Source of the DNA: a virus
Reading direction: 5' to 3' (one strand)
Length of the DNA: 63,118 nt
IMG/VR virus record: IMGVR_UViG_3300006875_000022
Coordinates: 1-63,118 of that record
The position numbers and the translations under genes are program-made. The notes below the pieces were generated by a model, which did not search any database, was not told where the DNA came from, and saw only the letters and a list, made by a program, of their open reading frames with translations. Of the stretch, positions 1-63,118 are shown one piece after another; position 1 is the first letter of the stretch; the number at the start of each line of letters is the position of its first letter.

Positions 1-51
1 TTGCACAGTTCCAAAACCAAAAATGTGGAGTGTGTTCCAAGAATTTGCCAT
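1..51 (-). CDS. 5' end of an unknown gene, cut by window edge
   Basis: An ATG at 51-49 opens a frame that stays open to the window edge and reads MANSWNTLHIFGFGTVQ. Only 17 residues are visible, so no function can be given. A TAnnTTTG-type -7 element lies at 68-75, giving a short A-rich leader of the kind used by the other genes here. It follows the 256-aa fibre-like gene in the same direction, so it is probably another virion or late gene. A random open frame of 17 codons is possible; the support is the start context and the promoter element. Confidence 0.5.
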   Translation of the reverse strand, partial: MANSWNTLHIFGFGTVQ

Positions 52-67
52 TGTCTATTGTTTTTTA

Positions 68-75
68 CAAAGTTA
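68..75 (-). promoter_or_regulatory. Bacteroidota-type -7 element (TAACTTTG)
   Basis: On the minus strand this reads TAACTTTG, a full match to TAnnTTTG, 16 nt before the ATG at 51. No clear TTG -33 element is found 19-21 nt upstream, so this is a weak call made mainly from position. Confidence 0.35.
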
Positions 76-101
76 TTAAAAAGTTTTGAATTATATATTT
101 T

Positions 102-872
102 TTAGATACAACTTGATGAATCAGTACATGCACCACCTAAAGCTGTAATGTAATAAGAAGGCGTATATCCTGTACAACCTGTTCCTGCGTGTACAGTGTA
201 GTTTGTATGTTGACCATCTTGAATACACAGATATATGTATCCTCCTGCAGGGCATATATTACAAACCAATCCTGATTGACAATCGTAGAATTGAATTGAA
301 ATGTCTATGTCTTCAGTTGTGGTATTATACAATATAAAGCAACTACAAGCAACTGCGCAAGCATTAATATTACTAACAGTTGATCCTGCATCAGGGTACA
401 TAAATGAATATGCTGTTCCTGATATTATCACCTTATAATAATCACCACAGTTTCCTTGATCACCATACCAAGGATTAGAACAAGCTGCATCATAGAACAG
501 TTTCATCCCTGCTACAAATGAGGAAGAAGGACTATAAAGTGTTATAGTGTTGGGATTAGAACATGCTGCAGCAGCAGTCCCTGATCCACCCTCTACATAA
601 AATCCATCATAGTAGCAATACTCATAGAAGTAGATTGTATATGCATAACTTATTGGTATTAGATTGCTTTTTACAACAAGCTGGTTACTTGCCTTAGCTG
701 CATATGGACCATAAGTTGTGTCAATGTTAGCATATGTAGCAGCATCTGTTTTGGTTATCTGTTCTGTGCTTACAGGAATAGCTGCAAGAGCAACAAAATA
801 ACCATTTGTCACAGCATCCTGCAGATTGTTAAACGATACAGTTTGGTTGTTTGCTATTCCCACCCAACTCAT
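102..872 (-). CDS. Tyr/Cys-rich virion (fibre-associated) protein, 256 aa
   Basis: Function is not recognised from a catalytic motif. The N-terminal ~50 residues (SWVGIANNQTVSFNNLQDAV, then a VSTEQITKTDA segment) look like the short N-terminal domains of Bacteroidota phage tail proteins. The rest is extremely rich in aromatic residues and Cys (27 Tyr and 14 Cys in 256 residues), with Cys-x-Cys and Cys-x2-Cys spacings such as CAVACSC and CNICPAG. No membrane segment or signal peptide is seen. Its ATG overlaps the TGA of the 3020-aa fibre gene (ATGA), so the two are translationally coupled and it is probably an accessory, cap or adaptor of that fibre. Alternatively it is an independent small receptor-binding protein. 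Confidence 0.75.
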   Translation of the reverse strand: MSWVGIANNQTVSFNNLQDAVTNGYFVALAAIPVSTEQITKTDAATYANIDTTYGPYAAKASNQLVVKSNLIPISYAYTIYFYEYCYYDGFYVEGGSGTAAAACSNPNTITLYSPSSSFVAGMKLFYDAACSNPWYGDQGNCGDYYKVIISGTAYSFMYPDAGSTVSNINACAVACSCFILYNTTTEDIDISIQFYDCQSGLVCNICPAGGYIYLCIQDGQHTNYTVHAGTGCTGYTPSYYITALGGACTDSSSCI

Positions 873-3800
873 GATGTAATCTTTTTAATTATCTCCTCAA
901 GTTGTGCAATCCTTTCTTCCAGTTTGTTGATTTTGTATATGTGCACCTGGTTATAGTCCACTCTGTAATATCCATTCACATCAGGAGAAACAGCATTTGG
1001 CATGAAGCATTGAACGTTTTGAGCTGAGTAACCAAGGTTTAAAACACCTGTTTCTCCTTCTCTCCATGTGTAACAGATCGAATTGATTCCATCACATGAA
1101 GGAATTCTACATTGTATGTTCTTCAGACGCTCATCAGAAGTTTCAAAGAACGCTGTTGCAAACATACAAGCTGTAGCACAGAAGTTGTTCCAATATAGTG
1201 TTCTTGCTGCACTAGCTGTTACACAACATCCACCAGCACCACTATAAGCAGCACTCACTGTGTTTCTTCTACCCGCTGCCCAACTATAGGCGGCTGTATT
1301 ACAGATTACGTTTTGGTAACCACCACTGATAGAAGAGTAGTTAGAAGAAACTGTGCTGTTGTATCCACCTGCAATTACACCTCTATTTACGTTAGCAGTG
1401 TTACTATCACCACCACCCACAAAGGATAGATAACCTGCAGTGTTACTAGAACCTCCAGCTATAGCTGACCTTTCACCACTTGCTGTGTTTGAACATCCAC
1501 CACCAATGAAAGAAACCAAACCACTTGCTCCATTGGCTTTACCACCTGCAATAGCAGCGCAACCACCACTTGATGTATTAACACTACCACTTCCTACAAA
1601 CGAATATGTTCCACTAGCTGTGTTACTATATCCACCTGAGATTGCAGCATATGTACTGCTTGCAGTGTTTAATCTACCTCCTGCTGCAATTGATTGAGTT
1701 CCACTTGCAGTGTTTGTACATCCGCCTGCCACAGTTGACCATGCACCTGTTACGCAGTTATATCTACCACCACCAATAGTTCCTTGACAACCTCCTGTTA
1801 AACGGTTTCCATAACCACCAGAGATTGTACCTGCATAGACACCATTACAAATAGTATTGTTATATCCACCACCAACAAATGAATAATATCCTGACACTGA
1901 GTTAGCACTACCACCTGCAATTGTTCCTGAGTGTTGAGCATATACACAGTTGTATTTACCACCACCAACTGTACTCCAAAGTACAGATGCATAGTTACAA
2001 AGACCACCACCAATAGTTCCAAGAGAACCATTAGCTACATTATTCTGACCACCACCAACTTTAGCACAGTTACCAGATGCTAAATTGCTTTTACCACCAA
2101 GAACGCTTGAGTGATTTGCATTAGCTGTATTACCTTGTCCTCCTGCAACTACAGACATATATGCACTTGCAGTGTTGCTATCACCTCCTCCTACAAAACT
2201 CCAATTCCCTGTTGCACTATTAGATGAACCACCAGCAACAACAGGTCTATATGTAGCATTTGCTGTATTACCTGCACCTCCACCTACAACAGGCCAATTC
2301 CCTGCTGCTGTATTATTTTGACCACCTCCTATGAAAGCATAAGCTCCTGAAGCTGAGTTGGTTAAACCACCACCAATCGTAGCATAAGTTGCTGTTGCTC
2401 TGTTTTGGAAACCACCACCTATAAATGATAACTTACCTGCTGCATAAAAGGTTGTTGGAGCAACGCAAAAATATGTATCATTAAATGTTCCACCACTTGT
2501 ATTATTACCAACACCTCCTGCAATGGTTGCTCCAGCTGTGCAACAAGTAGCTGTTGAACAGCAAATAAAGTTACATATACCTCCTCCTATTGTGGATTGA
2601 TTACCATTAGCATAATTTCTATAACCACCACTTATTGTTGAAGCATATCCAGATGAATAATTTGTATATCCCCCTGCTACTATAGAATAGTTACTTGATG
2701 CAGTATTAGCAAGTCCTGCTCCTATAAATGCTCTTTGACCATTTACAACATTGTTTTGTCCACCACTTATAGCTGCCCAAGGTCCTGAAGCTGCGTTGCC
2801 TTGACCACCACCTATAAAAGAATAACCAGAAGATGATGTATTGTTTTTACCTCCTCCTACAAATGAACAAGCTCCTGATGCTAAGTTATTTGTACCTCCT
2901 ACAATCGTTGAACGATATCCTGAGGATGTATTTGAACTACCACCTCCAATAAATGCATATGTTGCACATGACAGGTTGTTATAGCCACCTACTACTATGG
3001 AATAAGGTGATACTGCACAGTTTAATTGTCCACCTGCAACTACTGTTGCTGTGTTGGATGATACATTTGATGTACCACCACCAACAGTTGCAAACCTATA
3101 TGAAGCACTGTTAGTAGTCCCGCCTGCTATTGTTGTGTAACAAGCTGATGCTGAGTTTGATTTACCCCCTGCTACTACTGAACAAGCTCCTGATGCTAAG
3201 TTCCCATCACCTCCTGATACAACTGAGTTTGCTCCTGATGCACTATGTCCATACCCACCTCCAACGAATGAGCAGCATCCTGAAGCTAAATTAGCTCTAC
3301 CACCTGCTATTGTTGCTATTGAACCTGAAGCTGTGTTTGAATATCCTCCTCCTAAAAATGCAAAACTATTAGAAGCTGTATTACTTCCTCCACCACCTAT
3401 AAATGCATATCTATTACTTGCTGTGTTACTATTACCACCTACCACTATTGCATATTCATCACCACATGCTTTGTTGCCATAACCCCCTCCAATAAATGAG
3501 AATGTAGTTGCAGCTAAATTACTTTGACCTCCTGCTACCACTGAAGCAACTCCTGATGATGTATTACCTTGACCTGAAGCATATGCAAACCCACCATTTG
3601 CAATGTTGCCACACCCTCCTCCTACTGAAGAACAAGCTCCTGAAGCTGTGTTACACAAGCCACCTAAAATAGCTGCATGACTATTTGAAGATATGTTTAT
3701 AGCACCTGCTCCAATGACTGCTCTATAACCACTTGCACTATTGCTTTGACCTCCTGATATGGTAGATTGATAATTTGTAGCATTGTTATCATATCCACCC

Positions 3801-6800
3801 AATATTGCTGAATAACATCCTGTAGAATTATTTTGTCTACCTCCAACCACTACAGATGAAAATCCTGAAGCCGTGTTACTCAATCCACTACCAACAAATG
3901 ACGCTCTTGCGGACGATGTGTTTCCACATCCACCACCAAGAACTGAGTAATAATCTCCACTAATTGTATTATATAAACCACCACCTAAAAATCCATAATT
4001 ACTTGCACCTACATTTGCTCTACCTCCAACTACTACAGCATAGGCAGATGTAGTGCAGTTTCTACATCCTCCACCAATAGTGGACATTCCTGCATTATTA
4101 TAGTTTCCGTATCCACCACTTATTGTACCATATCCTCCACATGCAACATTTAATCTACCACCGCTAATATTTGAAAAACCACCTATTGAGCAGTTTAAAT
4201 TTCCACCTGAAACTGTTGAATGCGCTCCTGAAGATAAGTTACTACTTCCTCCACCCACAAAAGAACAGTAACCTGAAGCTGTGTTAGAACGTCCACCTGC
4301 AACTGTTGCTCTTATACCACTTGCTGTGTTTTCAAGACCACCCCCTACAAAAGCATGATTAGAAATTGCAGAGTTTGTAGAACCACCTGCTACAGCAGCC
4401 CCCTCAACAGTTGCACAGTTACTATGACCACCACTAACTGTAGAGCAATATCCTGAAGCAGTATTGAATCTACCACCACCCACTGTACTCATGTAGCTTG
4501 TAGAACAGTTTCTGTATCCACCACTTACAGTAGAAGCGTATGTTCCTGAGGATATATTGAAATAACCACCACCTATGGTTGCATCATAAGCACCACTTGC
4601 TGAGTTTAATCTACCTCCACCCACAAACGCAAAACGACAAGTTGCAGTGTTACCGCATCCACCTGCCACTACAGAGCAGTTGCCTGATGCTATATTGAAG
4701 TAGCCACCACCAACAATTGCATAGTTTCCACTTGCTGTATGACCTCTACCCCCAAGGATAGCTGCCTCTGTTCCTGATGCAGTATTTGATTCACCCCCTG
4801 CTACTACTGATTCATTTGTTGAAGCTATATTACCATAACCACCACCAACAAAAGAATAATAACTACCACCTGCACAGTTATAGTATCCTCCGCTCACAGT
4901 ACCTCCAATACTTGAAGCTCCGTTTCCTCTACCACCACCAACAGTTGCTAATGTACCTGAAGCAAAATTAACATATCCTCCACTTACTGTAGAATATGAA
5001 GTCGAAGCAGCATTACTTCTACCGCCACCTACTGTAGAACAAGCACCTGAAGAAGTATTAGCTATACCACCTCCTAAAAAAGACCTCACTCCTGATGCAG
5101 AGTTACACCATCCACCTGCAATTGTAGCATTGTATCCACTTGCTGTATTTCCTAATCCACCACCTATTGTTGCATAGAATGTGGCGTTTGCTAAGTTGCT
5201 TTGACCACCTCCTATGAATGAGCCTCCACCTGTTACAGTGTTTTGTCTACCACCTGCTATCGCAGAATAAGAACCACTGACACTATTTTGCCATCCACCA
5301 AGAATACCTGAACAAGTATTAGATACACTATTGTTTTTACCACCAACAATTACAGAATAGTTGTTGCTTGTTGTGTTTCCACAGCCACCTGCCGTAACAG
5401 ACATATAGCCTGAAGCAACGCTATAAAAACCACCTATCACACTTGCATAAACACAAGCTGTATTACTTTCACCACCTGCAATTACTGCTGCTGAACCCAT
5501 AGCAGCGTTAGTTCTTCCGCCCCCTATGAATGAACAACTTCCTGTAGCACAGTTTAGATAACCGCCACCAACAAATGAGTACGTTCCTGAAGCTGTGTCT
5601 CCACAACCACTACCGACAAATGAAAAGTTACCTGATGCTGTATTGTTTCTTCCTGCACCTATTGCAGAAAATTGTCCTGAAGCAGTATTTCCTCTACCTG
5701 CGCCTACAAACGCATAACTGCCTGAACCTGTATTGCTTTGACCTGCTCCTATAAAAGAAACAGAAGAAGCACTGTTTAACAATCCACCTCCTATAGCAGA
5801 GTATGCACCCGAAGCAGAGTTCAAATATCCACCTGATAATGCTGAATAATTTCCTGTTGCTCTATTCTGAAATCCACCGCCAATAGTTGAGAACTTACCT
5901 GCTGCGTAGAATGTTGTAGGTGCTACACTAAATACTGCTGTACCAAAAGTACCACCACTTGTATTATTACCTGCACCGCCTCCAATAGTTGCACCTGCTG
6001 TGCAAGTTCTATCTATATTACAACATATCCAATTGTAAATACCACCACCTATAGTAGCTTGATGACCGTTTGCATAGTTTCTATATCCACCACTTACAGT
6101 AGAACCATAGCCATCTGAAACATTCACATACCCACCTGCTACTACACTATAATTGTTAGATGATGTATGACCATAACCACCTCCCACAAAAGACCTTTGA
6201 CCACTTGCAACGTTATTATCACCTCCAACTACAGTGGAAATATTTCCTGAAGCAGTGTTACAGAGACCCCCTGAAACTGTCGAATTACTATTTGATGCTA
6301 AGTTGTTAGAGCCACCTGCAATAGTAGAAACTGAACCTGATGCAGTATTTAAAACACCACCCCCTATTGTAGCATAAGTAAGATTAGCTATATTACCATT
6401 ACCTCCTGAAACAGTAGATATGTAACCTGAAGCTGTGACATTAACGCCAAATGCGACAGAAAATCCACCGCTCGCTGTGTTAGTTCTACCACCTGCAACT
6501 GAACAAGCACCTGAAGCTACTGACCCACACCCACCTACTACAGTTGAAGAATAACCACTTGCAGTATTACCACATCCACCACCAATAGTTGAGCAGTTAC
6601 CTGTAGCTCTACCATTTGCACCACCAACTACTACAGAATGTGCGCCTGTGGCACAGTTTGGCGTAAGAGAACATCCACCACCCCCAACGAATGAATGGCT
6701 ACCTGAAGCAGTGTTATAATAACCACCTCCAACAACAGCCATATAAGCGGAAGCAGTATTACCTGAACCGCCACCTATAAATGAATAGTTTCCTGTGGAT

Positions 6801-9800
6801 TTGTTGTATTCACCACCTGCTACAGTTGAATTTTCACCAAAAGCGCAATTGTATCTACCGCCTGCTATGGTTGTATGATTTGTGCAACCTCTATTTCCTG
6901 TACCTCCTCCAATAAAAGAATATGCACCTGATGCAGTATTTGAATTACCATTAACTATTGTTGAGTAATTATTATTAGCAATGTTGCTTGCACCATTACC
7001 TACAAATGATAAACTTCCACTTGCAGTATTCCCAATACCATTAACTACAGTTGCTGTGTTACCACTTACCGTGTGCGTGCTGCCGTTTCCTATAAAAGCA
7101 TAATATACACCACTTGCAGTGCTATTATACCCACCAACTATAACATTGTAGCAACAACCACTCATGGTATTTTGCGCACCTGCTAAGTTACCTGTGTAAC
7201 CACCTAAAGCACTATTACTAACACCACATCTAACAGAAGAACAAGCACCTGCACCAAGTACAATTACAGCACTTGATCCAACGTTTATACCACTAGATCC
7301 AGAAGAACCTGACGTTCCACTGGTACCTGTCGTACCGCTTGTACCACTAGATCCACTTGATCCACTTGTGCCAGAGGTTCCTGGACTACCATTAGTACCT
7401 GCTGTACCCGATGTACCACTAGTACCAGATGAACCTGCTGTACCGCTAGACCCAGATGTTCCACTACTTCCAGAGGTGCCAGATGTTCCACCTGTACCGT
7501 TTGTACCACTAGTTCCAGAGGTTCCAGATACACCACTAGTACCACTGGTACCTGTTGTTCCAGAAGTTCCAGATGTACCTGTGGTTCCTGACGTTCCTGC
7601 TGTTCCAGAGCTACCACTAGTTCCAGATGTACCAGGACTACCTGCTGTACCACTTGTTCCAGCACTACCGCTTGATCCTGAGGATCCACTAGTTCCACTA
7701 GTGCCCCCTGTACCATCTGTAGCTGATGTACCAGAAGTTCCAGAAGTGGCAGACGTTCCACTAGAACCACTGCTTCCTGAAGATCCACTACTACCGCTTG
7801 AGCCAGATGTGCCTGTAGTGCCGCTGGTTCCACTTGTACCGTCAGTTCCACTAGTTCCTGTGGTACCTGAGGTTCCTGACGTAGCAGACGTACCACTTGA
7901 ACCTGATGTACCTGTCGTACCAGATGTACCAGATGTTGCAGATGTACCACTAGTTCCCGATGATCCACTAGAACCATCACCACCTGTGGCACCATCCAAG
8001 TTTACCACCCAAGAACAATATGTTCCTGAGCCAGTTTGACCAGTCACTTGGAAGCTTAAGCTACCTGTGTTTGGGTCATATGATGTGACGATAGCCTCAT
8101 TATGTTTTAGAGGATCGCCTGAATAAGTTATGATTATACTTTGTCCTAATGTATAGGCAAGTGCTGTACCTACAGTGATAGTGCCCGTACCAGGTGCTGC
8201 CTGAATAGTGTAACATGTACTAGATGTTGTGGCAAACCTATCCCCTGATAAGCCAGAAGTACCTGACGTACCTGTGGTTCCACTTGTTCCAGACGTGCCT
8301 GATGTAGCACTTGTACCACTTGTTCCACTCGTTGCACTTGTACCTGACGTACCCCCAGATCCATCTGTTCCGCTTGTACCAGAAGTTCCACTACTGCCTG
8401 ATGTTCCTGTTGTACCGCTACTACCTGAGGTTCCTGAAGTGCCAGATGAACCACTAGTTGCACTTGTTCCACTAGTACCTGATGTGCCTCCTGTTCCATC
8501 AGTTCCAGAAGAACCTGATGATCCAGAGGTAGCAGATGTACCTGAAGTACCACTAGTTCCCCCTGTTCCATCAGTACCTGACGTACCAGAAGTACCTGAG
8601 GTTCCGCTAGTTGCAGAGGTTCCTGCTGTTCCAGAAGAGCCAGAAGTACCAGATGTTGCACTAGTTCCATCTGTACCAGATGAACCCGATGTGCCAGAAG
8701 TACCTCCTGAGCCATCAGTTCCTGATGTTCCAGAGGTTCCACTGGTGCCACTTGACCCACTGGTTCCTGTTGTACCACTAGTTCCACTAGTGGCTGATGT
8801 ACCAGATGTACCGCTCGTACCTCCTGTTCCATCTGTACCACTGGTTCCGCTCGTACCACTTGTTGCAGAAGTGCCTGAGGTACCAGACGTACCTGTAGTG
8901 CCTGAGGTTCCAGATGTTCCAGTTGTCCCAGACGTACCGCTAGTACCAGCTGTACCTGAACTTCCAGAGGTTCCTGATGTCCCAGAAGTACCTGATGTAC
9001 CACCAGAACCGTCCGTACCACTTGTCCCACTAGTCCCACTAGTTCCTGTGGTTCCGCTTGTACCTGAGGTGCCAGCTGTACCACTGGTTCCAGATGTACC
9101 CGATGTACCTGAGGTTCCACCACTACCATCTGTACCTGATGTGCCACTTGTACCCGTAGTACCAGAGGTGCCACTGGTTCCAGTGGTCCCACTTGTACCA
9201 GATGTTCCAGACGTCCCAGAGGTTCCAGAGGTTCCTCCACTACCGTCAGTACCACTCGTACCGCTTGTTCCTGTTGTACCAGATGTGCCAGAGCTACCTG
9301 AGGTGCCACTAGTGCCTGTTGTACCACTTGTGCCTGACGTTCCGCTGGTACCATCAGTACCAGAAGTGCCTGTTGTACCAGACGTTCCTGAGGTGCCAGA
9401 AGTGCCACTCGTACCAGAGCTACCTGCAAGTTCGTCAGCAATAGCTGCCTCTATCTTCTCAAGAGCTGTCTGGAGGTTGTCATTAGTGTTGATTTTTGTA
9501 TAGATCAAATTGGGTCCTTCATAGAACACACAGGTGGCGTTCAATGTGATGGGACATGGGTTAGCTGCACATACCACAGGAGCGGATGTGAACTTAGGCT
9601 CACAATGGGTTGTACCAAAGAGCTTATTTATGAATGATTGGCCATCACCCTCAGAGGATTCAGAGCCAACAATATTAGAAAGGAGAGGTGTATTGAAGAA
9701 ACTCTCACTATAATTTATAGACGTACTCTCAGGATCAGGAGCCTGATACTGAACACTATTATACAGTTTAGACAAAAAGGAAGGCTTACCAACCGTTGGA

Positions 9801-9931
9801 TCGATTGGTTCAGGTGTCTCAACCTGCTGAGGAAAGCTTTCTAAAAAGTCTGGTATATGGGGAACAGCTTCACCTGATGTGCCAGATGAACCTGAACTTC
9901 CATAACTTAGTATATTAGGAAGTACGTTCAT
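869..9931 (-). CDS. Giant tail/head fibre: collagen-like tracts, YadA-like beta-roll, S74 intramolecular chaperone (3020 aa)
   Basis: A receptor-binding or decoration fibre, probably trimeric. Residues ~1-165 are a globular N-terminus ending in a Cys-Tyr-Gly/Asn-Asp-Asn-Leu docking-like module (~129-168) shared with three other genes here. Residues ~167-560 and ~644-884 are Gly-Thr-Ser tripeptide tracts; ~561-643 is a non-repetitive beta-rich insertion. Residues ~885-2905 are about 130 tandem repeats of ~15 residues with consensus NTASGxxSxVxGGxxN, like YadA-type head repeats. Residues 2926-3020 are a peptidase S74 chaperone with the SDERLKNI motif (Ser2932-Asp2933), a downstream YSAQNV motif and a terminal coiled coil; the family self-cleaves at this Ser after folding. 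Start ATG at 9931 lies 9 nt after the 131-aa gene. Fold names are inferred from repeats. Confidence 0.93.
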   Translation of the reverse strand: MNVLPNILSYGSSGSSGTSGEAVPHIPDFLESFPQQVETPEPIDPTVGKPSFLSKLYNSVQYQAPDPESTSINYSESFFNTPLLSNIVGSESSEGDGQSFINKLFGTTHCEPKFTSAPVVCAANPCPITLNATCVFYEGPNLIYTKINTNDNLQTALEKIEAAIADELAGSSGTSGTSGTSGTSGTTGTSGTDGTSGTSGTSGTTGTSGTSGSSGTSGTTGTSGTSGTDGSGGTSGTSGTSGTSGTSGTTGTSGTSGTTGTSGTSGTDGSGGTSGTSGTSGTSGTAGTSGTSGTTGTSGTSGTSGTDGSGGTSGTSGTSGTSGSSGTAGTSGTSGTTGTSGTSGTTGTSGTSGTSATSGTSGTSGTDGTGGTSGTSGTSATSGTSGTTGTSGSSGTSGTSGTSGTDGSGGTSGTSGSSGTDGTSATSGTSGSSGTAGTSATSGTSGTSGTSGTDGTGGTSGTSGTSATSGSSGSSGTDGTGGTSGTSGTSATSGSSGTSGTSGSSGTTGTSGSSGTSGTSGTDGSGGTSGTSATSGTSGTSATSGTSGTSGTTGTSGTSGLSGDRFATTSSTCYTIQAAPGTGTITVGTALAYTLGQSIIITYSGDPLKHNEAIVTSYDPNTGSLSFQVTGQTGSGTYCSWVVNLDGATGGDGSSGSSGTSGTSATSGTSGTTGTSGSSGTSATSGTSGTTGTSGTDGTSGTSGTTGTSGSSGSSGSSGSSGSSGTSATSGTSGTSATDGTGGTSGTSGSSGSSGSAGTSGTAGSPGTSGTSGSSGTAGTSGTTGTSGTSGTTGTSGTSGVSGTSGTSGTNGTGGTSGTSGSSGTSGSSGTAGSSGTSGTSGTAGTNGSPGTSGTSGSSGSSGTSGTTGTSGTSGSSGSSGINVGSSAVIVLGAGACSSVRCGVSNSALGGYTGNLAGAQNTMSGCCYNVIVGGYNSTASGVYYAFIGNGSTHTVSGNTATVVNGIGNTASGSLSFVGNGASNIANNNYSTIVNGNSNTASGAYSFIGGGTGNRGCTNHTTIAGGRYNCAFGENSTVAGGEYNKSTGNYSFIGGGSGNTASAYMAVVGGGYYNTASGSHSFVGGGGCSLTPNCATGAHSVVVGGANGRATGNCSTIGGGCGNTASGYSSTVVGGCGSVASGACSVAGGRTNTASGGFSVAFGVNVTASGYISTVSGGNGNIANLTYATIGGGVLNTASGSVSTIAGGSNNLASNSNSTVSGGLCNTASGNISTVVGGDNNVASGQRSFVGGGYGHTSSNNYSVVAGGYVNVSDGYGSTVSGGYRNYANGHQATIGGGIYNWICCNIDRTCTAGATIGGGAGNNTSGGTFGTAVFSVAPTTFYAAGKFSTIGGGFQNRATGNYSALSGGYLNSASGAYSAIGGGLLNSASSVSFIGAGQSNTGSGSYAFVGAGRGNTASGQFSAIGAGRNNTASGNFSFVGSGCGDTASGTYSFVGGGYLNCATGSCSFIGGGRTNAAMGSAAVIAGGESNTACVYASVIGGFYSVASGYMSVTAGGCGNTTSNNYSVIVGGKNNSVSNTCSGILGGWQNSVSGSYSAIAGGRQNTVTGGGSFIGGGQSNLANATFYATIGGGLGNTASGYNATIAGGWCNSASGVRSFLGGGIANTSSGACSTVGGGRSNAASTSYSTVSGGYVNFASGTLATVGGGRGNGASSIGGTVSGGYYNCAGGSYYSFVGGGYGNIASTNESVVAGGESNTASGTEAAILGGRGHTASGNYAIVGGGYFNIASGNCSVVAGGCGNTATCRFAFVGGGRLNSASGAYDATIGGGYFNISSGTYASTVSGGYRNCSTSYMSTVGGGRFNTASGYCSTVSGGHSNCATVEGAAVAGGSTNSAISNHAFVGGGLENTASGIRATVAGGRSNTASGYCSFVGGGSSNLSSGAHSTVSGGNLNCSIGGFSNISGGRLNVACGGYGTISGGYGNYNNAGMSTIGGGCRNCTTSAYAVVVGGRANVGASNYGFLGGGLYNTISGDYYSVLGGGCGNTSSARASFVGSGLSNTASGFSSVVVGGRQNNSTGCYSAILGGYDNNATNYQSTISGGQSNSASGYRAVIGAGAINISSNSHAAILGGLCNTASGACSSVGGGCGNIANGGFAYASGQGNTSSGVASVVAGGQSNLAATTFSFIGGGYGNKACGDEYAIVVGGNSNTASNRYAFIGGGGSNTASNSFAFLGGGYSNTASGSIATIAGGRANLASGCCSFVGGGYGHSASGANSVVSGGDGNLASGACSVVAGGKSNSASACYTTIAGGTTNSASYRFATVGGGTSNVSSNTATVVAGGQLNCAVSPYSIVVGGYNNLSCATYAFIGGGSSNTSSGYRSTIVGGTNNLASGACSFVGGGKNNTSSSGYSFIGGGQGNAASGPWAAISGGQNNVVNGQRAFIGAGLANTASSNYSIVAGGYTNYSSGYASTISGGYRNYANGNQSTIGGGICNFICCSTATCCTAGATIAGGVGNNTSGGTFNDTYFCVAPTTFYAAGKLSFIGGGFQNRATATYATIGGGLTNSASGAYAFIGGGQNNTAAGNWPVVGGGAGNTANATYRPVVAGGSSNSATGNWSFVGGGDSNTASAYMSVVAGGQGNTANANHSSVLGGKSNLASGNCAKVGGGQNNVANGSLGTIGGGLCNYASVLWSTVGGGKYNCVYAQHSGTIAGGSANSVSGYYSFVGGGYNNTICNGVYAGTISGGYGNRLTGGCQGTIGGGRYNCVTGAWSTVAGGCTNTASGTQSIAAGGRLNTASSTYAAISGGYSNTASGTYSFVGSGSVNTSSGGCAAIAGGKANGASGLVSFIGGGCSNTASGERSAIAGGSSNTAGYLSFVGGGDSNTANVNRGVIAGGYNSTVSSNYSSISGGYQNVICNTAAYSWAAGRRNTVSAAYSGAGGCCVTASAARTLYWNNFCATACMFATAFFETSDERLKNIQCRIPSCDGINSICYTWREGETGVLNLGYSAQNVQCFMPNAVSPDVNGYYRVDYNQVHIYKINKLEERIAQLEEIIKKITS
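1210..7276 (-). repeat. About 130 coding 15-residue tandem repeats (YadA-like beta-roll)
   Basis: The unit is about 45 nt and encodes a pattern of Asn/Ala-Ser-Gly, two variable residues, Ser-x-Val/Ile, then Gly-Gly with Asn two or three residues later. Variable positions carry Cys and Tyr unusually often. Two segments (about 2340-2680 and 5800-6150) are longer, near-identical exceptions containing an ICC motif, a TAGATI motif and an APTTFYAAGK motif, indicating an internal duplication about 3.46 kb apart. Confidence 0.9.
7282..9430 (-). repeat. Collagen-like Gly-Thr-Ser tripeptide tracts with one insertion
   Basis: Codes almost only for Gly-X-Y triplets with X = Thr, Ser, Ala or Asp and Y = Ser, Thr or Gly; proline is nearly absent. 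A non-repetitive domain of ~83 residues (about 8000-8248) interrupts it. The protein repeat is near perfect but codons for Gly, Thr and Ser vary freely, so the DNA repeat is imperfect. Confidence 0.92.
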
Positions 9932-9939
9932 GTGTTAAA

Positions 9940-10335
9940 TTAGTGTACGATTTTCAATACGTCACCTGTACGGTAGACTTGACCATCTGTTAAACCACCA
10001 GCTATGGCAGCAGCGTTATCAGCATATTCAGGGGCTCCTGTATATGGAATAGAAAGGAGAATCCTCCAGTCCAAAGCACCTGTACCTGTTGACTTAGCGA
10101 AGTAGAGGTTTGGAGCTACAGTGGTTCTCACATATAGTTGTCCCAGGTAGATAGCTCCAGCTGTAGGAGCTCCTGTTCCTGATACAGGCACGAGATTATC
10201 ATTTATCTTACCAAGAGCTACCTCTAGAGAGTCTAGGGGGTTTACGTCGATATTGGGCAGATATTCTCCGTTATAGAGCACGCACAAGGCGTTCTCATAT
10301 GAGGGACATGTTGGGCAAATTGCAGCAGTACGCAT
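9940..10335 (-). CDS. Small fibre/adaptor protein with docking-like module, 131 aa
   Basis: Probably a short virion adaptor for the fibre encoded just downstream. Residues 7-50 hold two close CPTCP-type cysteines followed by CVLYNGEYLPNI and DSLEVALGKI, the same pattern found at the N-terminus of the 3020-aa fibre, the tail-collar protein and the 94-aa adaptor. The C-terminus (about residues 103-131: Ala-rich, GLTDGQVYRTGDVLKIV) is a motif I recognise from many Bacteroidota phage fibre ends. No enzymatic motif is seen. It is followed after 9 nt by the giant fibre gene and has its own promoter-like site at 10341-10370, placed so close to the ATG that the mRNA would be almost leaderless. Confidence 0.8.
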   Translation of the reverse strand: MRTAAICPTCPSYENALCVLYNGEYLPNIDVNPLDSLEVALGKINDNLVPVSGTGAPTAGAIYLGQLYVRTTVAPNLYFAKSTGTGALDWRILLSIPYTGAPEYADNAAAIAGGLTDGQVYRTGDVLKIVH

Positions 10336-10340
10336 ATAAG

Positions 10341-10370
10341 CAAAATTAGTTGTTAGTAATGTATTTTCAA
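10341..10370 (-). promoter_or_regulatory. Promoter-like site before the fibre genes
   Basis: Minus strand: TTG (10370-10368), 19 nt, then TAATTTTG (10348-10341), matching the Bacteroidota TTG-N19-21-TAnnTTTG pattern. The ATG of the 131-aa gene begins 5 nt downstream, so initiation here would give a nearly leaderless transcript. Confidence 0.5.
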
Positions 10371-10404
10371 TGAGTTATGAAGAAATAAACGATATAATAT
10401 AGCG

Positions 10405-13400
10405 TTACCTTATACCTGATCTTGACTGCATTTTAATTCCTAGGTCTTTAGCCACATCTGGAACAAACACAGGGAGATATTGGGACAGCTGATTTGTAAT
10501 TGGGAAGGATTTCATAAGGTATTTTATAGCAAAAGCGTCATCTCTCATCTCCTGGTCATTCACAATCACCCCAAACATTTCCTTCATGAAGTTGCTTAAG
10601 AACTTCCCATAGTTGTCAAGCTGGCTGATGGCTGGGAATATACCCCCTGCCACAAGGGCTGAGAAGTTGGCTGGGTTGTAGAAATAGGCAATCTCATCCT
10701 TAAGCTTGTCTGTAGCCCTCATGATAAACCTATATCTGTTTCTAACCACCTCATCCTCATCCTCATCTGGGGCATTTGCCTTCAGAGCCATGAACAATCC
10801 TATCAGTGTGAGGTAGAACATAAGATCAATCATCTGAGACTGTATACTTCTTCTTACCAAGTCCACAAACTCGGTTTCTGTCATATCCAGCTCTTTACCT
10901 GTTTCTGTCTCATATTCCTCCTTCTTCTTCTCAAACATCTGTCTCATATCATCCACACCAGCTTGGTTACCTACAAGAGAGTTTCTTAGCCTCTTTATGC
11001 TTTTAATAACGTCAAGGGACAGCATACTAAACGCAACACGCATCCTACCCCATTCATAAGCATCAGAAGCTGAGTTGTATTTCAGGTCACCAAACCTAAC
11101 ATCCACCAGTCTTGGAATCCATTTTTTGAACAACATGAAAGAATTTCCATATATGTTCATGTCAATCATTCTTCTAGCATCATCTGTCATGTTACCAAGA
11201 GCATCCTTGCTCACTTGTTGTATCTTCCTTCTGAGCTCAATCACTGATTCGTCTTTCCTATTTACGCCAGGTATAGTAAACTTATTATCAACCACTTGTC
11301 CTACCTTCATCACTCCCTTTTCTTCTACAAGCTTCTCAACATCCTTCTCAAACTTCTTCTCTCTTTCTTGTCTTTCCTCTGTTGTACCAGCATACATATT
11401 TGAGTATTCAGGAGTGGTGCGTAGGTATTCCCTAGCATTTACCACCTGTCCATCCACTACAATAGAGTTACCTATGTAAGCAAGGAAGTTAACAGTTTGT
11501 ACGTGCTTGTCTGAATTTCTCATGAGGCTCATGAGGAAGTTTTGTATTCCATCAGGACTCAACTTACCCAAAGACAACTCATTAGCAATATCCCTAGAGA
11601 AGTCTTCTGTAAGAGGAAGGAAGTAATCTAGGGCACCAATAATCTTTTTCTTTTCCTCAGTGGATATAAAGTTGAGCCATTTAGCATTCACCTTTGCTTC
11701 AGCAGCAAGATAGTCTCCCTTTGTAAAGTATTTTCCACTATTGATAATTGACTGAGAGGTACCACCAAACAAGTTGGAGGTAGCTGACAGAGGATTCAGA
11801 CCCATAGCTTGGAGACTGAATGTTTTGTTCAGTGTATCAATAGATTTATTCATTGATATGATTCTTCCCTCTAATCCTTCTGGGAATATCTTCACACCAA
11901 GTTTTTTGTTTATCTTTTCACCAACGTTGGTTAGCTTTCCAAGAGCCTGGTCAAACGTATCATTCTTCAGATATTTCTGTCCATAGATGATACCCTTCAC
12001 CATGCTATCAATAAGCTCAGTGTTCTTGCTATTATTTGGAACAGTGATGAGCTTTCCAGTTTTCTTGTCGTATTGGGTCTTTGAGAACCAGGAAGTGGCA
12101 ATTGATCCTTTGTTTTGCTCTATGTCAACCAATCCCAAAGCCTGCTCTTCAATCTCTGAAAGATACTTATATCTAAGAGCCATGGTGTTATATAGAGCCA
12201 GGTTTCTGAATAGGTCCTCACTCACGTCCTCCTTAATCTCTGTAGTGAAGTATTTAGGAATCTCGTCAATTGGTTTACCAGTGTACTGGTCCATTTTACC
12301 AAGACCCACTTCTGAATTTGGATCAACAGATATAGACTTTAGGAACTGTTCAAATAGATTCACCCTGCCACCAGACATAAGTGTTTCCACTAAACTCTTT
12401 CTCACCCATGGTAAAAACACCCTCTCTTCTCCTCTTCCTAAATATCCAATAGATCTATAGTCGTCATTAACTTTCCTGATGTAGTTGTATAAGTCCACAG
12501 CAGGTTTATTCACATAGTTACCAGCAGCATCTTTCTTAAACAACTCTTTCCATTCTTGAGACTGCCACTTCTCCACCTTTGGAAATCTCTTGATGAAGTT
12601 ATATTGTAACCAGCCAGCACTTGTTGTTGAAGAGGTGTTATAGGCTTTCTTCATCTTGTTCAGCTCCCACTCCTTCTTTCTTTCCTGTTCTTCAGACAGA
12701 TAGAAGTTTCCTGTAGCTCTGTCAAACTCCATTCTGTCCTTATACTTCTGATTAATCTCTTCTGTTTCTTTTTTGATTTGCTCATCAAGGAAGTCGTTAT
12801 AAGCTTTGATATCAATGTTTTCCTTAACCCAGTTGAATAGATCAGGATCTTTCCTATCTATTCTAGACTTAAGTTCTTTGTAGAACTCAGGGTTAAACTC
12901 ATCGATAAGTTCATTCTTACCCTTCTTCTTGATGATATTGAAGTAGTCTTTCTTATTAAGACCTTTAGCAGTGGCCCATTTCTTATATCTACCCTCAATC
13001 TCTTGAAGTTCTCTTGCCAGGTCTACAGAATCCATAGAAGCTTTTGCAAGCGCTCTGTTAGATTTTCTAAATAGCACCTTTGCAGAGTTGAGCTGTAAAG
13101 AGGCTGTATCTGAGAACCATCTTGCTACAATACCTATCTCCTTCTCTTCCTTTATAATGTCCTCAACCTTCTCACTTCTACCTACAACATCTCTTACGAA
13201 AGCTGTCTTAGTTCTATTAAGCTTGTCACCTAAGGCTCTAGCCACTCTAACAGTCTTAGCCACCTCAGTCTCAAGCTTCTCATTCTCAGCACCTCCTGAT
13301 AAGAATAGGTCTGAAAGGTCAACATCCAAGCTAGTGTATGTACCAAGCATCTTCTCAGCATCTCTTATCTCCTTCAAGAATGCACTTCTCTGTGCTTCTT

Positions 13401-16236
13401 CTTCTGGTGTTATTCTTTCTTTATCCTTCCATTCTGTCTCAAATCGATTGATTACCTTCTGGATGTAGTTGTTAAGCAACTTAGCTTCTTCCAAAAGCGG
13501 TTCAATGTTTTGTCTTATCTGAAGTTGTCTGATGGCTGACATCAGGGTATTCAACTGCACAGCTTTTTCTTTCTTCTCTGAAGGAAGTGCTTTCTTCTCA
13601 GAAAGAGTTCTATAGGCAGCGTTCAGTTTCTTCAACAGTGCATCTATCTGTTCGTTTCCTGTTGCTTCTTCTTCCAGCCCAACAGGCATCAGGTATGCAT
13701 CTGTGATATCTTTTGGATCTACAGCACCTATTTCTATTCCTAGGAGTGTACCACCAGAATAAACTGTCCTGATAGGAATCATTCTGGTTTGTCCAAAGTC
13801 TTGAGATTTAAAACCATACGCATTGATTAGCATGGTTTTATACTGATCCATTTGATTCTTCCAAGCAGCTATCTTGTACCAAGGAACATCCTCATATACA
13901 TCAACGTTCAAATCCATAAACTTCCAGTCTATTATATTCACCTTACCATCTTTAGTGATGGCAACTAGGTCAATTGTACCAGCCTTGTTAGTCTTTGGAT
14001 CATATATCTTTATCTCAGAAAGAAACCTTGTACCTTCTCCAAAGGATGCAAGTCTCTCACGTAGATTCTCTTTTAGCGTTTCATATATAACTCTCTCAGG
14101 ATCATTAGGGTCCATTTGAGGAACATATCCACTATCATCTAGAGGATCTTGTCTGAGATAGCCATTTTCATCAACCAATATACCACCTCTACCATCGTTC
14201 AATCCTCTTATCAAATAGTCTTGATCACTGTGTCCTTTAGTTCCTTTGTCTCTTTTTATATCATCGATTGCCTTGTCTTTCTCAGTTTTGGTGATTTCAT
14301 TGTTTGAGAATCTTCTTGAGTACCAATCTTTTACATCATCAGACACCCTTTTTAATATCTTTGTAACGCCATCTAAGAAATACCTAGGTTCTTTTTTACC
14401 TTCTTCTTCAACATCTTTGATAGATAGTCTGCTATCCATAGCTTTCAATCTATCGATGCTATCTTCCTGCTTGGTCTTTTGTAAATAGGCTGCTCCCTCT
14501 TCTGCTCTAATATCTTCTACAGTGCCAATCTCTTCCCCAGAAAGCACAGAAAGGGCTGCTTGATCAAACCCACTCTTTATGTTGAATAGGTTTTTAAGCC
14601 ATTCTACAATCTGTGACCACCAGCTTTCCACCTTTGCTAGGTGTTCAGGATTTTCTATAGAACCCTCATTCTGGTTAATCACTGTCTCAGCTAACACCTT
14701 AGCGATAGCTTCATCTTTTAACTTTCTGATGTCAGGTTTTCCATCAGCAGTTTGGTATAAAGGATTTGTACCATAGTCAGCCAACACCTGCTTATATAGC
14801 TGGTAGTTGTTAATCTCCTTTAACAGCTTGTTATAAAGCGCTGGGTTTGTTTGCTTTATGATCTCCAAAGCAAAGTGCATAGCTTCTTCAGGAAGAGCAA
14901 CGCCCTCTTTACCCTGAACAATCTGAATGAGCTTCTGTGTAATTAGAGCTGCAGCATTAGCATCTTGCTTAACACCATTTACAACTATGCTGTCATACTC
15001 CTTAACATTTACACCAATCCTCCCAAGGAAGTCTTTTATCTTAGCTATTGTAGCAGGAGAAGCTGTTGATGTCTCTGTTCCTACAAGCTGAAACGGAAGA
15101 TCGTCAATGTCTTCATTAGATGTTGCCTCTCTAAACTTTTTTAAGTTTTCTTCAAATGTCCTTTTTTCTTCTTCTCTTTTTTCAGTTTGTTCTGGTGAGT
15201 TATAAAAGTCAATAGCTGATTGTTGGTTTTTATCTACAATGTTTTTTATCTCCTCTATTATAGATTGTTTCTCAGCATTTGTAGCATTTATTTCATCTAA
15301 TAGAAAGTTGAACAAGTAACCACCATGAGGAGAATATCTGGTTCCATAGGTAGAAATATTTAACAATGATCGTTCGTTAACATCAAAATTTCTTCCAGTA
15401 TTTCTAACTTGTTGTAATATTATTTCAGATAAACCATTGATAATGAATGATTTATCTATTCTGTCTTTAATTTTATCATAAGCTTTCTGAGCAGCTCTTG
15501 ATGTAAGATATTCATCTGGAACATACCAATCAGGAACATTGTCGTTCTCACCACCTCTTTCATACTCTTGAATTTCAGCATAGTTATCTGCTGCTATTCT
15601 ATTAGAATAGATTGCATCAAGAAGATCTATATCAGACTTTGCTTCAGACATCATTTCTTGAGCCCTTGTATCTACTTCCGCAGAATACTTTTGACGCATT
15701 TTTTCTGCAAGTGTAGGAACTGTTATTATCTCATACTGTCCTTTTGGGACAACAAAAGGTTTGTTTCCATTAACAGCAATTTCTTCTGCAGATTCTATAT
15801 CATAATTGTTTCCAAGTGCCTGATTTTTTATCTTAATAATTACATTTCCATTTTTCCTGAGCATGTAATCTTGAGCAACAACAGGTATTTGTGTAAAGGA
15901 TATTGATGTGGTTCTATCTTCAAAGTTTTTAGAAGGTGTCAATATCAAGTTTCCTTCACTATCTATCTCATATGCATTTGTTCCATGGTACACATTGTAA
16001 TAGTCAGGCTTAAACTTGTTGTCAATTCTAGGAATTGCAACTGATACAAAATCTTCTCTATTAGATAATCTTCTATTACTATAAAGATTTCTCCAATAAG
16101 ATTCTCCCATCTCATTTTCAATTTCTACAGGAGTAGTTTGTTGCTGAGAAAAATCAATTTCTGCAAGCAAAGGATTGCCCCCTGCTTTTTCTAAAGCCTT
16201 TTTAAACTCTGGAGTATTGGGATTTATACAAGCCAT
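10405..16236 (-). CDS. Giant multidomain virion (ejected) protein with ART-like and PD-(D/E)XK-like regions, 1943 aa
   Basis: Probably a packaged, ejected protein. I start it at the ATG at 16236 (MACINPNTPEFKK), 2 nt after the RNA polymerase stop, rather than at an upstream TTG. Residues ~79-173 look like an ADP-ribosyltransferase fold: VYHGT (His84), SISFT (~111-115), then a SAEEIAV acidic pair (Glu151/152). Residues ~450-460 hold PEEAMHFALE, seen in polyvalent phage proteins and perhaps a degenerate zincin. Residues ~745-775 read GTIDLV (Asp756) then IIDWKF (Asp770, Lys772), the D-x13-D-x-K spacing of PD-(D/E)XK nucleases. The middle is long, charged and helical. One strongly hydrophobic segment (~1795-1815, DLMFYLTLIGLFMAL) could insert in a membrane. 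The domain calls are motif-based; packaging is inferred from position. Confidence 0.85.
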   Translation of the reverse strand: MACINPNTPEFKKALEKAGGNPLLAEIDFSQQQTTPVEIENEMGESYWRNLYSNRRLSNREDFVSVAIPRIDNKFKPDYYNVYHGTNAYEIDSEGNLILTPSKNFEDRTTSISFTQIPVVAQDYMLRKNGNVIIKIKNQALGNNYDIESAEEIAVNGNKPFVVPKGQYEIITVPTLAEKMRQKYSAEVDTRAQEMMSEAKSDIDLLDAIYSNRIAADNYAEIQEYERGGENDNVPDWYVPDEYLTSRAAQKAYDKIKDRIDKSFIINGLSEIILQQVRNTGRNFDVNERSLLNISTYGTRYSPHGGYLFNFLLDEINATNAEKQSIIEEIKNIVDKNQQSAIDFYNSPEQTEKREEEKRTFEENLKKFREATSNEDIDDLPFQLVGTETSTASPATIAKIKDFLGRIGVNVKEYDSIVVNGVKQDANAAALITQKLIQIVQGKEGVALPEEAMHFALEIIKQTNPALYNKLLKEINNYQLYKQVLADYGTNPLYQTADGKPDIRKLKDEAIAKVLAETVINQNEGSIENPEHLAKVESWWSQIVEWLKNLFNIKSGFDQAALSVLSGEEIGTVEDIRAEEGAAYLQKTKQEDSIDRLKAMDSRLSIKDVEEEGKKEPRYFLDGVTKILKRVSDDVKDWYSRRFSNNEITKTEKDKAIDDIKRDKGTKGHSDQDYLIRGLNDGRGGILVDENGYLRQDPLDDSGYVPQMDPNDPERVIYETLKENLRERLASFGEGTRFLSEIKIYDPKTNKAGTIDLVAITKDGKVNIIDWKFMDLNVDVYEDVPWYKIAAWKNQMDQYKTMLINAYGFKSQDFGQTRMIPIRTVYSGGTLLGIEIGAVDPKDITDAYLMPVGLEEEATGNEQIDALLKKLNAAYRTLSEKKALPSEKKEKAVQLNTLMSAIRQLQIRQNIEPLLEEAKLLNNYIQKVINRFETEWKDKERITPEEEAQRSAFLKEIRDAEKMLGTYTSLDVDLSDLFLSGGAENEKLETEVAKTVRVARALGDKLNRTKTAFVRDVVGRSEKVEDIIKEEKEIGIVARWFSDTASLQLNSAKVLFRKSNRALAKASMDSVDLARELQEIEGRYKKWATAKGLNKKDYFNIIKKKGKNELIDEFNPEFYKELKSRIDRKDPDLFNWVKENIDIKAYNDFLDEQIKKETEEINQKYKDRMEFDRATGNFYLSEEQERKKEWELNKMKKAYNTSSTTSAGWLQYNFIKRFPKVEKWQSQEWKELFKKDAAGNYVNKPAVDLYNYIRKVNDDYRSIGYLGRGEERVFLPWVRKSLVETLMSGGRVNLFEQFLKSISVDPNSEVGLGKMDQYTGKPIDEIPKYFTTEIKEDVSEDLFRNLALYNTMALRYKYLSEIEEQALGLVDIEQNKGSIATSWFSKTQYDKKTGKLITVPNNSKNTELIDSMVKGIIYGQKYLKNDTFDQALGKLTNVGEKINKKLGVKIFPEGLEGRIISMNKSIDTLNKTFSLQAMGLNPLSATSNLFGGTSQSIINSGKYFTKGDYLAAEAKVNAKWLNFISTEEKKKIIGALDYFLPLTEDFSRDIANELSLGKLSPDGIQNFLMSLMRNSDKHVQTVNFLAYIGNSIVVDGQVVNAREYLRTTPEYSNMYAGTTEERQEREKKFEKDVEKLVEEKGVMKVGQVVDNKFTIPGVNRKDESVIELRRKIQQVSKDALGNMTDDARRMIDMNIYGNSFMLFKKWIPRLVDVRFGDLKYNSASDAYEWGRMRVAFSMLSLDVIKSIKRLRNSLVGNQAGVDDMRQMFEKKKEEYETETGKELDMTETEFVDLVRRSIQSQMIDLMFYLTLIGLFMALKANAPDEDEDEVVRNRYRFIMRATDKLKDEIAYFYNPANFSALVAGGIFPAISQLDNYGKFLSNFMKEMFGVIVNDQEMRDDAFAIKYLMKSFPITNQLSQYLPVFVPDVAKDLGIKMQSRSGIR

Positions 16237-16237
16237 A

Positions 16238-19200
16238 TCAATAACATTCTTTAAGTTTGTCAATTGCTTCCTGTCCTTTGGTAGCTATTGCATTGTTTAT
16301 ATAATCTAATGCTTGCTCTTCAGTCATGTTGTGTTTTGTAGCAAAGTTGCTAACAATCTTCTTCTGTCTTTCTGCAGGAAAAGCAGATTCAAAAGAAATA
16401 GCAGCTTCTGCAGGCTGTACTTTCATAATGTCTGAATATGCGTTTTCTCTGAAGTAGTCAACTATTGCAGCATCTGAAATTTCACCACTCACCTTTGATC
16501 CGTTTACATTTATGATGTTCTTCTGAGTTCCATTGTTGAAAACGGAAGGTCTTCCATCTCCATAATACTCAGTGGTGTAGTTACCATCCCCATGCAAGTT
16601 AATAAATTTATAGACATAAATTGCATTTCCATCTCTATCACGTCCAGCAATTACAGGAGAACCATCTACATTCTTCACCTTCTGATAGCCATAGTAGTTC
16701 TGAAGAGATGTGTCACCATTCTTTATCTTCTCAGCGTAAGTTTGGTTAGTGATTTCCAAGCCAGTGGCTATATCAAACTTACCCTCATCTAGCTTCTTCT
16801 TGTTGATAGGAAGCGCTCTAGGAACCTTCACCACATCATAGTTGCTACCCTTAGCATCATACTTCTCATTCAAGAACAACAGCTGTCTTTGCATGGTTTT
16901 AACACCCAAACCTTGGATGGTTGGGAATTGACCAGGAACCACAATAGGACCATTCATTGTATTAATCTTTACAAAGGCAGCTTGGAATCTTCTAGGAGCA
17001 TCTTCGTTATATTCAACCTGCTCTACCTCTCTAAATCTAGGATTTACAATTGGCACCACCTTATCATCAGCAAACTCATTCCTTTGGAACTCATAGCTTT
17101 TTGCAAAGGCTTTAATTGACTCATCAGCCTTCAGACCAGCAATGATGGGAGTTATCTTAGCAGCATAGTCTTCTACAGGTATGATGTTCTTGATGGAGAT
17201 GGGAGACATCTGCGTACCCTGTAGGATGGACAGTTTCACTATTCCATTATACAGAGCGTTTGTACGAGGATCATCTCTAAGCTCTCTCATCATTCCTGTG
17301 TACATATCTTCACTATCTTTAGACTTATCATTCACTCTTAGTTTGATGGTTTGTGCACCTCCAATTCTACCTGAGCTATCCACCTCTAAGTCATTGATAA
17401 TCTTTACGTTAGGGAATTGCTTCTTAGCTTCAGTGAGCATGTTTGCCACAGAGGTGGAAGTTTCTACTAGGTCTCTGTACAGATTAGCAGCAACATCTGT
17501 TCTTGTTTGGATGATGAAGTCAAGAAGAGCAGATTTCATCTTATTACCCACCTTATTACGATCTTCATTACCTAAGTATTGATCTCTGTAATAAGGCTCC
17601 ATAAGCTCATCTGTGATCTCCATGAACTCAGGCTTATCAAGAACAAGGTATTCAGCAGCAGCATCTACACTCTTGTTGAGGTACATTGCCTGCTCTCCAA
17701 TGTGTGTATTTCTTAAAAGCTCATCCACAGAAGAGAATATGTTATACTTCTCTGCGAATTCTTGCTTGTATTGTTTGTTAGAGAGGTTTTCTGCATTTCT
17801 GAACTTAGTAGTGTCATAGTTGGAAGCCTGTGTAAGATTGAAGCTGAAGTCAGCCATCTTAGCATATTTCAAGAACTCTTTAAGAATAGCTATCTGCTCA
17901 CCGTTCTTACGTGGACTCAACTGTTTTTCACTGTAGTAGGTTTTGATGTTTTCTTCAAGACCATCCTTATCAAACGTATTAGTTATGTCTTGTTTAAGAT
18001 GAGGGAAAAACTCCTGTATCTCATTTATATATCTTGAATCAAATAGAGTTTTTGACTTCTTCTTATCTAAGAGCTTAATATACTCATCTATGATTGGCTG
18101 GTTCATGAACATTGCCAGCTGCTCATTAGGAACACCCACTCTTCTGAGGAACATGAATGTGCTTATCAAAAGATCGCTCTTAATGATTCTCAAGATGTAT
18201 GGGTCTTTAGCAACGTCCACAACAGCTGTAGCATATCCAGATAAACCATCAGAGATGTATCCTTCATTCTTAGCATCATAGATTCCTGAGATGGAAGCAT
18301 ATGTCTTACCATCCACTTCTATAGTGTTATGATCAAGGAGGATTTGTCCACCATTGTATTTAAGAATGTTTCTCTCGTCTCTATTCTTAACATTTTCAAA
18401 TCTAACTGGATCAATTATAATCTTAGACTTCTGTGCAAGAGAGTGTCCTGTGATGTTTGTAGCCACAATACCCACCCACTTCTTACCAGTGATGAATGCA
18501 TTCCTTAGGTTGCTCAGGAAGTTTCTATTAAGAAGCTTGTTCTTAACAGCTGCTTCATCATATCCTTTCAATGCATCTATCTTTCCAGCTAGCTTCTTCA
18601 GACCACCATCAGTTACAGGATTCACCAATCTGCTGAAGTTCTCAGGGAGTGTAAGTAGTTCTTCCAGGCTCTCATAGTATTCATTCTCAAGAGCTTTTGT
18701 GTACATCTCATCTACAAACTTCTCTCTCAGACCCTTCTGAATGTTTTCATCTCCAAGCTCATTAATATCATCTATTATAGCCTGCTCATAGTCAGATGAG
18801 TCAGTAACTCCTTCAAGAACAATATTTAATGTATTAGCATATTTCTCTACAAGATTCTTAGGATCATCAAGATTGTATGATAAGATCTGTGCAGCTTCCA
18901 ATAGTTCAGTCTTATACATTTGCTTTCCAGCCAATGAGTCATTGAACACCTTTGTATAGAAAGCTCTTGTGCTTGCCTCATCACCCTCAAGAGTGACAAG
19001 TCTGAGATTACCATTCCTATCAATATAGGTGGCTTTCAGATACATGTTGAGTTTATCTATATCAAAGTCAGATCCAGCTTTTGTAGTGATGGCTGATGGA
19101 ACAACCACTGTCTTACCCATAGCCTTAGGGAGGAAGCCCTTCACAACAAACACTTCTGCAGAGCTTAGCGCCTGTGTAGGAATACGGAAACCAACACCTG

Positions 19201-22200
19201 TTAATATCTTTCTTCCTTCAGGAGTGTTCAGATATTGCAGGATTTCAGCATCTGTCTTCTTAGACAGCTTGCCCAAATCTCTGAACCAGTGAGGAATCAT
19301 CACCTCACAATATCTCTTACCCTTCTCATCCTCATATATCTTAAGAGTGTCCTCTGTAAGGATTACACCCTTCTTATCCTCCATAGCTTCATACTCTTCT
19401 CTGCTTATCTTTTTGTAGCCATCTTTTGTCTTTACAGCAAGACCTCTTCCCTTAGAAGCACTTTCCCATCCTGTTACAGGCACCTGTACATATGGACCAC
19501 CTGACATTTTAGGAGAACCGATAGCCTTGTCTATGAAAGAATAGATGATGTTTCTAATCTGAACATATGCAGGAGAAGCCTCAAACGGAATGATGAACTC
19601 GTTGTTTTCATCAAGCTGTATGCTATCCACTACATTCTCAGACAGGGTTCTTTTGAACATCTCATCCTGTAGAGCCTTAGCAAGAGCAGCTCTGTCTACA
19701 ATTCTGTACACACCTTCCAAGTCTTCCAATCCAGCTTTCTTAAGGAAACCTTCATACTTATTCTTGTGGTATCTACTGAGGATGTCTTTGTTCTTATTTA
19801 CAGCAGCTCTAATAGCTTCTTTTCTCTCAGCATTGGCACCAATAGGTTCACCGTATGCATATAGGTCAAGGGTAGATATCTTTGTAAGCTGACTACCTCT
19901 GGTTTGGTAACCAGGGCCTTCATAGCTATTCTCCACCTGTATACCATATATCTTCCAAGGCACCTCAACAATGTCTTCCTCAGAGAAAGCATCACTGTTT
20001 AGTTTGCCACCTTTGTATAGCTCATATAGTTTCTGAGCACCCACCTTTCTACCAGACACCATAATAGCATAACCTATTTGGTTATCAGGATTAATCATTC
20101 TCAGATATACATCTTCAAGACTAGTTCCCTGTACAGCCTTATAGTAGATGGGCATTTGGGAGAACTTATCAAGCACAAGCTCAATTCTGTTCTTGTTGTT
20201 CTTTACACCAGATACAATTGGCTTCAATACCTCTAGCACAAAACCAGGCTCAGGAGTAGCTACCAATGCTTTGTCATGTTCCTCAAGAACAGGATTGGTG
20301 TAGTCATATCCAGGCATGTTCTGTCTGGTGTAAGCCATCTGCCACTGATACCAATCTTCTGCTTCCTTAGGCCACTGAGAGTTCTTAATCTTAACTTCTC
20401 TATATGTGCCTAGCTCAAGAATAGAAGAAGCGTCAGCCTCAGTGATATCAAGGAAGGCTTTTCTCACTTCCTTAGAAAGATTAGGATTATTAGCCAGTGA
20501 ACTAGCCACCTTCACATCATTCAATGTAATAGTCTTTGTGTAAGACTTGAAGGTGTGGTAGCCTGGATCTTTAGGATCAAGCTTTATTCCATCAGCATTG
20601 TTCACATTATCATTAAGGAATGAGTTAAACTCCACAAGATCAACAGTAATTCTTCTTGGAGAGAGGAAACTCTTGATACGCTTGGTCTCATCTAGTTGGT
20701 TGTCCTTAATAGCAAACTGATAAGGATCACCAAACAATATCTTGTGATACTCAAAGTTGCTAATGATCTGGTTGGTATTAGCAAACGTTATAATGTTTGT
20801 AACATCTTCCTCGGTTAGCTCATTCTTTTTTAAACTTTCTCTGCTAGCAAAGTTGCCATCAAGAGATTCATATTTAAGAAAACCTTCATCTGTGAAAGAA
20901 AGCTCACCTGTGTTTTTCAGGTTTTCTATGGTTTCTTTTGCTGAACCATTTATGAAAGCTTTGATGTCAGACTCTATACCAAGAACAATTTTCTTGTTAC
21001 CCACTGGGTCTTCAATCTCTCTATCCTTAAAGTTCTCATTGATGTATGTTTGGATATCACCAAGTGATCTCTCATCATCAATCATTTCCTGGATGGCAGA
21101 AGCATATTTCTCAGAGAGAATCTCTCCAAAGAAGCGAAGATCTCTTGCTCTGTCTCCAAGGTTTCTAATATCTTTTCTGTTATCAGCATCTAGGGCAAGA
21201 GCTACGTCATCAAATAGATAATCCTTGAATATGTTATTCACCTTGTCCCATGCCTCTCCTGTTTCAAATTCAGCAAACTCTACATTGTTTCCTAGATTCA
21301 TCATCCATTCTGTAGAGCTATCTGCAGGAATCAGTACATAGAACTGACCATTCAGGTTCTGGTTAATCTCCAAAGAAAGCTTTTCTCCCTCTGTAAGATT
21401 ACCAACTGACTTTCCTGAAGAGGTGTCATTGTTGTTTCTTCCCTCGATATATCCTAACTTAATCTTTAAGTTAGTTCTCTTACCATCTTCATCAAAGAAC
21501 AGTCCACCAAGTTTGAGGACTTGTGATCCTTTAGAGAACACATCCTGTAGCTCAGGTCTGATTTGGAACAACTCCTGTATACTTCCCACCTCATTGAATG
21601 TGGTTTCAAACACAGAAGGAGCGTTGCTATCTGCAAACGAGTTAGCTTGGTTACCTGTGATGTTTGTACGGGTACTTGCCTGAATAGGGTTAGTAGCACC
21701 TACCAGGAACTCAGCCAATGTATTTAGAGGACCTCCGATGTCCAGAGTTTTCTTCTGAACATTCATGATCTGCTTATCCTTAAGCAGGGTGTTCTTAATA
21801 GAGCTTACAGCTGTTGGGAACTTGTTCTGTTTAATATCTTTGCTAAGACGGTCATATGCATCCTTAGAGAATGTTACTCCCAGCTTTGCAAGGAACTCCA
21901 ATTGTTGCTTAGGACTGTCAATCTTTACATCTGATATATCCTCAATTGTGTAGGATTTGTCTACACTATCATATTTAATGATTGAGTCTGGATCTTTAGC
22001 CAGGTTTCTGATGTTCTGTATCCATCCTTTAACAGTGGTGTTTACAATACCTGTTACAAGCGCAGAACCAGAATACACCTGATTTCCTTGTATGTATTCT
22101 ATCCTAGCATCAGGCTTTTGTTTTGTATATACCTGTACCAATTCTATAAACAATCTCCAATCGTCATACTTGAAGTCTCCAAATGGAAGAGTTCCTGTTT

Positions 22201-25200
22201 CCAGATCTCCTCCCACCCTTTGGAAGAATCTAACATAGTCAGAGTCTTTCTTGCCTAGGTTGAATAGTTTTGAAGCTATCTTACCAATGCTTGTATTATG
22301 GAGGGCGTTGATTACAGTGGAGAACACTTGTCCATAAGGAACCAGTGAATAAAGATTATTAATATCTTTTAGATCAGGAAGAGTGAGAGATGTTCTACCC
22401 TCCTGACTCATTGCTTTGGTCTTAGGAATAGTAGAAGATGTGAACTTTATTCCAACAGGAGCAGACTTCTTATAGTCTGTAGAGAATGGTTCTGGAGCAT
22501 AGTCTCTGTTATTGCTTTGCTCATCATTGATGTTTACCAAGTCTTCCTCATTAAAGGAGACCTTAAGGTTGGCTTTTAGGGAGCGCTTAGTCTTTTCAAC
22601 CAGATCATTCCAGGTGTTTTCACTAAGTTGATCCATCCAGCCCTGCTCAGTGTAGATGTTTTTAATCTCATCAAACACTTGCTTGCTGGTTATCTTTCTA
22701 ATATCATAGATGGCTGACTTATCGATTGCACCTATCTTTCCATTTCCAAAGATCATGGCAGAAGATAGGGCTGTCATATCCTGAACAAACTCATTAGTCT
22801 GCTGTTCGTTAAGATCTTCTGCAGCTCTGTAAGCTGGACCTAGGTTCTTAACCTCAGGAGCTAGCTCTCTATCTTTGAATCTACCTTGCTCAATATTATC
22901 AAACAGTTGGTCCTTTAATGTAGGTTTGGCTACAAAGGACTTGAAGAAATCCATGATTCTTTTGAAGAACTCACGGATAGCATCTCCTAAAGTTCTAGCA
23001 GCAAGCTTACCTTTTCTGTAATCACTGAAGTCATCAGCTAGTCTATCTTCCACTTGCTCTTCTGTAGCATCAGCAAAGTTGATAGTCTTACCGCTAAGCC
23101 TGTCTTTGAAGCTACCCTCTTTAGCATTAAACTCTTTTACAATAGCAGCTCTTTCATCAGCGTTGAGCAATCCTCTCCATATACCGTGAAATATCTCATG
23201 GTATTCTGTAGCTCTCAATCCACCACGTACAAACTTAGCCACACCATTCTCAAACACACCCCATGCCTTTCTATTAGGATTGATGGTTACCATCTGTCCA
23301 AGAATCTCATAAGGGATTTGAGGCACCTTCTCAGCATGCCATTTCTTAAAGGCTTCAATATCAGCCTCAGTCATTCTCTCAGACTCATCAGTCTCACTTA
23401 CAGCTCTGAATAGGTTTCCTCTCTTCTTTGTCTTCTTAGGATCAAACTGTGTCTTCTTAGGCTGTGCTTCTTCAGCAGGTTTAGGTCCTTCTAAAGCAGC
23501 TAGTTCTGGATTATGTAAAGTTATTCTTATGAATTCTGCATCTGATAGTAAATCTTTATTATATAAGAATGAATCAAAAGCATCTATAAATTGTGTTTTT
23601 CTAACAATTTCACCAAATTTTTCAGTGCTAGTTACAAAACCTTTATACTTTTTGGAATACTCTTCTATTCTACTAAAGATTTCAGGGAAGTAGTTTTTTA
23701 CTGTTTCTGCTAGTTTTAGCATTCTTTCCTTTGACTCATTAGTAACTACTCCAGATTTATCTTTAAAGAAACCTATACCACCACCCCTAGATATTCTAGA
23801 AGATACATCTCCTTTAGAACTTACATGTATTCTGTTAGAGAAATAAATAGTCTTATCATTAGATTTGACAAACTGCATAACTGTAATTGCTCCAGTATCT
23901 GTAATATCTACAGTTTGTTCATATGTAACATTTCCTAATACTTTAGTAATTTCATATTTATTAGGATTAGCAAGTATGTCTGCTTTGTTATCTATTATAG
24001 ACTGAGTATTTATACTAAATAAACTTTCTATATCAGCTTTAGCATCTGTAGAAACAGGAGCTTCGGGAGCACTAGGAACAACTTCCTCAACTGTAGCAGT
24101 CTTTAGATCATTATCCACTTCCTTTCTAACAACACTGAGTATGACACCATTGGCTTGTTTAACCAATGATTCCTCATCTGCCTCTGGGGAGTTTTGTCTT
24201 AGCTTCTTAACAAGGTTATCTTGTGTCTTCTTAAACTCCTCGCTGTCTACCAAGAATTGAGGATCTTCTCCTTCCTTAATGGTGAAAGTTACATTACCAA
24301 AGCTCAGAATAGGAGTGGTGTTCTCTGTAGTTCCATTGTATTCAAACTTACCTTTAGGAGCAACAACCACCACTGGTTTAGCTTCTACAGCAGGTTTGTT
24401 TATTACACCAATAGGAAGCTCAAGTCCTATAAGGGTTGAGTATTTCTGCTTATGTGTATAAGGAATCTCAGAAAGAGGAATGGCTATTTTAGTTGTAAGA
24501 GGGGTGTCAGCTGCAGCTCTCTTAGATCCATCTGGGAATGTAGAGGACAACAAGTAGGACTGGTAGTTAGCCCAATCACGAGACTTGAGTTCTCCCTTCT
24601 CAATATAGAACTCTGTAAAGGACTTGCTGAACATTTCCTCAGACAAGCTCTTGTTGTTTGTATTGTGGTAGGAGTTACTGATAGCCTCAATCAATTCCTT
24701 CTTATTCTCAGCCAGTTTAGCAATAGGGAATGACTTACCAGCAAAAGATATTGTGGTTCCATCCTCAGAAATATTTATCTGATTAGAACCTTCTTTTGTA
24801 TCTCCTGTTCTCCAATAGAGAATGTTCTGCAGGAACTTGGCTTCTTTTGTCTTACTGAATACAATCTTCTTTCCAGCATTAGCTCTCTGAGTGATGTCAT
24901 TAGCCATCTTCTCAATAACAGCATATATCACCTGAGCTCTCTTGCCATCCAACTTCACATTGTTCAAGAAGGCAACATTGTCACCATATACAAGAACTGG
25001 TCTGCCATTAGGGAAGTTTATAGCTCTTCCTTTGAATGTGATAGTTTTGGTTGTTGGAATCTGTATAATTGATTGACCCTTAAGAACTTGTCTTTCTTCC
25101 TTAGGATCAGATGTAATCAGTGTGACTGCTACATGGTTAGGAGTGTCACCTTCTATAGCTATACCTCTAGATATGTTGAACTCATAAACTGTAGGAGATG

Positions 25201-28200
25201 CACTAGGATCTGTAGCAAATATGTTTGCTCTTTCTTTTTTCCAAGCTTCTAGATATACTTTAGCTTCTTCCTCCTGTCCACTTCTTGCTTTTGTACCACC
25301 CTGGCTATCTTTAAGAGCAGCTCTACGCATTGTCTGGAAAACAACATTACCAAGTTTGGTTTCATCTAATTGCTCTCCAAACTTACCAAGTTTGTTTCCA
25401 GTTTTATCAATAAAGTATAGATCACTACCCACTTGTTCTACAAACACTTGGGCAATAAATCCATTGTCTATATCTGTAGTGTCTTTTAAGAACTTGTCTT
25501 TTTGTTCTTGTGTTGCTAGGTCCTCATTTCTAACACCATAGGAGATTTGAGTGAGTCCCTCTAATCCATATGCTTTCTCCAATAGAGGAGTGATAAGGAT
25601 AGCTCTTAGGTTTGCTCTATTAGCAAAACCCTGTGCCTTGTTTAAAAACTCTCTAGAATTCTTAATGTGAATAGGAGACAGAGCAGCATTCTTCTGCCAG
25701 TTAGGATCATCACTACCTTCAGATTCTGTAGTGCTTGAGCTGAACAATATCTTTATATCAGGAAGAGCACTTTCTTTACCGTAAGGTTCTGCAGGGTTTC
25801 CTGTGTTTACGTTTCCAGAATCTGCCTCTAGGTCTTTCTGCTCATTAGCTATTTGCTCTTTCTGCTTAGCTATCTTTTCCTCTTGGGTTTCAAGAGGAGT
25901 GTATTTCAATATATCTGTTTTAGGAATGTCTTGGATGTCACCATTGGAGTCAGTGATTCTGATAGTGCCATCTCCATTATCTCTAACCACAGTCACCTTA
26001 AGTAGGCTGCTTAGATTTTCATTCAAATACTTAGTAGTGGCAGATGCTTCTTCTTTTGAAGGATGTGTAGATACAATAGTCTTGTCTGGACTAATCACTT
26101 GGTATCTTCCATCAGCAATCTTCCTGGTTCTATACTTACCAAGATTTGAAGTTTCATACTCTCTACCAGGAGTGAGTTCTGACTCAGGAGCATGTTTAGG
26201 AGGAAGTCTGTTCTCATCCACCTTGTTAAACTCGTCAAACCCTTTCTCAGGATTAGATAGAATATCAAATGCATCTCCTGCATCTTTCTTCATCTCAGCC
26301 AGTCTGTTAAGATCTACAGCTAGAGAGATAGCCTTTTCTACATCCAGAGGATGTTTGATGTTCTTATCAGTTCTTAGAGGGTCTCTTCCGTTAATCTCAA
26401 AGTTTACTAGGTTGTCAAATAGCTTAAGATAGTCGCCTGGTAGATTTTCCTTCCTAGAAAGAACATCTTTAGACATCTCATCTTTTGCTACTAAATAGTA
26501 GGTGTCTGTAACACCATATATTTTTTCTGCTAGGTTTCTAAGTGTCTTAGCTCTTCTCTCCAGTTTCTTTCTTTCCTCAGGAGTGGTGATGTCACTAATT
26601 AGACCAAGAGATGTTGTAGCCTCTTTCTCATATTCTTTAGCCAAGTCTAATAGCGAGTCAACACTACCAAGTTTCTTAACTATATCTACAGACAATAGAG
26701 GATTGATGTCAATCAGTTCTTTCTGTATCTCATCGGTTCTTCTGTCAGCATGATCAATCAAGGATGGGAAATAAGTCATTGCTGTCTTATAGTTCTCATA
26801 CTTCCTGTAGTTCTCGCTTTCAGTTATTTCCTCATCAGTCTTAGGAGTTCTGATATACTTGTAAGGGTTTACAAAGAACTCATTGATCTTGTCGTAGTTT
26901 CTCTTAATCTTATTAGCTTCCTCTTGAACCAATGACAGGTATGCATTTACAACCTGTCTGTTGTCTGCCGTAGCATCAAATCCAAACATTTGTTTGAATT
27001 GCTCATTAGGAAGTTCTTTGGCAAGTTTAATTTCTTCCTCTAGAAGACCATATCTGTTGCCCTGCATTCTGGCATTTGCCCAAGAGAACAAAGCTCTAAA
27101 CTGAGCATTCTTGTATTCAAATATATCTCTCTTCTTAACAGCAGCTTCCATGTCTTTAGAAGCCTTAAGCTGTTGAGCAGCATTTTCAAAGTTGTTCTCA
27201 AATACACCCATGAGCTGGCTAGAGTTGAGATTGTTAATCTCAGCAGCTATCTGAGCTTTTGATCCTGTACCTTTTATGTTACTATATACACTCTTTGCTT
27301 TACCAGTGAGTCCTGCTGTCAAAGCTCCTAAGAACATGTTCTCCCAACCAGCTGTTGTTCTGAATTGGTCAACTAGTCCAGTTCCTATAGAATCAATGAA
27401 TTCAGCTAAGTCGTTTCTTGATTTGTTATTTTTCTGATCAAAATACTTCTTATTGTAATAGTCGTACGTACCTCTTTCTATTGCAAACTGTCCACCCTCT
27501 TCAAACACACCTTCTGTAAACAGTTCAGGTGCATATGGTTTGATGTCTCTAACTATCTTTCCAAATGTAGACTTAGGCACTATTTCTGAATAGCCACCCA
27601 TTAGTCCATCTTGAAGAGCAATGCGCTTACCAGCAATTTCCTGGAATATAGGAGAGGTTACACCTACTCTTGCTGAAGAGAAAGGTCTTAATATGTTTTC
27701 AAACTGTATAGCGTTTGATACAAGGAGGATGCCAAGGTTTCCTATTTCCCTAGCGTTCATAGCAGATGTAGCAATATCCTCAATATCTTTCAGGTCTTTT
27801 CCAGTGGGTTCTAATCCATAGTTGTCAAGCTTGTATTGATCAATCAGATCAGTCTTCAATGTTCTGTATCCATCTCTTGACTCAATTCCTGCCTCAGTGA
27901 GAGCAGATGTCCACAGATTAAGTCCATATCTAAACTGATTATTAATCTTTCTAGAAGCAGCCAATTGAGCCAATGTTTCCATTCTATTGAGCTGCTCAGC
28001 TGTTCTACCAGCTTGCACACCGCTATCTAGAAACGATGTAAGGATACCTTTTTCAGTGGCACCCAATGCTCTTCCCACCCTGCTTTCTGAGGATAGGATT
28101 TTATTCATGTAAAGAGCTGCTTTTCCTATCTGGTTAGATAGCAAAGGAATTTCACCAAGTCCTTGTGTAAGAGCACCTATGGCAAAATCCTGCACTACAG

Positions 28201-28813
28201 CACCAGCAATAGCACCACCCATGAATCCAAGGTTCTTAACAAACTTGTCTCCAAAGGTGTTAGCAAAGCCACTACCTAGGATGCTTTTAAAAGGATGTGC
28301 TTTCTCATAGTCTGAATAGTAGTTGGGATAGAGATCTTCTAGATTTCTATACCAGTCATCTATAGGACTAACATAAGAGTCTTTTCCAGCAAGCTCAGAT
28401 AAATCTTGTTTTGCTACAGCGTTTATTGTTTCTGGAATACTATTGAATGATTGTGCAAAGGTGCCCACCATAAAGGCACCACCTTTTACAAGACCGTTAC
28501 CAATCTGCTTGTACCAGGGTTGTACTCTTGCATATAAATCTTCATAGTTTGTTCCTGGCTTATAATAATCATACCTCTTGTTTCTAGAAAGCTCACTTAT
28601 CGTAGATCCGAATATAGGCCCTGATTGGACAGAGTTCATTCTGAATAGGTCTTGAACATCTCCAGTACCCACCTGTCCAAAGTCTGAATCTAGATTTGGG
28701 ACAGCAGGATGCAGGGTGTCAGGCAACACCTTCCCCTTATAGACTTCTTGCTCTTTGGGAAATCCTTCAAGTGGCTTATCAAAAGCTGGTAAATCTTTAT
28801 TAAAAATCGGCAT
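16238..28813 (-). CDS. Giant virion RNA polymerase fused to a zincin metalloprotease, 4191 aa
   Basis: A crAss-like virion-packaged DNA-dependent RNA polymerase. Residues 3249-3253 are DFDID within a TKAGSDFDIDKLN context. This is the double-psi beta-barrel metal-binding motif of the polymerase shown for Cellulophaga phage phi14:2 gp66, which is related to eukaryotic RNAi polymerases and transcribes early genes after ejection. A second enzyme site is HEIFH at 1872-1876, with a downstream EEQVEDRLADDF acidic segment (Glu1918-1922) as likely third zinc ligand. The protein is about twice the length of gp66, so extra N-terminal modules are fused. Residues ~90-260 have several Gly/Ala-rich hydrophobic stretches that might contact membrane. 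It overlaps the 886-aa gene by 14 nt and is followed directly by the 1943-aa gene: one ejectosome operon. The polymerase motif is strong; domain borders are not resolved. Confidence 0.9.
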   Translation of the reverse strand: MPIFNKDLPAFDKPLEGFPKEQEVYKGKVLPDTLHPAVPNLDSDFGQVGTGDVQDLFRMNSVQSGPIFGSTISELSRNKRYDYYKPGTNYEDLYARVQPWYKQIGNGLVKGGAFMVGTFAQSFNSIPETINAVAKQDLSELAGKDSYVSPIDDWYRNLEDLYPNYYSDYEKAHPFKSILGSGFANTFGDKFVKNLGFMGGAIAGAVVQDFAIGALTQGLGEIPLLSNQIGKAALYMNKILSSESRVGRALGATEKGILTSFLDSGVQAGRTAEQLNRMETLAQLAASRKINNQFRYGLNLWTSALTEAGIESRDGYRTLKTDLIDQYKLDNYGLEPTGKDLKDIEDIATSAMNAREIGNLGILLVSNAIQFENILRPFSSARVGVTSPIFQEIAGKRIALQDGLMGGYSEIVPKSTFGKIVRDIKPYAPELFTEGVFEEGGQFAIERGTYDYYNKKYFDQKNNKSRNDLAEFIDSIGTGLVDQFRTTAGWENMFLGALTAGLTGKAKSVYSNIKGTGSKAQIAAEINNLNSSQLMGVFENNFENAAQQLKASKDMEAAVKKRDIFEYKNAQFRALFSWANARMQGNRYGLLEEEIKLAKELPNEQFKQMFGFDATADNRQVVNAYLSLVQEEANKIKRNYDKINEFFVNPYKYIRTPKTDEEITESENYRKYENYKTAMTYFPSLIDHADRRTDEIQKELIDINPLLSVDIVKKLGSVDSLLDLAKEYEKEATTSLGLISDITTPEERKKLERRAKTLRNLAEKIYGVTDTYYLVAKDEMSKDVLSRKENLPGDYLKLFDNLVNFEINGRDPLRTDKNIKHPLDVEKAISLAVDLNRLAEMKKDAGDAFDILSNPEKGFDEFNKVDENRLPPKHAPESELTPGREYETSNLGKYRTRKIADGRYQVISPDKTIVSTHPSKEEASATTKYLNENLSSLLKVTVVRDNGDGTIRITDSNGDIQDIPKTDILKYTPLETQEEKIAKQKEQIANEQKDLEADSGNVNTGNPAEPYGKESALPDIKILFSSSTTESEGSDDPNWQKNAALSPIHIKNSREFLNKAQGFANRANLRAILITPLLEKAYGLEGLTQISYGVRNEDLATQEQKDKFLKDTTDIDNGFIAQVFVEQVGSDLYFIDKTGNKLGKFGEQLDETKLGNVVFQTMRRAALKDSQGGTKARSGQEEEAKVYLEAWKKERANIFATDPSASPTVYEFNISRGIAIEGDTPNHVAVTLITSDPKEERQVLKGQSIIQIPTTKTITFKGRAINFPNGRPVLVYGDNVAFLNNVKLDGKRAQVIYAVIEKMANDITQRANAGKKIVFSKTKEAKFLQNILYWRTGDTKEGSNQINISEDGTTISFAGKSFPIAKLAENKKELIEAISNSYHNTNNKSLSEEMFSKSFTEFYIEKGELKSRDWANYQSYLLSSTFPDGSKRAAADTPLTTKIAIPLSEIPYTHKQKYSTLIGLELPIGVINKPAVEAKPVVVVAPKGKFEYNGTTENTTPILSFGNVTFTIKEGEDPQFLVDSEEFKKTQDNLVKKLRQNSPEADEESLVKQANGVILSVVRKEVDNDLKTATVEEVVPSAPEAPVSTDAKADIESLFSINTQSIIDNKADILANPNKYEITKVLGNVTYEQTVDITDTGAITVMQFVKSNDKTIYFSNRIHVSSKGDVSSRISRGGGIGFFKDKSGVVTNESKERMLKLAETVKNYFPEIFSRIEEYSKKYKGFVTSTEKFGEIVRKTQFIDAFDSFLYNKDLLSDAEFIRITLHNPELAALEGPKPAEEAQPKKTQFDPKKTKKRGNLFRAVSETDESERMTEADIEAFKKWHAEKVPQIPYEILGQMVTINPNRKAWGVFENGVAKFVRGGLRATEYHEIFHGIWRGLLNADERAAIVKEFNAKEGSFKDRLSGKTINFADATEEQVEDRLADDFSDYRKGKLAARTLGDAIREFFKRIMDFFKSFVAKPTLKDQLFDNIEQGRFKDRELAPEVKNLGPAYRAAEDLNEQQTNEFVQDMTALSSAMIFGNGKIGAIDKSAIYDIRKITSKQVFDEIKNIYTEQGWMDQLSENTWNDLVEKTKRSLKANLKVSFNEEDLVNINDEQSNNRDYAPEPFSTDYKKSAPVGIKFTSSTIPKTKAMSQEGRTSLTLPDLKDINNLYSLVPYGQVFSTVINALHNTSIGKIASKLFNLGKKDSDYVRFFQRVGGDLETGTLPFGDFKYDDWRLFIELVQVYTKQKPDARIEYIQGNQVYSGSALVTGIVNTTVKGWIQNIRNLAKDPDSIIKYDSVDKSYTIEDISDVKIDSPKQQLEFLAKLGVTFSKDAYDRLSKDIKQNKFPTAVSSIKNTLLKDKQIMNVQKKTLDIGGPLNTLAEFLVGATNPIQASTRTNITGNQANSFADSNAPSVFETTFNEVGSIQELFQIRPELQDVFSKGSQVLKLGGLFFDEDGKRTNLKIKLGYIEGRNNNDTSSGKSVGNLTEGEKLSLEINQNLNGQFYVLIPADSSTEWMMNLGNNVEFAEFETGEAWDKVNNIFKDYLFDDVALALDADNRKDIRNLGDRARDLRFFGEILSEKYASAIQEMIDDERSLGDIQTYINENFKDREIEDPVGNKKIVLGIESDIKAFINGSAKETIENLKNTGELSFTDEGFLKYESLDGNFASRESLKKNELTEEDVTNIITFANTNQIISNFEYHKILFGDPYQFAIKDNQLDETKRIKSFLSPRRITVDLVEFNSFLNDNVNNADGIKLDPKDPGYHTFKSYTKTITLNDVKVASSLANNPNLSKEVRKAFLDITEADASSILELGTYREVKIKNSQWPKEAEDWYQWQMAYTRQNMPGYDYTNPVLEEHDKALVATPEPGFVLEVLKPIVSGVKNNKNRIELVLDKFSQMPIYYKAVQGTSLEDVYLRMINPDNQIGYAIMVSGRKVGAQKLYELYKGGKLNSDAFSEEDIVEVPWKIYGIQVENSYEGPGYQTRGSQLTKISTLDLYAYGEPIGANAERKEAIRAAVNKNKDILSRYHKNKYEGFLKKAGLEDLEGVYRIVDRAALAKALQDEMFKRTLSENVVDSIQLDENNEFIIPFEASPAYVQIRNIIYSFIDKAIGSPKMSGGPYVQVPVTGWESASKGRGLAVKTKDGYKKISREEYEAMEDKKGVILTEDTLKIYEDEKGKRYCEVMIPHWFRDLGKLSKKTDAEILQYLNTPEGRKILTGVGFRIPTQALSSAEVFVVKGFLPKAMGKTVVVPSAITTKAGSDFDIDKLNMYLKATYIDRNGNLRLVTLEGDEASTRAFYTKVFNDSLAGKQMYKTELLEAAQILSYNLDDPKNLVEKYANTLNIVLEGVTDSSDYEQAIIDDINELGDENIQKGLREKFVDEMYTKALENEYYESLEELLTLPENFSRLVNPVTDGGLKKLAGKIDALKGYDEAAVKNKLLNRNFLSNLRNAFITGKKWVGIVATNITGHSLAQKSKIIIDPVRFENVKNRDERNILKYNGGQILLDHNTIEVDGKTYASISGIYDAKNEGYISDGLSGYATAVVDVAKDPYILRIIKSDLLISTFMFLRRVGVPNEQLAMFMNQPIIDEYIKLLDKKKSKTLFDSRYINEIQEFFPHLKQDITNTFDKDGLEENIKTYYSEKQLSPRKNGEQIAILKEFLKYAKMADFSFNLTQASNYDTTKFRNAENLSNKQYKQEFAEKYNIFSSVDELLRNTHIGEQAMYLNKSVDAAAEYLVLDKPEFMEITDELMEPYYRDQYLGNEDRNKVGNKMKSALLDFIIQTRTDVAANLYRDLVETSTSVANMLTEAKKQFPNVKIINDLEVDSSGRIGGAQTIKLRVNDKSKDSEDMYTGMMRELRDDPRTNALYNGIVKLSILQGTQMSPISIKNIIPVEDYAAKITPIIAGLKADESIKAFAKSYEFQRNEFADDKVVPIVNPRFREVEQVEYNEDAPRRFQAAFVKINTMNGPIVVPGQFPTIQGLGVKTMQRQLLFLNEKYDAKGSNYDVVKVPRALPINKKKLDEGKFDIATGLEITNQTYAEKIKNGDTSLQNYYGYQKVKNVDGSPVIAGRDRDGNAIYVYKFINLHGDGNYTTEYYGDGRPSVFNNGTQKNIINVNGSKVSGEISDAAIVDYFRENAYSDIMKVQPAEAAISFESAFPAERQKKIVSNFATKHNMTEEQALDYINNAIATKGQEAIDKLKECY

Positions 28814-31460
28814 CTAGATTATTATTTTTAAAGTAGTTCTCTATCAACAGATCATTCACTTGATACATTGATTTTTCAGAACCTGAAAAAGTAGAAAACA
28901 CCTCGCCAGGAATAGGAACAACCTTTCCTGTCTTTTTACTTTTTACATAAACAACAGGGGTGGTGTTGTTTTTGTCAGTTTGATCAAAGAAGATATCACC
29001 CTTCACTATGTATTTCTTAGATGGAATATCATAAGTGCCAGAAGTGAAAGCATCCTCTGGATTCATCAAAGCACTTTTAGCAACATGATATTTGTAGTTG
29101 GTGCTACCATTTGCTGCTGCTGATTGCCAGAAATCCATATTTGTATTGTCAACAAGATTTGGATACATTGTAGCAAAGTCAGACTTTGAAATCTTAAACT
29201 TCTGAGTTGCAAGATTTTTACCTAGCATTCCAGTCATTGTAATGAATACATTATCTCCCCAGGTAGTATGAGTCACCTTAGTGTCAGGATTTAGAGCTAG
29301 TTCTTTTACAGTGTCAAAGTTAAAATCCTTACCTTTTACAAAGCCAGCTAGTTCCTCTGTCTGTCCTTTTTGCTCTCTTCCTAGTTTATCCTCTATCAAA
29401 GGTAGAAGCGTGCTTGTTGCTCCCTTTGGAAGCAATGATGATACTGGAGCTACAGAGTTAATAGTTTCACCAAGCACTCTTGCAAATGTATCATCTCTTT
29501 CTTTCAGAAGATTACCAAAGGTTCGGTCATACTTTGTTTTTAAGCTTACTGCTCTATTTACAAAACCATTTGTAAAACTATCACCTCTGCCAGAGTATCT
29601 ATCTTTATACTTTTGGTAAATTCTAAACTCATCAGCAGTTAAGTTTTTTCTTGCTCCTGCATCATCAAATTTTGTAGGTTCAGATATGGAAACTCCCGTG
29701 GTGGAGGAAGACGTAGTCCTTCCTGGAAGTATATACTTAGAAATATTTCTATCTATCCTATATACTTGTTCTGCTGTATAGTTAGCATAACCTTGTTCAT
29801 TTTTTAACGTCTCATCAATTACTGCTCTTTTTCCTTTAATACTTTCATCAGCTACGTTATTTGCATAATCAATAGCATTAACCTTAAGCTTATACAATCT
29901 ATCCAGCTCAGAATACTGACCAAGGATTTTTCTTGTAGAAGCGTCTACAGAGTTCTTGTTTGAGTTGTAAGATGCTAGGTCACTGTTGAATTGCCTATCT
30001 AATATATCTTGATATTCTTTATCTGTGAGCTTTTTATCAAGCTGTTTCTCATAGTCTGCTTTAGAAGGCTGGTTCTTTGCCCAATTCACCTTTAATGCAT
30101 TCTTGTCATTATTCAGTTGGTCTATGTCAGCTCCTTGTTTAAAGCTTTCTATCATTCCATCCAATATCTCTTTATCTGTAGGAGGAGCTCCAACATATTT
30201 AGCTGTAGTTGGACCAAGAGGATTAGGACCCAATCCTTCTTTATATAAGGCTAGTGCTTGGTCAAATGCTTCTTTATTTGCAAGTCTAGATTCTGTAGCC
30301 ATCTTTAAACCAAACTCTTTCTGCCACTGAGCATTCTTTGTGTTAAACTCAACCACCTTGAAGTTGTAGGCTCTGTCCTCATTCATTTGTTTTTTGATGG
30401 GACTATCTACAATATTTTGAATATGGGATATGTTTGAGAAACTATTAGCAAAGTTGTTTATAGAATTCATTGCAAATAGCTTCTGTTTGTATCCCTCAGG
30501 ATTTGCCTGAATTCCTGCTATTACATCTCTATACTGATCTTCTGTATTCTTCAGCTGTTTTTTATATTGTTCAAGTTGAACATCTATATCCTTGGTCATC
30601 TGTTGATTTCCAACATTCTGAGTTTTAAGGATGGTTAGATTGTCTATGGTCTTTGTCAACTCCTCTTTGTTAGACCTGTAAGTGCTATCAGCTTCCTTAA
30701 TAAGCATATCAGGTGTGTATCCCTTGTAGCTAACATATGCATCGATCTTCATCTGTGCATAGTCATTATCATCCATAGCTGCCATGATGGCTTCCTTAAG
30801 TCTCTGAGGATCAATACCTTTGAAGGTTTCTCTCACCATGTAGTCATTGACAATAGGCTTACCAGTCTTTGGATCAATGACCATTTTACCATCTTTCATT
30901 ACAAATGGAAGATCTGTCTCTGTTTCTTTTATATCAAGAGCCTTCTTTATCTCTATCCACTTCTTCTGATAGTCTGAGTAAGGTTGATAGTTCTCACCAA
31001 ATACCTGTCCCACTTTATTGTTATTCAGATAGGAGCTCACCTGGTCATTGAAGTAGATTTCATTGTTTCTGTGGAGGGTACCTTTCTCCCTAGCCTGGTC
31101 CATCAAAGTTTGCTGCTTCCTAATCTGTTGTGTAGAACGTACAGCATTCTGTACATTTTTGTCTTTAACAATCTGGGTAGTCATACCTCCTACAGAGTTG
31201 ACAAGCTGATAGTTAGAGAAATCACCAGCGGCCACAGTTCTAAGATTGTTACCAAGTTCATTCAGTTTAGACTGCAAATACATTCTATCTGAAGGATGGT
31301 ATATATCCAATCCAGCTATGTTATCTATCTGAGACTGAATCTTTTGGACCCCCTCATCATAGCGCTTCTGTTTCTCCATACCCACCTGCACCATAGCCTC
31401 CACAGGAAGCTGCTGGATATAGGGGTTAAACTGGGGTATTATGTCTGTATAAGAGGCCAT
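28800..31460 (-). CDS. Virion cargo/ejection protein candidate, 886 aa
   Basis: No catalytic motif recognised. The N-terminus (MASYTDIIPQFNPYIQQLPV, then VQVGMEKQKRYDEGVQKIQ) and the long charged helical middle fit the conserved protein encoded directly before the RNA polymerase in crAss-like phages, thought to be part of the packaged cargo. Heptad-like stretches around residues 255-330 suggest coiled coil. No signal peptide or clear membrane segment. It is the first gene after a good promoter-like site (31475-31505), and its end overlaps the polymerase start by 14 nt, so the pair is likely made together and packaged together. A structural muzzle or inner-tail role is the alternative. Confidence 0.75.
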   Translation of the reverse strand: MASYTDIIPQFNPYIQQLPVEAMVQVGMEKQKRYDEGVQKIQSQIDNIAGLDIYHPSDRMYLQSKLNELGNNLRTVAAGDFSNYQLVNSVGGMTTQIVKDKNVQNAVRSTQQIRKQQTLMDQAREKGTLHRNNEIYFNDQVSSYLNNNKVGQVFGENYQPYSDYQKKWIEIKKALDIKETETDLPFVMKDGKMVIDPKTGKPIVNDYMVRETFKGIDPQRLKEAIMAAMDDNDYAQMKIDAYVSYKGYTPDMLIKEADSTYRSNKEELTKTIDNLTILKTQNVGNQQMTKDIDVQLEQYKKQLKNTEDQYRDVIAGIQANPEGYKQKLFAMNSINNFANSFSNISHIQNIVDSPIKKQMNEDRAYNFKVVEFNTKNAQWQKEFGLKMATESRLANKEAFDQALALYKEGLGPNPLGPTTAKYVGAPPTDKEILDGMIESFKQGADIDQLNNDKNALKVNWAKNQPSKADYEKQLDKKLTDKEYQDILDRQFNSDLASYNSNKNSVDASTRKILGQYSELDRLYKLKVNAIDYANNVADESIKGKRAVIDETLKNEQGYANYTAEQVYRIDRNISKYILPGRTTSSSTTGVSISEPTKFDDAGARKNLTADEFRIYQKYKDRYSGRGDSFTNGFVNRAVSLKTKYDRTFGNLLKERDDTFARVLGETINSVAPVSSLLPKGATSTLLPLIEDKLGREQKGQTEELAGFVKGKDFNFDTVKELALNPDTKVTHTTWGDNVFITMTGMLGKNLATQKFKISKSDFATMYPNLVDNTNMDFWQSAAANGSTNYKYHVAKSALMNPEDAFTSGTYDIPSKKYIVKGDIFFDQTDKNNTTPVVYVKSKKTGKVVPIPGEVFSTFSGSEKSMYQVNDLLIENYFKNNNLDADF

Positions 31461-31474
31461 AGAGTATTAAGTTA

Positions 31475-31505
31475 CAAATGTAATAGAAAGAATTATAATT
31501 TCCAA
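31475..31505 (-). promoter_or_regulatory. Promoter-like site of the virion RNA polymerase operon
   Basis: Minus strand: TTG (31505-31503), 20 nt, TACATTTG (31482-31475), an exact TAnnTTTG. The ATG at 31460 follows 14 nt after it. It lies in an 86-bp gap after the 1117-aa gene and would drive the 886-aa, polymerase and 1943-aa genes with host sigma factor. Confidence 0.6.
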
Positions 31506-31531
31506 GAGCACTAACAGATTTTGGTAATTCT

Positions 31532-31552
31532 CTCTAACTGAATTAGTTAGAG
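31532..31552. terminator. Hairpin across the stop codon of the 1117-aa gene
   Basis: Eight-base arms CTCTAACT / AGTTAGAG flank a 5-nt loop and include the TAA stop of the upstream gene. The T-run lies on the plus-strand side (ATTTTTAA), so for minus-strand transcripts it is a hairpin without a U-tract: more likely a weak terminator, pausing site or mRNA end stabiliser than a full terminator. Confidence 0.4.
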
Positions 31553-34500
31553 ATTTTTAAATGCTTTGGCAATACCGCCATTTCTTTTCTTCTCCTCAGA
31601 AGATTTCTTGGTGGTTTTGCTCTCTTTTTCTCTAAGAAGAGCAAGGGCACGAAGTTCCTCAGGAGTGTAATCTGCAAGCTGAGGAATGTTCCACTGAGCT
31701 AGAGGGTTCATATTTATAGCCCTGAATCTAGGATCGTAGCGATAGTTGTACAGATTCTCGTAGGTAGCCAAGGTTCTGTTCTCCAGCTTGTTCTGAGCAT
31801 ACTTGCTAGCAATAGAGTTGAGAGCAGCCTGTGTGGTAGCCTTGGTCTTAGACAAAGCTTCAGCTTGTCTTTGTGCCTGAGTATCAAGGATTTGCAAGTT
31901 TGTAAGGTTTGCTCGGTCAAGCTTATCCCTATTCTCTTTGTAAATCTGGTTCTTAAATGCTTGATTCATACGGAACTCCTCACCAAGCACTCTCTGATTA
32001 GCAGAGTATTCTTGTGCGCTAAGCTGACTTTGCAGAGCAGGATTGTATCCAACAAGTCTCTGTTGTGCTCTTGTAGTTGCTCTGTTTTCGTTCAGAATGT
32101 CCTGAAGAGAGATATCATAAGGAACTGTGAGCTGAGGAGTGAATGTCTGAGCATACACAGGCTGAACCTGGTTGGTAGCAAGAGCATACATCTCACCAGC
32201 TAATTGGTTAGGATCAAGGTCTTCAACATCGCTTGGTCTCAGATAAGGAGCCACCTGGTTGAATATATCCATCCAGTAGTTACGCTTAGTCTTATCCTCT
32301 TCCACATCAATAGTGTCCTCAGTTTCAGTTTTTTCTGTAGTGGGAACTATAGGTTTTATTGGCGTTACTGGAGTTTCATCAACAGGAGGAATAGGTTTTT
32401 GTTCAAGAAGTGCGCCTACACCTTCCCAACCAGCACCAAGCTTAGAATCTATAAATGGATCCTTCTTATACAAAGCCTGGTGTCTAGCCTGAATTAATGG
32501 TTTAGATTCAGGGTTTTGTAAAAGAAACTCTTGGAAGTCTTTGTTTCCATATCCTTTAAATCCTAACTTTTCAGCCACCTGATCCCACTGTTGTGTGCTC
32601 AATCTAGAAGCTGTAGCAGCACCAAGTCCTGTTTTATTTCCTCCCCAAGGTTTCAATCCATACTTACTTTTGTAACCTTCCACTTCTGGTGTCAAATGAA
32701 CACGAGATGGGGTTGTAACCTTTGTACTAGAAATGCTTGGTGTCATCTCAGAAGGGGCACCTGTTTGTGTAGGAGCCATATATGGCTGTATGTTCTGTTG
32801 AGGACGGGTAAGATTGTACCAGTAATCAGCACCTATTGGAAGTTTAGTTCCACGTTGAGCTTTTGGAATATTAGCACCCTTCTCAGCTCTTACATCACCT
32901 CTATCTGTAATCTTTAGAAATCCTTCTTCCTTTGTATCGTTAATAGCATTCTGAAGAGAGGCTGCGTTTATTTTCTTATCTGCCAAGTCTTTAAGTTTAG
33001 CATTTCCACCATATATATCTATCATAGCAGTGTCAGCTGCAATCTTATCAATAGATGTTTCAACATTCATGTTATCAATTCTATCTAACGCCTTCTCAAT
33101 CAACTTGTTCTGCTTATTTTCTTGTTTAGATAGATCAGCACCATAGGTCTTAAACTTCATACCTTCAGCTTTGGAATCACCTAGCATCTCTGCAAAAGCT
33201 TTTGTAATCTTGATATTACCAAGTACAACACCTGACTTTTTAGGTTCTCCTGTCAAAGGATCTATCTCACCACCTTCTTGCAATTCAAACATAGGCTCAC
33301 CTCTCTCCACCTCTACAGGGTTACCACCATAGGTGATACCAATACCTGTGTTTCCTCTTCCATCAGACTCATCGTGGGATTGTCCTCTGAACATAACAGT
33401 TTCTCCTGTTCCAGGTAAATAAGGGTTCTGAGACACAGGCTCAGCATATCCACCCCAGTGAGTCTGTAGTTCACCACCCATTTGGAAGTTAGGTCTTTCT
33501 GTAGACATAGCTCTTGCACTAGGAGGAGTGTATTCTTTTAGATGACCACCAGCTCTGAGCATATCAGCATCCTTTGGAGGTCTAAGCAATTGGCTCACTT
33601 TGTGTTCTCCAAAGGTAGCTATCACCTGAGGCTGCCATGTATGACTTACCCACTCATAAGGAGATGTTGTACCACCATCCTGCATGAATGATGTATATTG
33701 TGCTTGTCCACCTTGAAATCCTGACTGAAGAGCAGTAGCTTTAATGTTCCTCTGTGTAGCTTCTTTTGCCTTTTTAATTTGTTGTGGTTTTCTATCAAGA
33801 GCTGTACCAATAAGTTGACCAGCTGTTTGACCAATCAATTTACCAGCAGGACCAAAAAATGATCCAGCCACTCCACCAATTGTACCACCTATATTACCAC
33901 CAGCATTCTCACCAGTGATACCAGTTAATAGTTTATTTGAAACATCACTGCCACCACCTTTTGCAAAGTTGTAGAATCCTGTACCTTCCATCCAATCTCC
34001 ATTCTGAGCCACTTGCATTTTACCACCATAGTAGAACTGCTTAAGTCTTTCGCTCTCATTCAAAGGCTCATATCCAAGATTGTCATAAAGTGTATTAGGA
34101 GCAAACGTGTTCATGATTTCTCCACCACCCACAGAAGCTCCATCTTTTGCAAGCACATTTGTACCTACACCATATATTGGGAAGAACTCCTCTCCTGTGT
34201 TTGTAATATCCTCAGGACGAACATATCTACGTTTAGTTTCTTCAGGGCGTGTATTAGCAGCCTGTCTTACAACATCACTCACTCCCTGCATCTGCTGAGC
34301 TCTTTGTAGAGCCTTCTTCTCTTCTTTCAACTGTTGAATACCTTCAACTATCTTACCTGCAGGACCTGCATACTTAGATATTTGTTTAAGAAAGTCTCCC
34401 CCTGGTTTCTCTTCTATGTCAAACTCATCTTGTCTCAACTCAGGAGGCAAAGGTCTTCCCATTCCACCAGGAGTGTCTGATTCAATTACTTCTCCAGGTT

Positions 34501-34900
34501 GTGCTTTCTTAATCTTCTTACCTTTTCTAGCAGCACCAGCTGCACTACCAAGGGCATTCATAAGTTCTTCACTTTGAAGAACATTGGCAATATTACCAAG
34601 TCCTCCACCACCTCCTTTGCCAGATTCCTCTTGGGCAGCTTTAATCTGTGCTTGTCTAAGCTCTTCATCTCTACGCATTTCATCTGTAGCTCCTGTAACA
34701 CTATAATCAACAGCATCATACATCTCTTGGAAGTTAACAGGCTGAAAACCAGCATCTGACTCACCACCAATATATGAACCAATCTGAGCTTTCTTTAGGG
34801 CCTTACCATGTTTGGCCATAAATGCTTCTTCTGTAGGAAACTTCTTGTAGAATTCCTTCTCAGACTTAACACCAGCAATTTTGAGAATCTGTTTTTTCAT
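31547..34900 (-). CDS. Large conserved crAss-like virion protein with AQxG motifs, 1117 aa
   Basis: Probably a structural or cargo protein. The N-terminus carries the segment ILKIAGVKSEKEFYKKFPTE followed by KHGKALKKAQIGSYIGG, a pattern I recognise from Bacteroidota phage virion proteins. KAQ/VAQ-x-G motifs recur (KKAQIG, KKAQPG, VAQNGDW, PKAQRG). Gly-rich stretches at ~320-365 (TGITGENAGGNIGGTIGG) look like a flexible or membrane-active segment. Around residues 505-540 is FRGQSHDES then GIGITYGG and VEVERGEPMFELQ, the SHxxGGI...VEVEGGE-type motif common in phage tail proteins. Residues ~780-860 hold a compact domain (GLGAATASRLSTQQWDQVAE) that could be peptidoglycan-related, but no catalytic pair is clear. 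The C-terminal ~150 residues are coiled-coil-like. It begins 2 nt beyond the stop of the 572-aa gene. Confidence 0.75.
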   Translation of the reverse strand: MKKQILKIAGVKSEKEFYKKFPTEEAFMAKHGKALKKAQIGSYIGGESDAGFQPVNFQEMYDAVDYSVTGATDEMRRDEELRQAQIKAAQEESGKGGGGGLGNIANVLQSEELMNALGSAAGAARKGKKIKKAQPGEVIESDTPGGMGRPLPPELRQDEFDIEEKPGGDFLKQISKYAGPAGKIVEGIQQLKEEKKALQRAQQMQGVSDVVRQAANTRPEETKRRYVRPEDITNTGEEFFPIYGVGTNVLAKDGASVGGGEIMNTFAPNTLYDNLGYEPLNESERLKQFYYGGKMQVAQNGDWMEGTGFYNFAKGGGSDVSNKLLTGITGENAGGNIGGTIGGVAGSFFGPAGKLIGQTAGQLIGTALDRKPQQIKKAKEATQRNIKATALQSGFQGGQAQYTSFMQDGGTTSPYEWVSHTWQPQVIATFGEHKVSQLLRPPKDADMLRAGGHLKEYTPPSARAMSTERPNFQMGGELQTHWGGYAEPVSQNPYLPGTGETVMFRGQSHDESDGRGNTGIGITYGGNPVEVERGEPMFELQEGGEIDPLTGEPKKSGVVLGNIKITKAFAEMLGDSKAEGMKFKTYGADLSKQENKQNKLIEKALDRIDNMNVETSIDKIAADTAMIDIYGGNAKLKDLADKKINAASLQNAINDTKEEGFLKITDRGDVRAEKGANIPKAQRGTKLPIGADYWYNLTRPQQNIQPYMAPTQTGAPSEMTPSISSTKVTTPSRVHLTPEVEGYKSKYGLKPWGGNKTGLGAATASRLSTQQWDQVAEKLGFKGYGNKDFQEFLLQNPESKPLIQARHQALYKKDPFIDSKLGAGWEGVGALLEQKPIPPVDETPVTPIKPIVPTTEKTETEDTIDVEEDKTKRNYWMDIFNQVAPYLRPSDVEDLDPNQLAGEMYALATNQVQPVYAQTFTPQLTVPYDISLQDILNENRATTRAQQRLVGYNPALQSQLSAQEYSANQRVLGEEFRMNQAFKNQIYKENRDKLDRANLTNLQILDTQAQRQAEALSKTKATTQAALNSIASKYAQNKLENRTLATYENLYNYRYDPRFRAINMNPLAQWNIPQLADYTPEELRALALLREKESKTTKKSSEEKKRNGGIAKAFKNL

Positions 34901-34901
34901 A

Positions 34902-36620
34902 TCAGTTATATTTATCTAACCAGCCGCCCTTGGTTGGTTTGTTATAGTTTGTAAAGTTAAGTAATTGATCCAGCTTTTCAATAGGATATTCATCAGCTTT
35001 ATTCACACTAATTCCCTTTTTAGCCACAGGATATTCTGTTACATATTCACCATCAAATTCATAATCCTCTCCAGGCTCCATATATTGTGTGTCTCCTGTG
35101 TCAGATACACCAATTAGTGGTTGATCCACACCCTTCATAGTGATATCTGTGGATGGGATGATTACAGGATTGCCCCAGTTCTCAGGGTTCCAATATCCTT
35201 CAGGATCTATAACAGCTCCATCTTGACTAATGGTCTTAGGTTTGAAATCCAAGCCTGCTTGGTAGTATTTCATTTCCATTCCATTCTGTGCAATAGAAAC
35301 TCCCCCAGAAACATTCTGTTTCTTAGAAATAGAGTTAAGCATATCTATTATCTGATCGTCTGTATATATATTTGAAAGAATACCTATAGGATCAAGATAC
35401 TCACTGCTTTTAATTCTTCTATACTGTTCAGGTGTAATTTTTTGTGTAAAAGGATCATAGATACCTTGATATTTACCTAAACGTCTAACATCATTTAAAT
35501 GCTGTCTTGTTTCTTCAGGTTCACCTACATACTTATCAAATTCACTAATAAGTTTATTTTTATTATACCTACTCATCTTTTCCATATCTGAAACAGGTAT
35601 AAATTTTCTAACATCTGCTTCTCTAAGTTCTTTACCACTCATCTGAGATGGATGCTTTATAATCAAAGGTCTATCTGTAGTATGTCCAATTTCATGAGCT
35701 AACACACTTTCATAATCAAATGTTCCAGGTTTAAGTTTATTATCCACTTTGATATCCCAACCAGTTATAGCAGGTTGCATCAATTTATCAACAAGACGTT
35801 TGGCATCTTTATCTTTAGGATTATTTACAGCATTTTGTAAAGCATTCATTAACTCCTCACGTTCTTGAAATGTAGCATTTGAAAGAGTTCTTACACGCAT
35901 TGATGTTTGACCTAGAGTTCCTTCAGGTAGTGTGCTGCTAGAAGTAATAAGTCTAGGTTGACTAAGATTAGCTACTCTTCCTTTGCTTATTCTATCATAC
36001 TCTTCACCACTAGCACTAGCAGAAAGCATTTGATTATACATAGGAGAGTTCATCCAACCTTTTACAAAGTCTTCTCCTTTCATCACCTCTTTACCATCCT
36101 GAGCACTAGCCTTGGTCTTCTTAGCGTAAGGACCATTGCTAGGAGCAGCTCCCACCGTGCGCGCGTACGTGAATCCTACAGCACCAGGAAGACTTCCTCC
36201 CATTGCTAGTTGCATTGGGATGGGTTTAACACTATCTCCTAATTGAGCCATAGGAACAGTTTGGTTGGCTCCAGCCATAGCAGGCATTAGATTACCACCA
36301 TTCTTAAACTGTCCACCCCACGCAGGACTGTAGTTGCGACCTTTGAGGTTATTACCCATACCTACAAATCCTGGGGGAGTGGATATTGTATAGTCGTTAT
36401 AGTTGCCTTTTTTACCGTAGTTATCCTTGGTCTTTTGTTTCAACACCAATCCTCCCTGCTCATACTTATCCAACCATCCACCTTCCTCAGCTTTGTAAGG
36501 CTTAGCACCTCCAGCTATAGCACCGAAGAATCTTCTTTGCTTGTCTGTCAAAGGATGCCCATGCACGCTCTTGTCGTGTAGGATTTCCTTTGCTTTTGCT
36601 GATGTAAGTTTCTTTGCCAT
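34902..36620 (-). CDS. Virion protein with inserted HEIGH metallopeptidase, 572 aa
   Basis: A structural module interrupted by a zinc peptidase. Residues 1-38 carry HGHPLTDKQRRFFGAIAGG, widespread in phage virion proteins. GGWLDKY occurs near the N-terminus (47-53) and again at the extreme C-terminus. Between ASAQDG (171-176) and SIAQNGMEMKYYQAGLDFKP (442-461) lies a ~265-residue domain with HEIGH (His309, Glu310, His313) and a downstream GEPEET segment (Glu367-370) as possible third ligand. From memory of crAss-like homologues, the flanks are normally contiguous, so the peptidase looks inserted. Possible roles: maturation cleavage of virion proteins or host-envelope degradation. Its ATG shares one base with the stop of the 287-aa gene. 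Confidence 0.82.
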   Translation of the reverse strand: MAKKLTSAKAKEILHDKSVHGHPLTDKQRRFFGAIAGGAKPYKAEEGGWLDKYEQGGLVLKQKTKDNYGKKGNYNDYTISTPPGFVGMGNNLKGRNYSPAWGGQFKNGGNLMPAMAGANQTVPMAQLGDSVKPIPMQLAMGGSLPGAVGFTYARTVGAAPSNGPYAKKTKASAQDGKEVMKGEDFVKGWMNSPMYNQMLSASASGEEYDRISKGRVANLSQPRLITSSSTLPEGTLGQTSMRVRTLSNATFQEREELMNALQNAVNNPKDKDAKRLVDKLMQPAITGWDIKVDNKLKPGTFDYESVLAHEIGHTTDRPLIIKHPSQMSGKELREADVRKFIPVSDMEKMSRYNKNKLISEFDKYVGEPEETRQHLNDVRRLGKYQGIYDPFTQKITPEQYRRIKSSEYLDPIGILSNIYTDDQIIDMLNSISKKQNVSGGVSIAQNGMEMKYYQAGLDFKPKTISQDGAVIDPEGYWNPENWGNPVIIPSTDITMKGVDQPLIGVSDTGDTQYMEPGEDYEFDGEYVTEYPVAKKGISVNKADEYPIEKLDQLLNFTNYNKPTKGGWLDKYN

Positions 36621-37483
36621 TACTTGTAAGAGATTTGAGATGGTGTGTAAATAAACTGGGAAACCAAATGAGTTTCTGAACTATTGTCCAGAATGTGTCT
36701 CACCTTCAGATCCTTAGCTCTTAGAGGTTCTTTCTTGAAAGATCTCTTGCCATAGTCCATGTTAGGTTGATTCACAAGCTTGTCTATAGATAGAGATTCA
36801 CAACTCTTTACAAACAGAGGCACAGCCTTATCTCTAACCAATGACCAGAATGTATTATACTGATAGAAGTTATCACTCTTTGTGAATGTAATTGTCTTAC
36901 TTTCAGTGCTATAGATAGGATACTTCATGTATTCCTTCAGGTTATTGATTGGTTTAGGAACCAACTCAAGTATACCAGTGGACTGCTGATCGTTATATAG
37001 AACAGCCTTGTTGAAGTAGTTATTAGTAGCTATCCTTCTGTTGTAGTTGAAAATACCATCATCAGTAGGAAGGTATTTGTATGACTTAGTGTAATCCTGT
37101 ACACTCTGAAGGATTTCATCGTAGTATTGGTAGGCAAAAGGATACTCGATGATATAAGGTTCTATGTTTCCATAGAATGTATTGTATATCTCTGGATTAG
37201 TCAAGTGCCTCCAGATACAAGCTGTTTTGATTTGTTTGTATCCATCGAATGCCAAATCATTGGGTGTCACTACGCCAACTGGGAAACTCTTTTTGCTCTT
37301 ACACTTACCAGTAGATTCTATTACAACAATATTAACATCATCACCTACGCTATAGCTCACTCCAGCAATCAAGTCAGCTTTAGAAACGTTAGTTGCAATA
37401 ACGTTTCCAAACTCATCAGAGATTGTGAACGGACCTATGGAAGGACCTGAGCTAGTTAACTTTATGATGATTGTTTTTGCCAT
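36620..37483 (-). CDS. Separated C-terminal part of the tail stabilization protein, 287 aa
   Basis: Residues 1-65 are a small beta-domain (TIIIKLTSSGPSIGPFTISD, then VSKADLIAGVSY and VIESTGKC) almost identical in pattern to the N-terminus of the 278-aa gene at 46223-47059. Residues ~85-287 contain WRHLTNPEIYNTFYG, FTKSDNFYQYNTFW and RHILDNSSETHLVSQF, which I recognise as the conserved C-terminal region of crAss-like tail-stabilization proteins. Here it sits in its own gene, 10 nt after the 1702-aa protein that carries the rest. It probably assembles with that protein at the tail. No frameshift site is needed: there is a clean TAA, a short A-rich leader and an ATG. The split is inferred from family memory and should be tested by alignment. 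Confidence 0.75.
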   Translation of the reverse strand: MAKTIIIKLTSSGPSIGPFTISDEFGNVIATNVSKADLIAGVSYSVGDDVNIVVIESTGKCKSKKSFPVGVVTPNDLAFDGYKQIKTACIWRHLTNPEIYNTFYGNIEPYIIEYPFAYQYYDEILQSVQDYTKSYKYLPTDDGIFNYNRRIATNNYFNKAVLYNDQQSTGILELVPKPINNLKEYMKYPIYSTESKTITFTKSDNFYQYNTFWSLVRDKAVPLFVKSCESLSIDKLVNQPNMDYGKRSFKKEPLRAKDLKVRHILDNSSETHLVSQFIYTPSQISYK

Positions 37484-37493
37484 CTATTGTCTT

Positions 37494-40400
37494 TTAAAGA
37501 GGTGGTACTGTTGTAGTGGTAGTTGTTGTTATTTCTTCTGCTGTTCCATCAAATACACAATCAACAGGAACTATTGTAGTAGTGGTTGTGGTTGTTGTAC
37601 TAGATGTGGTAGTTGATGTTGTGGTGGTTGTCGTAGGTTGACAAACAACAATCATTGAGATTTCACCACCCACTACATGGAACACTGTATTCACTGCCTG
37701 AGATGCTCCTGTGAAATACCAGCCATCAGGAATAGTCTCACAATCTGTTGTACCGTTGAATATGTATACATCAGATCCTATAGACAGTCCTTGGTATTCT
37801 ACTAGGACGTATGTAGGAATAACGTTTACATAACTTCCACCAAATGTATTCAGGTAGTTCACAGCATCACATGCATCAGTTACACTTCCTGTAGATACAG
37901 TGTTGCTTGGTGGAACAATGATATCATATCCTGTAAAGAATGCTTCTTGAGTTAATCCTTGAGGTCTTTCACAAGGAGGATTTGGAGCAGGTACAGTTAC
38001 AATAGCTATTCCATCAAGAGGACAATCTGTAATCTCAACCTCTCCTTCAAGACGACAATCACGTGTTGTAGTGGTTGTAGTTGTAGAACTGGTAGATGTG
38101 GTAGATGTACTAGAAGTAGTAGTGGTGGTTGGAACAGGTCCAGGTATACCAGCAATTACCTCAAAGTCTTCACAGCATCCATTAATACCAGAATAGAAGA
38201 AGTTATTCTCTCCAATATACCAGTTAGGTAGATAGGTATGGAAACTTATCCAGCTCTTAGTGTTGAAGTTGAAGGACAATGTCCAGCTCTTGTTACAGAA
38301 ATATTCTTGGTCAGTTAAGTTTACAGGAGTTTTAATAGTCAAACCATTAACAGTTTTAACTACATAGAACTCTTTTGTAACCTCATCATATACGATATCA
38401 TTTCTGTTTGGAATGTAATCAAGCTTAGTGATTAACACACGGTCATACTTACTATCATATACACCATGCAAACCAACACCTGCATAGTTGTTATCAGTGT
38501 TCACTTTAGGGAAGTAACGTAAGATTTCAAACGCCAAGTGGTCTGTAAGGAACCTGTTCACTCCTGAACCAAATCCAGATATGTCCACAGCCTGTGTACC
38601 AGTGATGAGGAATATTTGACCACGTTTAGCATCTACAGTCACTTGTCCTTGTGGAATCTTCAACAACATCTTGTTTTGACTTCCTACATATCCCAAATCA
38701 GTTTCTGCAAAGTCGATTGGAGGTGCTCCTCTGAACAGCATAGGATTACCAACGTATGCAGCCTGAGGGTTACTTGTATCTATCGTAAGGAGGTTGTTGT
38801 ACATGAGTGTCTTGTTCTCAAAGCGAGCAAGAACAGCTCTGTTCTGGATTCCGTCTAGAGATATCAGATTTCCATAGTTCTGTGGGAAATCATAGTAAGA
38901 TATGGCTCTGTAAATCAACCAACTATTCACTCTGTTATCAGAATCAATATTCTGAGAATCAGAATAGATGGCTCTGAATGGATAGTATGTATAGCAAGGT
39001 TTGTCCCAGTCGATAGGTAGATGAGTGAATGTATTCTCCCTGTTCTGCTTAGAATAGGTTACATTGTAGTAGTAGGTGTTGTCCTGAATAATAGGAACAA
39101 AGCTCTGCTGCACCCAGTCATCAGGAATACCTGTGCTCACGTGAGGCCAGAAGTCACCTTCTCTATTGTTGAATGCCTGACGTAAATCTACATTATAAGA
39201 GCTTTCACAATAGAAGTTAGGAATACCATATGCAAACAGATAGAAATATCCATCGTAATAGGTTCTTCCAGGATTGCTATCCTTAGGTTGACCAGGAGCT
39301 ACAAATTGACTGTTTGGACAGTCAAAGTTGTGAGCCTTGTAAGATATGATGTTTGATAGTACGCCCACGCCTGTAATTGCATAATCTTTCAGGATAGAAC
39401 GTGCTGAGTGCCAGTATTTTGGATAGGCTATATTACCAATCTCATCGTAGAATATGTCACTATCATCAGGAGCATTTACACGATTGTCTATGAAGAATGG
39501 CAATTTAGTCTTGAAAGCAAATCTGCTGATGAATGTATCACCACCAAATATAGTTGATACATTAGGAGTGATGTCATCTACAAGTGCTTGGAAACCAGTG
39601 TCTACAGTGTCATAAGAATAGATCTGTCCGTATTGATTGACAAACACATTCTTAAGAGATGCGTAGTAGGAAACAACAGATATGTCTTCTTCCTTAGCAG
39701 GAGCTTGACATTTGTTTCTTTCAGAGATGGTAAATCTCGAAATGTCTGTCACTATAGGATTTCCTCCAGATAGCATATTAGGACTCTGATCTGGGAAAGG
39801 AAGAGCTGTCTTAGTTAAGTCAGTTCTTAAGTAGACAGATGATTCTCTTTGGAAGTTGTTGATGTTGTGTATATCACCAACATTTAAAACACCAGGAATC
39901 AAATATCTAGCAATGTCTAGAGTTCTTTGCTTGATACCAAGGTTATCAGGAACTCCCACTCCATAGTTATAATCAGCTATAGAGTTAAAAGAGTAGGCAT
40001 AGTTCTTTCTAGTGATACCGTTTACATATATTGTCAAATACGCCTGATATGCTGTAAACATAGCAGTGGCATTAAACGGTGTGGTGATATCTCCTAAATC
40101 TTCAGCACTTTCAAGAGCATCACGCTGAGCTTCTTCTGTTAAGAGCTTATACTTAGCATTATCCTTCACCTCAACAAAGTGAGCCTTACCTCTACCAAAC
40201 ATTACACTCTCAAGCTTCAGAATGTCACCCAAGAACGGCTGTCCAAAGGAAGTTTCAGGAGAGTTGAATATCTGTCTGTATTTCTCTGTAAATCCTGGTT
40301 GAGGATTTTCTCCTTTACAATCAGGTCCTGTTACAAGTGTAGGACCATCGAAACATATTTCACCAGGTCCTTCAATTTGTACAGGAACAGTTCCAGGAAC

Positions 40401-42602
40401 TACATATAATGTAAGTTTTGGGAATGTAGGCCATCCAGCTACCCAATCTGTGGTTATACCAGTGTAGATATCATCCCACTCAATTCTACCACCTCTTGCA
40501 AATCCAAATGGACTTGTGTTACAAACCTGAGCAGTCCACACTTCATATGTAGAAAGTCCCACTTTACCTGTTGCAGGTCCAAGGATTCTAGGCTTACCAA
40601 TTGAGCAAATTGGATAGACACCAACAGCAAGGTATTTCCTTTTTGTAAGTTTGTCTGTGTTACAGTCTGTATACTCCACCTCAGCAAAGTCAGGTCCTCC
40701 AGCAGGATCTACAGCAAGTGTGTCTATAAATACATTATACCCATCACAGATTTGTGAGTAGGCATTGTTTGTTGTATTGAGGAATGGATCTTTGTTAAGA
40801 TCGTTGTATGGATAGTTAGGATAGTAGTAGGTCTCTTCTTCTCTCTCGTATGTATTTACATTCCTAAGAATACCCTTAGCAATGATAGATTTATTAGTGC
40901 CACGATCAGCACGAACAATCTTGAACGCTACAATATCACTCTTCTGATCATCTGTAAGACTAGAAGACTGGATGAGAGCAGATACTTGTTGTACATCAAT
41001 ACGTACACCAATAGGGAACACTGCATCATTACCCATCACCATTCCACCAGGTCCTGTGAATATCTTTGATTCGTAAGCAGGGCTTACATTAATATCAGGA
41101 AACTTGTGGTGTCTGATAGGCTCACCAGCTAAATCACCCCATACATCTTTGTTACAAGGATAGGTGTCTGTAGATTCCCAATATGCAAATTGACCATACT
41201 GATATGGGCCTTTGTAATCAGGAGCTGGAGAATAACCAGGACTTGTACCAATTACAGATCCTGTGTTGTAGATTTTCCAATAAGGGGAATATCCCACTCC
41301 TCCAGATGTGTAATCAGGAACGCCTATAAAGTCTGGGTTGGTATCTGGCACATCAGGTTGCAAGTTCTCTGCAGGGCCTTTGATTCTACCAGGAATGTGG
41401 AATCCATCAGTTTGCTTGCCATTCTTAAGCAAGAATACTATTTCAAAAGCATACACCTCATCTCTTAGATAACCTCTGAGATTGGTGGCATTCAGTTCAT
41501 CTGCATAATTTTCTGTGGCAGGGATACGATAGGTTTCCCATAGCAAAGGAATCTGATTAGCAATGCTTTGATAGTTGATACGATCAATAGATGTAAGATT
41601 GTCCCAGATTAAAACATCTTGTGCATTTGTGAGGTCTTGCGCAACGTCATAATAAGGAAACTTCTCAAATATATCATTGATAGTCAAACGAATCTGTGTA
41701 ACGTTTTGACCAGTGTATGTGATTTGTTTCTGGAGGTTGTCAATATAGTAGGTGCCCACCAGTTCTACAGAAGTGATGTCATTCACTGTTTTGATAACTG
41801 CTAGGTTGAAATACTGATACAATCCAGTGTCCTCAAGATTGCTTATATTGAGGATGATAGATTTCCCAACAGGATAGTTGAAGTTCACTGATGTAATGAA
41901 TGGATCAGCAATTGGTGTTGGGTTAGTGATGGAATAGTAAGAAGTGTATGGATTACCCTGAGGATCAGAGTATTGTATAGCAAACTGATATGTACCAGCA
42001 ATCAGATTACCTGTGCTTGTAACATCAGCTACCTCCAGTTGAGGAATCTTAAAGTTGGGTTGAAGCTTAAGTTGATTACAGTCTAGATCGTCTGTATATT
42101 GAGGATCGCAGAAAGGAGTTCCAGATTTTAGAACTTTTGGTATATCATCAATATCTAGGTATCTCCTAGGATTAAATCCATCTGTCCAATATATCTCAGT
42201 GGTGCAATTAGTAATCTTGTGCGCCACCTTATGGATAGGATAGTCAATGTTGAAGTTGAGACAGGGAGCATTTACAATCACACGATACACACAATCATTG
42301 TTCTCCATATATCCAATTTGACTTCCGCCAGTTTCTGGATTAGTGATGAAGAATATGTGTTTGTTCTTCTCTTGGATGAAGTGGGTACCTATAAGTATAA
42401 AGCCAGAAGGGAACGTAACACAAAGTTCGTTCCCAGGCTCATTCTGATAGTTTACAGAATTAGCATCAAAGTTTTCAACAGCAGCATTCAATGCATAAGT
42501 TAATCTGCCCTTTTGGACCTGGTTAACAGTTTGGTCCATGTTAAGACCAGTGGTAGCATTATTGTACTCCTGTTTAATATTGCCGTTTTCCAATTCAGCC
42601 AT
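37494..42602 (-). CDS. Tail stabilization protein with poly-Thr linkers, 1702 aa
   Basis: The large tail-stabilization (stab, P22 gp10-like) protein of crAss-like phages: a beta-propeller-like protein that seals the tail below the portal. The N-terminus (GNIKQEYNNATTGLNMDQTV, then VQKGRLTYALNAAVENFD) and the IYWTDGFNPRRYLDIDDIP motif fit the family. The core ends near NFNTKSWISFHTYLPNWYIG (~residue 1450). It is followed by poly-Thr/Ser tracts (~1487-1512, ~1654-1679 and the last 10 residues) that link one ~140-residue Cys-containing domain (from DCRLEGEVEITDCP). Such Thr linkers and swapped domains are typical of variable surface decorations. It lies 5 nt after the 323-aa ring/connector gene. 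The usual C-terminal region appears in the next gene. Confidence 0.85.
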   Translation of the reverse strand: MAELENGNIKQEYNNATTGLNMDQTVNQVQKGRLTYALNAAVENFDANSVNYQNEPGNELCVTFPSGFILIGTHFIQEKNKHIFFITNPETGGSQIGYMENNDCVYRVIVNAPCLNFNIDYPIHKVAHKITNCTTEIYWTDGFNPRRYLDIDDIPKVLKSGTPFCDPQYTDDLDCNQLKLQPNFKIPQLEVADVTSTGNLIAGTYQFAIQYSDPQGNPYTSYYSITNPTPIADPFITSVNFNYPVGKSIILNISNLEDTGLYQYFNLAVIKTVNDITSVELVGTYYIDNLQKQITYTGQNVTQIRLTINDIFEKFPYYDVAQDLTNAQDVLIWDNLTSIDRINYQSIANQIPLLWETYRIPATENYADELNATNLRGYLRDEVYAFEIVFLLKNGKQTDGFHIPGRIKGPAENLQPDVPDTNPDFIGVPDYTSGGVGYSPYWKIYNTGSVIGTSPGYSPAPDYKGPYQYGQFAYWESTDTYPCNKDVWGDLAGEPIRHHKFPDINVSPAYESKIFTGPGGMVMGNDAVFPIGVRIDVQQVSALIQSSSLTDDQKSDIVAFKIVRADRGTNKSIIAKGILRNVNTYEREEETYYYPNYPYNDLNKDPFLNTTNNAYSQICDGYNVFIDTLAVDPAGGPDFAEVEYTDCNTDKLTKRKYLAVGVYPICSIGKPRILGPATGKVGLSTYEVWTAQVCNTSPFGFARGGRIEWDDIYTGITTDWVAGWPTFPKLTLYVVPGTVPVQIEGPGEICFDGPTLVTGPDCKGENPQPGFTEKYRQIFNSPETSFGQPFLGDILKLESVMFGRGKAHFVEVKDNAKYKLLTEEAQRDALESAEDLGDITTPFNATAMFTAYQAYLTIYVNGITRKNYAYSFNSIADYNYGVGVPDNLGIKQRTLDIARYLIPGVLNVGDIHNINNFQRESSVYLRTDLTKTALPFPDQSPNMLSGGNPIVTDISRFTISERNKCQAPAKEEDISVVSYYASLKNVFVNQYGQIYSYDTVDTGFQALVDDITPNVSTIFGGDTFISRFAFKTKLPFFIDNRVNAPDDSDIFYDEIGNIAYPKYWHSARSILKDYAITGVGVLSNIISYKAHNFDCPNSQFVAPGQPKDSNPGRTYYDGYFYLFAYGIPNFYCESSYNVDLRQAFNNREGDFWPHVSTGIPDDWVQQSFVPIIQDNTYYYNVTYSKQNRENTFTHLPIDWDKPCYTYYPFRAIYSDSQNIDSDNRVNSWLIYRAISYYDFPQNYGNLISLDGIQNRAVLARFENKTLMYNNLLTIDTSNPQAAYVGNPMLFRGAPPIDFAETDLGYVGSQNKMLLKIPQGQVTVDAKRGQIFLITGTQAVDISGFGSGVNRFLTDHLAFEILRYFPKVNTDNNYAGVGLHGVYDSKYDRVLITKLDYIPNRNDIVYDEVTKEFYVVKTVNGLTIKTPVNLTDQEYFCNKSWTLSFNFNTKSWISFHTYLPNWYIGENNFFYSGINGCCEDFEVIAGIPGPVPTTTTTSSTSTTSTSSTTTTTTTRDCRLEGEVEITDCPLDGIAIVTVPAPNPPCERPQGLTQEAFFTGYDIIVPPSNTVSTGSVTDACDAVNYLNTFGGSYVNVIPTYVLVEYQGLSIGSDVYIFNGTTDCETIPDGWYFTGASQAVNTVFHVVGGEISMIVVCQPTTTTTTSTTTSSTTTTTTTTIVPVDCVFDGTAEEITTTTTTTVPPL

Positions 42603-42607
42603 TACTA

Positions 42608-43579
42608 TTAATTATTTCGTCTCCAACCATATCTGTTAGTACGGTTAGGGAGTTCATACATATTAAATCTGTTCAAGTCATTCTTAATCCTACGCTGCTT
42701 AGTCCAAGGATCTTGCTTCTTAATCTCAATATCAGCCATGATGAATGCTTCATCAGCCTGTTGTTTGTAGAAAGCTAGCTTGGTTTGAAGCTGGTTGAAA
42801 GTCTCATCATTGGTCTGATTGGTGAGAGTTTCTATCACTTTGTATTTGATGAAAGCCTCAACAAACTCCCTGATACGATAGTTGTCAGGAATTAGCTGAT
42901 TTCCACCAGCATCATATTCTGTAGCATAGAAAAGAAGGTGCACAACACCATTGCGGAAGTTTGTAACAAACTTATTGTCTCTGATGTCAAATGAGTCATA
43001 ACCAGCAGATCCTGGGGTGAATTCACGTAAAGGGGGTGCCTCTTGATAGAATTCCCAGTTGCTGGTATAGTCTACACCACAGTTACCTTGTGCAGAGATA
43101 TTACCAGGCTTGAGAAGATATTCCTTTCGATATAGCACAGGGGCTTGGTTGTTTGTCTTGTAGACAGCTTGTACCAAATCAGGCATACACTTAGGACAGA
43201 AAGGATTGTTACATCCACCCTCATTACAAGGATTACCATACACAATTACAGGACTCACCTGAATTGTTGTAGAACTGGCAGCCTGTGAGTAGAAAGAGTT
43301 AGCCTGTTGATAGGGATAGCCATTTACAGCTGTACAAAGCCATGCTTCACGAACAGCATAAAAGTTGTCTGGGAGTCTAGCTTCGTAGTCACAGATGTGT
43401 AGGATTTCCTGAGAAATCACATAAGTGGTTCTACCCAGCTTCCTGAGACACTTGTCCAGGTAGGTGGGGAACATCAAATCATCAACTGCTCCTGTATCAA
43501 AATAGCTTTTGAATTCCTCCTTTACAGTGGAATACACAGGCTCTGGGCTGATGAAATTATATTTGTAATAGTATGACAT
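42608..43579 (-). CDS. Tail tubular/ring (head-tail connector) protein, 323 aa
   Basis: Likely the P22 gp4-like connector of crAss-like phages, which joins portal and tail. The N-terminus SYYYKYNFISPEPVYSTVKE then FDTGAVDDLMFPTYLDKCLR and the central Cys/Gly-rich strand region (CNEGGCNNPFCPKC) fit a connector with an inserted zinc-knuckle-like loop. The C-terminus contains helices (IREFVEAFIKYKVIETLTNQ) followed by a basic tail with KKQDPWTKQRRIKNDLNRF. Position directly before the stabilization gene (5-nt gap) and after the 159-aa gene matches the conserved tail-assembly cluster. The role is assigned from synteny more than from a diagnostic motif. Confidence 0.7.
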   Translation of the reverse strand: MSYYYKYNFISPEPVYSTVKEEFKSYFDTGAVDDLMFPTYLDKCLRKLGRTTYVISQEILHICDYEARLPDNFYAVREAWLCTAVNGYPYQQANSFYSQAASSTTIQVSPVIVYGNPCNEGGCNNPFCPKCMPDLVQAVYKTNNQAPVLYRKEYLLKPGNISAQGNCGVDYTSNWEFYQEAPPLREFTPGSAGYDSFDIRDNKFVTNFRNGVVHLLFYATEYDAGGNQLIPDNYRIREFVEAFIKYKVIETLTNQTNDETFNQLQTKLAFYKQQADEAFIMADIEIKKQDPWTKQRRIKNDLNRFNMYELPNRTNRYGWRRNN

Positions 43580-43584
43580 CTATT

Positions 43585-44064
43585 TTACTTTTTCCATTCG
43601 TGATAAAGATGTTGGTATTTATCATCCGTTTTTAGATAGTGTGACAGCAGTCTAGATGTGTTTCTGGAAGCTTTGAAATACCACAGGTTTGATTGTCTAA
43701 ACCTAGCTGTGTTTTTGAACCACACCCATCCAAAGAAATACCCCTCGGTGTGGAAGTTGAAGTTGTAAATCCTCTTACCCTTTTCTCTAGTCTTTTGCCA
43801 GTCAATAGGAAGATTGACAAAGTCCTCTTTTCCATCCTTTCCTTTCATCTTTCTACGCTTCTTCTTGTTAACAGAGAACTCACCAAACCCAAAAGGAAGC
43901 TTTGCTCTTTCTCCTGTCTCTAGGATGTATTCTTTGAAAGCCTCGTTGTAGGAATAGATGATGTTTCTCCACTCATCAAATGTAAGCTTGATGGAGGGAT
44001 GCTTCTTGCAGAAACTGTTGTAGTTATCTTTACTAGCGCTTCGCCAGTCTATTTTCACTCTCAT
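43585..44064 (-). CDS. Conserved basic protein of the tail-assembly cluster, 159 aa
   Basis: I recognise the pattern as conserved in crAss-like phages but not its function. Residues ~55-100 read LPFGFGEFSVNKKKRRKMKG then NLPIDWQKTREKGKRIYNFN; the GFGEF plus basic hairpin faintly recalls the HU/IHF beta-arm, although the rest does not obviously fit. The second half is aromatic and basic (FFGWVWFKNTARFRQSNLWY, LYHEWKK). The net positive charge suggests DNA or RNA contact, for example in the tail channel. Gaps of 1 and 5 nt to its neighbours put it firmly in the ring/connector operon. No zinc site or membrane segment is seen. Confidence 0.7.
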   Translation of the reverse strand: MRVKIDWRSASKDNYNSFCKKHPSIKLTFDEWRNIIYSYNEAFKEYILETGERAKLPFGFGEFSVNKKKRRKMKGKDGKEDFVNLPIDWQKTREKGKRIYNFNFHTEGYFFGWVWFKNTARFRQSNLWYFKASRNTSRLLSHYLKTDDKYQHLYHEWKK

Positions 44065-44065
44065 A

Positions 44066-44794
44066 TCATCTCAAGTTTGGGGCGTTAGGTGCTTGACCAT
44101 CAACGCCATCACTTGTGATGTCTGTTTTCAATCTGAAATACGTAGAGAGAAGCTTTTGAGAAGTGAGCTCTAACACTTGCTTTTCCAGATAGCCTGGAAC
44201 TGGTGATTCCTTGTCTAATGGATTTACACACAGTTGTTCTGGTGTATAATCAGGAGTTCCGCATCCACATTCAGGATACATAATTGCATTTGGAACATCT
44301 TCCTCAAAAAGAGCAACAAGTCTGATTGCTTTCAAAAGAGGGTTGTTCACATACAAATATCCATTAGAAATCCAGTAGTATTCTTCCTTTTTAATGATGG
44401 GAAGTTTGAGCAAGTTTACGTATCGGTTGATGGTTATTTCCTTAAGTTTCTTTCCTTGACCACTCATAGCGTTTATAGAATAAACACCCTGAATAACATA
44501 CTGGTAATTACCTTCTGTAATTCTAGGAAGCTTAAACTTTGTTCTAGAAACAGTGCAAGGATCTGCGTAATCACAGCATTCAGAAATAGGAACTTCCACC
44601 ATCTCCAAACAGGGAATGGTGGTAAAAACTGTATCGGTTGCCCATAACTTCCTCAAGTTAGTCTCACGCTTTATCAAGAGGAAGGCATTGTTCTTAATTT
44701 CAGACATAACAGCTCTATCCGTGATCAAGTTGTCCGTGGAGAGCAACTTGTGCATAGAGCGTACATCTGAAACTAACTTCCTAAAAGTTGACAT
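44066..44794 (-). CDS. Ring/tail-assembly protein candidate, 242 aa
   Basis: No diagnostic motif. Residues 1-55 are helical (FRKLVSDVRSMHKLLSTDNL, NNAFLLIKRETNLRKLWATD) and the middle is beta-rich with Cys residues (CLEMVEVPISECCDYADPC, PECGCGTPDYTPEQLC). The C-terminus has a helix EKQVLELTSQKLLSTYFRLK and a short tail. The same helix plus beta-sandwich layout is typical of phage head-completion or ring proteins, and the gene lies in the operon metallophosphoesterase - this gene - 159 aa - connector - stabilization. Its ATG overlaps the upstream stop by one base. Ring protein is the best guess from synteny; I cannot support a more exact role. Confidence 0.65.
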   Translation of the reverse strand: MSTFRKLVSDVRSMHKLLSTDNLITDRAVMSEIKNNAFLLIKRETNLRKLWATDTVFTTIPCLEMVEVPISECCDYADPCTVSRTKFKLPRITEGNYQYVIQGVYSINAMSGQGKKLKEITINRYVNLLKLPIIKKEEYYWISNGYLYVNNPLLKAIRLVALFEEDVPNAIMYPECGCGTPDYTPEQLCVNPLDKESPVPGYLEKQVLELTSQKLLSTYFRLKTDITSDGVDGQAPNAPNLR

Positions 44795-46044
44795 TATAAA
44801 TACTGTTTGAATATATTTGTTATTCCGTTATCATAGTCTATCAAAAATCCTGTCACCTCACCCTTGGTTACTGTGTATCCATTTTTATCATCCCATCCAC
44901 TCTTTGCTGTGGAGAAGGCTGGAAGTTGATAGAACTTAATACCGTTAAAATCTAAGCTCATTTCGTGGTGTTTGTCACCTGTAAATATGTAGAAGTTCTC
45001 GTGATCTGACCACCCATGTTTAAACTCCATTGGGAATATGTGTGCAAGTTTAGCAGGCTTTAATGCATCTCCGTGGTTAAACATCATTGCAGAGCTACCA
45101 TAACTTACGTACTTCCTATATCTTGGAGAGATGTCAAAGAATACACGCTCCTCATTTCTAAAGTAGGTTTTCAACCAACTGGCTAAATGCCATCCTACAA
45201 ACTCATCATGATTACCAGCTACAAATATCACCTCTACATCCTCACCTCTTTGAAGGAGCAAGTTTATTACACTCACTTCATGGTCACAGATAGCTTGGAA
45301 AGCATCGTGGTATGATAGGATGTTTTGTTGTGGGGTGCCTTTTGTAGTTGTGTTAGTGAACTCACTATTGAACTCATCAGAACCAATGATGTATTTGATA
45401 TCTGTGAGATTGTTAGCTAGAGCAGCTTGGTTTAAGATTATTTCCACCCTCTGGATGAAATCACCAAAGCGCTGGTCAATATCGTTCTCTCCTCCTATGT
45501 CTAGCTTATTTAAATGGGAGTCCTGTTTATTGATAATTAAGCAAGCTTCAAGTTTAGCTGTATCAAACTTAGGAGCCATTATTTCAGGAGAAACAGGTTC
45601 ATATGTCTCAAGGAAGCTAACAAAGCTGTCCTGGAATATCTGCTCACCTTTCTTCTTTCCTAGCCAAGCTTTAACTTGGTAGTGGGGTTGTTCAGCATTT
45701 CCCCAGTAGTTCTGTACGTATTTAGTTATCTCCCACTTGTCTGTGTCTATCTTGCACTTTTCAATCAACTCGTCTAAGCTCTTAATCTCTTCCTTAGAGT
45801 TGAACACCACCTCACCTGTTCCTTTCTGTATATCCTCGGAAAACCTTACAATTGCTTCTTCCAGTTCTCCAATGTAGCTTGCTATCTCTGCCTCATTTTG
45901 AGCTTCTTGGGAACCTCGCAGTTCTTTCATCAGCTCATCCACTTCATTCTCTGTAATGTTTAGTTTGTCTGCATAAAACTTTTTGCTTTTCTTCCAGTGA
46001 AGCATCTGCTCCAGCTGTTGCAGAAGAGATTGATTTTCAGGCAT
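44794..46044 (-). CDS. HTH-metallophosphoesterase (calcineurin-like), 416 aa
   Basis: A two-metal phosphoesterase of the calcineurin/Mre11-SbcD-like superfamily. Motifs in order: D-x-H (Asp175, His177), GSDEFN (Asp223), GNHD (277-280), HGD (324-326) and GDKHH (356-360). These cover the five metal-binding blocks, so it is probably active on a phosphodiester such as DNA or RNA ends. The first ~45 residues contain LHWKKSKKFYADKLNITENE, a helix-turn-helix-like segment, followed by an acidic coiled region (to ~100). It is the first gene after the strong terminator and a good promoter-like site, and it leads the tail-assembly operon. Its presence in a structural operon suggests a role in DNA processing during packaging or in ejected DNA; this is inference. 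Confidence 0.85.
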   Translation of the reverse strand: MPENQSLLQQLEQMLHWKKSKKFYADKLNITENEVDELMKELRGSQEAQNEAEIASYIGELEEAIVRFSEDIQKGTGEVVFNSKEEIKSLDELIEKCKIDTDKWEITKYVQNYWGNAEQPHYQVKAWLGKKKGEQIFQDSFVSFLETYEPVSPEIMAPKFDTAKLEACLIINKQDSHLNKLDIGGENDIDQRFGDFIQRVEIILNQAALANNLTDIKYIIGSDEFNSEFTNTTTKGTPQQNILSYHDAFQAICDHEVSVINLLLQRGEDVEVIFVAGNHDEFVGWHLASWLKTYFRNEERVFFDISPRYRKYVSYGSSAMMFNHGDALKPAKLAHIFPMEFKHGWSDHENFYIFTGDKHHEMSLDFNGIKFYQLPAFSTAKSGWDDKNGYTVTKGEVTGFLIDYDNGITNIFKQYL

Positions 46045-46072
46045 TTACGGTTTTGTTTGATTAAAATTGGCC

Positions 46073-46105
46073 TAAAGGTACGAAAGTTTTTTGATATTTT
46101 CCAAA
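46073..46105 (-). promoter_or_regulatory. Promoter-like site of the tail-assembly operon
   Basis: Minus strand: TTTG (46105-46102), 21 nt, TACCTTTA (46080-46073), one mismatch to TAnnTTTG. It lies between a strong terminator and the metallophosphoesterase start, where a new transcript must begin. Confidence 0.6.
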
Positions 46106-46111
46106 TTATTT

Positions 46112-46148
46112 TAACGAAGTTCATTATTGGTACTAACTAACTTCGTTA
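46112..46148. repeat. Inverted repeat upstream of the tail-operon promoter
   Basis: Perfect 10-bp arms TAACGAAGTT (46112-46121) and AACTTCGTTA (46139-46148) with a 17-bp spacer. It lies just upstream of the -33 element, a usual place for an activator site. It could instead be a second RNA hairpin behind the terminator. Confidence 0.55.
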
Positions 46149-46149
46149 T

Positions 46150-46185
46150 AAAATAAAAACTCCCCAGGGTGGAAACCCCAGGGAG
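46150..46185 (-). terminator. Strong intrinsic terminator
   Basis: Minus strand: an 11-bp stem (CTCCCTGGGGT / ACCCTGGGGAG with two G-T pairs), a TTCC loop, then TTTTTATTTT. It ends the transcript of the collar/adaptor genes and separates it from the next operon. Confidence 0.85.
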
Positions 46186-46187
46186 AA

Positions 46188-46216
46188 GCCTTGAAAACCA
46201 ACAAACAAGGCTTTTT
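46188..46216 (+). terminator. Second hairpin with plus-strand T-run
   Basis: Six-base stem GCCTTG / CAAGGC with a 12-nt loop, followed on the plus strand by TTTTT. Together with the adjacent minus-strand terminator it forms a bidirectional block; it would stop any antisense transcript entering from the left. Confidence 0.55.
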
Positions 46217-46222
46217 AGTCAA

Positions 46223-47059
46223 TTAGCATACATTGTCTGCACACACTACAAGGACAGGTGTTATGTTGTCAATAACTAGTCCTGAGAAAGTGTATGTTCC
46301 AGACGAGGTCACATTCTGTTGATAACTCACTGAAGAGCTGTCAGTTACAGTGATACAACCGTTCAAAGTGAATGATGAAACAAATATGTTCAAGGTTTCA
46401 CTTAAGCCTGTTTGGCTTGTGTTGTATGAGTGTGTATCTGTGCTGAATGGAACATCTGTTCCTCCAGTGAGAGTTGGTGTTACAGAGTTTACATCTATTC
46501 CACCGATTGTATATCCACCTATACCAGTTGACAAGTCAAATACCAAGTTTGTAAATAGGGTGGTAGTTGTGGTGGTTGTACAGATTCCCACCTCTGTAAT
46601 TATAGTGCCATTCTCTGTGTATGGAAGATCTACACTATTACAGTTACAGAAGTTTCCACTAGGATCACCAAAGCTCAACGCTATGCTCTGAGCAGAACCA
46701 TCATAGCAGCTATAATAGTGAATAATGTCTCCTGCTTCAGGAATGTTTTCTGAAACATAATCCCAGTTTCTACAATCAGCACATACAAAGACTGTAGTGG
46801 TGGTTGTAGTGGTTGTACTGCTGGTTGTTGTTGTAGTGGTTGTGGTTACTGTAATGTCTACATAATTTGTACAAATTCCTGTAGACTTCACTCTAATCAC
46901 TGTGGTGCCATTTGGAACAAGAGCTGAAGAATAACCAGCTTCTAGAGCTGCTTTACTCACACCTGTTTCAAATGCTGACACATAACCATCGACATCTGAA
47001 TAGAGATCGAATGGTCCTGTATCAGTTCCAGCTGTTGTTAATGTTATTAATACCGTCAT
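46223..47059 (-). CDS. Poly-Thr modular virion surface protein, 278 aa
   Basis: Modular beta-protein, probably surface-exposed. Residues 1-68 (VLITLTTAGTDTGPFDLYSD, VSKAALEAGYSS, VIRVKSTGICTNYV) match the first 65 residues of the 287-aa gene. Residues ~70-90 are a poly-Thr/Ser linker, then comes a Cys-rich domain (CADCRNWDYVSENIPE to CNCNSVDLPY), a second Thr run at ~157-167, and a C-terminal beta-domain (FDLSTGIGGYTIGGIDVNS) of about 110 residues. The design is domains on Thr strings, the same as the C-terminal part of the 1702-aa protein. It lies 11 nt after the 94-aa gene and is the last gene before the strong terminator. It could be a decoration or host-recognition protein; no enzyme motif is seen. 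Confidence 0.75.
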   Translation of the reverse strand: MTVLITLTTAGTDTGPFDLYSDVDGYVSAFETGVSKAALEAGYSSALVPNGTTVIRVKSTGICTNYVDITVTTTTTTTTSSTTTTTTTTVFVCADCRNWDYVSENIPEAGDIIHYYSCYDGSAQSIALSFGDPSGNFCNCNSVDLPYTENGTIITEVGICTTTTTTTLFTNLVFDLSTGIGGYTIGGIDVNSVTPTLTGGTDVPFSTDTHSYNTSQTGLSETLNIFVSSFTLNGCITVTDSSSVSYQQNVTSSGTYTFSGLVIDNITPVLVVCADNVC

Positions 47060-47070
47060 GAGTTATTGAT

Positions 47071-47355
47071 TTAAATAAGTGTAGTTGTTGTGGTGGTAGT
47101 GGCATTAATTGCATTAATCTGCTGCTGTAAAGAATACACAGTGCTTTTAAGAATGCAGATTTGTTCATCTAACTTCTGCAAAGACACTGTGAGTGTATTG
47201 CAGGTTTGGATGGTTGTACAGGGAAGATTAGGGCCACTATACCCAACATAATCAGATGACACTATATTTGATGCACAAGGGTTTGATCCAGGGCAAGGAA
47301 TAGTGTTTGTTACTGGTACAGGATTACAGCAAGGATTTTCTGGAAGGAATATCAT
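47071..47355 (-). CDS. Short fibre/adaptor protein with docking-like module and Thr tail, 94 aa
   Basis: I choose the ATG at 47355 (MIFLPENPCC), 14 nt after the collar gene stop. An upstream ATG at 47397 would add 14 unlikely residues and overlap the collar gene. The N-terminus is Pro/Cys-rich (NPCCNPVPV, CPGSNPC). A docking-like module follows (YVGYSGPNLPCTTIQTCNTL then LQKLDEQI), shared with three fibre or collar genes. A predicted coiled coil (ILKSTVYSLQQQINAINA) and a seven-Thr tail end it. Probably a trimeric coiled-coil adaptor or whisker. No enzymatic motif. Confidence 0.7.
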   Translation of the reverse strand: MIFLPENPCCNPVPVTNTIPCPGSNPCASNIVSSDYVGYSGPNLPCTTIQTCNTLTVSLQKLDEQICILKSTVYSLQQQINAINATTTTTTTLI

Positions 47356-47369
47356 TTTACGTAAGAAGT

Positions 47370-48497
47370 TTAAGGAATGTACATAATGTAATAACATCCC
47401 AGACCAGGCTGGTAGTTTGTATGGGCTAATCCGCCTCCTGTAGATCCAATCACAGTATCCACTGTTACATCACTCTTGTTCTCACTAGTAGTGCCTATAT
47501 TCGGTGTGCCTACAGCACCTGACAAGCTATAGCTTGTGTTGCCTCCATATGTAGCAGTTTGTACAATAGGAGTGGTAGATGTAAGTCCCACCTGACTTCC
47601 AACTAGGACAGTATTATGAGTGTGGTTAGTAACAGTGACAGTGTTTGTAGCACTGTGAGAGTGAGCAGGAATCTGTGTAGCTGAAAGAGTCACTGTGTTA
47701 GAACCAGCGGTTCCTAACAGAGTGTAAGCAGGGTTGCCAGAAACAGCAGGATCAACTGCAGGATTCAAAGCTCCACCACCCATTCCTGTTGTAGCACCAA
47801 CTGGTACACGTCCTCTTTTATCAGGAGTGCCGTTGTTACCATTACACAAATAGATCTTCTCCCAGTCACCAGTACCAGCTCCTGTTACATCAAACTTACC
47901 AGTAGGATCACCATAAAATTCTACAACAGTGTATGGAACCATACGATTGTAATACTTGGTGCTAGTTCCTACACTAGCAAGATAGGCTGCAATTAACGCA
48001 TTAAGCTCAGACAACTTAACGTAGTTTGTATCTACATCAATAGCAAGAGCTGTAAGGTCAATTTCCAGACCACATATTTTATTGATAGCTGCCTGAAGAA
48101 TGTCATGGGTTCCAGAACCACTGTTCACACCTTCAAGACAATCTACATCATATGATCCTTCCAAAGCAGCAAAATCAAGTTCAAGAGAAGTAAGTCTTTC
48201 GTCTAACTCACAGATAGCTTTGATTAATGCTTGTATTACATTTGGAAGAGTGAGATCTTCACATTCTATAAGGTTTTTGTTTACAATTTCACAGATGATT
48301 TGAGGATCAATAACAAGCGTTATTCCTGTACCATCTAGTGTAGAAACTAGAAATGTAATCAAAGCTTGTTCAACATACGAGAGAGAATCTCCTGTCTGAA
48401 TTCCCAAAATGGGAACATCAACACCCGTATATCTTACACATTGATCAGATATGGTTTCTGCACAACCATTATAGCAATTTGAACAATTGTTAGACAT
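47370..48497 (-). CDS. Tail-collar domain fibre protein, 375 aa
   Basis: A fibre or collar protein of the phage tail-collar family. Residues ~16-50 hold the docking-like pattern QCVRYTGVDVPILGIQTGDS then LSYVEQALITFL. Residues ~60-165 are helical spacer. The C-terminal collar domain has GDWEKIYLCNGNNGTPDKRG and GRVPVG (~226-232), LSATQIPAHSHS (~270-281) and ends in NYQPGLGCYYIMYIP, all diagnostic. The collar domain typically trimerises and may bind host glycans. It starts 1 nt after the 88-aa gene stop and is followed by the 94-aa adaptor and the 278-aa surface protein, so this block builds an appendage. Function is secure at family level; whether it is on the head or tail is not shown. Confidence 0.88.
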   Translation of the reverse strand: MSNNCSNCYNGCAETISDQCVRYTGVDVPILGIQTGDSLSYVEQALITFLVSTLDGTGITLVIDPQIICEIVNKNLIECEDLTLPNVIQALIKAICELDERLTSLELDFAALEGSYDVDCLEGVNSGSGTHDILQAAINKICGLEIDLTALAIDVDTNYVKLSELNALIAAYLASVGTSTKYYNRMVPYTVVEFYGDPTGKFDVTGAGTGDWEKIYLCNGNNGTPDKRGRVPVGATTGMGGGALNPAVDPAVSGNPAYTLLGTAGSNTVTLSATQIPAHSHSATNTVTVTNHTHNTVLVGSQVGLTSTTPIVQTATYGGNTSYSLSGAVGTPNIGTTSENKSDVTVDTVIGSTGGGLAHTNYQPGLGCYYIMYIP

Positions 48498-48764
48498 TTA
48501 TTTATATTTTAAAAGTTTTACTCTGCTAGCTATCATATTCACTGTATATGGAGCAGCATAATCGGGGTTACAATACTTGTAAGCAAGTATTCTTCTGTAG
48601 TTTATGAGGGCCAGCATCACACCTCCAGGTACAGGCTGGTTCAACATAAATACAACATTATTGTATAAGTTGTTTCCTAATTCAGCTAGCTTGCAATCTA
48701 TTGTAGCAATAAGTGCAGGAATACTAGCGCATTCTGGACAACTTGTAAGCCTGGGTGATAACAT
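48498..48764 (-). CDS. Small conserved virion-cluster protein, 88 aa
   Basis: Function not recognised. It begins MLSPRLTSCPECASIPALIA, is helical, has four to five Cys, and ends in a basic stretch (IASRVKLLKYK). It overlaps the 50-aa Cys-rich gene by 41 nt and abuts the collar gene, so the three small genes here are translated as a coupled set. I recall similar small genes beside the 187-aa gene family in Bacteroidota phages. No membrane segment is clear. Confidence 0.65.
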   Translation of the reverse strand: MLSPRLTSCPECASIPALIATIDCKLAELGNNLYNNVVFMLNQPVPGGVMLALINYRRILAYKYCNPDYAAPYTVNMIASRVKLLKYK

Positions 48765-48876
48765 TTCCTATAAGTTTTCTTCCTTGTTTTACAGCACTGT
48801 TACATGCTGCACAAAGACCGTTAATCAATTGACATCCACATCCAACCTTAGCTCCACATTTTTTACATACTGCCAT
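48724..48876 (-). CDS. Tiny Cys-rich zinc-knuckle-like protein, 50 aa
   Basis: Short gene that is easily missed. The ATG at 48876 follows the TAA of the 187-aa gene with one base between, and the TAG is at 48726-48724. The first 26 residues read MAVCKKCGAKVGCGCQLING then LCAACN: two CxxC pairs plus a CGC, enough for one zinc site. The rest is a basic helix (VKQGRKLIGNVITQAYKL). It overlaps the next gene by 41 nt in another frame. The coupled start, matching direction and ordered Cys spacing support a real gene. It could bind nucleic acid or be a virion assembly factor. Confidence 0.7.
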   Translation of the reverse strand: MAVCKKCGAKVGCGCQLINGLCAACNSAVKQGRKLIGNVITQAYKLSRMR

Positions 48877-48877
48877 A

Positions 48878-49441
48878 TTAGTAGAAGTTTATGACGTAGT
48901 TGTTTCCAGAACAGCCACAATTGTTTTTAATAAAGTTATTCAGCATCATATCTGCCTGATTGTACATCTTTGTTGCTTCAACATCAGCACAGTTATTTGC
49001 AGCAGCTAGAGCTCCCTGGATGAAGAAGTTTATGGTGTTCAGATCTACAAACGCTTGTGTTTTTATAGCTCTATCACATTCCATCATATCCAACTTCATA
49101 AACGCACCATCAAACTTTTCTTGTAGCTGTTCAATGCGCATAATAGACTTTTCTACAAAGTTTTTATACGCAGGAGCAACAGAATATTTCAAACGATACA
49201 CACCATCAGGAAGAGGTTGATCTATCCCTGGAGGTGTTATGCCCAAGTTTGATGTAGTGAATATGTTAAAGTCGTTAACACTGAACGGTTTAAAGAATGT
49301 ACCAAATCCAGGAACAGTAATCTCAATCGTAGCACCAGAAACAACAGGTGGATTAGTTGGATAGGTAGAAGCATCAGCAACCCCCAATGTGGTTACATTA
49401 TATGTAGGGATCACCAATATATCTAGTTTTAAATCTGCCAT
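48878..49441 (-). CDS. Conserved capsid/tail-associated protein, 187 aa
   Basis: Residues 1-105 are beta-rich (LKLDILVIPTYNVTTLGVAD, GATIEITVPGFGTFFKPFSV, LPDGVYRLKYSV). Residues ~110-170 are helical (NFVEKSIMRIEQLQEKFDGA). The end is Cys/Asn-rich (NNCGCSGNNYVINFY). The beta-domain plus helical tail resembles small virion proteins that sit under a collar fibre, but I do not recognise a named family. It begins after the hairpin at 49446-49499 and has an A/T-rich leader, so it is the first gene of the collar block. Its stop is one base before the 50-aa gene. Confidence 0.7.
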   Translation of the reverse strand: MADLKLDILVIPTYNVTTLGVADASTYPTNPPVVSGATIEITVPGFGTFFKPFSVNDFNIFTTSNLGITPPGIDQPLPDGVYRLKYSVAPAYKNFVEKSIMRIEQLQEKFDGAFMKLDMMECDRAIKTQAFVDLNTINFFIQGALAAANNCADVEATKMYNQADMMLNNFIKNNCGCSGNNYVINFY

Positions 49442-49445
49442 GTTG

Positions 49446-49499
49446 TTTTAAATAAATAAGCCAGAGGATCTGAGTTTGTATCCTCTCACCTCTGGCTTA
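49446..49499 (-). terminator. Hairpin with T-rich tail after the 390-aa gene
   Basis: Minus strand: 11-bp perfect stem TAAGCCAGAGG (49499-49489) / CCTCTGGCTTA (49467-49457), 21-nt loop, then TTTATTTAAAA. It fits a partial intrinsic terminator or a 3'-end stabiliser that lowers expression of the collar block compared with the abundant capsid-cluster genes. Confidence 0.6.
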
Positions 49500-49530
49500 G
49501 GTTAATATAATCTATGTTACTATCCTACTA

Positions 49531-50703
49531 TTACGGAATCAAGGTTGTAGTAGTAGAAGTAGAAGGCCATACTGTGGTTGTGGTAGAAGTAGTTGTTACA
49601 CAAACTCCATTCTCATCAGCCACTGCACCAAGACCAGCTACAAGAACAGCTTCAATAGCAGCTTCAGCAAGACTGTCTTTTTCAACAGCGATGATTACAG
49701 TGCTATCTTCTTTGATGTAGTCACCCCAGCTGTATGCAGACTTGTCAAGCTCATTGAATTTGATGTAGTAGGTGGTATAAGTTGTACCATCACTAACCCA
49801 AGATTCAAAGTTCTCGTTGTAGCCATTCATTCTGTACAAATGCTTCAAGTAACCAGCTTGGTAGCTGTAGAAGTTTTTCTCCAATTGTGCAATCTCAGCA
49901 GAAGTACCAGTAGCGTAAGAAGAACGCTGTACAACTACAGGATCAGCAACAATGTTACAAGGATCAGCTACAATGAAGTCAGCAGTTGTAGCAGGTCCAC
50001 TGAATACGAATGTACGGAACCACATTCTGTCATACTCGAAAGGAAACGCTGCAACATCACAAGGCTGACCATATTTGGTAAGAGGCTTACCAGTGATACG
50101 CAAGAAAGCGTTTTGGTCGTTACCAATTCTCTGGAACTGATAGAAGTCAGAGAAAGTGATGTTATCAGGGTTGTTACCTGGAGCTTGCAAATTCAAATGG
50201 TAGATAACATCATCAATGAATGCAGGAATGTCTACAGTGTCACATGGGTTATCACCACAGTTGCAACAAGGAGCATTTACAGTCACTGAACGAGTGAAAC
50301 CGTTGAAATACAAAGTATCCAAGTAGCTAGAGTGAGCACGAAGTGTCAAGGTAACAATGTCACCACACTGTACGTTCCAGTTAACTACATCAGTGATCTG
50401 AGTCAATGGTGTAGGACAACCGTTCACTTTATACCACTCAGTTACGTTGCTATTGCAACCAGCACCTGAAGGACAGCCTTTAATCTTATCAGAACGCTTA
50501 GAGCCTTGCAGATAAGTGTTAGTACGGCCCTGCGCAATATAAAAGTAAGGAGCAGCAGCAATGTTACCAGCGTTGGCAACAGTGTAGTCAGCTTTGTAGA
50601 TACCTACCTGACCTGCTGTTAAGTCTTGCGTAGATCCAGAGCTAGGGAGCGCAGTTTGCCCTACTGGTACTACGAAGAGCGTAGTTAATGAAAAATCAGC
50701 CAT
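49531..50703 (-). CDS. Abundant virion protein candidate (auxiliary capsid/decoration) with poly-Thr tail, 390 aa
   Basis: Beta-rich protein (SLTTLFVVPVGQTALPSSGS, IYKADYTVANAGNIAAAPYF) with many Cys (CPSGAGC, CCNCGDNPC). It has a C-terminal helix (LAEAAIEAVLVAGLGAV) and a Thr/Ser tail from ~368 to 390 interrupted by VWPS. Its codons resemble those of the major capsid gene (Arg mostly CGT, C-ending codons for Asn, Thr and Tyr), unlike the AGA-rich giant genes. This suggests high expression, and a hairpin closes its transcript. The likely role is an auxiliary capsid or decoration protein, judged from position three genes after the MCP and codon use. A tail protein is the alternative. Confidence 0.7.
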   Translation of the reverse strand: MADFSLTTLFVVPVGQTALPSSGSTQDLTAGQVGIYKADYTVANAGNIAAAPYFYIAQGRTNTYLQGSKRSDKIKGCPSGAGCNSNVTEWYKVNGCPTPLTQITDVVNWNVQCGDIVTLTLRAHSSYLDTLYFNGFTRSVTVNAPCCNCGDNPCDTVDIPAFIDDVIYHLNLQAPGNNPDNITFSDFYQFQRIGNDQNAFLRITGKPLTKYGQPCDVAAFPFEYDRMWFRTFVFSGPATTADFIVADPCNIVADPVVVQRSSYATGTSAEIAQLEKNFYSYQAGYLKHLYRMNGYNENFESWVSDGTTYTTYYIKFNELDKSAYSWGDYIKEDSTVIIAVEKDSLAEAAIEAVLVAGLGAVADENGVCVTTTSTTTTVWPSTSTTTTLIP

Positions 50704-50731
50704 TTTGCTTTATTTTAGGTGATTAAAAAAT

Positions 50732-51463
50732 TTATTCGTTTGTCTGTATCCTGAACTGTGCACTCTGAACAGCAGCAGCGTTCTCTGTGTACATAGCCAG
50801 GTTTTGTACTGTTAAGTCTACCAATTCATCCTCTAGATAGAGTTCAAGTTCGCAGTCTTGGTCCACTGAGTCAGTTCCATCAAATCTTACATAACCAGTT
50901 TTGTCTATGTAAACAGGATATCTCATGTATGACATGTAGATATGCTTTGGTGTGAACGTGCCATCAGTGAAGATGCTTATTTCATCTGTCGAAAGGAAGT
51001 TGAAAGTCTCTTGGTATTCAAAGCTTGGTTTGTAGTGATCGTTATTCAGAATGAACTGAAGGTCACCATGTTTAGCCAAGTCTCTGTTAATCCAGATCTT
51101 TCTGTCCTTACACACTCCCTTGTCCGCAATTACATATGCATCTATGTAGAACATATACTTGGGATCAAGTAGGTGTATATTGGCAAACCATTGATTTAGT
51201 TCTTTGTTCTTAAGTTTCAACTTAAGGGGCTGGTGGTTGTAGGTTATAACCAAGCTTTGGAGGTCCTCATAACGCTTCTTGAAAGCGTCGAGTCCCATTC
51301 CACTTATTACACTAAAACCATCAACCTTTTGTTTTATCAGCTTTATTTGGGCTTCATTCAAAGCCAATATCTTATCTTCTAAGTTTATTTGCTGGTGAAT
51401 GTTGGTTGACAGTTTATTTAGTTTTTGGTCTATCTTGTACAACAAACTGTCTACTGGTATCAT
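50732..51463 (-). CDS. Conserved capsid-cluster protein, 243 aa
   Basis: Not recognised by motif. Residues 1-60 are a coiled coil (IPVDSLLYKIDQKLNKLSTN, EAQIKLIKQKVDGFSV). The rest is mixed alpha/beta, with KMFYIDAYVIADKG-like strands and YMRYPVYIDKTGYVRFDGTD near residue 190, and an acidic helix then follows. No zinc ligands or membrane segments. Its start overlaps the end of the 322-aa gene by 4 nt and it lies 28 nt before the 390-aa gene, within the conserved block after the MCP. A minor capsid or head-completion role is plausible but not shown. Confidence 0.68.
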   Translation of the reverse strand: MIPVDSLLYKIDQKLNKLSTNIHQQINLEDKILALNEAQIKLIKQKVDGFSVISGMGLDAFKKRYEDLQSLVITYNHQPLKLKLKNKELNQWFANIHLLDPKYMFYIDAYVIADKGVCKDRKIWINRDLAKHGDLQFILNNDHYKPSFEYQETFNFLSTDEISIFTDGTFTPKHIYMSYMRYPVYIDKTGYVRFDGTDSVDQDCELELYLEDELVDLTVQNLAMYTENAAAVQSAQFRIQTNE

Positions 51464-52428
51464 ACTGCAGCTAATTTCTTAGTTTTCAACTTACCTTCGA
51501 GGGTCAAGAGCAAGTCTTGGTTATCATCATCTGCAAGTTGTTTAATTAAATCATCTTCGTCCTTAGCTATTTCAAACTCACCTTCATAGATTTTACCATT
51601 TGGCTTAGCTCTATAAACAGAGTGAGTGATTGCTTGTTTCACTAAGTCTTTAATATGTAGTAAGTTATCCTTCATATCTGCAAAGCGTGTGAACACTTCA
51701 ACAGGATTTAACCCTTGATACTTACCGTTTTTAAACTCGGTTTGTTTAAGGACATTGTCTACAAGGTTGTAAACTGCTTCCTCTTTAGTATCATCAGTTA
51801 CAGGTAGTCCCAACAAACGTGCCACTTTTCTCTTCTTCTCAGGAGTCATACTGTCAAACTTAACAATAGCTTTATTGATAAGTTGCTTCTTCTTGAAGAG
51901 TACAGCATTCTCGATTTCATCATCAGCTACATAGAACTGAGTTTCAGCAGCATATTCACCACGCTCCCAAGCTTGATATGAGCTTGCAATTGTTGGATGA
52001 ACACGTAACCAAGAGAAAGCTAATTCCTGAAGAGGAATAGCAAGATCAAAGAAGTTATCACCATCCAGCAATTTCACAGGTTGAACATGCAAACTATCTT
52101 GTGTAGATGTAGACAATCCATAGTTCCAGAAACTAGAACGAGGACCTAAGTCAATATCACCAAGTGCAGCTTGCAGCTTGTCTTTAAGTTTTGTAACACG
52201 TTCAGTTTCCATTTCTCTTTCTAGAGGATCTTGGATTCTGCGGATGTATGCAGCATTAGGATCAAGTCCTGTTCTGTATTGACCATCCAGCTCCTTGTAG
52301 GGATATTTAAACACCCCTGTTCCAGGAATACGTGTTAAGCCTTTAAGTGCAAGACCACCTTGCATTGTCTGAAGTTGTGAGTTATTATACTCCTTCTTAA
52401 TTGTTGAGATTTTACCTAACTTACCCAT
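51460..52428 (-). CDS. Conserved capsid-cluster protein, 322 aa
   Basis: Function unknown. The N-terminus is basic and Gly-rich (MGKLGKISTIKKEYNNSQLQ, MQGGLALKGLTRIPGTGVFK). The middle holds a helical aromatic stretch (LQELAFSWLRVHPTIASSYQ) and the C-terminal half is charged and helical (MTPEKKRKVARLLGLPVTDD). It is the first gene after the MCP and its 175-bp structured spacer. It shares the leader TAAACTACATATGG with the scaffold-like gene, hinting at matched translation. It could be a head-completion or inner-capsid protein. Overlaps the 243-aa gene by 4 nt. Confidence 0.7.
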   Translation of the reverse strand: MGKLGKISTIKKEYNNSQLQTMQGGLALKGLTRIPGTGVFKYPYKELDGQYRTGLDPNAAYIRRIQDPLEREMETERVTKLKDKLQAALGDIDLGPRSSFWNYGLSTSTQDSLHVQPVKLLDGDNFFDLAIPLQELAFSWLRVHPTIASSYQAWERGEYAAETQFYVADDEIENAVLFKKKQLINKAIVKFDSMTPEKKRKVARLLGLPVTDDTKEEAVYNLVDNVLKQTEFKNGKYQGLNPVEVFTRFADMKDNLLHIKDLVKQAITHSVYRAKPNGKIYEGEFEIAKDEDDLIKQLADDDNQDLLLTLEGKLKTKKLAAV

Positions 52429-52455
52429 ATGTAGTTTATTTATTTGGTTTTATTT

Positions 52456-52595
52456 GCAGAGTGGTTCCCACCGAAGGGCCAGCGACTGGGAGACTCCCCA
52501 ATCCAAACACTCTGTAATTTGAGAAGAGCTCCCCCACAGGGAGTGTGGGGGGCATTCTCTTCTCGGTATAGGGGTCTAAGGATATTATCCTTAGA
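52456..52595 (-). other. Structured spacer after the major capsid gene
   Basis: Three hairpins in 140 bp. First in reading order is the palindrome TCTAAGGAT / ATCCTTAGA (52575-52595). Next is a long GC-rich hairpin (52521-52564; GAGAAGAG...CTCTTCTC outside, CCCCCACA/TGTGGGGG inside). Third is an outer 7-bp stem CAGAGTG / CACTCTG (52508-52514 with 52457-52463) enclosing GGGAG/CTCCC. None is followed by a clean T-run. No ORF is supported here. It may be an mRNA-processing site, attenuator or small structured RNA. Confidence 0.6.
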
Positions 52596-52603
52596 GTGGA
52601 TCC

Positions 52604-54157
52604 TTAGAATTGTGGGATCTCTTCAATCAAAACTGTACGAGACAAGTCTTCAATGAATACATCACAACGATCCTTCATCCAGATTTCATATCCTGGGAAT
52701 TTGTTCGCAGAGCTCATACCCTGAGACTTAGCAAAGCCTAAGTGGTGACGAGTTCCATCGATATAACCCCAAGTCATAGAAGGTGCACCCTTCATACGAA
52801 CTTCACGGATGTTGTTAACCAAAGAACCATCAGACATTGGAGATACGTCGAACACCATGAATACAGGAGTTGACTTCTTGTTCTGACCAAATTCAAGGTT
52901 AGATTGAGGCAAGTCAAGTTCTTTCAAGTGAATCAATTCAACACGACCAGTCTCACGAGTAACCATTGCATCGAATGCAAAGTTGTAAGTGATGTGTTGA
53001 CCTTCTCCTTGCATGTAACGGTTTCCGCTATCAGCCATGAATGTCAAACCACTGTTCAAAGCGTCTGTCTTCAAAGCTTGTTGGAACACGTCAAAACCTG
53101 CTTCGTTAGTATACATTTTAACACGACGGTCCTTAACATCCACACGACGATAGAACAAGTCACCAAACACTGAACGAATCAAGTTTGCAGTGAATTCTCC
53201 ACGGTTGTACTGAACCAAGTTACCGTTATTACGCATTCTGTGATAAACACCAGCAGATGTACGCTTAAGTTCTTGCTTGCTACCGTTAGTCTTAACAGTA
53301 CCAGGACGAGACCAAATCATACGCTTAACTTTCAACTCAAGCATAGACTTACGCATCCAGAACTCAATGAATGGCTCCCATTTAACATCGTTACGAGTCA
53401 AAGGAAGTTGGTTACGACGCTGAGGTGCATAAACAAGGATATCCAAAGGACGTCCTGCAGAGTCACGCATCATTTTGTCATCAGCCCACTCAGTGATTTT
53501 GTGCTCAAAACCATATGCAGAACCCAAAGATTCAAACATTGTGATTTGCTCACCCAAACGAGGAAGACCTAACAAATCTTGATCGAACTCACCAATTGCA
53601 GCATCAACCAACTCAAGTTCAATACCCACTTGCAAGAAGGTAGGGCTAACGAAGTCTACAGTTGGATTGTCTGTAACCAAAGTGAAGCTATAAAGGAAGC
53701 CCATGTTCCAAGGAACTGGATCCTTAATAACGTAAAAGCGAGGACCATATTGGCGAGAACCAACAGAAACGATTGCGTTCTTAGAGAACTCGTTTGTGTC
53801 AATTACCAATTGGAACTCTTGACCATCGATACCAGGCTTGCTCAACTCAAGAGTTGAAGCAGGGATGTCGATAATCTTAGGGAATTTGTAGGGAACAGCT
53901 ACTTGCCATTTCCAAGCATCGCTATTATTATCAATGTAATAAGGCGTGCTTTTGTTGATCATGTCTAGGAAGTCATTGCTGTAAAGAGAGCTCTGTGTAT
54001 AGAGACTGATGATTTTCTTATCGTAATCAGCAGGCTCAGTTGAGTGAAAGCTCTCCAGGTGGTTAGCGTCAGTTAGCTTACCCACAGCACGCTTGTCCAT
54101 AGATGCGACACGAGCATACGTGAAGCCAGTTAGACCTGGGATTGTTTGAATTGCCAT
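52604..54157 (-). CDS. Major capsid protein (HK97-fold, crAss-like), 517 aa
   Basis: The main shell protein. Length (517), position between the scaffold-like gene and the ring-cluster genes, and sequence fit the crAss-like MCP family: PGLTGFTYARVASMDKRAVG near the N-terminus, then a KWQVAVPYKFPKIIDIPAST beta-strand region, an FIEFWMRKSMLELKVKRMIW long helix near residue 270, and a C-terminal KDRCDVFIEDLSRTVLIEEI strand. Codon use is biased (Arg almost always CGT; C-ending Asn, Thr and Tyr), a sign of high expression. It begins 28 nt after the scaffold-like gene with an A-rich leader and no Shine-Dalgarno. No protease domain or delta-domain maturation site is evident at the N-terminus. Confidence 0.88.
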   Translation of the reverse strand: MAIQTIPGLTGFTYARVASMDKRAVGKLTDANHLESFHSTEPADYDKKIISLYTQSSLYSNDFLDMINKSTPYYIDNNSDAWKWQVAVPYKFPKIIDIPASTLELSKPGIDGQEFQLVIDTNEFSKNAIVSVGSRQYGPRFYVIKDPVPWNMGFLYSFTLVTDNPTVDFVSPTFLQVGIELELVDAAIGEFDQDLLGLPRLGEQITMFESLGSAYGFEHKITEWADDKMMRDSAGRPLDILVYAPQRRNQLPLTRNDVKWEPFIEFWMRKSMLELKVKRMIWSRPGTVKTNGSKQELKRTSAGVYHRMRNNGNLVQYNRGEFTANLIRSVFGDLFYRRVDVKDRRVKMYTNEAGFDVFQQALKTDALNSGLTFMADSGNRYMQGEGQHITYNFAFDAMVTRETGRVELIHLKELDLPQSNLEFGQNKKSTPVFMVFDVSPMSDGSLVNNIREVRMKGAPSMTWGYIDGTRHHLGFAKSQGMSSANKFPGYEIWMKDRCDVFIEDLSRTVLIEEIPQF

Positions 54158-54184
54158 TTTGTTATCCTTTTATTTAATGAAAAT

Positions 54185-55471
54185 TTAAATGAACCATGAA
54201 TTTTGTTTAGAAGGCTGAGAGCTACTTGCTGTCTTAGTGCGAGTCACTTGTCTAGCCACTTCCCCAAACAGTTCGTTTGATTTCTTTGAAACGCCTGTTT
54301 TTTGGATGGTAGATAGGGTGGGATCTTTTTCTAGGATTTTGAGCAAGAGAGCAACCTTCACTTTTGTTGCATGGTTCTCAGGTCTCTTCAATTCCAAGAT
54401 GGTCTTGTCAAAATCAGTCAGTGTTTCACCAGACTGAGTTTTGTACTTATCTACCAGTAGGAAGTCTTGTAGTTCGTTAGCCAACTTGGGATTGATGGGG
54501 ATTCCATCAAACTCCTTAGATTTCAACTTATCTTGTAAAACTTGTTGAACGTTTTGGATGTATTGGTTTTTAACTGCCTGTTTTTGTTGGAGTTCTTGTT
54601 CAGCCTTTTGCTCCATTTGTGAGAGCTTTGCGGCTTCCTTCTTAACCAACACTTTATGGTGCTTTGTAGCTACGCTCTCAAGATCACCATAGTTTTTAAG
54701 TCTTTCAACTTCTGTGTTAATGTCCTCAGGCTCAAAACCTTGGTCAGCTAATGCTTGCTTTATCACTGCCACCTGATTGTTCTCTTGTGACAGATCCATT
54801 TCAGAAAAGCTCACTACATTATTGTAGGTACCAAAGTATTCTTTAGGACTAACACCTTTTACGAATATAGCGTCGAATGCTTGTTGATAGTCTTCACCAA
54901 ACTGACCAATGAAGTTTTGTACCATTTCAACAGCTCCTTTCTTCTTCTCATTTTGGAAGCGCTCAAGGAATTCTTCAGGAGTAGAGATGTTTACATCTTC
55001 CTCTTCTTCATCTTTTGAAAAGACACCAAGTTTAAAGAGATCACGGGAAAGAGCTGTGAATTGACTCACTTGCTCATCACCCTCTTCGCTCTCTTCTTCA
55101 TCAGCAGGAGCAGCTTCAGCAGGTTTTGCTTCAGGTGCTTTCTTTTTAACTGGTTGATTGTCAGCGGGTTGTGTATCCTCAGTCTCTTCTTCATCAGTGT
55201 TATCACCAAGGAAGCTTGAGATGAGGTCTTGACCTGTGGGTTCTTTACCATCTTCTTTAGGAACAATTTCTTTTCCCTTAGGAACATCAGGTTTTGGAGC
55301 AGGGGCAGGATCTTCTACATTCTTTACAATCTCCTGAATACCATCAGGGTTGCTTGTAGAAGTCTCAGGAGACAACAGATCGTTTAACAATTCTGCTCCC
55401 CCAGGTCCCATTTCCATAGTATTTTCAATACTAAAGTTGCCGAATGACGGACTATCAAGGTTCTCAGCCAT
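54185..55471 (-). CDS. Scaffolding-like acidic protein, 428 aa
   Basis: Likely capsid scaffold. Residues 1-150 are acidic, Pro/Ala/Glu-rich and disordered (EDPAPAPKPDVPKGKE, DNTDEEETEDTQPADN). Residues ~155-220 are a compact helical domain with EEFLERFQNEKKKGAVEMVQ. Residues ~255-330 form a long Gln/Lys-rich coiled coil (LSQMEQKAEQELQQKQAVKN), and the C-terminus is basic (VARQVTRTKTASSSQPSKQN), as in scaffolds that bind the shell. The place directly before the MCP is typical. It follows a promoter-like site at 55505-55535 and has the TAAACTACATATGG leader. Confidence 0.75.
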   Translation of the reverse strand: MAENLDSPSFGNFSIENTMEMGPGGAELLNDLLSPETSTSNPDGIQEIVKNVEDPAPAPKPDVPKGKEIVPKEDGKEPTGQDLISSFLGDNTDEEETEDTQPADNQPVKKKAPEAKPAEAAPADEEESEEGDEQVSQFTALSRDLFKLGVFSKDEEEEDVNISTPEEFLERFQNEKKKGAVEMVQNFIGQFGEDYQQAFDAIFVKGVSPKEYFGTYNNVVSFSEMDLSQENNQVAVIKQALADQGFEPEDINTEVERLKNYGDLESVATKHHKVLVKKEAAKLSQMEQKAEQELQQKQAVKNQYIQNVQQVLQDKLKSKEFDGIPINPKLANELQDFLLVDKYKTQSGETLTDFDKTILELKRPENHATKVKVALLLKILEKDPTLSTIQKTGVSKKSNELFGEVARQVTRTKTASSSQPSKQNSWFI

Positions 55472-55495
55472 ATGTAGTTTATTTTAATTTGGTTT
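55472..55495 (-). promoter_or_regulatory. Shared leader of the scaffold-like gene
   Basis: The bases before the start read AAATAAACTACAT on the minus strand, with a CAAATT stretch upstream. The 322-aa gene (52428) has almost the same leader, with TAAACTACATATGG common to both. There is no Shine-Dalgarno. This may set translation of two capsid-cluster genes. Confidence 0.45.
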
Positions 55496-55504
55496 ATACG
55501 CCTG

Positions 55505-55535
55505 TAAAAATAGATAGATATAATTGAATAGCAAA
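55505..55535 (-). promoter_or_regulatory. Promoter-like site of the capsid cluster
   Basis: Minus strand: TTTG (55535-55532), 19 nt, TATTTTTA (55512-55505), one mismatch to TAnnTTTG. It lies in the 122-bp gap between the SPFH gene and the scaffold-like gene and would give a leader of about 30 nt. Confidence 0.5.
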
Positions 55536-55593
55536 GAGTTATGTTGCTATATCAAGGTTTTTCGTAGATAATATAGCATTAATCTAATTTACT

Positions 55594-56124
55594 CTAATCA
55601 AGTTTGTTTACGATGGTATCGTTTATAAGCCTGAAAGAACGGATTGGGGCTAGGTCAGTGAGGGTTACCTGCTGGATTTCCACTCCCCACTTCTTAGCTT
55701 CCACCCTAGCTTTCTTCGTGAGGGTGTTGTCTATCTCAGTATCTATACACTCATCCAGGGTTTTATCCATGATGATGTTCTTAACGATAGACTGGGTCAT
55801 ATCTGATATAGCATCCTGAGCATCATACACTTCTAAAAGAAATGTCTGAACATCATAGATCCTGTACTTAATCACACCCTTCACCACAATGTTCTGCTTG
55901 TCTTTTGTATATAAGCTCTGGGGAGCTAGGCTGATAGTAGTAACCACAACATGCTGTTCCATAGGCTCATCCACAAAAGGGATGCGCCAGTGGAAACCAG
56001 GTTTAGCCACCTTGTGGAACCTACCAAACCTTAGAACAACTGCTTCCTCATAATCTCTTACGATGAAGAAGGGAATCAGTTGTTCAAACCAGCCTGTAAG
56101 TAGGTCTATTAGCCTATCAAACAT
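55594..56124 (-). CDS. SPFH/band-7 (stomatin/prohibitin-like) protein, 176 aa
   Basis: Residues ~20-170 are a clear SPFH domain: RDYEEAVVLRFGRFHKVAKP then GFHWRIPFVDE, followed by MEQHVVVTTISLAPQSLYTK and DKQNIVVKGVIKYRIYDV, all hallmark strands. Residues 1-24 are amphipathic and hydrophobic (LIDLLTGWFEQLIPFFIV), shorter than a full membrane helix and likely a hairpin or peripheral anchor. It ends after ~176 residues, so the C-terminal coiled coil of typical members is short. SPFH proteins build membrane microdomains and, as HflK/HflC, regulate FtsH. A single such gene between portal and scaffold is unexpected; it may modulate the host membrane protease, shape membranes during infection or be a virion protein. 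Its start overlaps the portal stop by one base. Confidence 0.85.
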   Translation of the reverse strand: MFDRLIDLLTGWFEQLIPFFIVRDYEEAVVLRFGRFHKVAKPGFHWRIPFVDEPMEQHVVVTTISLAPQSLYTKDKQNIVVKGVIKYRIYDVQTFLLEVYDAQDAISDMTQSIVKNIIMDKTLDECIDTEIDNTLTKKARVEAKKWGVEIQQVTLTDLAPIRSFRLINDTIVNKLD

Positions 56125-58718
56125 TATTTCTTAGGTTTAGGTTGTTTAGCCCTTCCTTTTGCATTTTCTCTAGCTACTGCTAAGTCGTTCTTTTGATTTT
56201 CTCTATCTACTTGAAGTCTCTCTCTTTCCAGAGCTAGCTTTTCAGCAGCCTGTCTTTCCTTGGATGCTATTTCCATAAGCTTTGCCTGATGTTGATTTGC
56301 TGCAGATGTTTCTTCATTAGCAAGTCTGCTCACTTCCAACACATCAGGAACAGCATTAGAGTTTACATCTTCGGAAGCCACCTTTCCATAACCTGTGGCT
56401 GAGATTATAGCAATCTCTTTCTTATTGATTCTGTCAAGCTCTTTCTGGTAGTCATCATGAGCAATTTGTTGTTCATGTTGCAATTGAGACTGCTCCAATT
56501 GAGCTGCAGCTTGTTGTTGTTGCTGATCAAGCTCTTGTTGTCTTTGTTGCAATTGCTGTTGCTGGATGGCATCTTGCTTATCACGCAAATCTTTGAACAC
56601 CTTCTTCATGGCTCTCATAGACTTGGTGCTGTAAAGCTCAATTACATCGTACAAGCTTCCACCGTTCTGAATAACAGCCTGAGCAAGTTGACGAAGCTCA
56701 TTGAACATTTGTGTATCCTCAGGACGATTAGTCAAGAACACTTTCAAATCACGGAATCTTAAATCAGAACCATTTACAGAAACAAATGCTGACTCTCCTT
56801 CATTTGTAATATAAGAGAGTGTAGACTGAGGCTTCTTGGATTCTACATACAAGGCTGCATCAATGATGGCTTGATATAGCTGTCCAAGAACATATTCATG
56901 TGCTACAAACAAAGGTTCTGTCTGAGAATAGGATTGTTGAATGGCTGTGTTAGTTCCTGTTGCAGACTCACTAGCTGATACAGAACCAAGACGTTGCTTA
57001 GACAAACCTACCAGTTCCCAACATTCATTCTTCATTTGCTGAGCTAGTGTATAACGAGATTGAATCTCCTGTGTACGTGTAAGATCAATATCCCTAAACT
57101 GGTTGAAGCTAGAAGGACTCTTTAAGTTCTCAGGGCTATCATCAATAAATACAACACCCCTGTTACGTGCTTCCATTTCCCAGATGTCTAATGCATCTTG
57201 AGCATCACCATCCTTTGGAACAGGAATATGTCTGATGGAAGTCAAATACACCTTACCCACTTCCTTCTCAAGCAATTTGTACAACTGGTTCATACAAACG
57301 TTGTACAACACTTGGAAAGGTTTCATCAAATCTACTAGAGACTTAGCCTCTGTGTTCTTCACTTCATAAGTTGTACCAATGATGGGACAATAGTTAAGAA
57401 GCTTGAATGGTTTGATGTGATAGATGTCTGGACCAATCTTTGTACCCTGATACCATTGATTAATCCATCCCCATTCCAAACTCTGTTGTGTAGGAACAGT
57501 ACCAGATTTGTAGTTCTCGTCTACCAGAACAGACTGTTCGTTGCCCAATTCATCTAAATAGATGAGCTTACCAATCTTCTTCTTACTAATCCAGTAACAA
57601 CGAACAACAACGTATTTGTATCCAAAGGAAGATACGTTAGATGTAAGTCCCAAGAAGTCTTTCAATCCATCATTGTTCTCCTTCATCTCTGATTCAATAA
57701 TCATACGAGTTTGAAGAACAAGAGGATCATATGTATCATACATTACAGAGTCTATACCAGGAATCGCATCAGGATTACCAAGGTTGGACTCACGTACATT
57801 AATCAATCCATAGTCTTGAAGAGATGAACGTAAGTGATCAATCTCTTCTTTGGTGAGGTCAGGAATACTCTCAATGATTTCTGAAAGCTCCATAACCTGA
57901 ACTGTACCAGCGGCATAAGCCCCCTGAGCTCTACCTGTAGGATCAGAGATCCACTTACGATCAGGAGTTGTAAGAAACCAAGTGTTCTTTGGGTTAGCCA
58001 CCTCAATGTTAAATCCAAGTTTTGAGTTGTCTTCATATATGTGATAGAACTCCCTTCCAGATATCAACATATCACGGAAGGCGTCTTCTGACTTTTCTTT
58101 TAAGTTAAACTCTGCTTTCTGACAAGTGAGAACATGGTTGGCCCATTTCTCAGCCACAGATGTGTAAGCATCCAATTGTTCTTTCACTTGTTCAAAACTC
58201 ATCTGCTGCAATTCCTCATCAGAAATTTCTTCTCCACTCAGAGCAGCAGACTGTATGATTTTTTGTTTAGCCTCATTTAAAACGTATTGCTGAAGAATCT
58301 CTGTCTTAAACTGCAACTCTTCAGATTTACTGTCATCATCAAATGCCTTAACACGGAATGTGTCTGGACGTTTTGATATCTCGCCAACCAGCTCGTTAAC
58401 AGGAGTGGTTATGATGGAATACATCTTCACGTATGCAGGAAGCTGTAAATCAGCTGTCATCATATCTGTAAAGCTTCTCACCTGAGGCTCCTGATAGAAG
58501 TCCTCCATGCGAAGGATGCCTTTCATTAAGTCATAATTCTTGACAAAGGTGTCACGATTCTTTACATACTCAGCATATGCCTTGTTTGCAAAGTAGTCCA
58601 TGGTATTCTTTATCCAACTCTCATCTTGCTTTTCCTTGTCAGTCTTGAACTGATCAGGGAATATGTTTAGATAGGCATATCTAATCGTAGCATCCTTGGT
58701 ATATCTAATGATAGCCAT
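56124..58718 (-). CDS. Portal protein, 864 aa
   Basis: Forms the dodecameric DNA gate at one capsid vertex. Position directly after TerL, length and content fit crAss-like portals: DESWIKNTMDYFANKAYAEY at the start, a wing region with KMYSIITTPVNELVGEISKR (~100), clip/stem helices near PFQVLYNVCMNQLYKLLEKE (~475), then QQSYSQTEPLFVAHEYVLGQ. A Gln-rich C-terminal tail (QQQQLQQRQQELDQQQQQAA, ~705-745) passes into a long charged helix (QAAEKLALERERLQ), ending basic (GRAKQPKPKK). The Gln/helix tail fits a barrel that protrudes into the capsid. Both ends overlap neighbours by one base (TerL stop, SPFH start), showing tight coupling. Confidence 0.88.
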   Translation of the reverse strand: MAIIRYTKDATIRYAYLNIFPDQFKTDKEKQDESWIKNTMDYFANKAYAEYVKNRDTFVKNYDLMKGILRMEDFYQEPQVRSFTDMMTADLQLPAYVKMYSIITTPVNELVGEISKRPDTFRVKAFDDDSKSEELQFKTEILQQYVLNEAKQKIIQSAALSGEEISDEELQQMSFEQVKEQLDAYTSVAEKWANHVLTCQKAEFNLKEKSEDAFRDMLISGREFYHIYEDNSKLGFNIEVANPKNTWFLTTPDRKWISDPTGRAQGAYAAGTVQVMELSEIIESIPDLTKEEIDHLRSSLQDYGLINVRESNLGNPDAIPGIDSVMYDTYDPLVLQTRMIIESEMKENNDGLKDFLGLTSNVSSFGYKYVVVRCYWISKKKIGKLIYLDELGNEQSVLVDENYKSGTVPTQQSLEWGWINQWYQGTKIGPDIYHIKPFKLLNYCPIIGTTYEVKNTEAKSLVDLMKPFQVLYNVCMNQLYKLLEKEVGKVYLTSIRHIPVPKDGDAQDALDIWEMEARNRGVVFIDDSPENLKSPSSFNQFRDIDLTRTQEIQSRYTLAQQMKNECWELVGLSKQRLGSVSASESATGTNTAIQQSYSQTEPLFVAHEYVLGQLYQAIIDAALYVESKKPQSTLSYITNEGESAFVSVNGSDLRFRDLKVFLTNRPEDTQMFNELRQLAQAVIQNGGSLYDVIELYSTKSMRAMKKVFKDLRDKQDAIQQQQLQQRQQELDQQQQQAAAQLEQSQLQHEQQIAHDDYQKELDRINKKEIAIISATGYGKVASEDVNSNAVPDVLEVSRLANEETSAANQHQAKLMEIASKERQAAEKLALERERLQVDRENQKNDLAVARENAKGRAKQPKPKK

Positions 58719-60745
58719 TATAAAAATAGTTTACTTTTTTTCCTTTTATTAAATAACCCACGAGATTCTGTGAACAATACGTTCTTCTTGTTGGGTTTGA
58801 ATATCGCACTCACTCTAGGATCTGATGATCCTCCCACCTTACCAAGCACAGGGTCCATCTTAATTGCCTGAGCTATAGCAAGTTCTGCAGCCACAATACG
58901 GTCAAAGTTACCTTGATCGTTATACTGAATTATCTCCTCCAACAGCACAGGATCAAATATCTTTGATACACCTGTCACTTCTTTAATCACCTTACCATCT
59001 TCATCTTTATCCTGATATATCACAGCCTCCATATACTTCTTCAGACAGTTATGCAGGTAGTCTCTTATCTTATCTGCAGAACGGTGTACACCATAGTCAC
59101 GTTTCACTGTTGTTCCAGGCACCACTTCTTTCAGCCAGTCAGGTTGTTTCTCTAGATAGTGTGCATCTCCCTTTGCTTTCATGTATTCTATGAAGGAGAT
59201 GTCATCATTCTCACAAAGCGTTCTAGCATTGTAATATTTGATGAGCAATCTAGCCTGTTCTTCCCACGTTTCCTTCTTCTCAGGTCTAGCGCAGTACGAA
59301 GCTACGAACATATCCTGATATTTCTCTCCTGTTATGTCATGCATTCTTTTATAAATGTACACACTACCCAGAGAGGTGGAATATGCAGCTTGACCTTGTC
59401 TATATGGGTCAACACCAGCTACATAAAGTCCATATGGAGGATTTTCGATGGGAAATTCGTAGATGACAACAGGAGCGTCTTTCAAGTCACTGTTCTTTAG
59501 GGGGAAGTTGGTTATGGGCTGTTTATCTGTAAACTCATGGCTGATGTTTTCACCATCATGAAACAGAACAATGGGAGTGCCTGTACGCCCCTGCATGAGC
59601 AACCTAGACTTTTGACGCTTGGCTGCTTCTATGTCAAATATATTTGTGTCCTCATTCAGGAAGATGTCATCCACCTCCATAGGATAGTACATCTTTTCCT
59701 TCAGATAGGCCACTCTATCTCCAGCCTTTTTAAGGCGTTCGAGATTGTTTTCTGTTATCTCCTTTGCTTTCTCCTCATTACTTACAAGCATAGGAACATT
59801 GTGCAGGTCGCTGTCCTCTGAATGTTCAAGGAATGCTCCAAGTGTAGATTCTTCCTTAGCTTCCATCCTATACTTATAGGAAATGAAAAGTCCGTGCACT
59901 CGTCTATCATCTTTCTCATTGTTATAAGTGAGAAAGTTGAAGTTGTCCACGTCAAACATTAGGCTCTTGGCATCCATGAATTTCTTCATGTCACCACCTG
60001 TACCCGTAAGTAGAGGAGAACATCCCCAACCATAAGGTGTGGTGAAACCTGGCACAGCTGCCTGAAAGCCTCTGAGGAAGTTGCCCTTACCAATCTCGTC
60101 AATGATTAGTTTACGAGGTTTGGTACCTGCAATAGCCTCTTCGTTATTACCTTCATCCAGGTTACGGATGAGGATTTGAGAGAACGGTATACGTTCTCCT
60201 CCACGAGTCTTGATACCTAGGGTGACTTGGTTTTTCCAGTTGTCTTCAACTCTCTGCCATCTCCATGCTTCAGGCAAAAAGTTGAGGCCCTTGTCCAGCT
60301 TATCTGTGATCAGCTTTATGTCGGGGGCATTTAACCCAGCGATCACATTCTGGGAGTTTTCATCAAATGTTGCGCCCCACCCTATGTAAGAAGCCTCTAA
60401 AACAGACTTGGCAAAACGTCGTATTCCTAGTATCACCAAGCCCTTTTTATCTTGTTGTGCCCTGTCAATCTCATTTGTCACAATCCATTCGTTATCACGT
60501 AACAGGGGATTTGCATATTTCTGGAAGATGCGTCCTCTTTCATCTACAACATCCACCTCTGTATGCCAAACATTTAGGTGCCAGTAAAGGAATGGGTTGA
60601 TATACACCCCGTTCATTAAGCACCCGTTCAAGCATATTTCTCTATGAAAGTCAAAAAACGGCTTATACTCTGCAGACTCACGGTCAGGCAGACGCCCCTG
60701 GTTAATAAACCAGTCTTTGTAGTCTATGCTTATAAGCTCGCTCAT
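58718..60745 (-). CDS. Terminase large subunit (TerL), 675 aa
   Basis: The packaging motor. The ATPase has a Walker A variant GIRRFAKS (107-114, Lys113), Walker B KLIIDE (212-217; Asp216, Glu217) and a likely coupling motif TGTGG (247-251). The RNase H-like nuclease has Asp446 in VAGVDPYRQG, Glu512 in the CENDD patch and Asp615 in NFDRIVAAELA. Both domains look intact. The N-terminal region (FHREICLNGCLMNGVYINPF) is crAss-like in style. It starts at the last base of the 111-aa gene and overlaps the portal start by one base. Assigned with high certainty. Confidence 0.95.
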   Translation of the reverse strand: MSELISIDYKDWFINQGRLPDRESAEYKPFFDFHREICLNGCLMNGVYINPFLYWHLNVWHTEVDVVDERGRIFQKYANPLLRDNEWIVTNEIDRAQQDKKGLVILGIRRFAKSVLEASYIGWGATFDENSQNVIAGLNAPDIKLITDKLDKGLNFLPEAWRWQRVEDNWKNQVTLGIKTRGGERIPFSQILIRNLDEGNNEEAIAGTKPRKLIIDEIGKGNFLRGFQAAVPGFTTPYGWGCSPLLTGTGGDMKKFMDAKSLMFDVDNFNFLTYNNEKDDRRVHGLFISYKYRMEAKEESTLGAFLEHSEDSDLHNVPMLVSNEEKAKEITENNLERLKKAGDRVAYLKEKMYYPMEVDDIFLNEDTNIFDIEAAKRQKSRLLMQGRTGTPIVLFHDGENISHEFTDKQPITNFPLKNSDLKDAPVVIYEFPIENPPYGLYVAGVDPYRQGQAAYSTSLGSVYIYKRMHDITGEKYQDMFVASYCARPEKKETWEEQARLLIKYYNARTLCENDDISFIEYMKAKGDAHYLEKQPDWLKEVVPGTTVKRDYGVHRSADKIRDYLHNCLKKYMEAVIYQDKDEDGKVIKEVTGVSKIFDPVLLEEIIQYNDQGNFDRIVAAELAIAQAIKMDPVLGKVGGSSDPRVSAIFKPNKKNVLFTESRGLFNKRKKSKLFL

Positions 60746-61080
60746 TATCTTCTGCTCTTAAGGAAGTCTTCAGCCATGGAGCTTAGTTCTCCATTACCTC
60801 TGATTTCCACTTTAGCTTCCTCTTTCTCACGTAGTTTCTCCACCACCTCAAGAAGAGCTAAGTAGTTCTTCATTGTTTCCTGTATAAACTTACCTTGTGC
60901 TTCGATTGATGCAATCACCATTGGAAGCATTCCACCTTTTGCCGTTGGTTTCCACTCAATCCTGTCTTTAAGTTCATGCAGGGGATTGGCATCAACATAA
61001 GCCTTCCATGAGGAAAGCTGCTGTTCTGCCCAATCAAGCTCAGCATTTACGTATGTAGTTTTTTTAATAGTCTTCGCCAT
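60745..61080 (-). CDS. Possible terminase small subunit, 111 aa
   Basis: Immediately precedes TerL and overlaps it by one base, the usual place for TerS. The protein is helical: residues 1-35 (YVNAELDWAEQQLSSWKAYV), a short Lys/Gly turn (EWKPTAKGGMLPMVIASIEA, ~42-61), a coiled-coil stretch (ETMKNYLALLEVVEKLREKE) and a basic end (FLKSRR). Helical oligomerising design fits TerS, but no helix-turn-helix is clear and crAss-like TerS is poorly defined, so the name is from position. Overlaps the 95-aa gene by 17 nt. Confidence 0.55.
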   Translation of the reverse strand: MAKTIKKTTYVNAELDWAEQQLSSWKAYVDANPLHELKDRIEWKPTAKGGMLPMVIASIEAQGKFIQETMKNYLALLEVVEKLREKEEAKVEIRGNGELSSMAEDFLKSRR

Positions 61081-61351
61081 CTTCTTCTTTTAGTATGTTC
61101 TCCAGATTCATCCCCTCCTTTATAATCTGGTCTATCTCACTCTCGTCCGTGTGTGGGACATCCATATCCAGCTCAGCTTTATACTTCTCCAGAGCAAACA
61201 ATATCTCCCTATCTGTAAGTCCCCACACATCTCCATACTCATCTAGCGCAGTGGCTATATGTCTACCCATATTGTAATTAGGATAGCTAACTTGTAATTG
61301 CTGGAGGAGTGCAAGCACTCTGTAATAATCATTGGGTTTTCCCATATGCAT
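61064..61351 (-). CDS. Small helical protein upstream of TerL, 95 aa
   Basis: Function unknown. The core is helical (PNDYYRVLALLQQLQVSYPN then TDREILFALEKYKAELDMDV) with an acidic C-terminus (HTDESEIDQIIKEGMNLENI, EEDGEDY). No metal site or membrane segment is seen. The start may be the ATG at 61351 or the second ATG two codons later; both give the same core. It begins 3 nt after the 59-aa gene and overlaps the 111-aa gene by 17 nt, so it is part of the packaging operon. A role in recruiting packaging factors is possible but not shown. Confidence 0.65.
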   Translation of the reverse strand: MHMGKPNDYYRVLALLQQLQVSYPNYNMGRHIATALDEYGDVWGLTDREILFALEKYKAELDMDVPHTDESEIDQIIKEGMNLENILKEEDGEDY

Positions 61352-61354
61352 AAT

Positions 61355-61534
61355 TTAGGCAATAATTCCAGCCGAACTAGCAGAGAGCTTGCTTAGTCCA
61401 GGTGTAATCACATCCTTTAAAAGCTTAGCAATCTGTTCGTTAGCTAGAGTTTTAACATCTTCTGAGATGCCTGGTGTAGCCACAAGAGCTCCCAGTTTCT
61501 CAATAACAATCCATGCTTCTACTACAGGGTTCAT
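61355..61534 (-). CDS. Small unknown protein, 59 aa
   Basis: Short gene, easily missed. The ATG (61534-61532) overlaps the TGA of the 86-aa gene as ATGA, and the TAA is at 61357-61355. The protein begins MNPVVEAWIVIEKLGALVAT and ends in a weakly hydrophobic stretch (LLKDVITPGLSKLSASSAGI). It looks amphipathic helical with no Cys and no obvious membrane helix. Coupled start, same direction and complete filling of the 180-bp gap between two genes support it. Function unknown. Confidence 0.68.
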   Translation of the reverse strand: MNPVVEAWIVIEKLGALVATPGISEDVKTLANEQIAKLLKDVITPGLSKLSASSAGIIA

Positions 61535-61791
61535 ATTAATTGGTTTAAATCTTCGTCAGTAATGTCTTTATCTTCATCCAGCTTTTCTAGCTCCACATCC
61601 ACTTCAAACTCCTCCTCTGGATTGGTATTAAAATATTCTTCCTTTATAGCAATGGCTATATTGTCCTGAACCTCGTCTGCCACACCAATAATATCGATGT
61701 AGTCAGCTCCTTTGTTCCAGGCATCCTGCAGAATGTCTATCAACACCCTCAGGGGAATCTTCTTTAAAACAACCTCTTTATTTTCCATCAT
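61531..61791 (-). CDS. Small acidic protein, 86 aa
   Basis: Function unknown. The first half is helix/strand (VVLKKIPLRVLIDILQDAWN, KGADYIDIIGVADEVQDNIA) and the end is very acidic (NPEEEFEVDVELEKLDEDKD). It overlaps the zinc-ribbon gene by 14 nt and the 59-aa gene by 4 nt. The acidic tail might mimic DNA or bind a basic partner such as the HU/IHF-like protein; this is speculative. Confidence 0.65.
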   Translation of the reverse strand: MMENKEVVLKKIPLRVLIDILQDAWNKGADYIDIIGVADEVQDNIAIAIKEEYFNTNPEEEFEVDVELEKLDEDKDITDEDLNQLI

Positions 61792-62077
61792 CTTTTTTCA
61801 TTTGCTCTTCTTGTTCTTGCGTAACCACCGCTGCCCACTTGTCTATTGGACAGCTACATGCTAAACATTTGGTTTTTGCAGACAGGGTGCACCCACATTT
61901 GGTGCAATGAGCATCAGGACGGATGGTTTTATAATCTTTTTTGTTAGCTGAGTGGTGTTCACACTGCTTACAAATCCTCATTCTTTCATTACTCGTCTCT
62001 ATGATCGCTGTCTTCAGTTTCTCTGGGGGTATCAAGTTGTTCCTCCACCCCTCGTAAATCTGGGAAATCATCGACAT
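61778..62077 (-). CDS. Zinc-ribbon protein, 99 aa
   Basis: A small Cys-rich nucleic-acid-binding or structural protein. Residues 35-83 contain CKQCEHHS, then CTKCGCTLSAKTKCLACSCP and IDKW, a pattern I recognise as a widespread phage zinc-ribbon family (CxxC...CxxCGC...C...CPxxxW). The N-terminal helix (QIYEGWRNNLIPPEKLKTAI) is also typical. It is encoded between the HU/IHF-like gene (89-nt overlap) and the 86-aa gene, in the packaging operon of crAss-like phages. Molecular role unknown; regulation of late genes or packaging is plausible. Confidence 0.8.
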   Translation of the reverse strand: MSMISQIYEGWRNNLIPPEKLKTAIIETSNERMRICKQCEHHSANKKDYKTIRPDAHCTKCGCTLSAKTKCLACSCPIDKWAAVVTQEQEEQMKKDDGK

Positions 62078-62447
62078 ACATCTTTGGTTTTAAGTCTCTT
62101 ATATTATCCAGGGCTATTTGCAGCTTGAGCTCTATCGACTTCCTTTTCTGGTCCGTCAACACCTCGTTCTCCAAAATCCTGCTGAACAGCTCTTTCTGGC
62201 TTTCAAACTTCGCCATCTGCTTGGCAGCTTTTCCCTCATTGAAGAAGAACTTACCAAACCCACTGATCTCCAAACTCTTATGCTTCACCAGCGCCTTGTT
62301 AGCCTCCTGAAACTGGTGGTTCACCACCGTCTCAATTGTCTTCTCACTGGTCATCATCTTCACAGCCAGCTTTCTAATGATCCAATCCTTAACAGGAAGG
62401 CTCATGGGCTTATTATCTGTGAACAAGTCTGATTTCAAGGGTGACAT
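61989..62447 (-). CDS. HU/IHF-like DNA-binding protein, 152 aa
   Basis: Histone-like DNA-bending protein conserved in crAss-like phages. I start at the ATG at 62447 (MSPLKSDLF) rather than the TTG at 62456; an ATG at 62405 (MSLPVKDWII) is also possible. The helical part WIIRKLAVKMMTSEKTIETV then NHQFQEANKALVKHKSLEIS and the GFGKFFF strand match the HU/IHF core. After it comes a helical, then acidic tail (ELKLQIALDNIRDLKPKMYV, RETEDSDHRDE) that HU lacks. It may compact DNA before packaging or help TerL or transcription at the control region. It overlaps the wHTH gene by 35 nt and the zinc-ribbon gene by 89 nt. Confidence 0.8.
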   Translation of the reverse strand: MSPLKSDLFTDNKPMSLPVKDWIIRKLAVKMMTSEKTIETVVNHQFQEANKALVKHKSLEISGFGKFFFNEGKAAKQMAKFESQKELFSRILENEVLTDQKRKSIELKLQIALDNIRDLKPKMYVDDFPDLRGVEEQLDTPRETEDSDHRDE

Positions 62448-62757
62448 CGTTTTCAAAGTTTAATATGATTTTGGGGTTCACCTTCACCTTCGTTCCATCC
62501 TTCACCAGCACCCCCATCTTCTTCAGCCTGGAAATGATGTTATTTATAGAGGGGTTGGTGGTGCCATACTTATCACAGAAGTCCTGTCTTATATTGGCAT
62601 AGGATATATTCCCCCTAATAGCCGTAAAAGCCAAAAGCTGTATTTCCCTTTGTGTCAGCTTAAGATCATTAATAGCTGACAGGATGGTGTAATACCTCTC
62701 TGCTACCAGATAGCTATCCTCCTCCTGTTTCTTCAGCTTTTGTAATATGACCTTCAT
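62413..62757 (-). CDS. Winged-helix-like regulator candidate, 114 aa
   Basis: The first gene after the control region. The core (SAINDLKLTQREIQLLAFTA then YANIRQDFCDKYGTTNPSIN and NIISRLKKMGVLVKDGTKVK) looks like a winged helix-turn-helix with a recognition helix at ~65-80 and a wing at ~85-95, ending NPKIILNFEND. It could bind DNA and regulate this late operon, perhaps by feedback at the repeats upstream. No enzymatic motif. It starts 20 nt after a strong promoter-like site. The family is not identified with certainty. Confidence 0.7.
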   Translation of the reverse strand: MKVILQKLKKQEEDSYLVAERYYTILSAINDLKLTQREIQLLAFTAIRGNISYANIRQDFCDKYGTTNPSINNIISRLKKMGVLVKDGTKVKVNPKIILNFENDVTLEIRLVHR

Positions 62758-62776
62758 ATTGTTAATGTAGTTGATA

Positions 62777-62808
62777 CAAAGATAGGAAGACTTTATAACA
62801 TAGTCAAA
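62777..62808 (-). promoter_or_regulatory. Strong promoter-like site of the packaging operon (proximal)
   Basis: Minus strand: TTTG (62808-62805), 20 nt, TATCTTTG (62784-62777), exact matches to both Bacteroidota elements. The ATG at 62757 lies 19 nt downstream. It probably drives the wHTH-to-portal genes using the host sigma factor. Confidence 0.7.
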
Positions 62809-62949
62809 TACAATCTTTTATACTATTGCTATATTATGTCTTATTTTCAACCAGATACACTATCCCCATTCTTATTTCCATCTACCAGAGACATCCATTC
62901 ACCAGATTTAACCACCTATCCACTCTATATCTGTAGGACGGACTTATGT

Positions 62950-62971
62950 CCCATTCCCCACCCACCGCCCC
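62950..62971 (-). other. G-quadruplex motif
   Basis: On the minus strand there are four G-runs (GGGG, GGG, GGGG, GGG) separated by loops CGGT, T and AAT, a canonical G3+N1-7 pattern. It stands out in AT-rich surroundings. It starts directly at the distal promoter-like element, so a transcript from there would begin inside it. Confidence 0.7.
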
Positions 62972-63001
62972 AAAGTTACAAGACATCCTCCATATAACCA
63001 A
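62971..63001 (-). promoter_or_regulatory. Distal promoter-like site
   Basis: Minus strand: TTG (63001-62999), 20 nt, TAACTTTG (62978-62971). A second TTTG lies at 63005-63002, 23 nt from the -7. The predicted start of transcription falls in the G-quadruplex motif. Together with the proximal site it would give a tandem promoter. Confidence 0.5.
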
Positions 63002-63012
63002 CAAATTTTTTT

Positions 63013-63066
63013 TGTAAACCTATAAGCTGACAAAACACCCCCATATGTAAGCCTATAGGTTGACAA
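63013..63066 (-). repeat. Two 21-bp direct repeats, 33-bp period
   Basis: Copies at 63013-63033 and 63046-63066. On the minus strand both read TTGTCA, one variable base, C, one variable base, TATAGG, one variable base, TTACA; only three positions differ. The 33-bp period puts them on the same DNA face. They lie upstream of the distal promoter and could be operators or replication iterons. Confidence 0.6.
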
Positions 63067-63074
63067 TCCCCCCA

Positions 63075-63090
63075 TGTTCCACGTGGAACC
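63075..63090. promoter_or_regulatory. parS-like 16-bp palindromic site
   Basis: The sequence TGTTCCACGTGGAACC contains the perfect 14-bp palindrome GTTCCACGTGGAAC. It equals the ParB-binding parS sequence known from Pseudomonas chromosomes and is close to the general TGTTNCACGTGAAACA consensus. It lies 9 bp from the nearest 21-bp repeat. The possible meaning is binding of host or phage ParB; no ParA or ParB gene is visible in this window. Confidence 0.55.
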
Positions 63091-63118
63091 AAAAACCTAT
63101 CATGTGCATGGGAGGGGA

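Follow-up and report, generated by a model that had tools for sequence, protein, structure and literature searches.

A minus-strand ORF of 4191 aa occupies positions 16238-28813 of the window (the whole stretch of 63,118 nucleotides that was analysed), running from an ATG at 28813 to a TGA at 16240-16238 without an internal stop, and its start ATG gives a 14-nt overlap with the upstream gene. Searches of the whole protein against Pfam and PHROGs returned nothing informative, and a scan of genome contigs found no host-genome relative. PHROG matches to a portal and a major head protein provide a structural-gene context within the window, and the best portal matches, among those listed, are from crAss-like phages. 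Sequence comparison identifies the ORF as a gp47-like protein, a putative zincin and a polymerase joined in one chain, with the following layout:

16238-28813, minus strand: whole 4191-aa ORF, comprising a gp47-type N-terminal part, a variable linker, a putative zincin and a crAss-like virion RNA polymerase
27185-28639, minus strand: N-terminal part (residues ~59-543), with homology to crAss001 gp47 and phi14:2 gp67
23473-24067, minus strand: variable linker or module (residues ~1583-1781), directly upstream of the zincin-like domain
22844-23416, minus strand: zincin-like domain (residues ~1800-1990), with HEIFH and the third-ligand candidate E1922
23186-23200, minus strand: HEIFH sequence motif (residues 1872-1876)
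23048-23050, minus strand: E1922 (QVE-DRLADDF), candidate third zinc ligand, which pairs with the HExxH state in the relatives scored
17594-21136, minus strand: polymerase core (residues 2560-3740), matching phi14:2 gp66 (6VR4)
19055-19069, minus strand: DFDID catalytic metal-binding motif (residues 3249-3253), with GSDFDIDK aligned with gp66

Other minus-strand genes of the window have features of their own. The next large gene (10405-16236) has no family match and contains an in-frame ATG at 16236, one base past the stop of the giant ORF, which is probably its true start, the TTG listed at 16263 being less likely. A 3020-aa protein (869-9931) repeatedly matches families of tail-fibre and collagen-like minor-tail proteins. 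A neighbouring 572-aa protein (34902-36620) weakly matches a tail-protein PHROG and has a HEIGH motif of its own (residue 309); it may correspond to phi14:2 gp70, another HExxH carrier.

Two cargo proteins in one chain

The first-pass annotation read DFDID at residues 3249-3253 as the mark of a crAss-like virion RNA polymerase, and both the position, which is exact, and the assignment were borne out. The motif is kept in place in 66/66 relatives of the first set. A phmmer search with the single sequence against PDB sequences gave 6VR4 (phi14:2 gp66) as the sole match (E=5e-16), and a 43-sequence profile of residues 2560-3740 matched 6VR4 over 804-1758 with E=2e-69. An AlphaFold2 model of the same residues (pLDDT 86.9, pTM 0.84) retrieved 6VR4 in a Foldseek search (E=3e-34, TMq 0.66 over 1211 columns), and the next hit was QDE-1, an RNAi polymerase of the two-barrel type. 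Because of these two matches, the polymerase assignment withstood the comparison of predicted structure with gp66 that had been suggested for it, the two double-psi barrels being judged by the whole-fold match rather than delineated individually. Profile and model together identify residues 2560-3740 as a crAss-like virion RNA polymerase core. In two relatives, cr108_1 (L152, ~14354) and cr116_1 (L158, ~14519), the polymerase ORF is broken near the catalytic motif and resumes in a second ORF, possibly reflecting an intron or intein.

Profiles of the N-terminal region matched crAss001 gp47 (E=1e-46), phi14:2 gp67 (E=6e-14) and crAss002 gp32 (E=2e-10), each of which is encoded by its own gene beside or near the polymerase gene. 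Mass spectrometry of crAss001 virions detected gp47, gp49 and gp50 (PMC10172136), and the virion location of gp67 is given by the GenBank annotation of phi14:2. Since its N-terminal half matches gp47/gp67 cargo, the 4191-aa chain unites two cargo proteins that were already known. This accounts for the earlier remark that phi14:2 gp66 is only about half as long, which is correct: gp66 has 2180 aa, and phi14:2 encodes the partner protein gp67 (1797 aa) in a gene of its own. By analogy with these homologues (PMC10172136; phi14:2 proteomics annotation), we infer that the chain is present in virions and has a role in early transcription. A second, different HEIGH zincin-like site, which resembles that of phi14:2 gp65, occurs in the N-terminal half (~849-915) of L001, L007, L036 and L041.

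The fused architecture itself is already known. RefSeq Suoliviridae carry the same zincin in single CDSs of ~4.3-4.9 kaa (cr118_1 gp14, cr4_1 gp26 and others), polymerases of up to ~6000 aa have been described as a group hallmark (PMC10136315), and an annotation in GenBank MH616963.1 reads 'putative RNAP associated protein fused to zincin protease'. In cr118_1 and cr4_1 the polymerase core lies in the same CDS as the zincin, like in the window's chain; the Suoliviridae giants differ in belonging to gut phages, in their distant sequence and, for several, in having in-frame TAG codons. Those that were read have an HExxH site with an acidic third ligand. The environmental IMG/VR relatives (L001-L063) mostly share the chain order and length, and most are ~45-60% identical in the polymerase, but the majority have HExxE+K in place of the HExxH+E of the window.

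Fused chains are found in cr118_1, cr108_1, cr4_1 and the large CDSs of other gut genomes, whereas crAss001, cr85_1, phi14:2 and L063-L066 are split. In crAss001, gp47 shares the N-terminal region and carries this zincin (HEAFH...E) close to its C-terminal end, and gp50 holds the polymerase core; the two are separate genes on opposite strands. The zincin lies within the gp47-type protein in both crAss001 and cr85_1 (HEAFH, profile E=7e-20 and 5e-26), begins the polymerase ORF in L064-L066, and in L063 precedes the core within a single ORF. As it sits with either the gp47-type or the polymerase half, it is a joint domain able to accompany either one. In phi14:2, gp66 shares the polymerase core and DFDID with the 4191-aa chain and gp67 is homologous to its N-terminal half, but these separate genes have no HExxH; gp65 and gp70 do carry one.

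The N4-type (Schitoviridae) vRNAP is likewise a giant ejected single chain with a polymerase and an HExxH domain (PMC5512222, PMC12633501), although its polymerase is a T7-like single-subunit enzyme unrelated to the two-barrel type and its zincin is C-terminal to the polymerase. In architecture, the 4191-aa chain also fits the polyvalent proteins described by Iyer et al. (2017), very large chains in which an MPTase is joined to a polymerase and which are delivered along with phage DNA, and it is a candidate member of that class; neither the whole protein nor its zincin gave an informative Pfam match. Zincins fused to injected virion polymerases were described among the polyvalent proteins in 2017, together with the proposal that they process these polymerases, including by self-processing (PMC5512222). 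A literature search for crAss-phage zincins or metalloproteases found nothing relevant.

The zincin-like domain and the two states of its site

HEIFH at residues 1872-1876 had been taken to mark a zincin. The motif, its third-ligand candidate, the predicted secondary structure and coevolution all speak for this, while the search for a solved structure of this fold gave no significant match. Given the composition of this protein, the chance expectation is 0.0045 for DFDID and 0.013 for HExxH, and H1872-E1873 is invariant in 63/63 first-set sequences covering the site and in 145/145 ORFs scored later. The model of the domain (pLDDT 76, core mostly 82-95) contains an N-terminal helix, a small beta-sheet, the HEIFH helix and, further along, a helix carrying E1922 (139-155 of the model), the same order of elements as in the core described for polyvalent MPTases (PMC5512222). 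The suggested structural check therefore agreed in the order of elements, but a PDB fold search with the model gave no match at E<=0.001, with MATCAP, the DPC-repair protease 6mdw and FtsH appearing only among noise. Neither Pfam over 52 zincin-domain sequences nor a PDB profile search built from them returned a zincin, and the BFVD matches of the model at E<=1e-3 were giant crAss-like proteins wherever named. Model and sequence suggest that residues ~1800-1990 form a small domain of gluzincin-like type, whose likely zinc ligands are H1872, H1876 and E1922.

The site occurs in two forms. In the first set, HExxH was found with E1922 in 23 sequences and HExxE with K in 39 and with R in one, with no mixed cases. 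The same pairing, HExxH with E and HExxE with K/R, held in all 145 ORFs, some of which come from the same contigs. Once near-duplicates had been removed, the 77 non-redundant relatives comprised 23 with HExxH+E and 54 with HExxE+K/R, again without exception. A tree of the polymerase core requires 12 state changes, 10 of them on supported branches, and both residues change together in 10/10 independent pairs (sign test p=0.002). When all 16,471 pairs of domain columns are ranked by corrected mutual information, 1876-1922 comes first and 1875-1926 second, and the coevolution of 1876 with 1922 supports both a contact between the two helices and E1922 as the third ligand.

Because the gut and distant members read outside the window's clade retain both HExxH and an acidic third-ligand residue, HExxE+K is most likely the derived form, and comparison of the sequences indicates that in most relatives a Glu-Lys/Arg salt bridge most likely took the place of the zinc site. 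In CLCA proteins (PMC6851300), HExxE is described as a metalloprotease motif, so by itself it does not prove inactivity; zinc binding by the altered form is unlikely because the third ligand has changed to Lys/Arg as well. The altered domain is nevertheless well conserved, with a mean column identity of 41% and an invariant HE.

A tree of the zincin domain needs 9 changes, but its supported branches require just 4 of them, and the pair L019/L081 has a local dip in identity around the domain. Given these two observations, the switches need not all be independent point mutations, and some of them may stem from phages exchanging the domain. The data favour, with reasonable assurance, a protease site that has been switched on and off repeatedly as one unit, between HExxH+E and a presumably metal-free Glu-Lys/Arg form, with no intermediates observed and the rest of the chain unchanged. 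This paired switch is the new point here and is not described in the literature searched. If it is real, the clade is a natural experiment on protease domains in virion polymerases. Natural pairs such as L008 and L018, which are 86% identical over the domain and of which L018 is the HExxE+K member, offer a direct comparison of the intact and altered forms.

The linker beside the domain is also variable. In L012, a ~98% identical relative, ~183 aa of it are absent and a Pro/Glu/Lys-rich tether stands there instead (L012 5999-6044), and the length of the linker zone differs widely between relatives (100 to 650 aa). Its length has no correspondence with the state of the site (medians 268 vs 220 aa).

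Role of the zincin and passage through the tail

We consider it quite likely that the ORF encodes the packaged early-transcription polymerase of an uncultivated crAss-like phage, in which the gp47-like and polymerase halves form one chain and the zincin at their joint is an optional activity. Judging by the homologues, the chain would be packaged, threaded partly unfolded through the tail and refolded in the host, where it would transcribe early genes; partial unfolding of cargo has been proposed for crAss001 ejection (PMC10172136). The gluzincin-like domain lies at the joint of the two halves, right after a hypervariable flexible linker, and since its site looks intact in the window's phage, the putative zincin probably binds zinc. 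Were it to cleave, the likeliest target would be the adjacent linker, which would free the gp47-like half from the polymerase either during maturation or, more probably, after ejection. Such self-cleavage may occur in the window's phage; the next candidate target would be a host protein, and a protease encoded elsewhere may process the chain in trans. In most relatives, the site has most likely been swapped as a unit for the Glu-Lys/Arg pair.

The domain could instead be structural throughout, with the metal site and the Glu-Lys/Arg pair acting as interchangeable helix pins and neither form being a working protease. The invariance of H1872-E1873 even among HExxE members is consistent with this, as is the coevolving flank pair 1875-1926, which would reflect continued packing of the same helices, but the retention of HExxH and an acidic third ligand in the members read outside the clade is what catalysis would predict, and we regard a purely structural role as rather unlikely. 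Similarly doubtful is a host-directed effector, for example in counter-defence, that is repeatedly lost or exchanged with host change. Such a role would suit the ~10 supported state switches and the presence of the domain in split and fused forms alike, and effector action is among the options for polyvalent MPTases (PMC5512222); however, the conservation of the altered form described above would be odd for a dispensable effector.

The first-pass annotation also proposed that the protease could act on the fusion itself or on neighbouring proteins, during maturation or after ejection, and that this would explain the passage of such a large protein through the tail. Taken as a model of delivery, this would have cleavage produce pieces of a size that fits the tail and would make proteolysis a requirement. 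The location of the domain, where the gp47-like half meets the polymerase and close to a variable linker, is compatible with such cutting, and P1 DdrB is processed before packaging, which has been credited to its MPTase (PMC5512222). However, the 54 of 77 non-redundant relatives that lack HExxH+E have chains that are equally long (median 4067 aa with the altered site, 4237 aa with the intact site), and 32/40 complete altered chains are without any other HExxH. In addition, the zincin of crAss001 gp47 exists without a polymerase fusion, and N4 ejects a vRNAP of 3500 residues (PMC12633501), which has an HExxH domain as well but enters the virion unprocessed, the MPTase region being required for encapsidation (PMC5512222). 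For these reasons zincin proteolysis is very unlikely to be the key to tail passage. As the site is replaced as a unit in most relatives, proteolysis would not be required for packaging, passage or polymerase function, and the fact that chains kept their length where both residues of the zinc site were lost speaks specifically against a need for it in ejection.

A fortuitous HEIFH with no zincin present would agree with the lack of a zincin match in Pfam, PHROG or PDB, but is highly improbable in view of the low expected count, the invariant HE and the secondary structure in zincin order, and is contradicted by the presence of a third ligand that coevolves with H1876.

Compensation for the altered site by a second HExxH was considered and rejected, as another such motif is carried by 8/40 altered and 7/20 intact complete chains. 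Near the C-terminus of the giant ORF, extra HExxH motifs were seen as HEVKH (~4036-4242) in L002, L003 and L033 and as HEQSH (4372) in L007.
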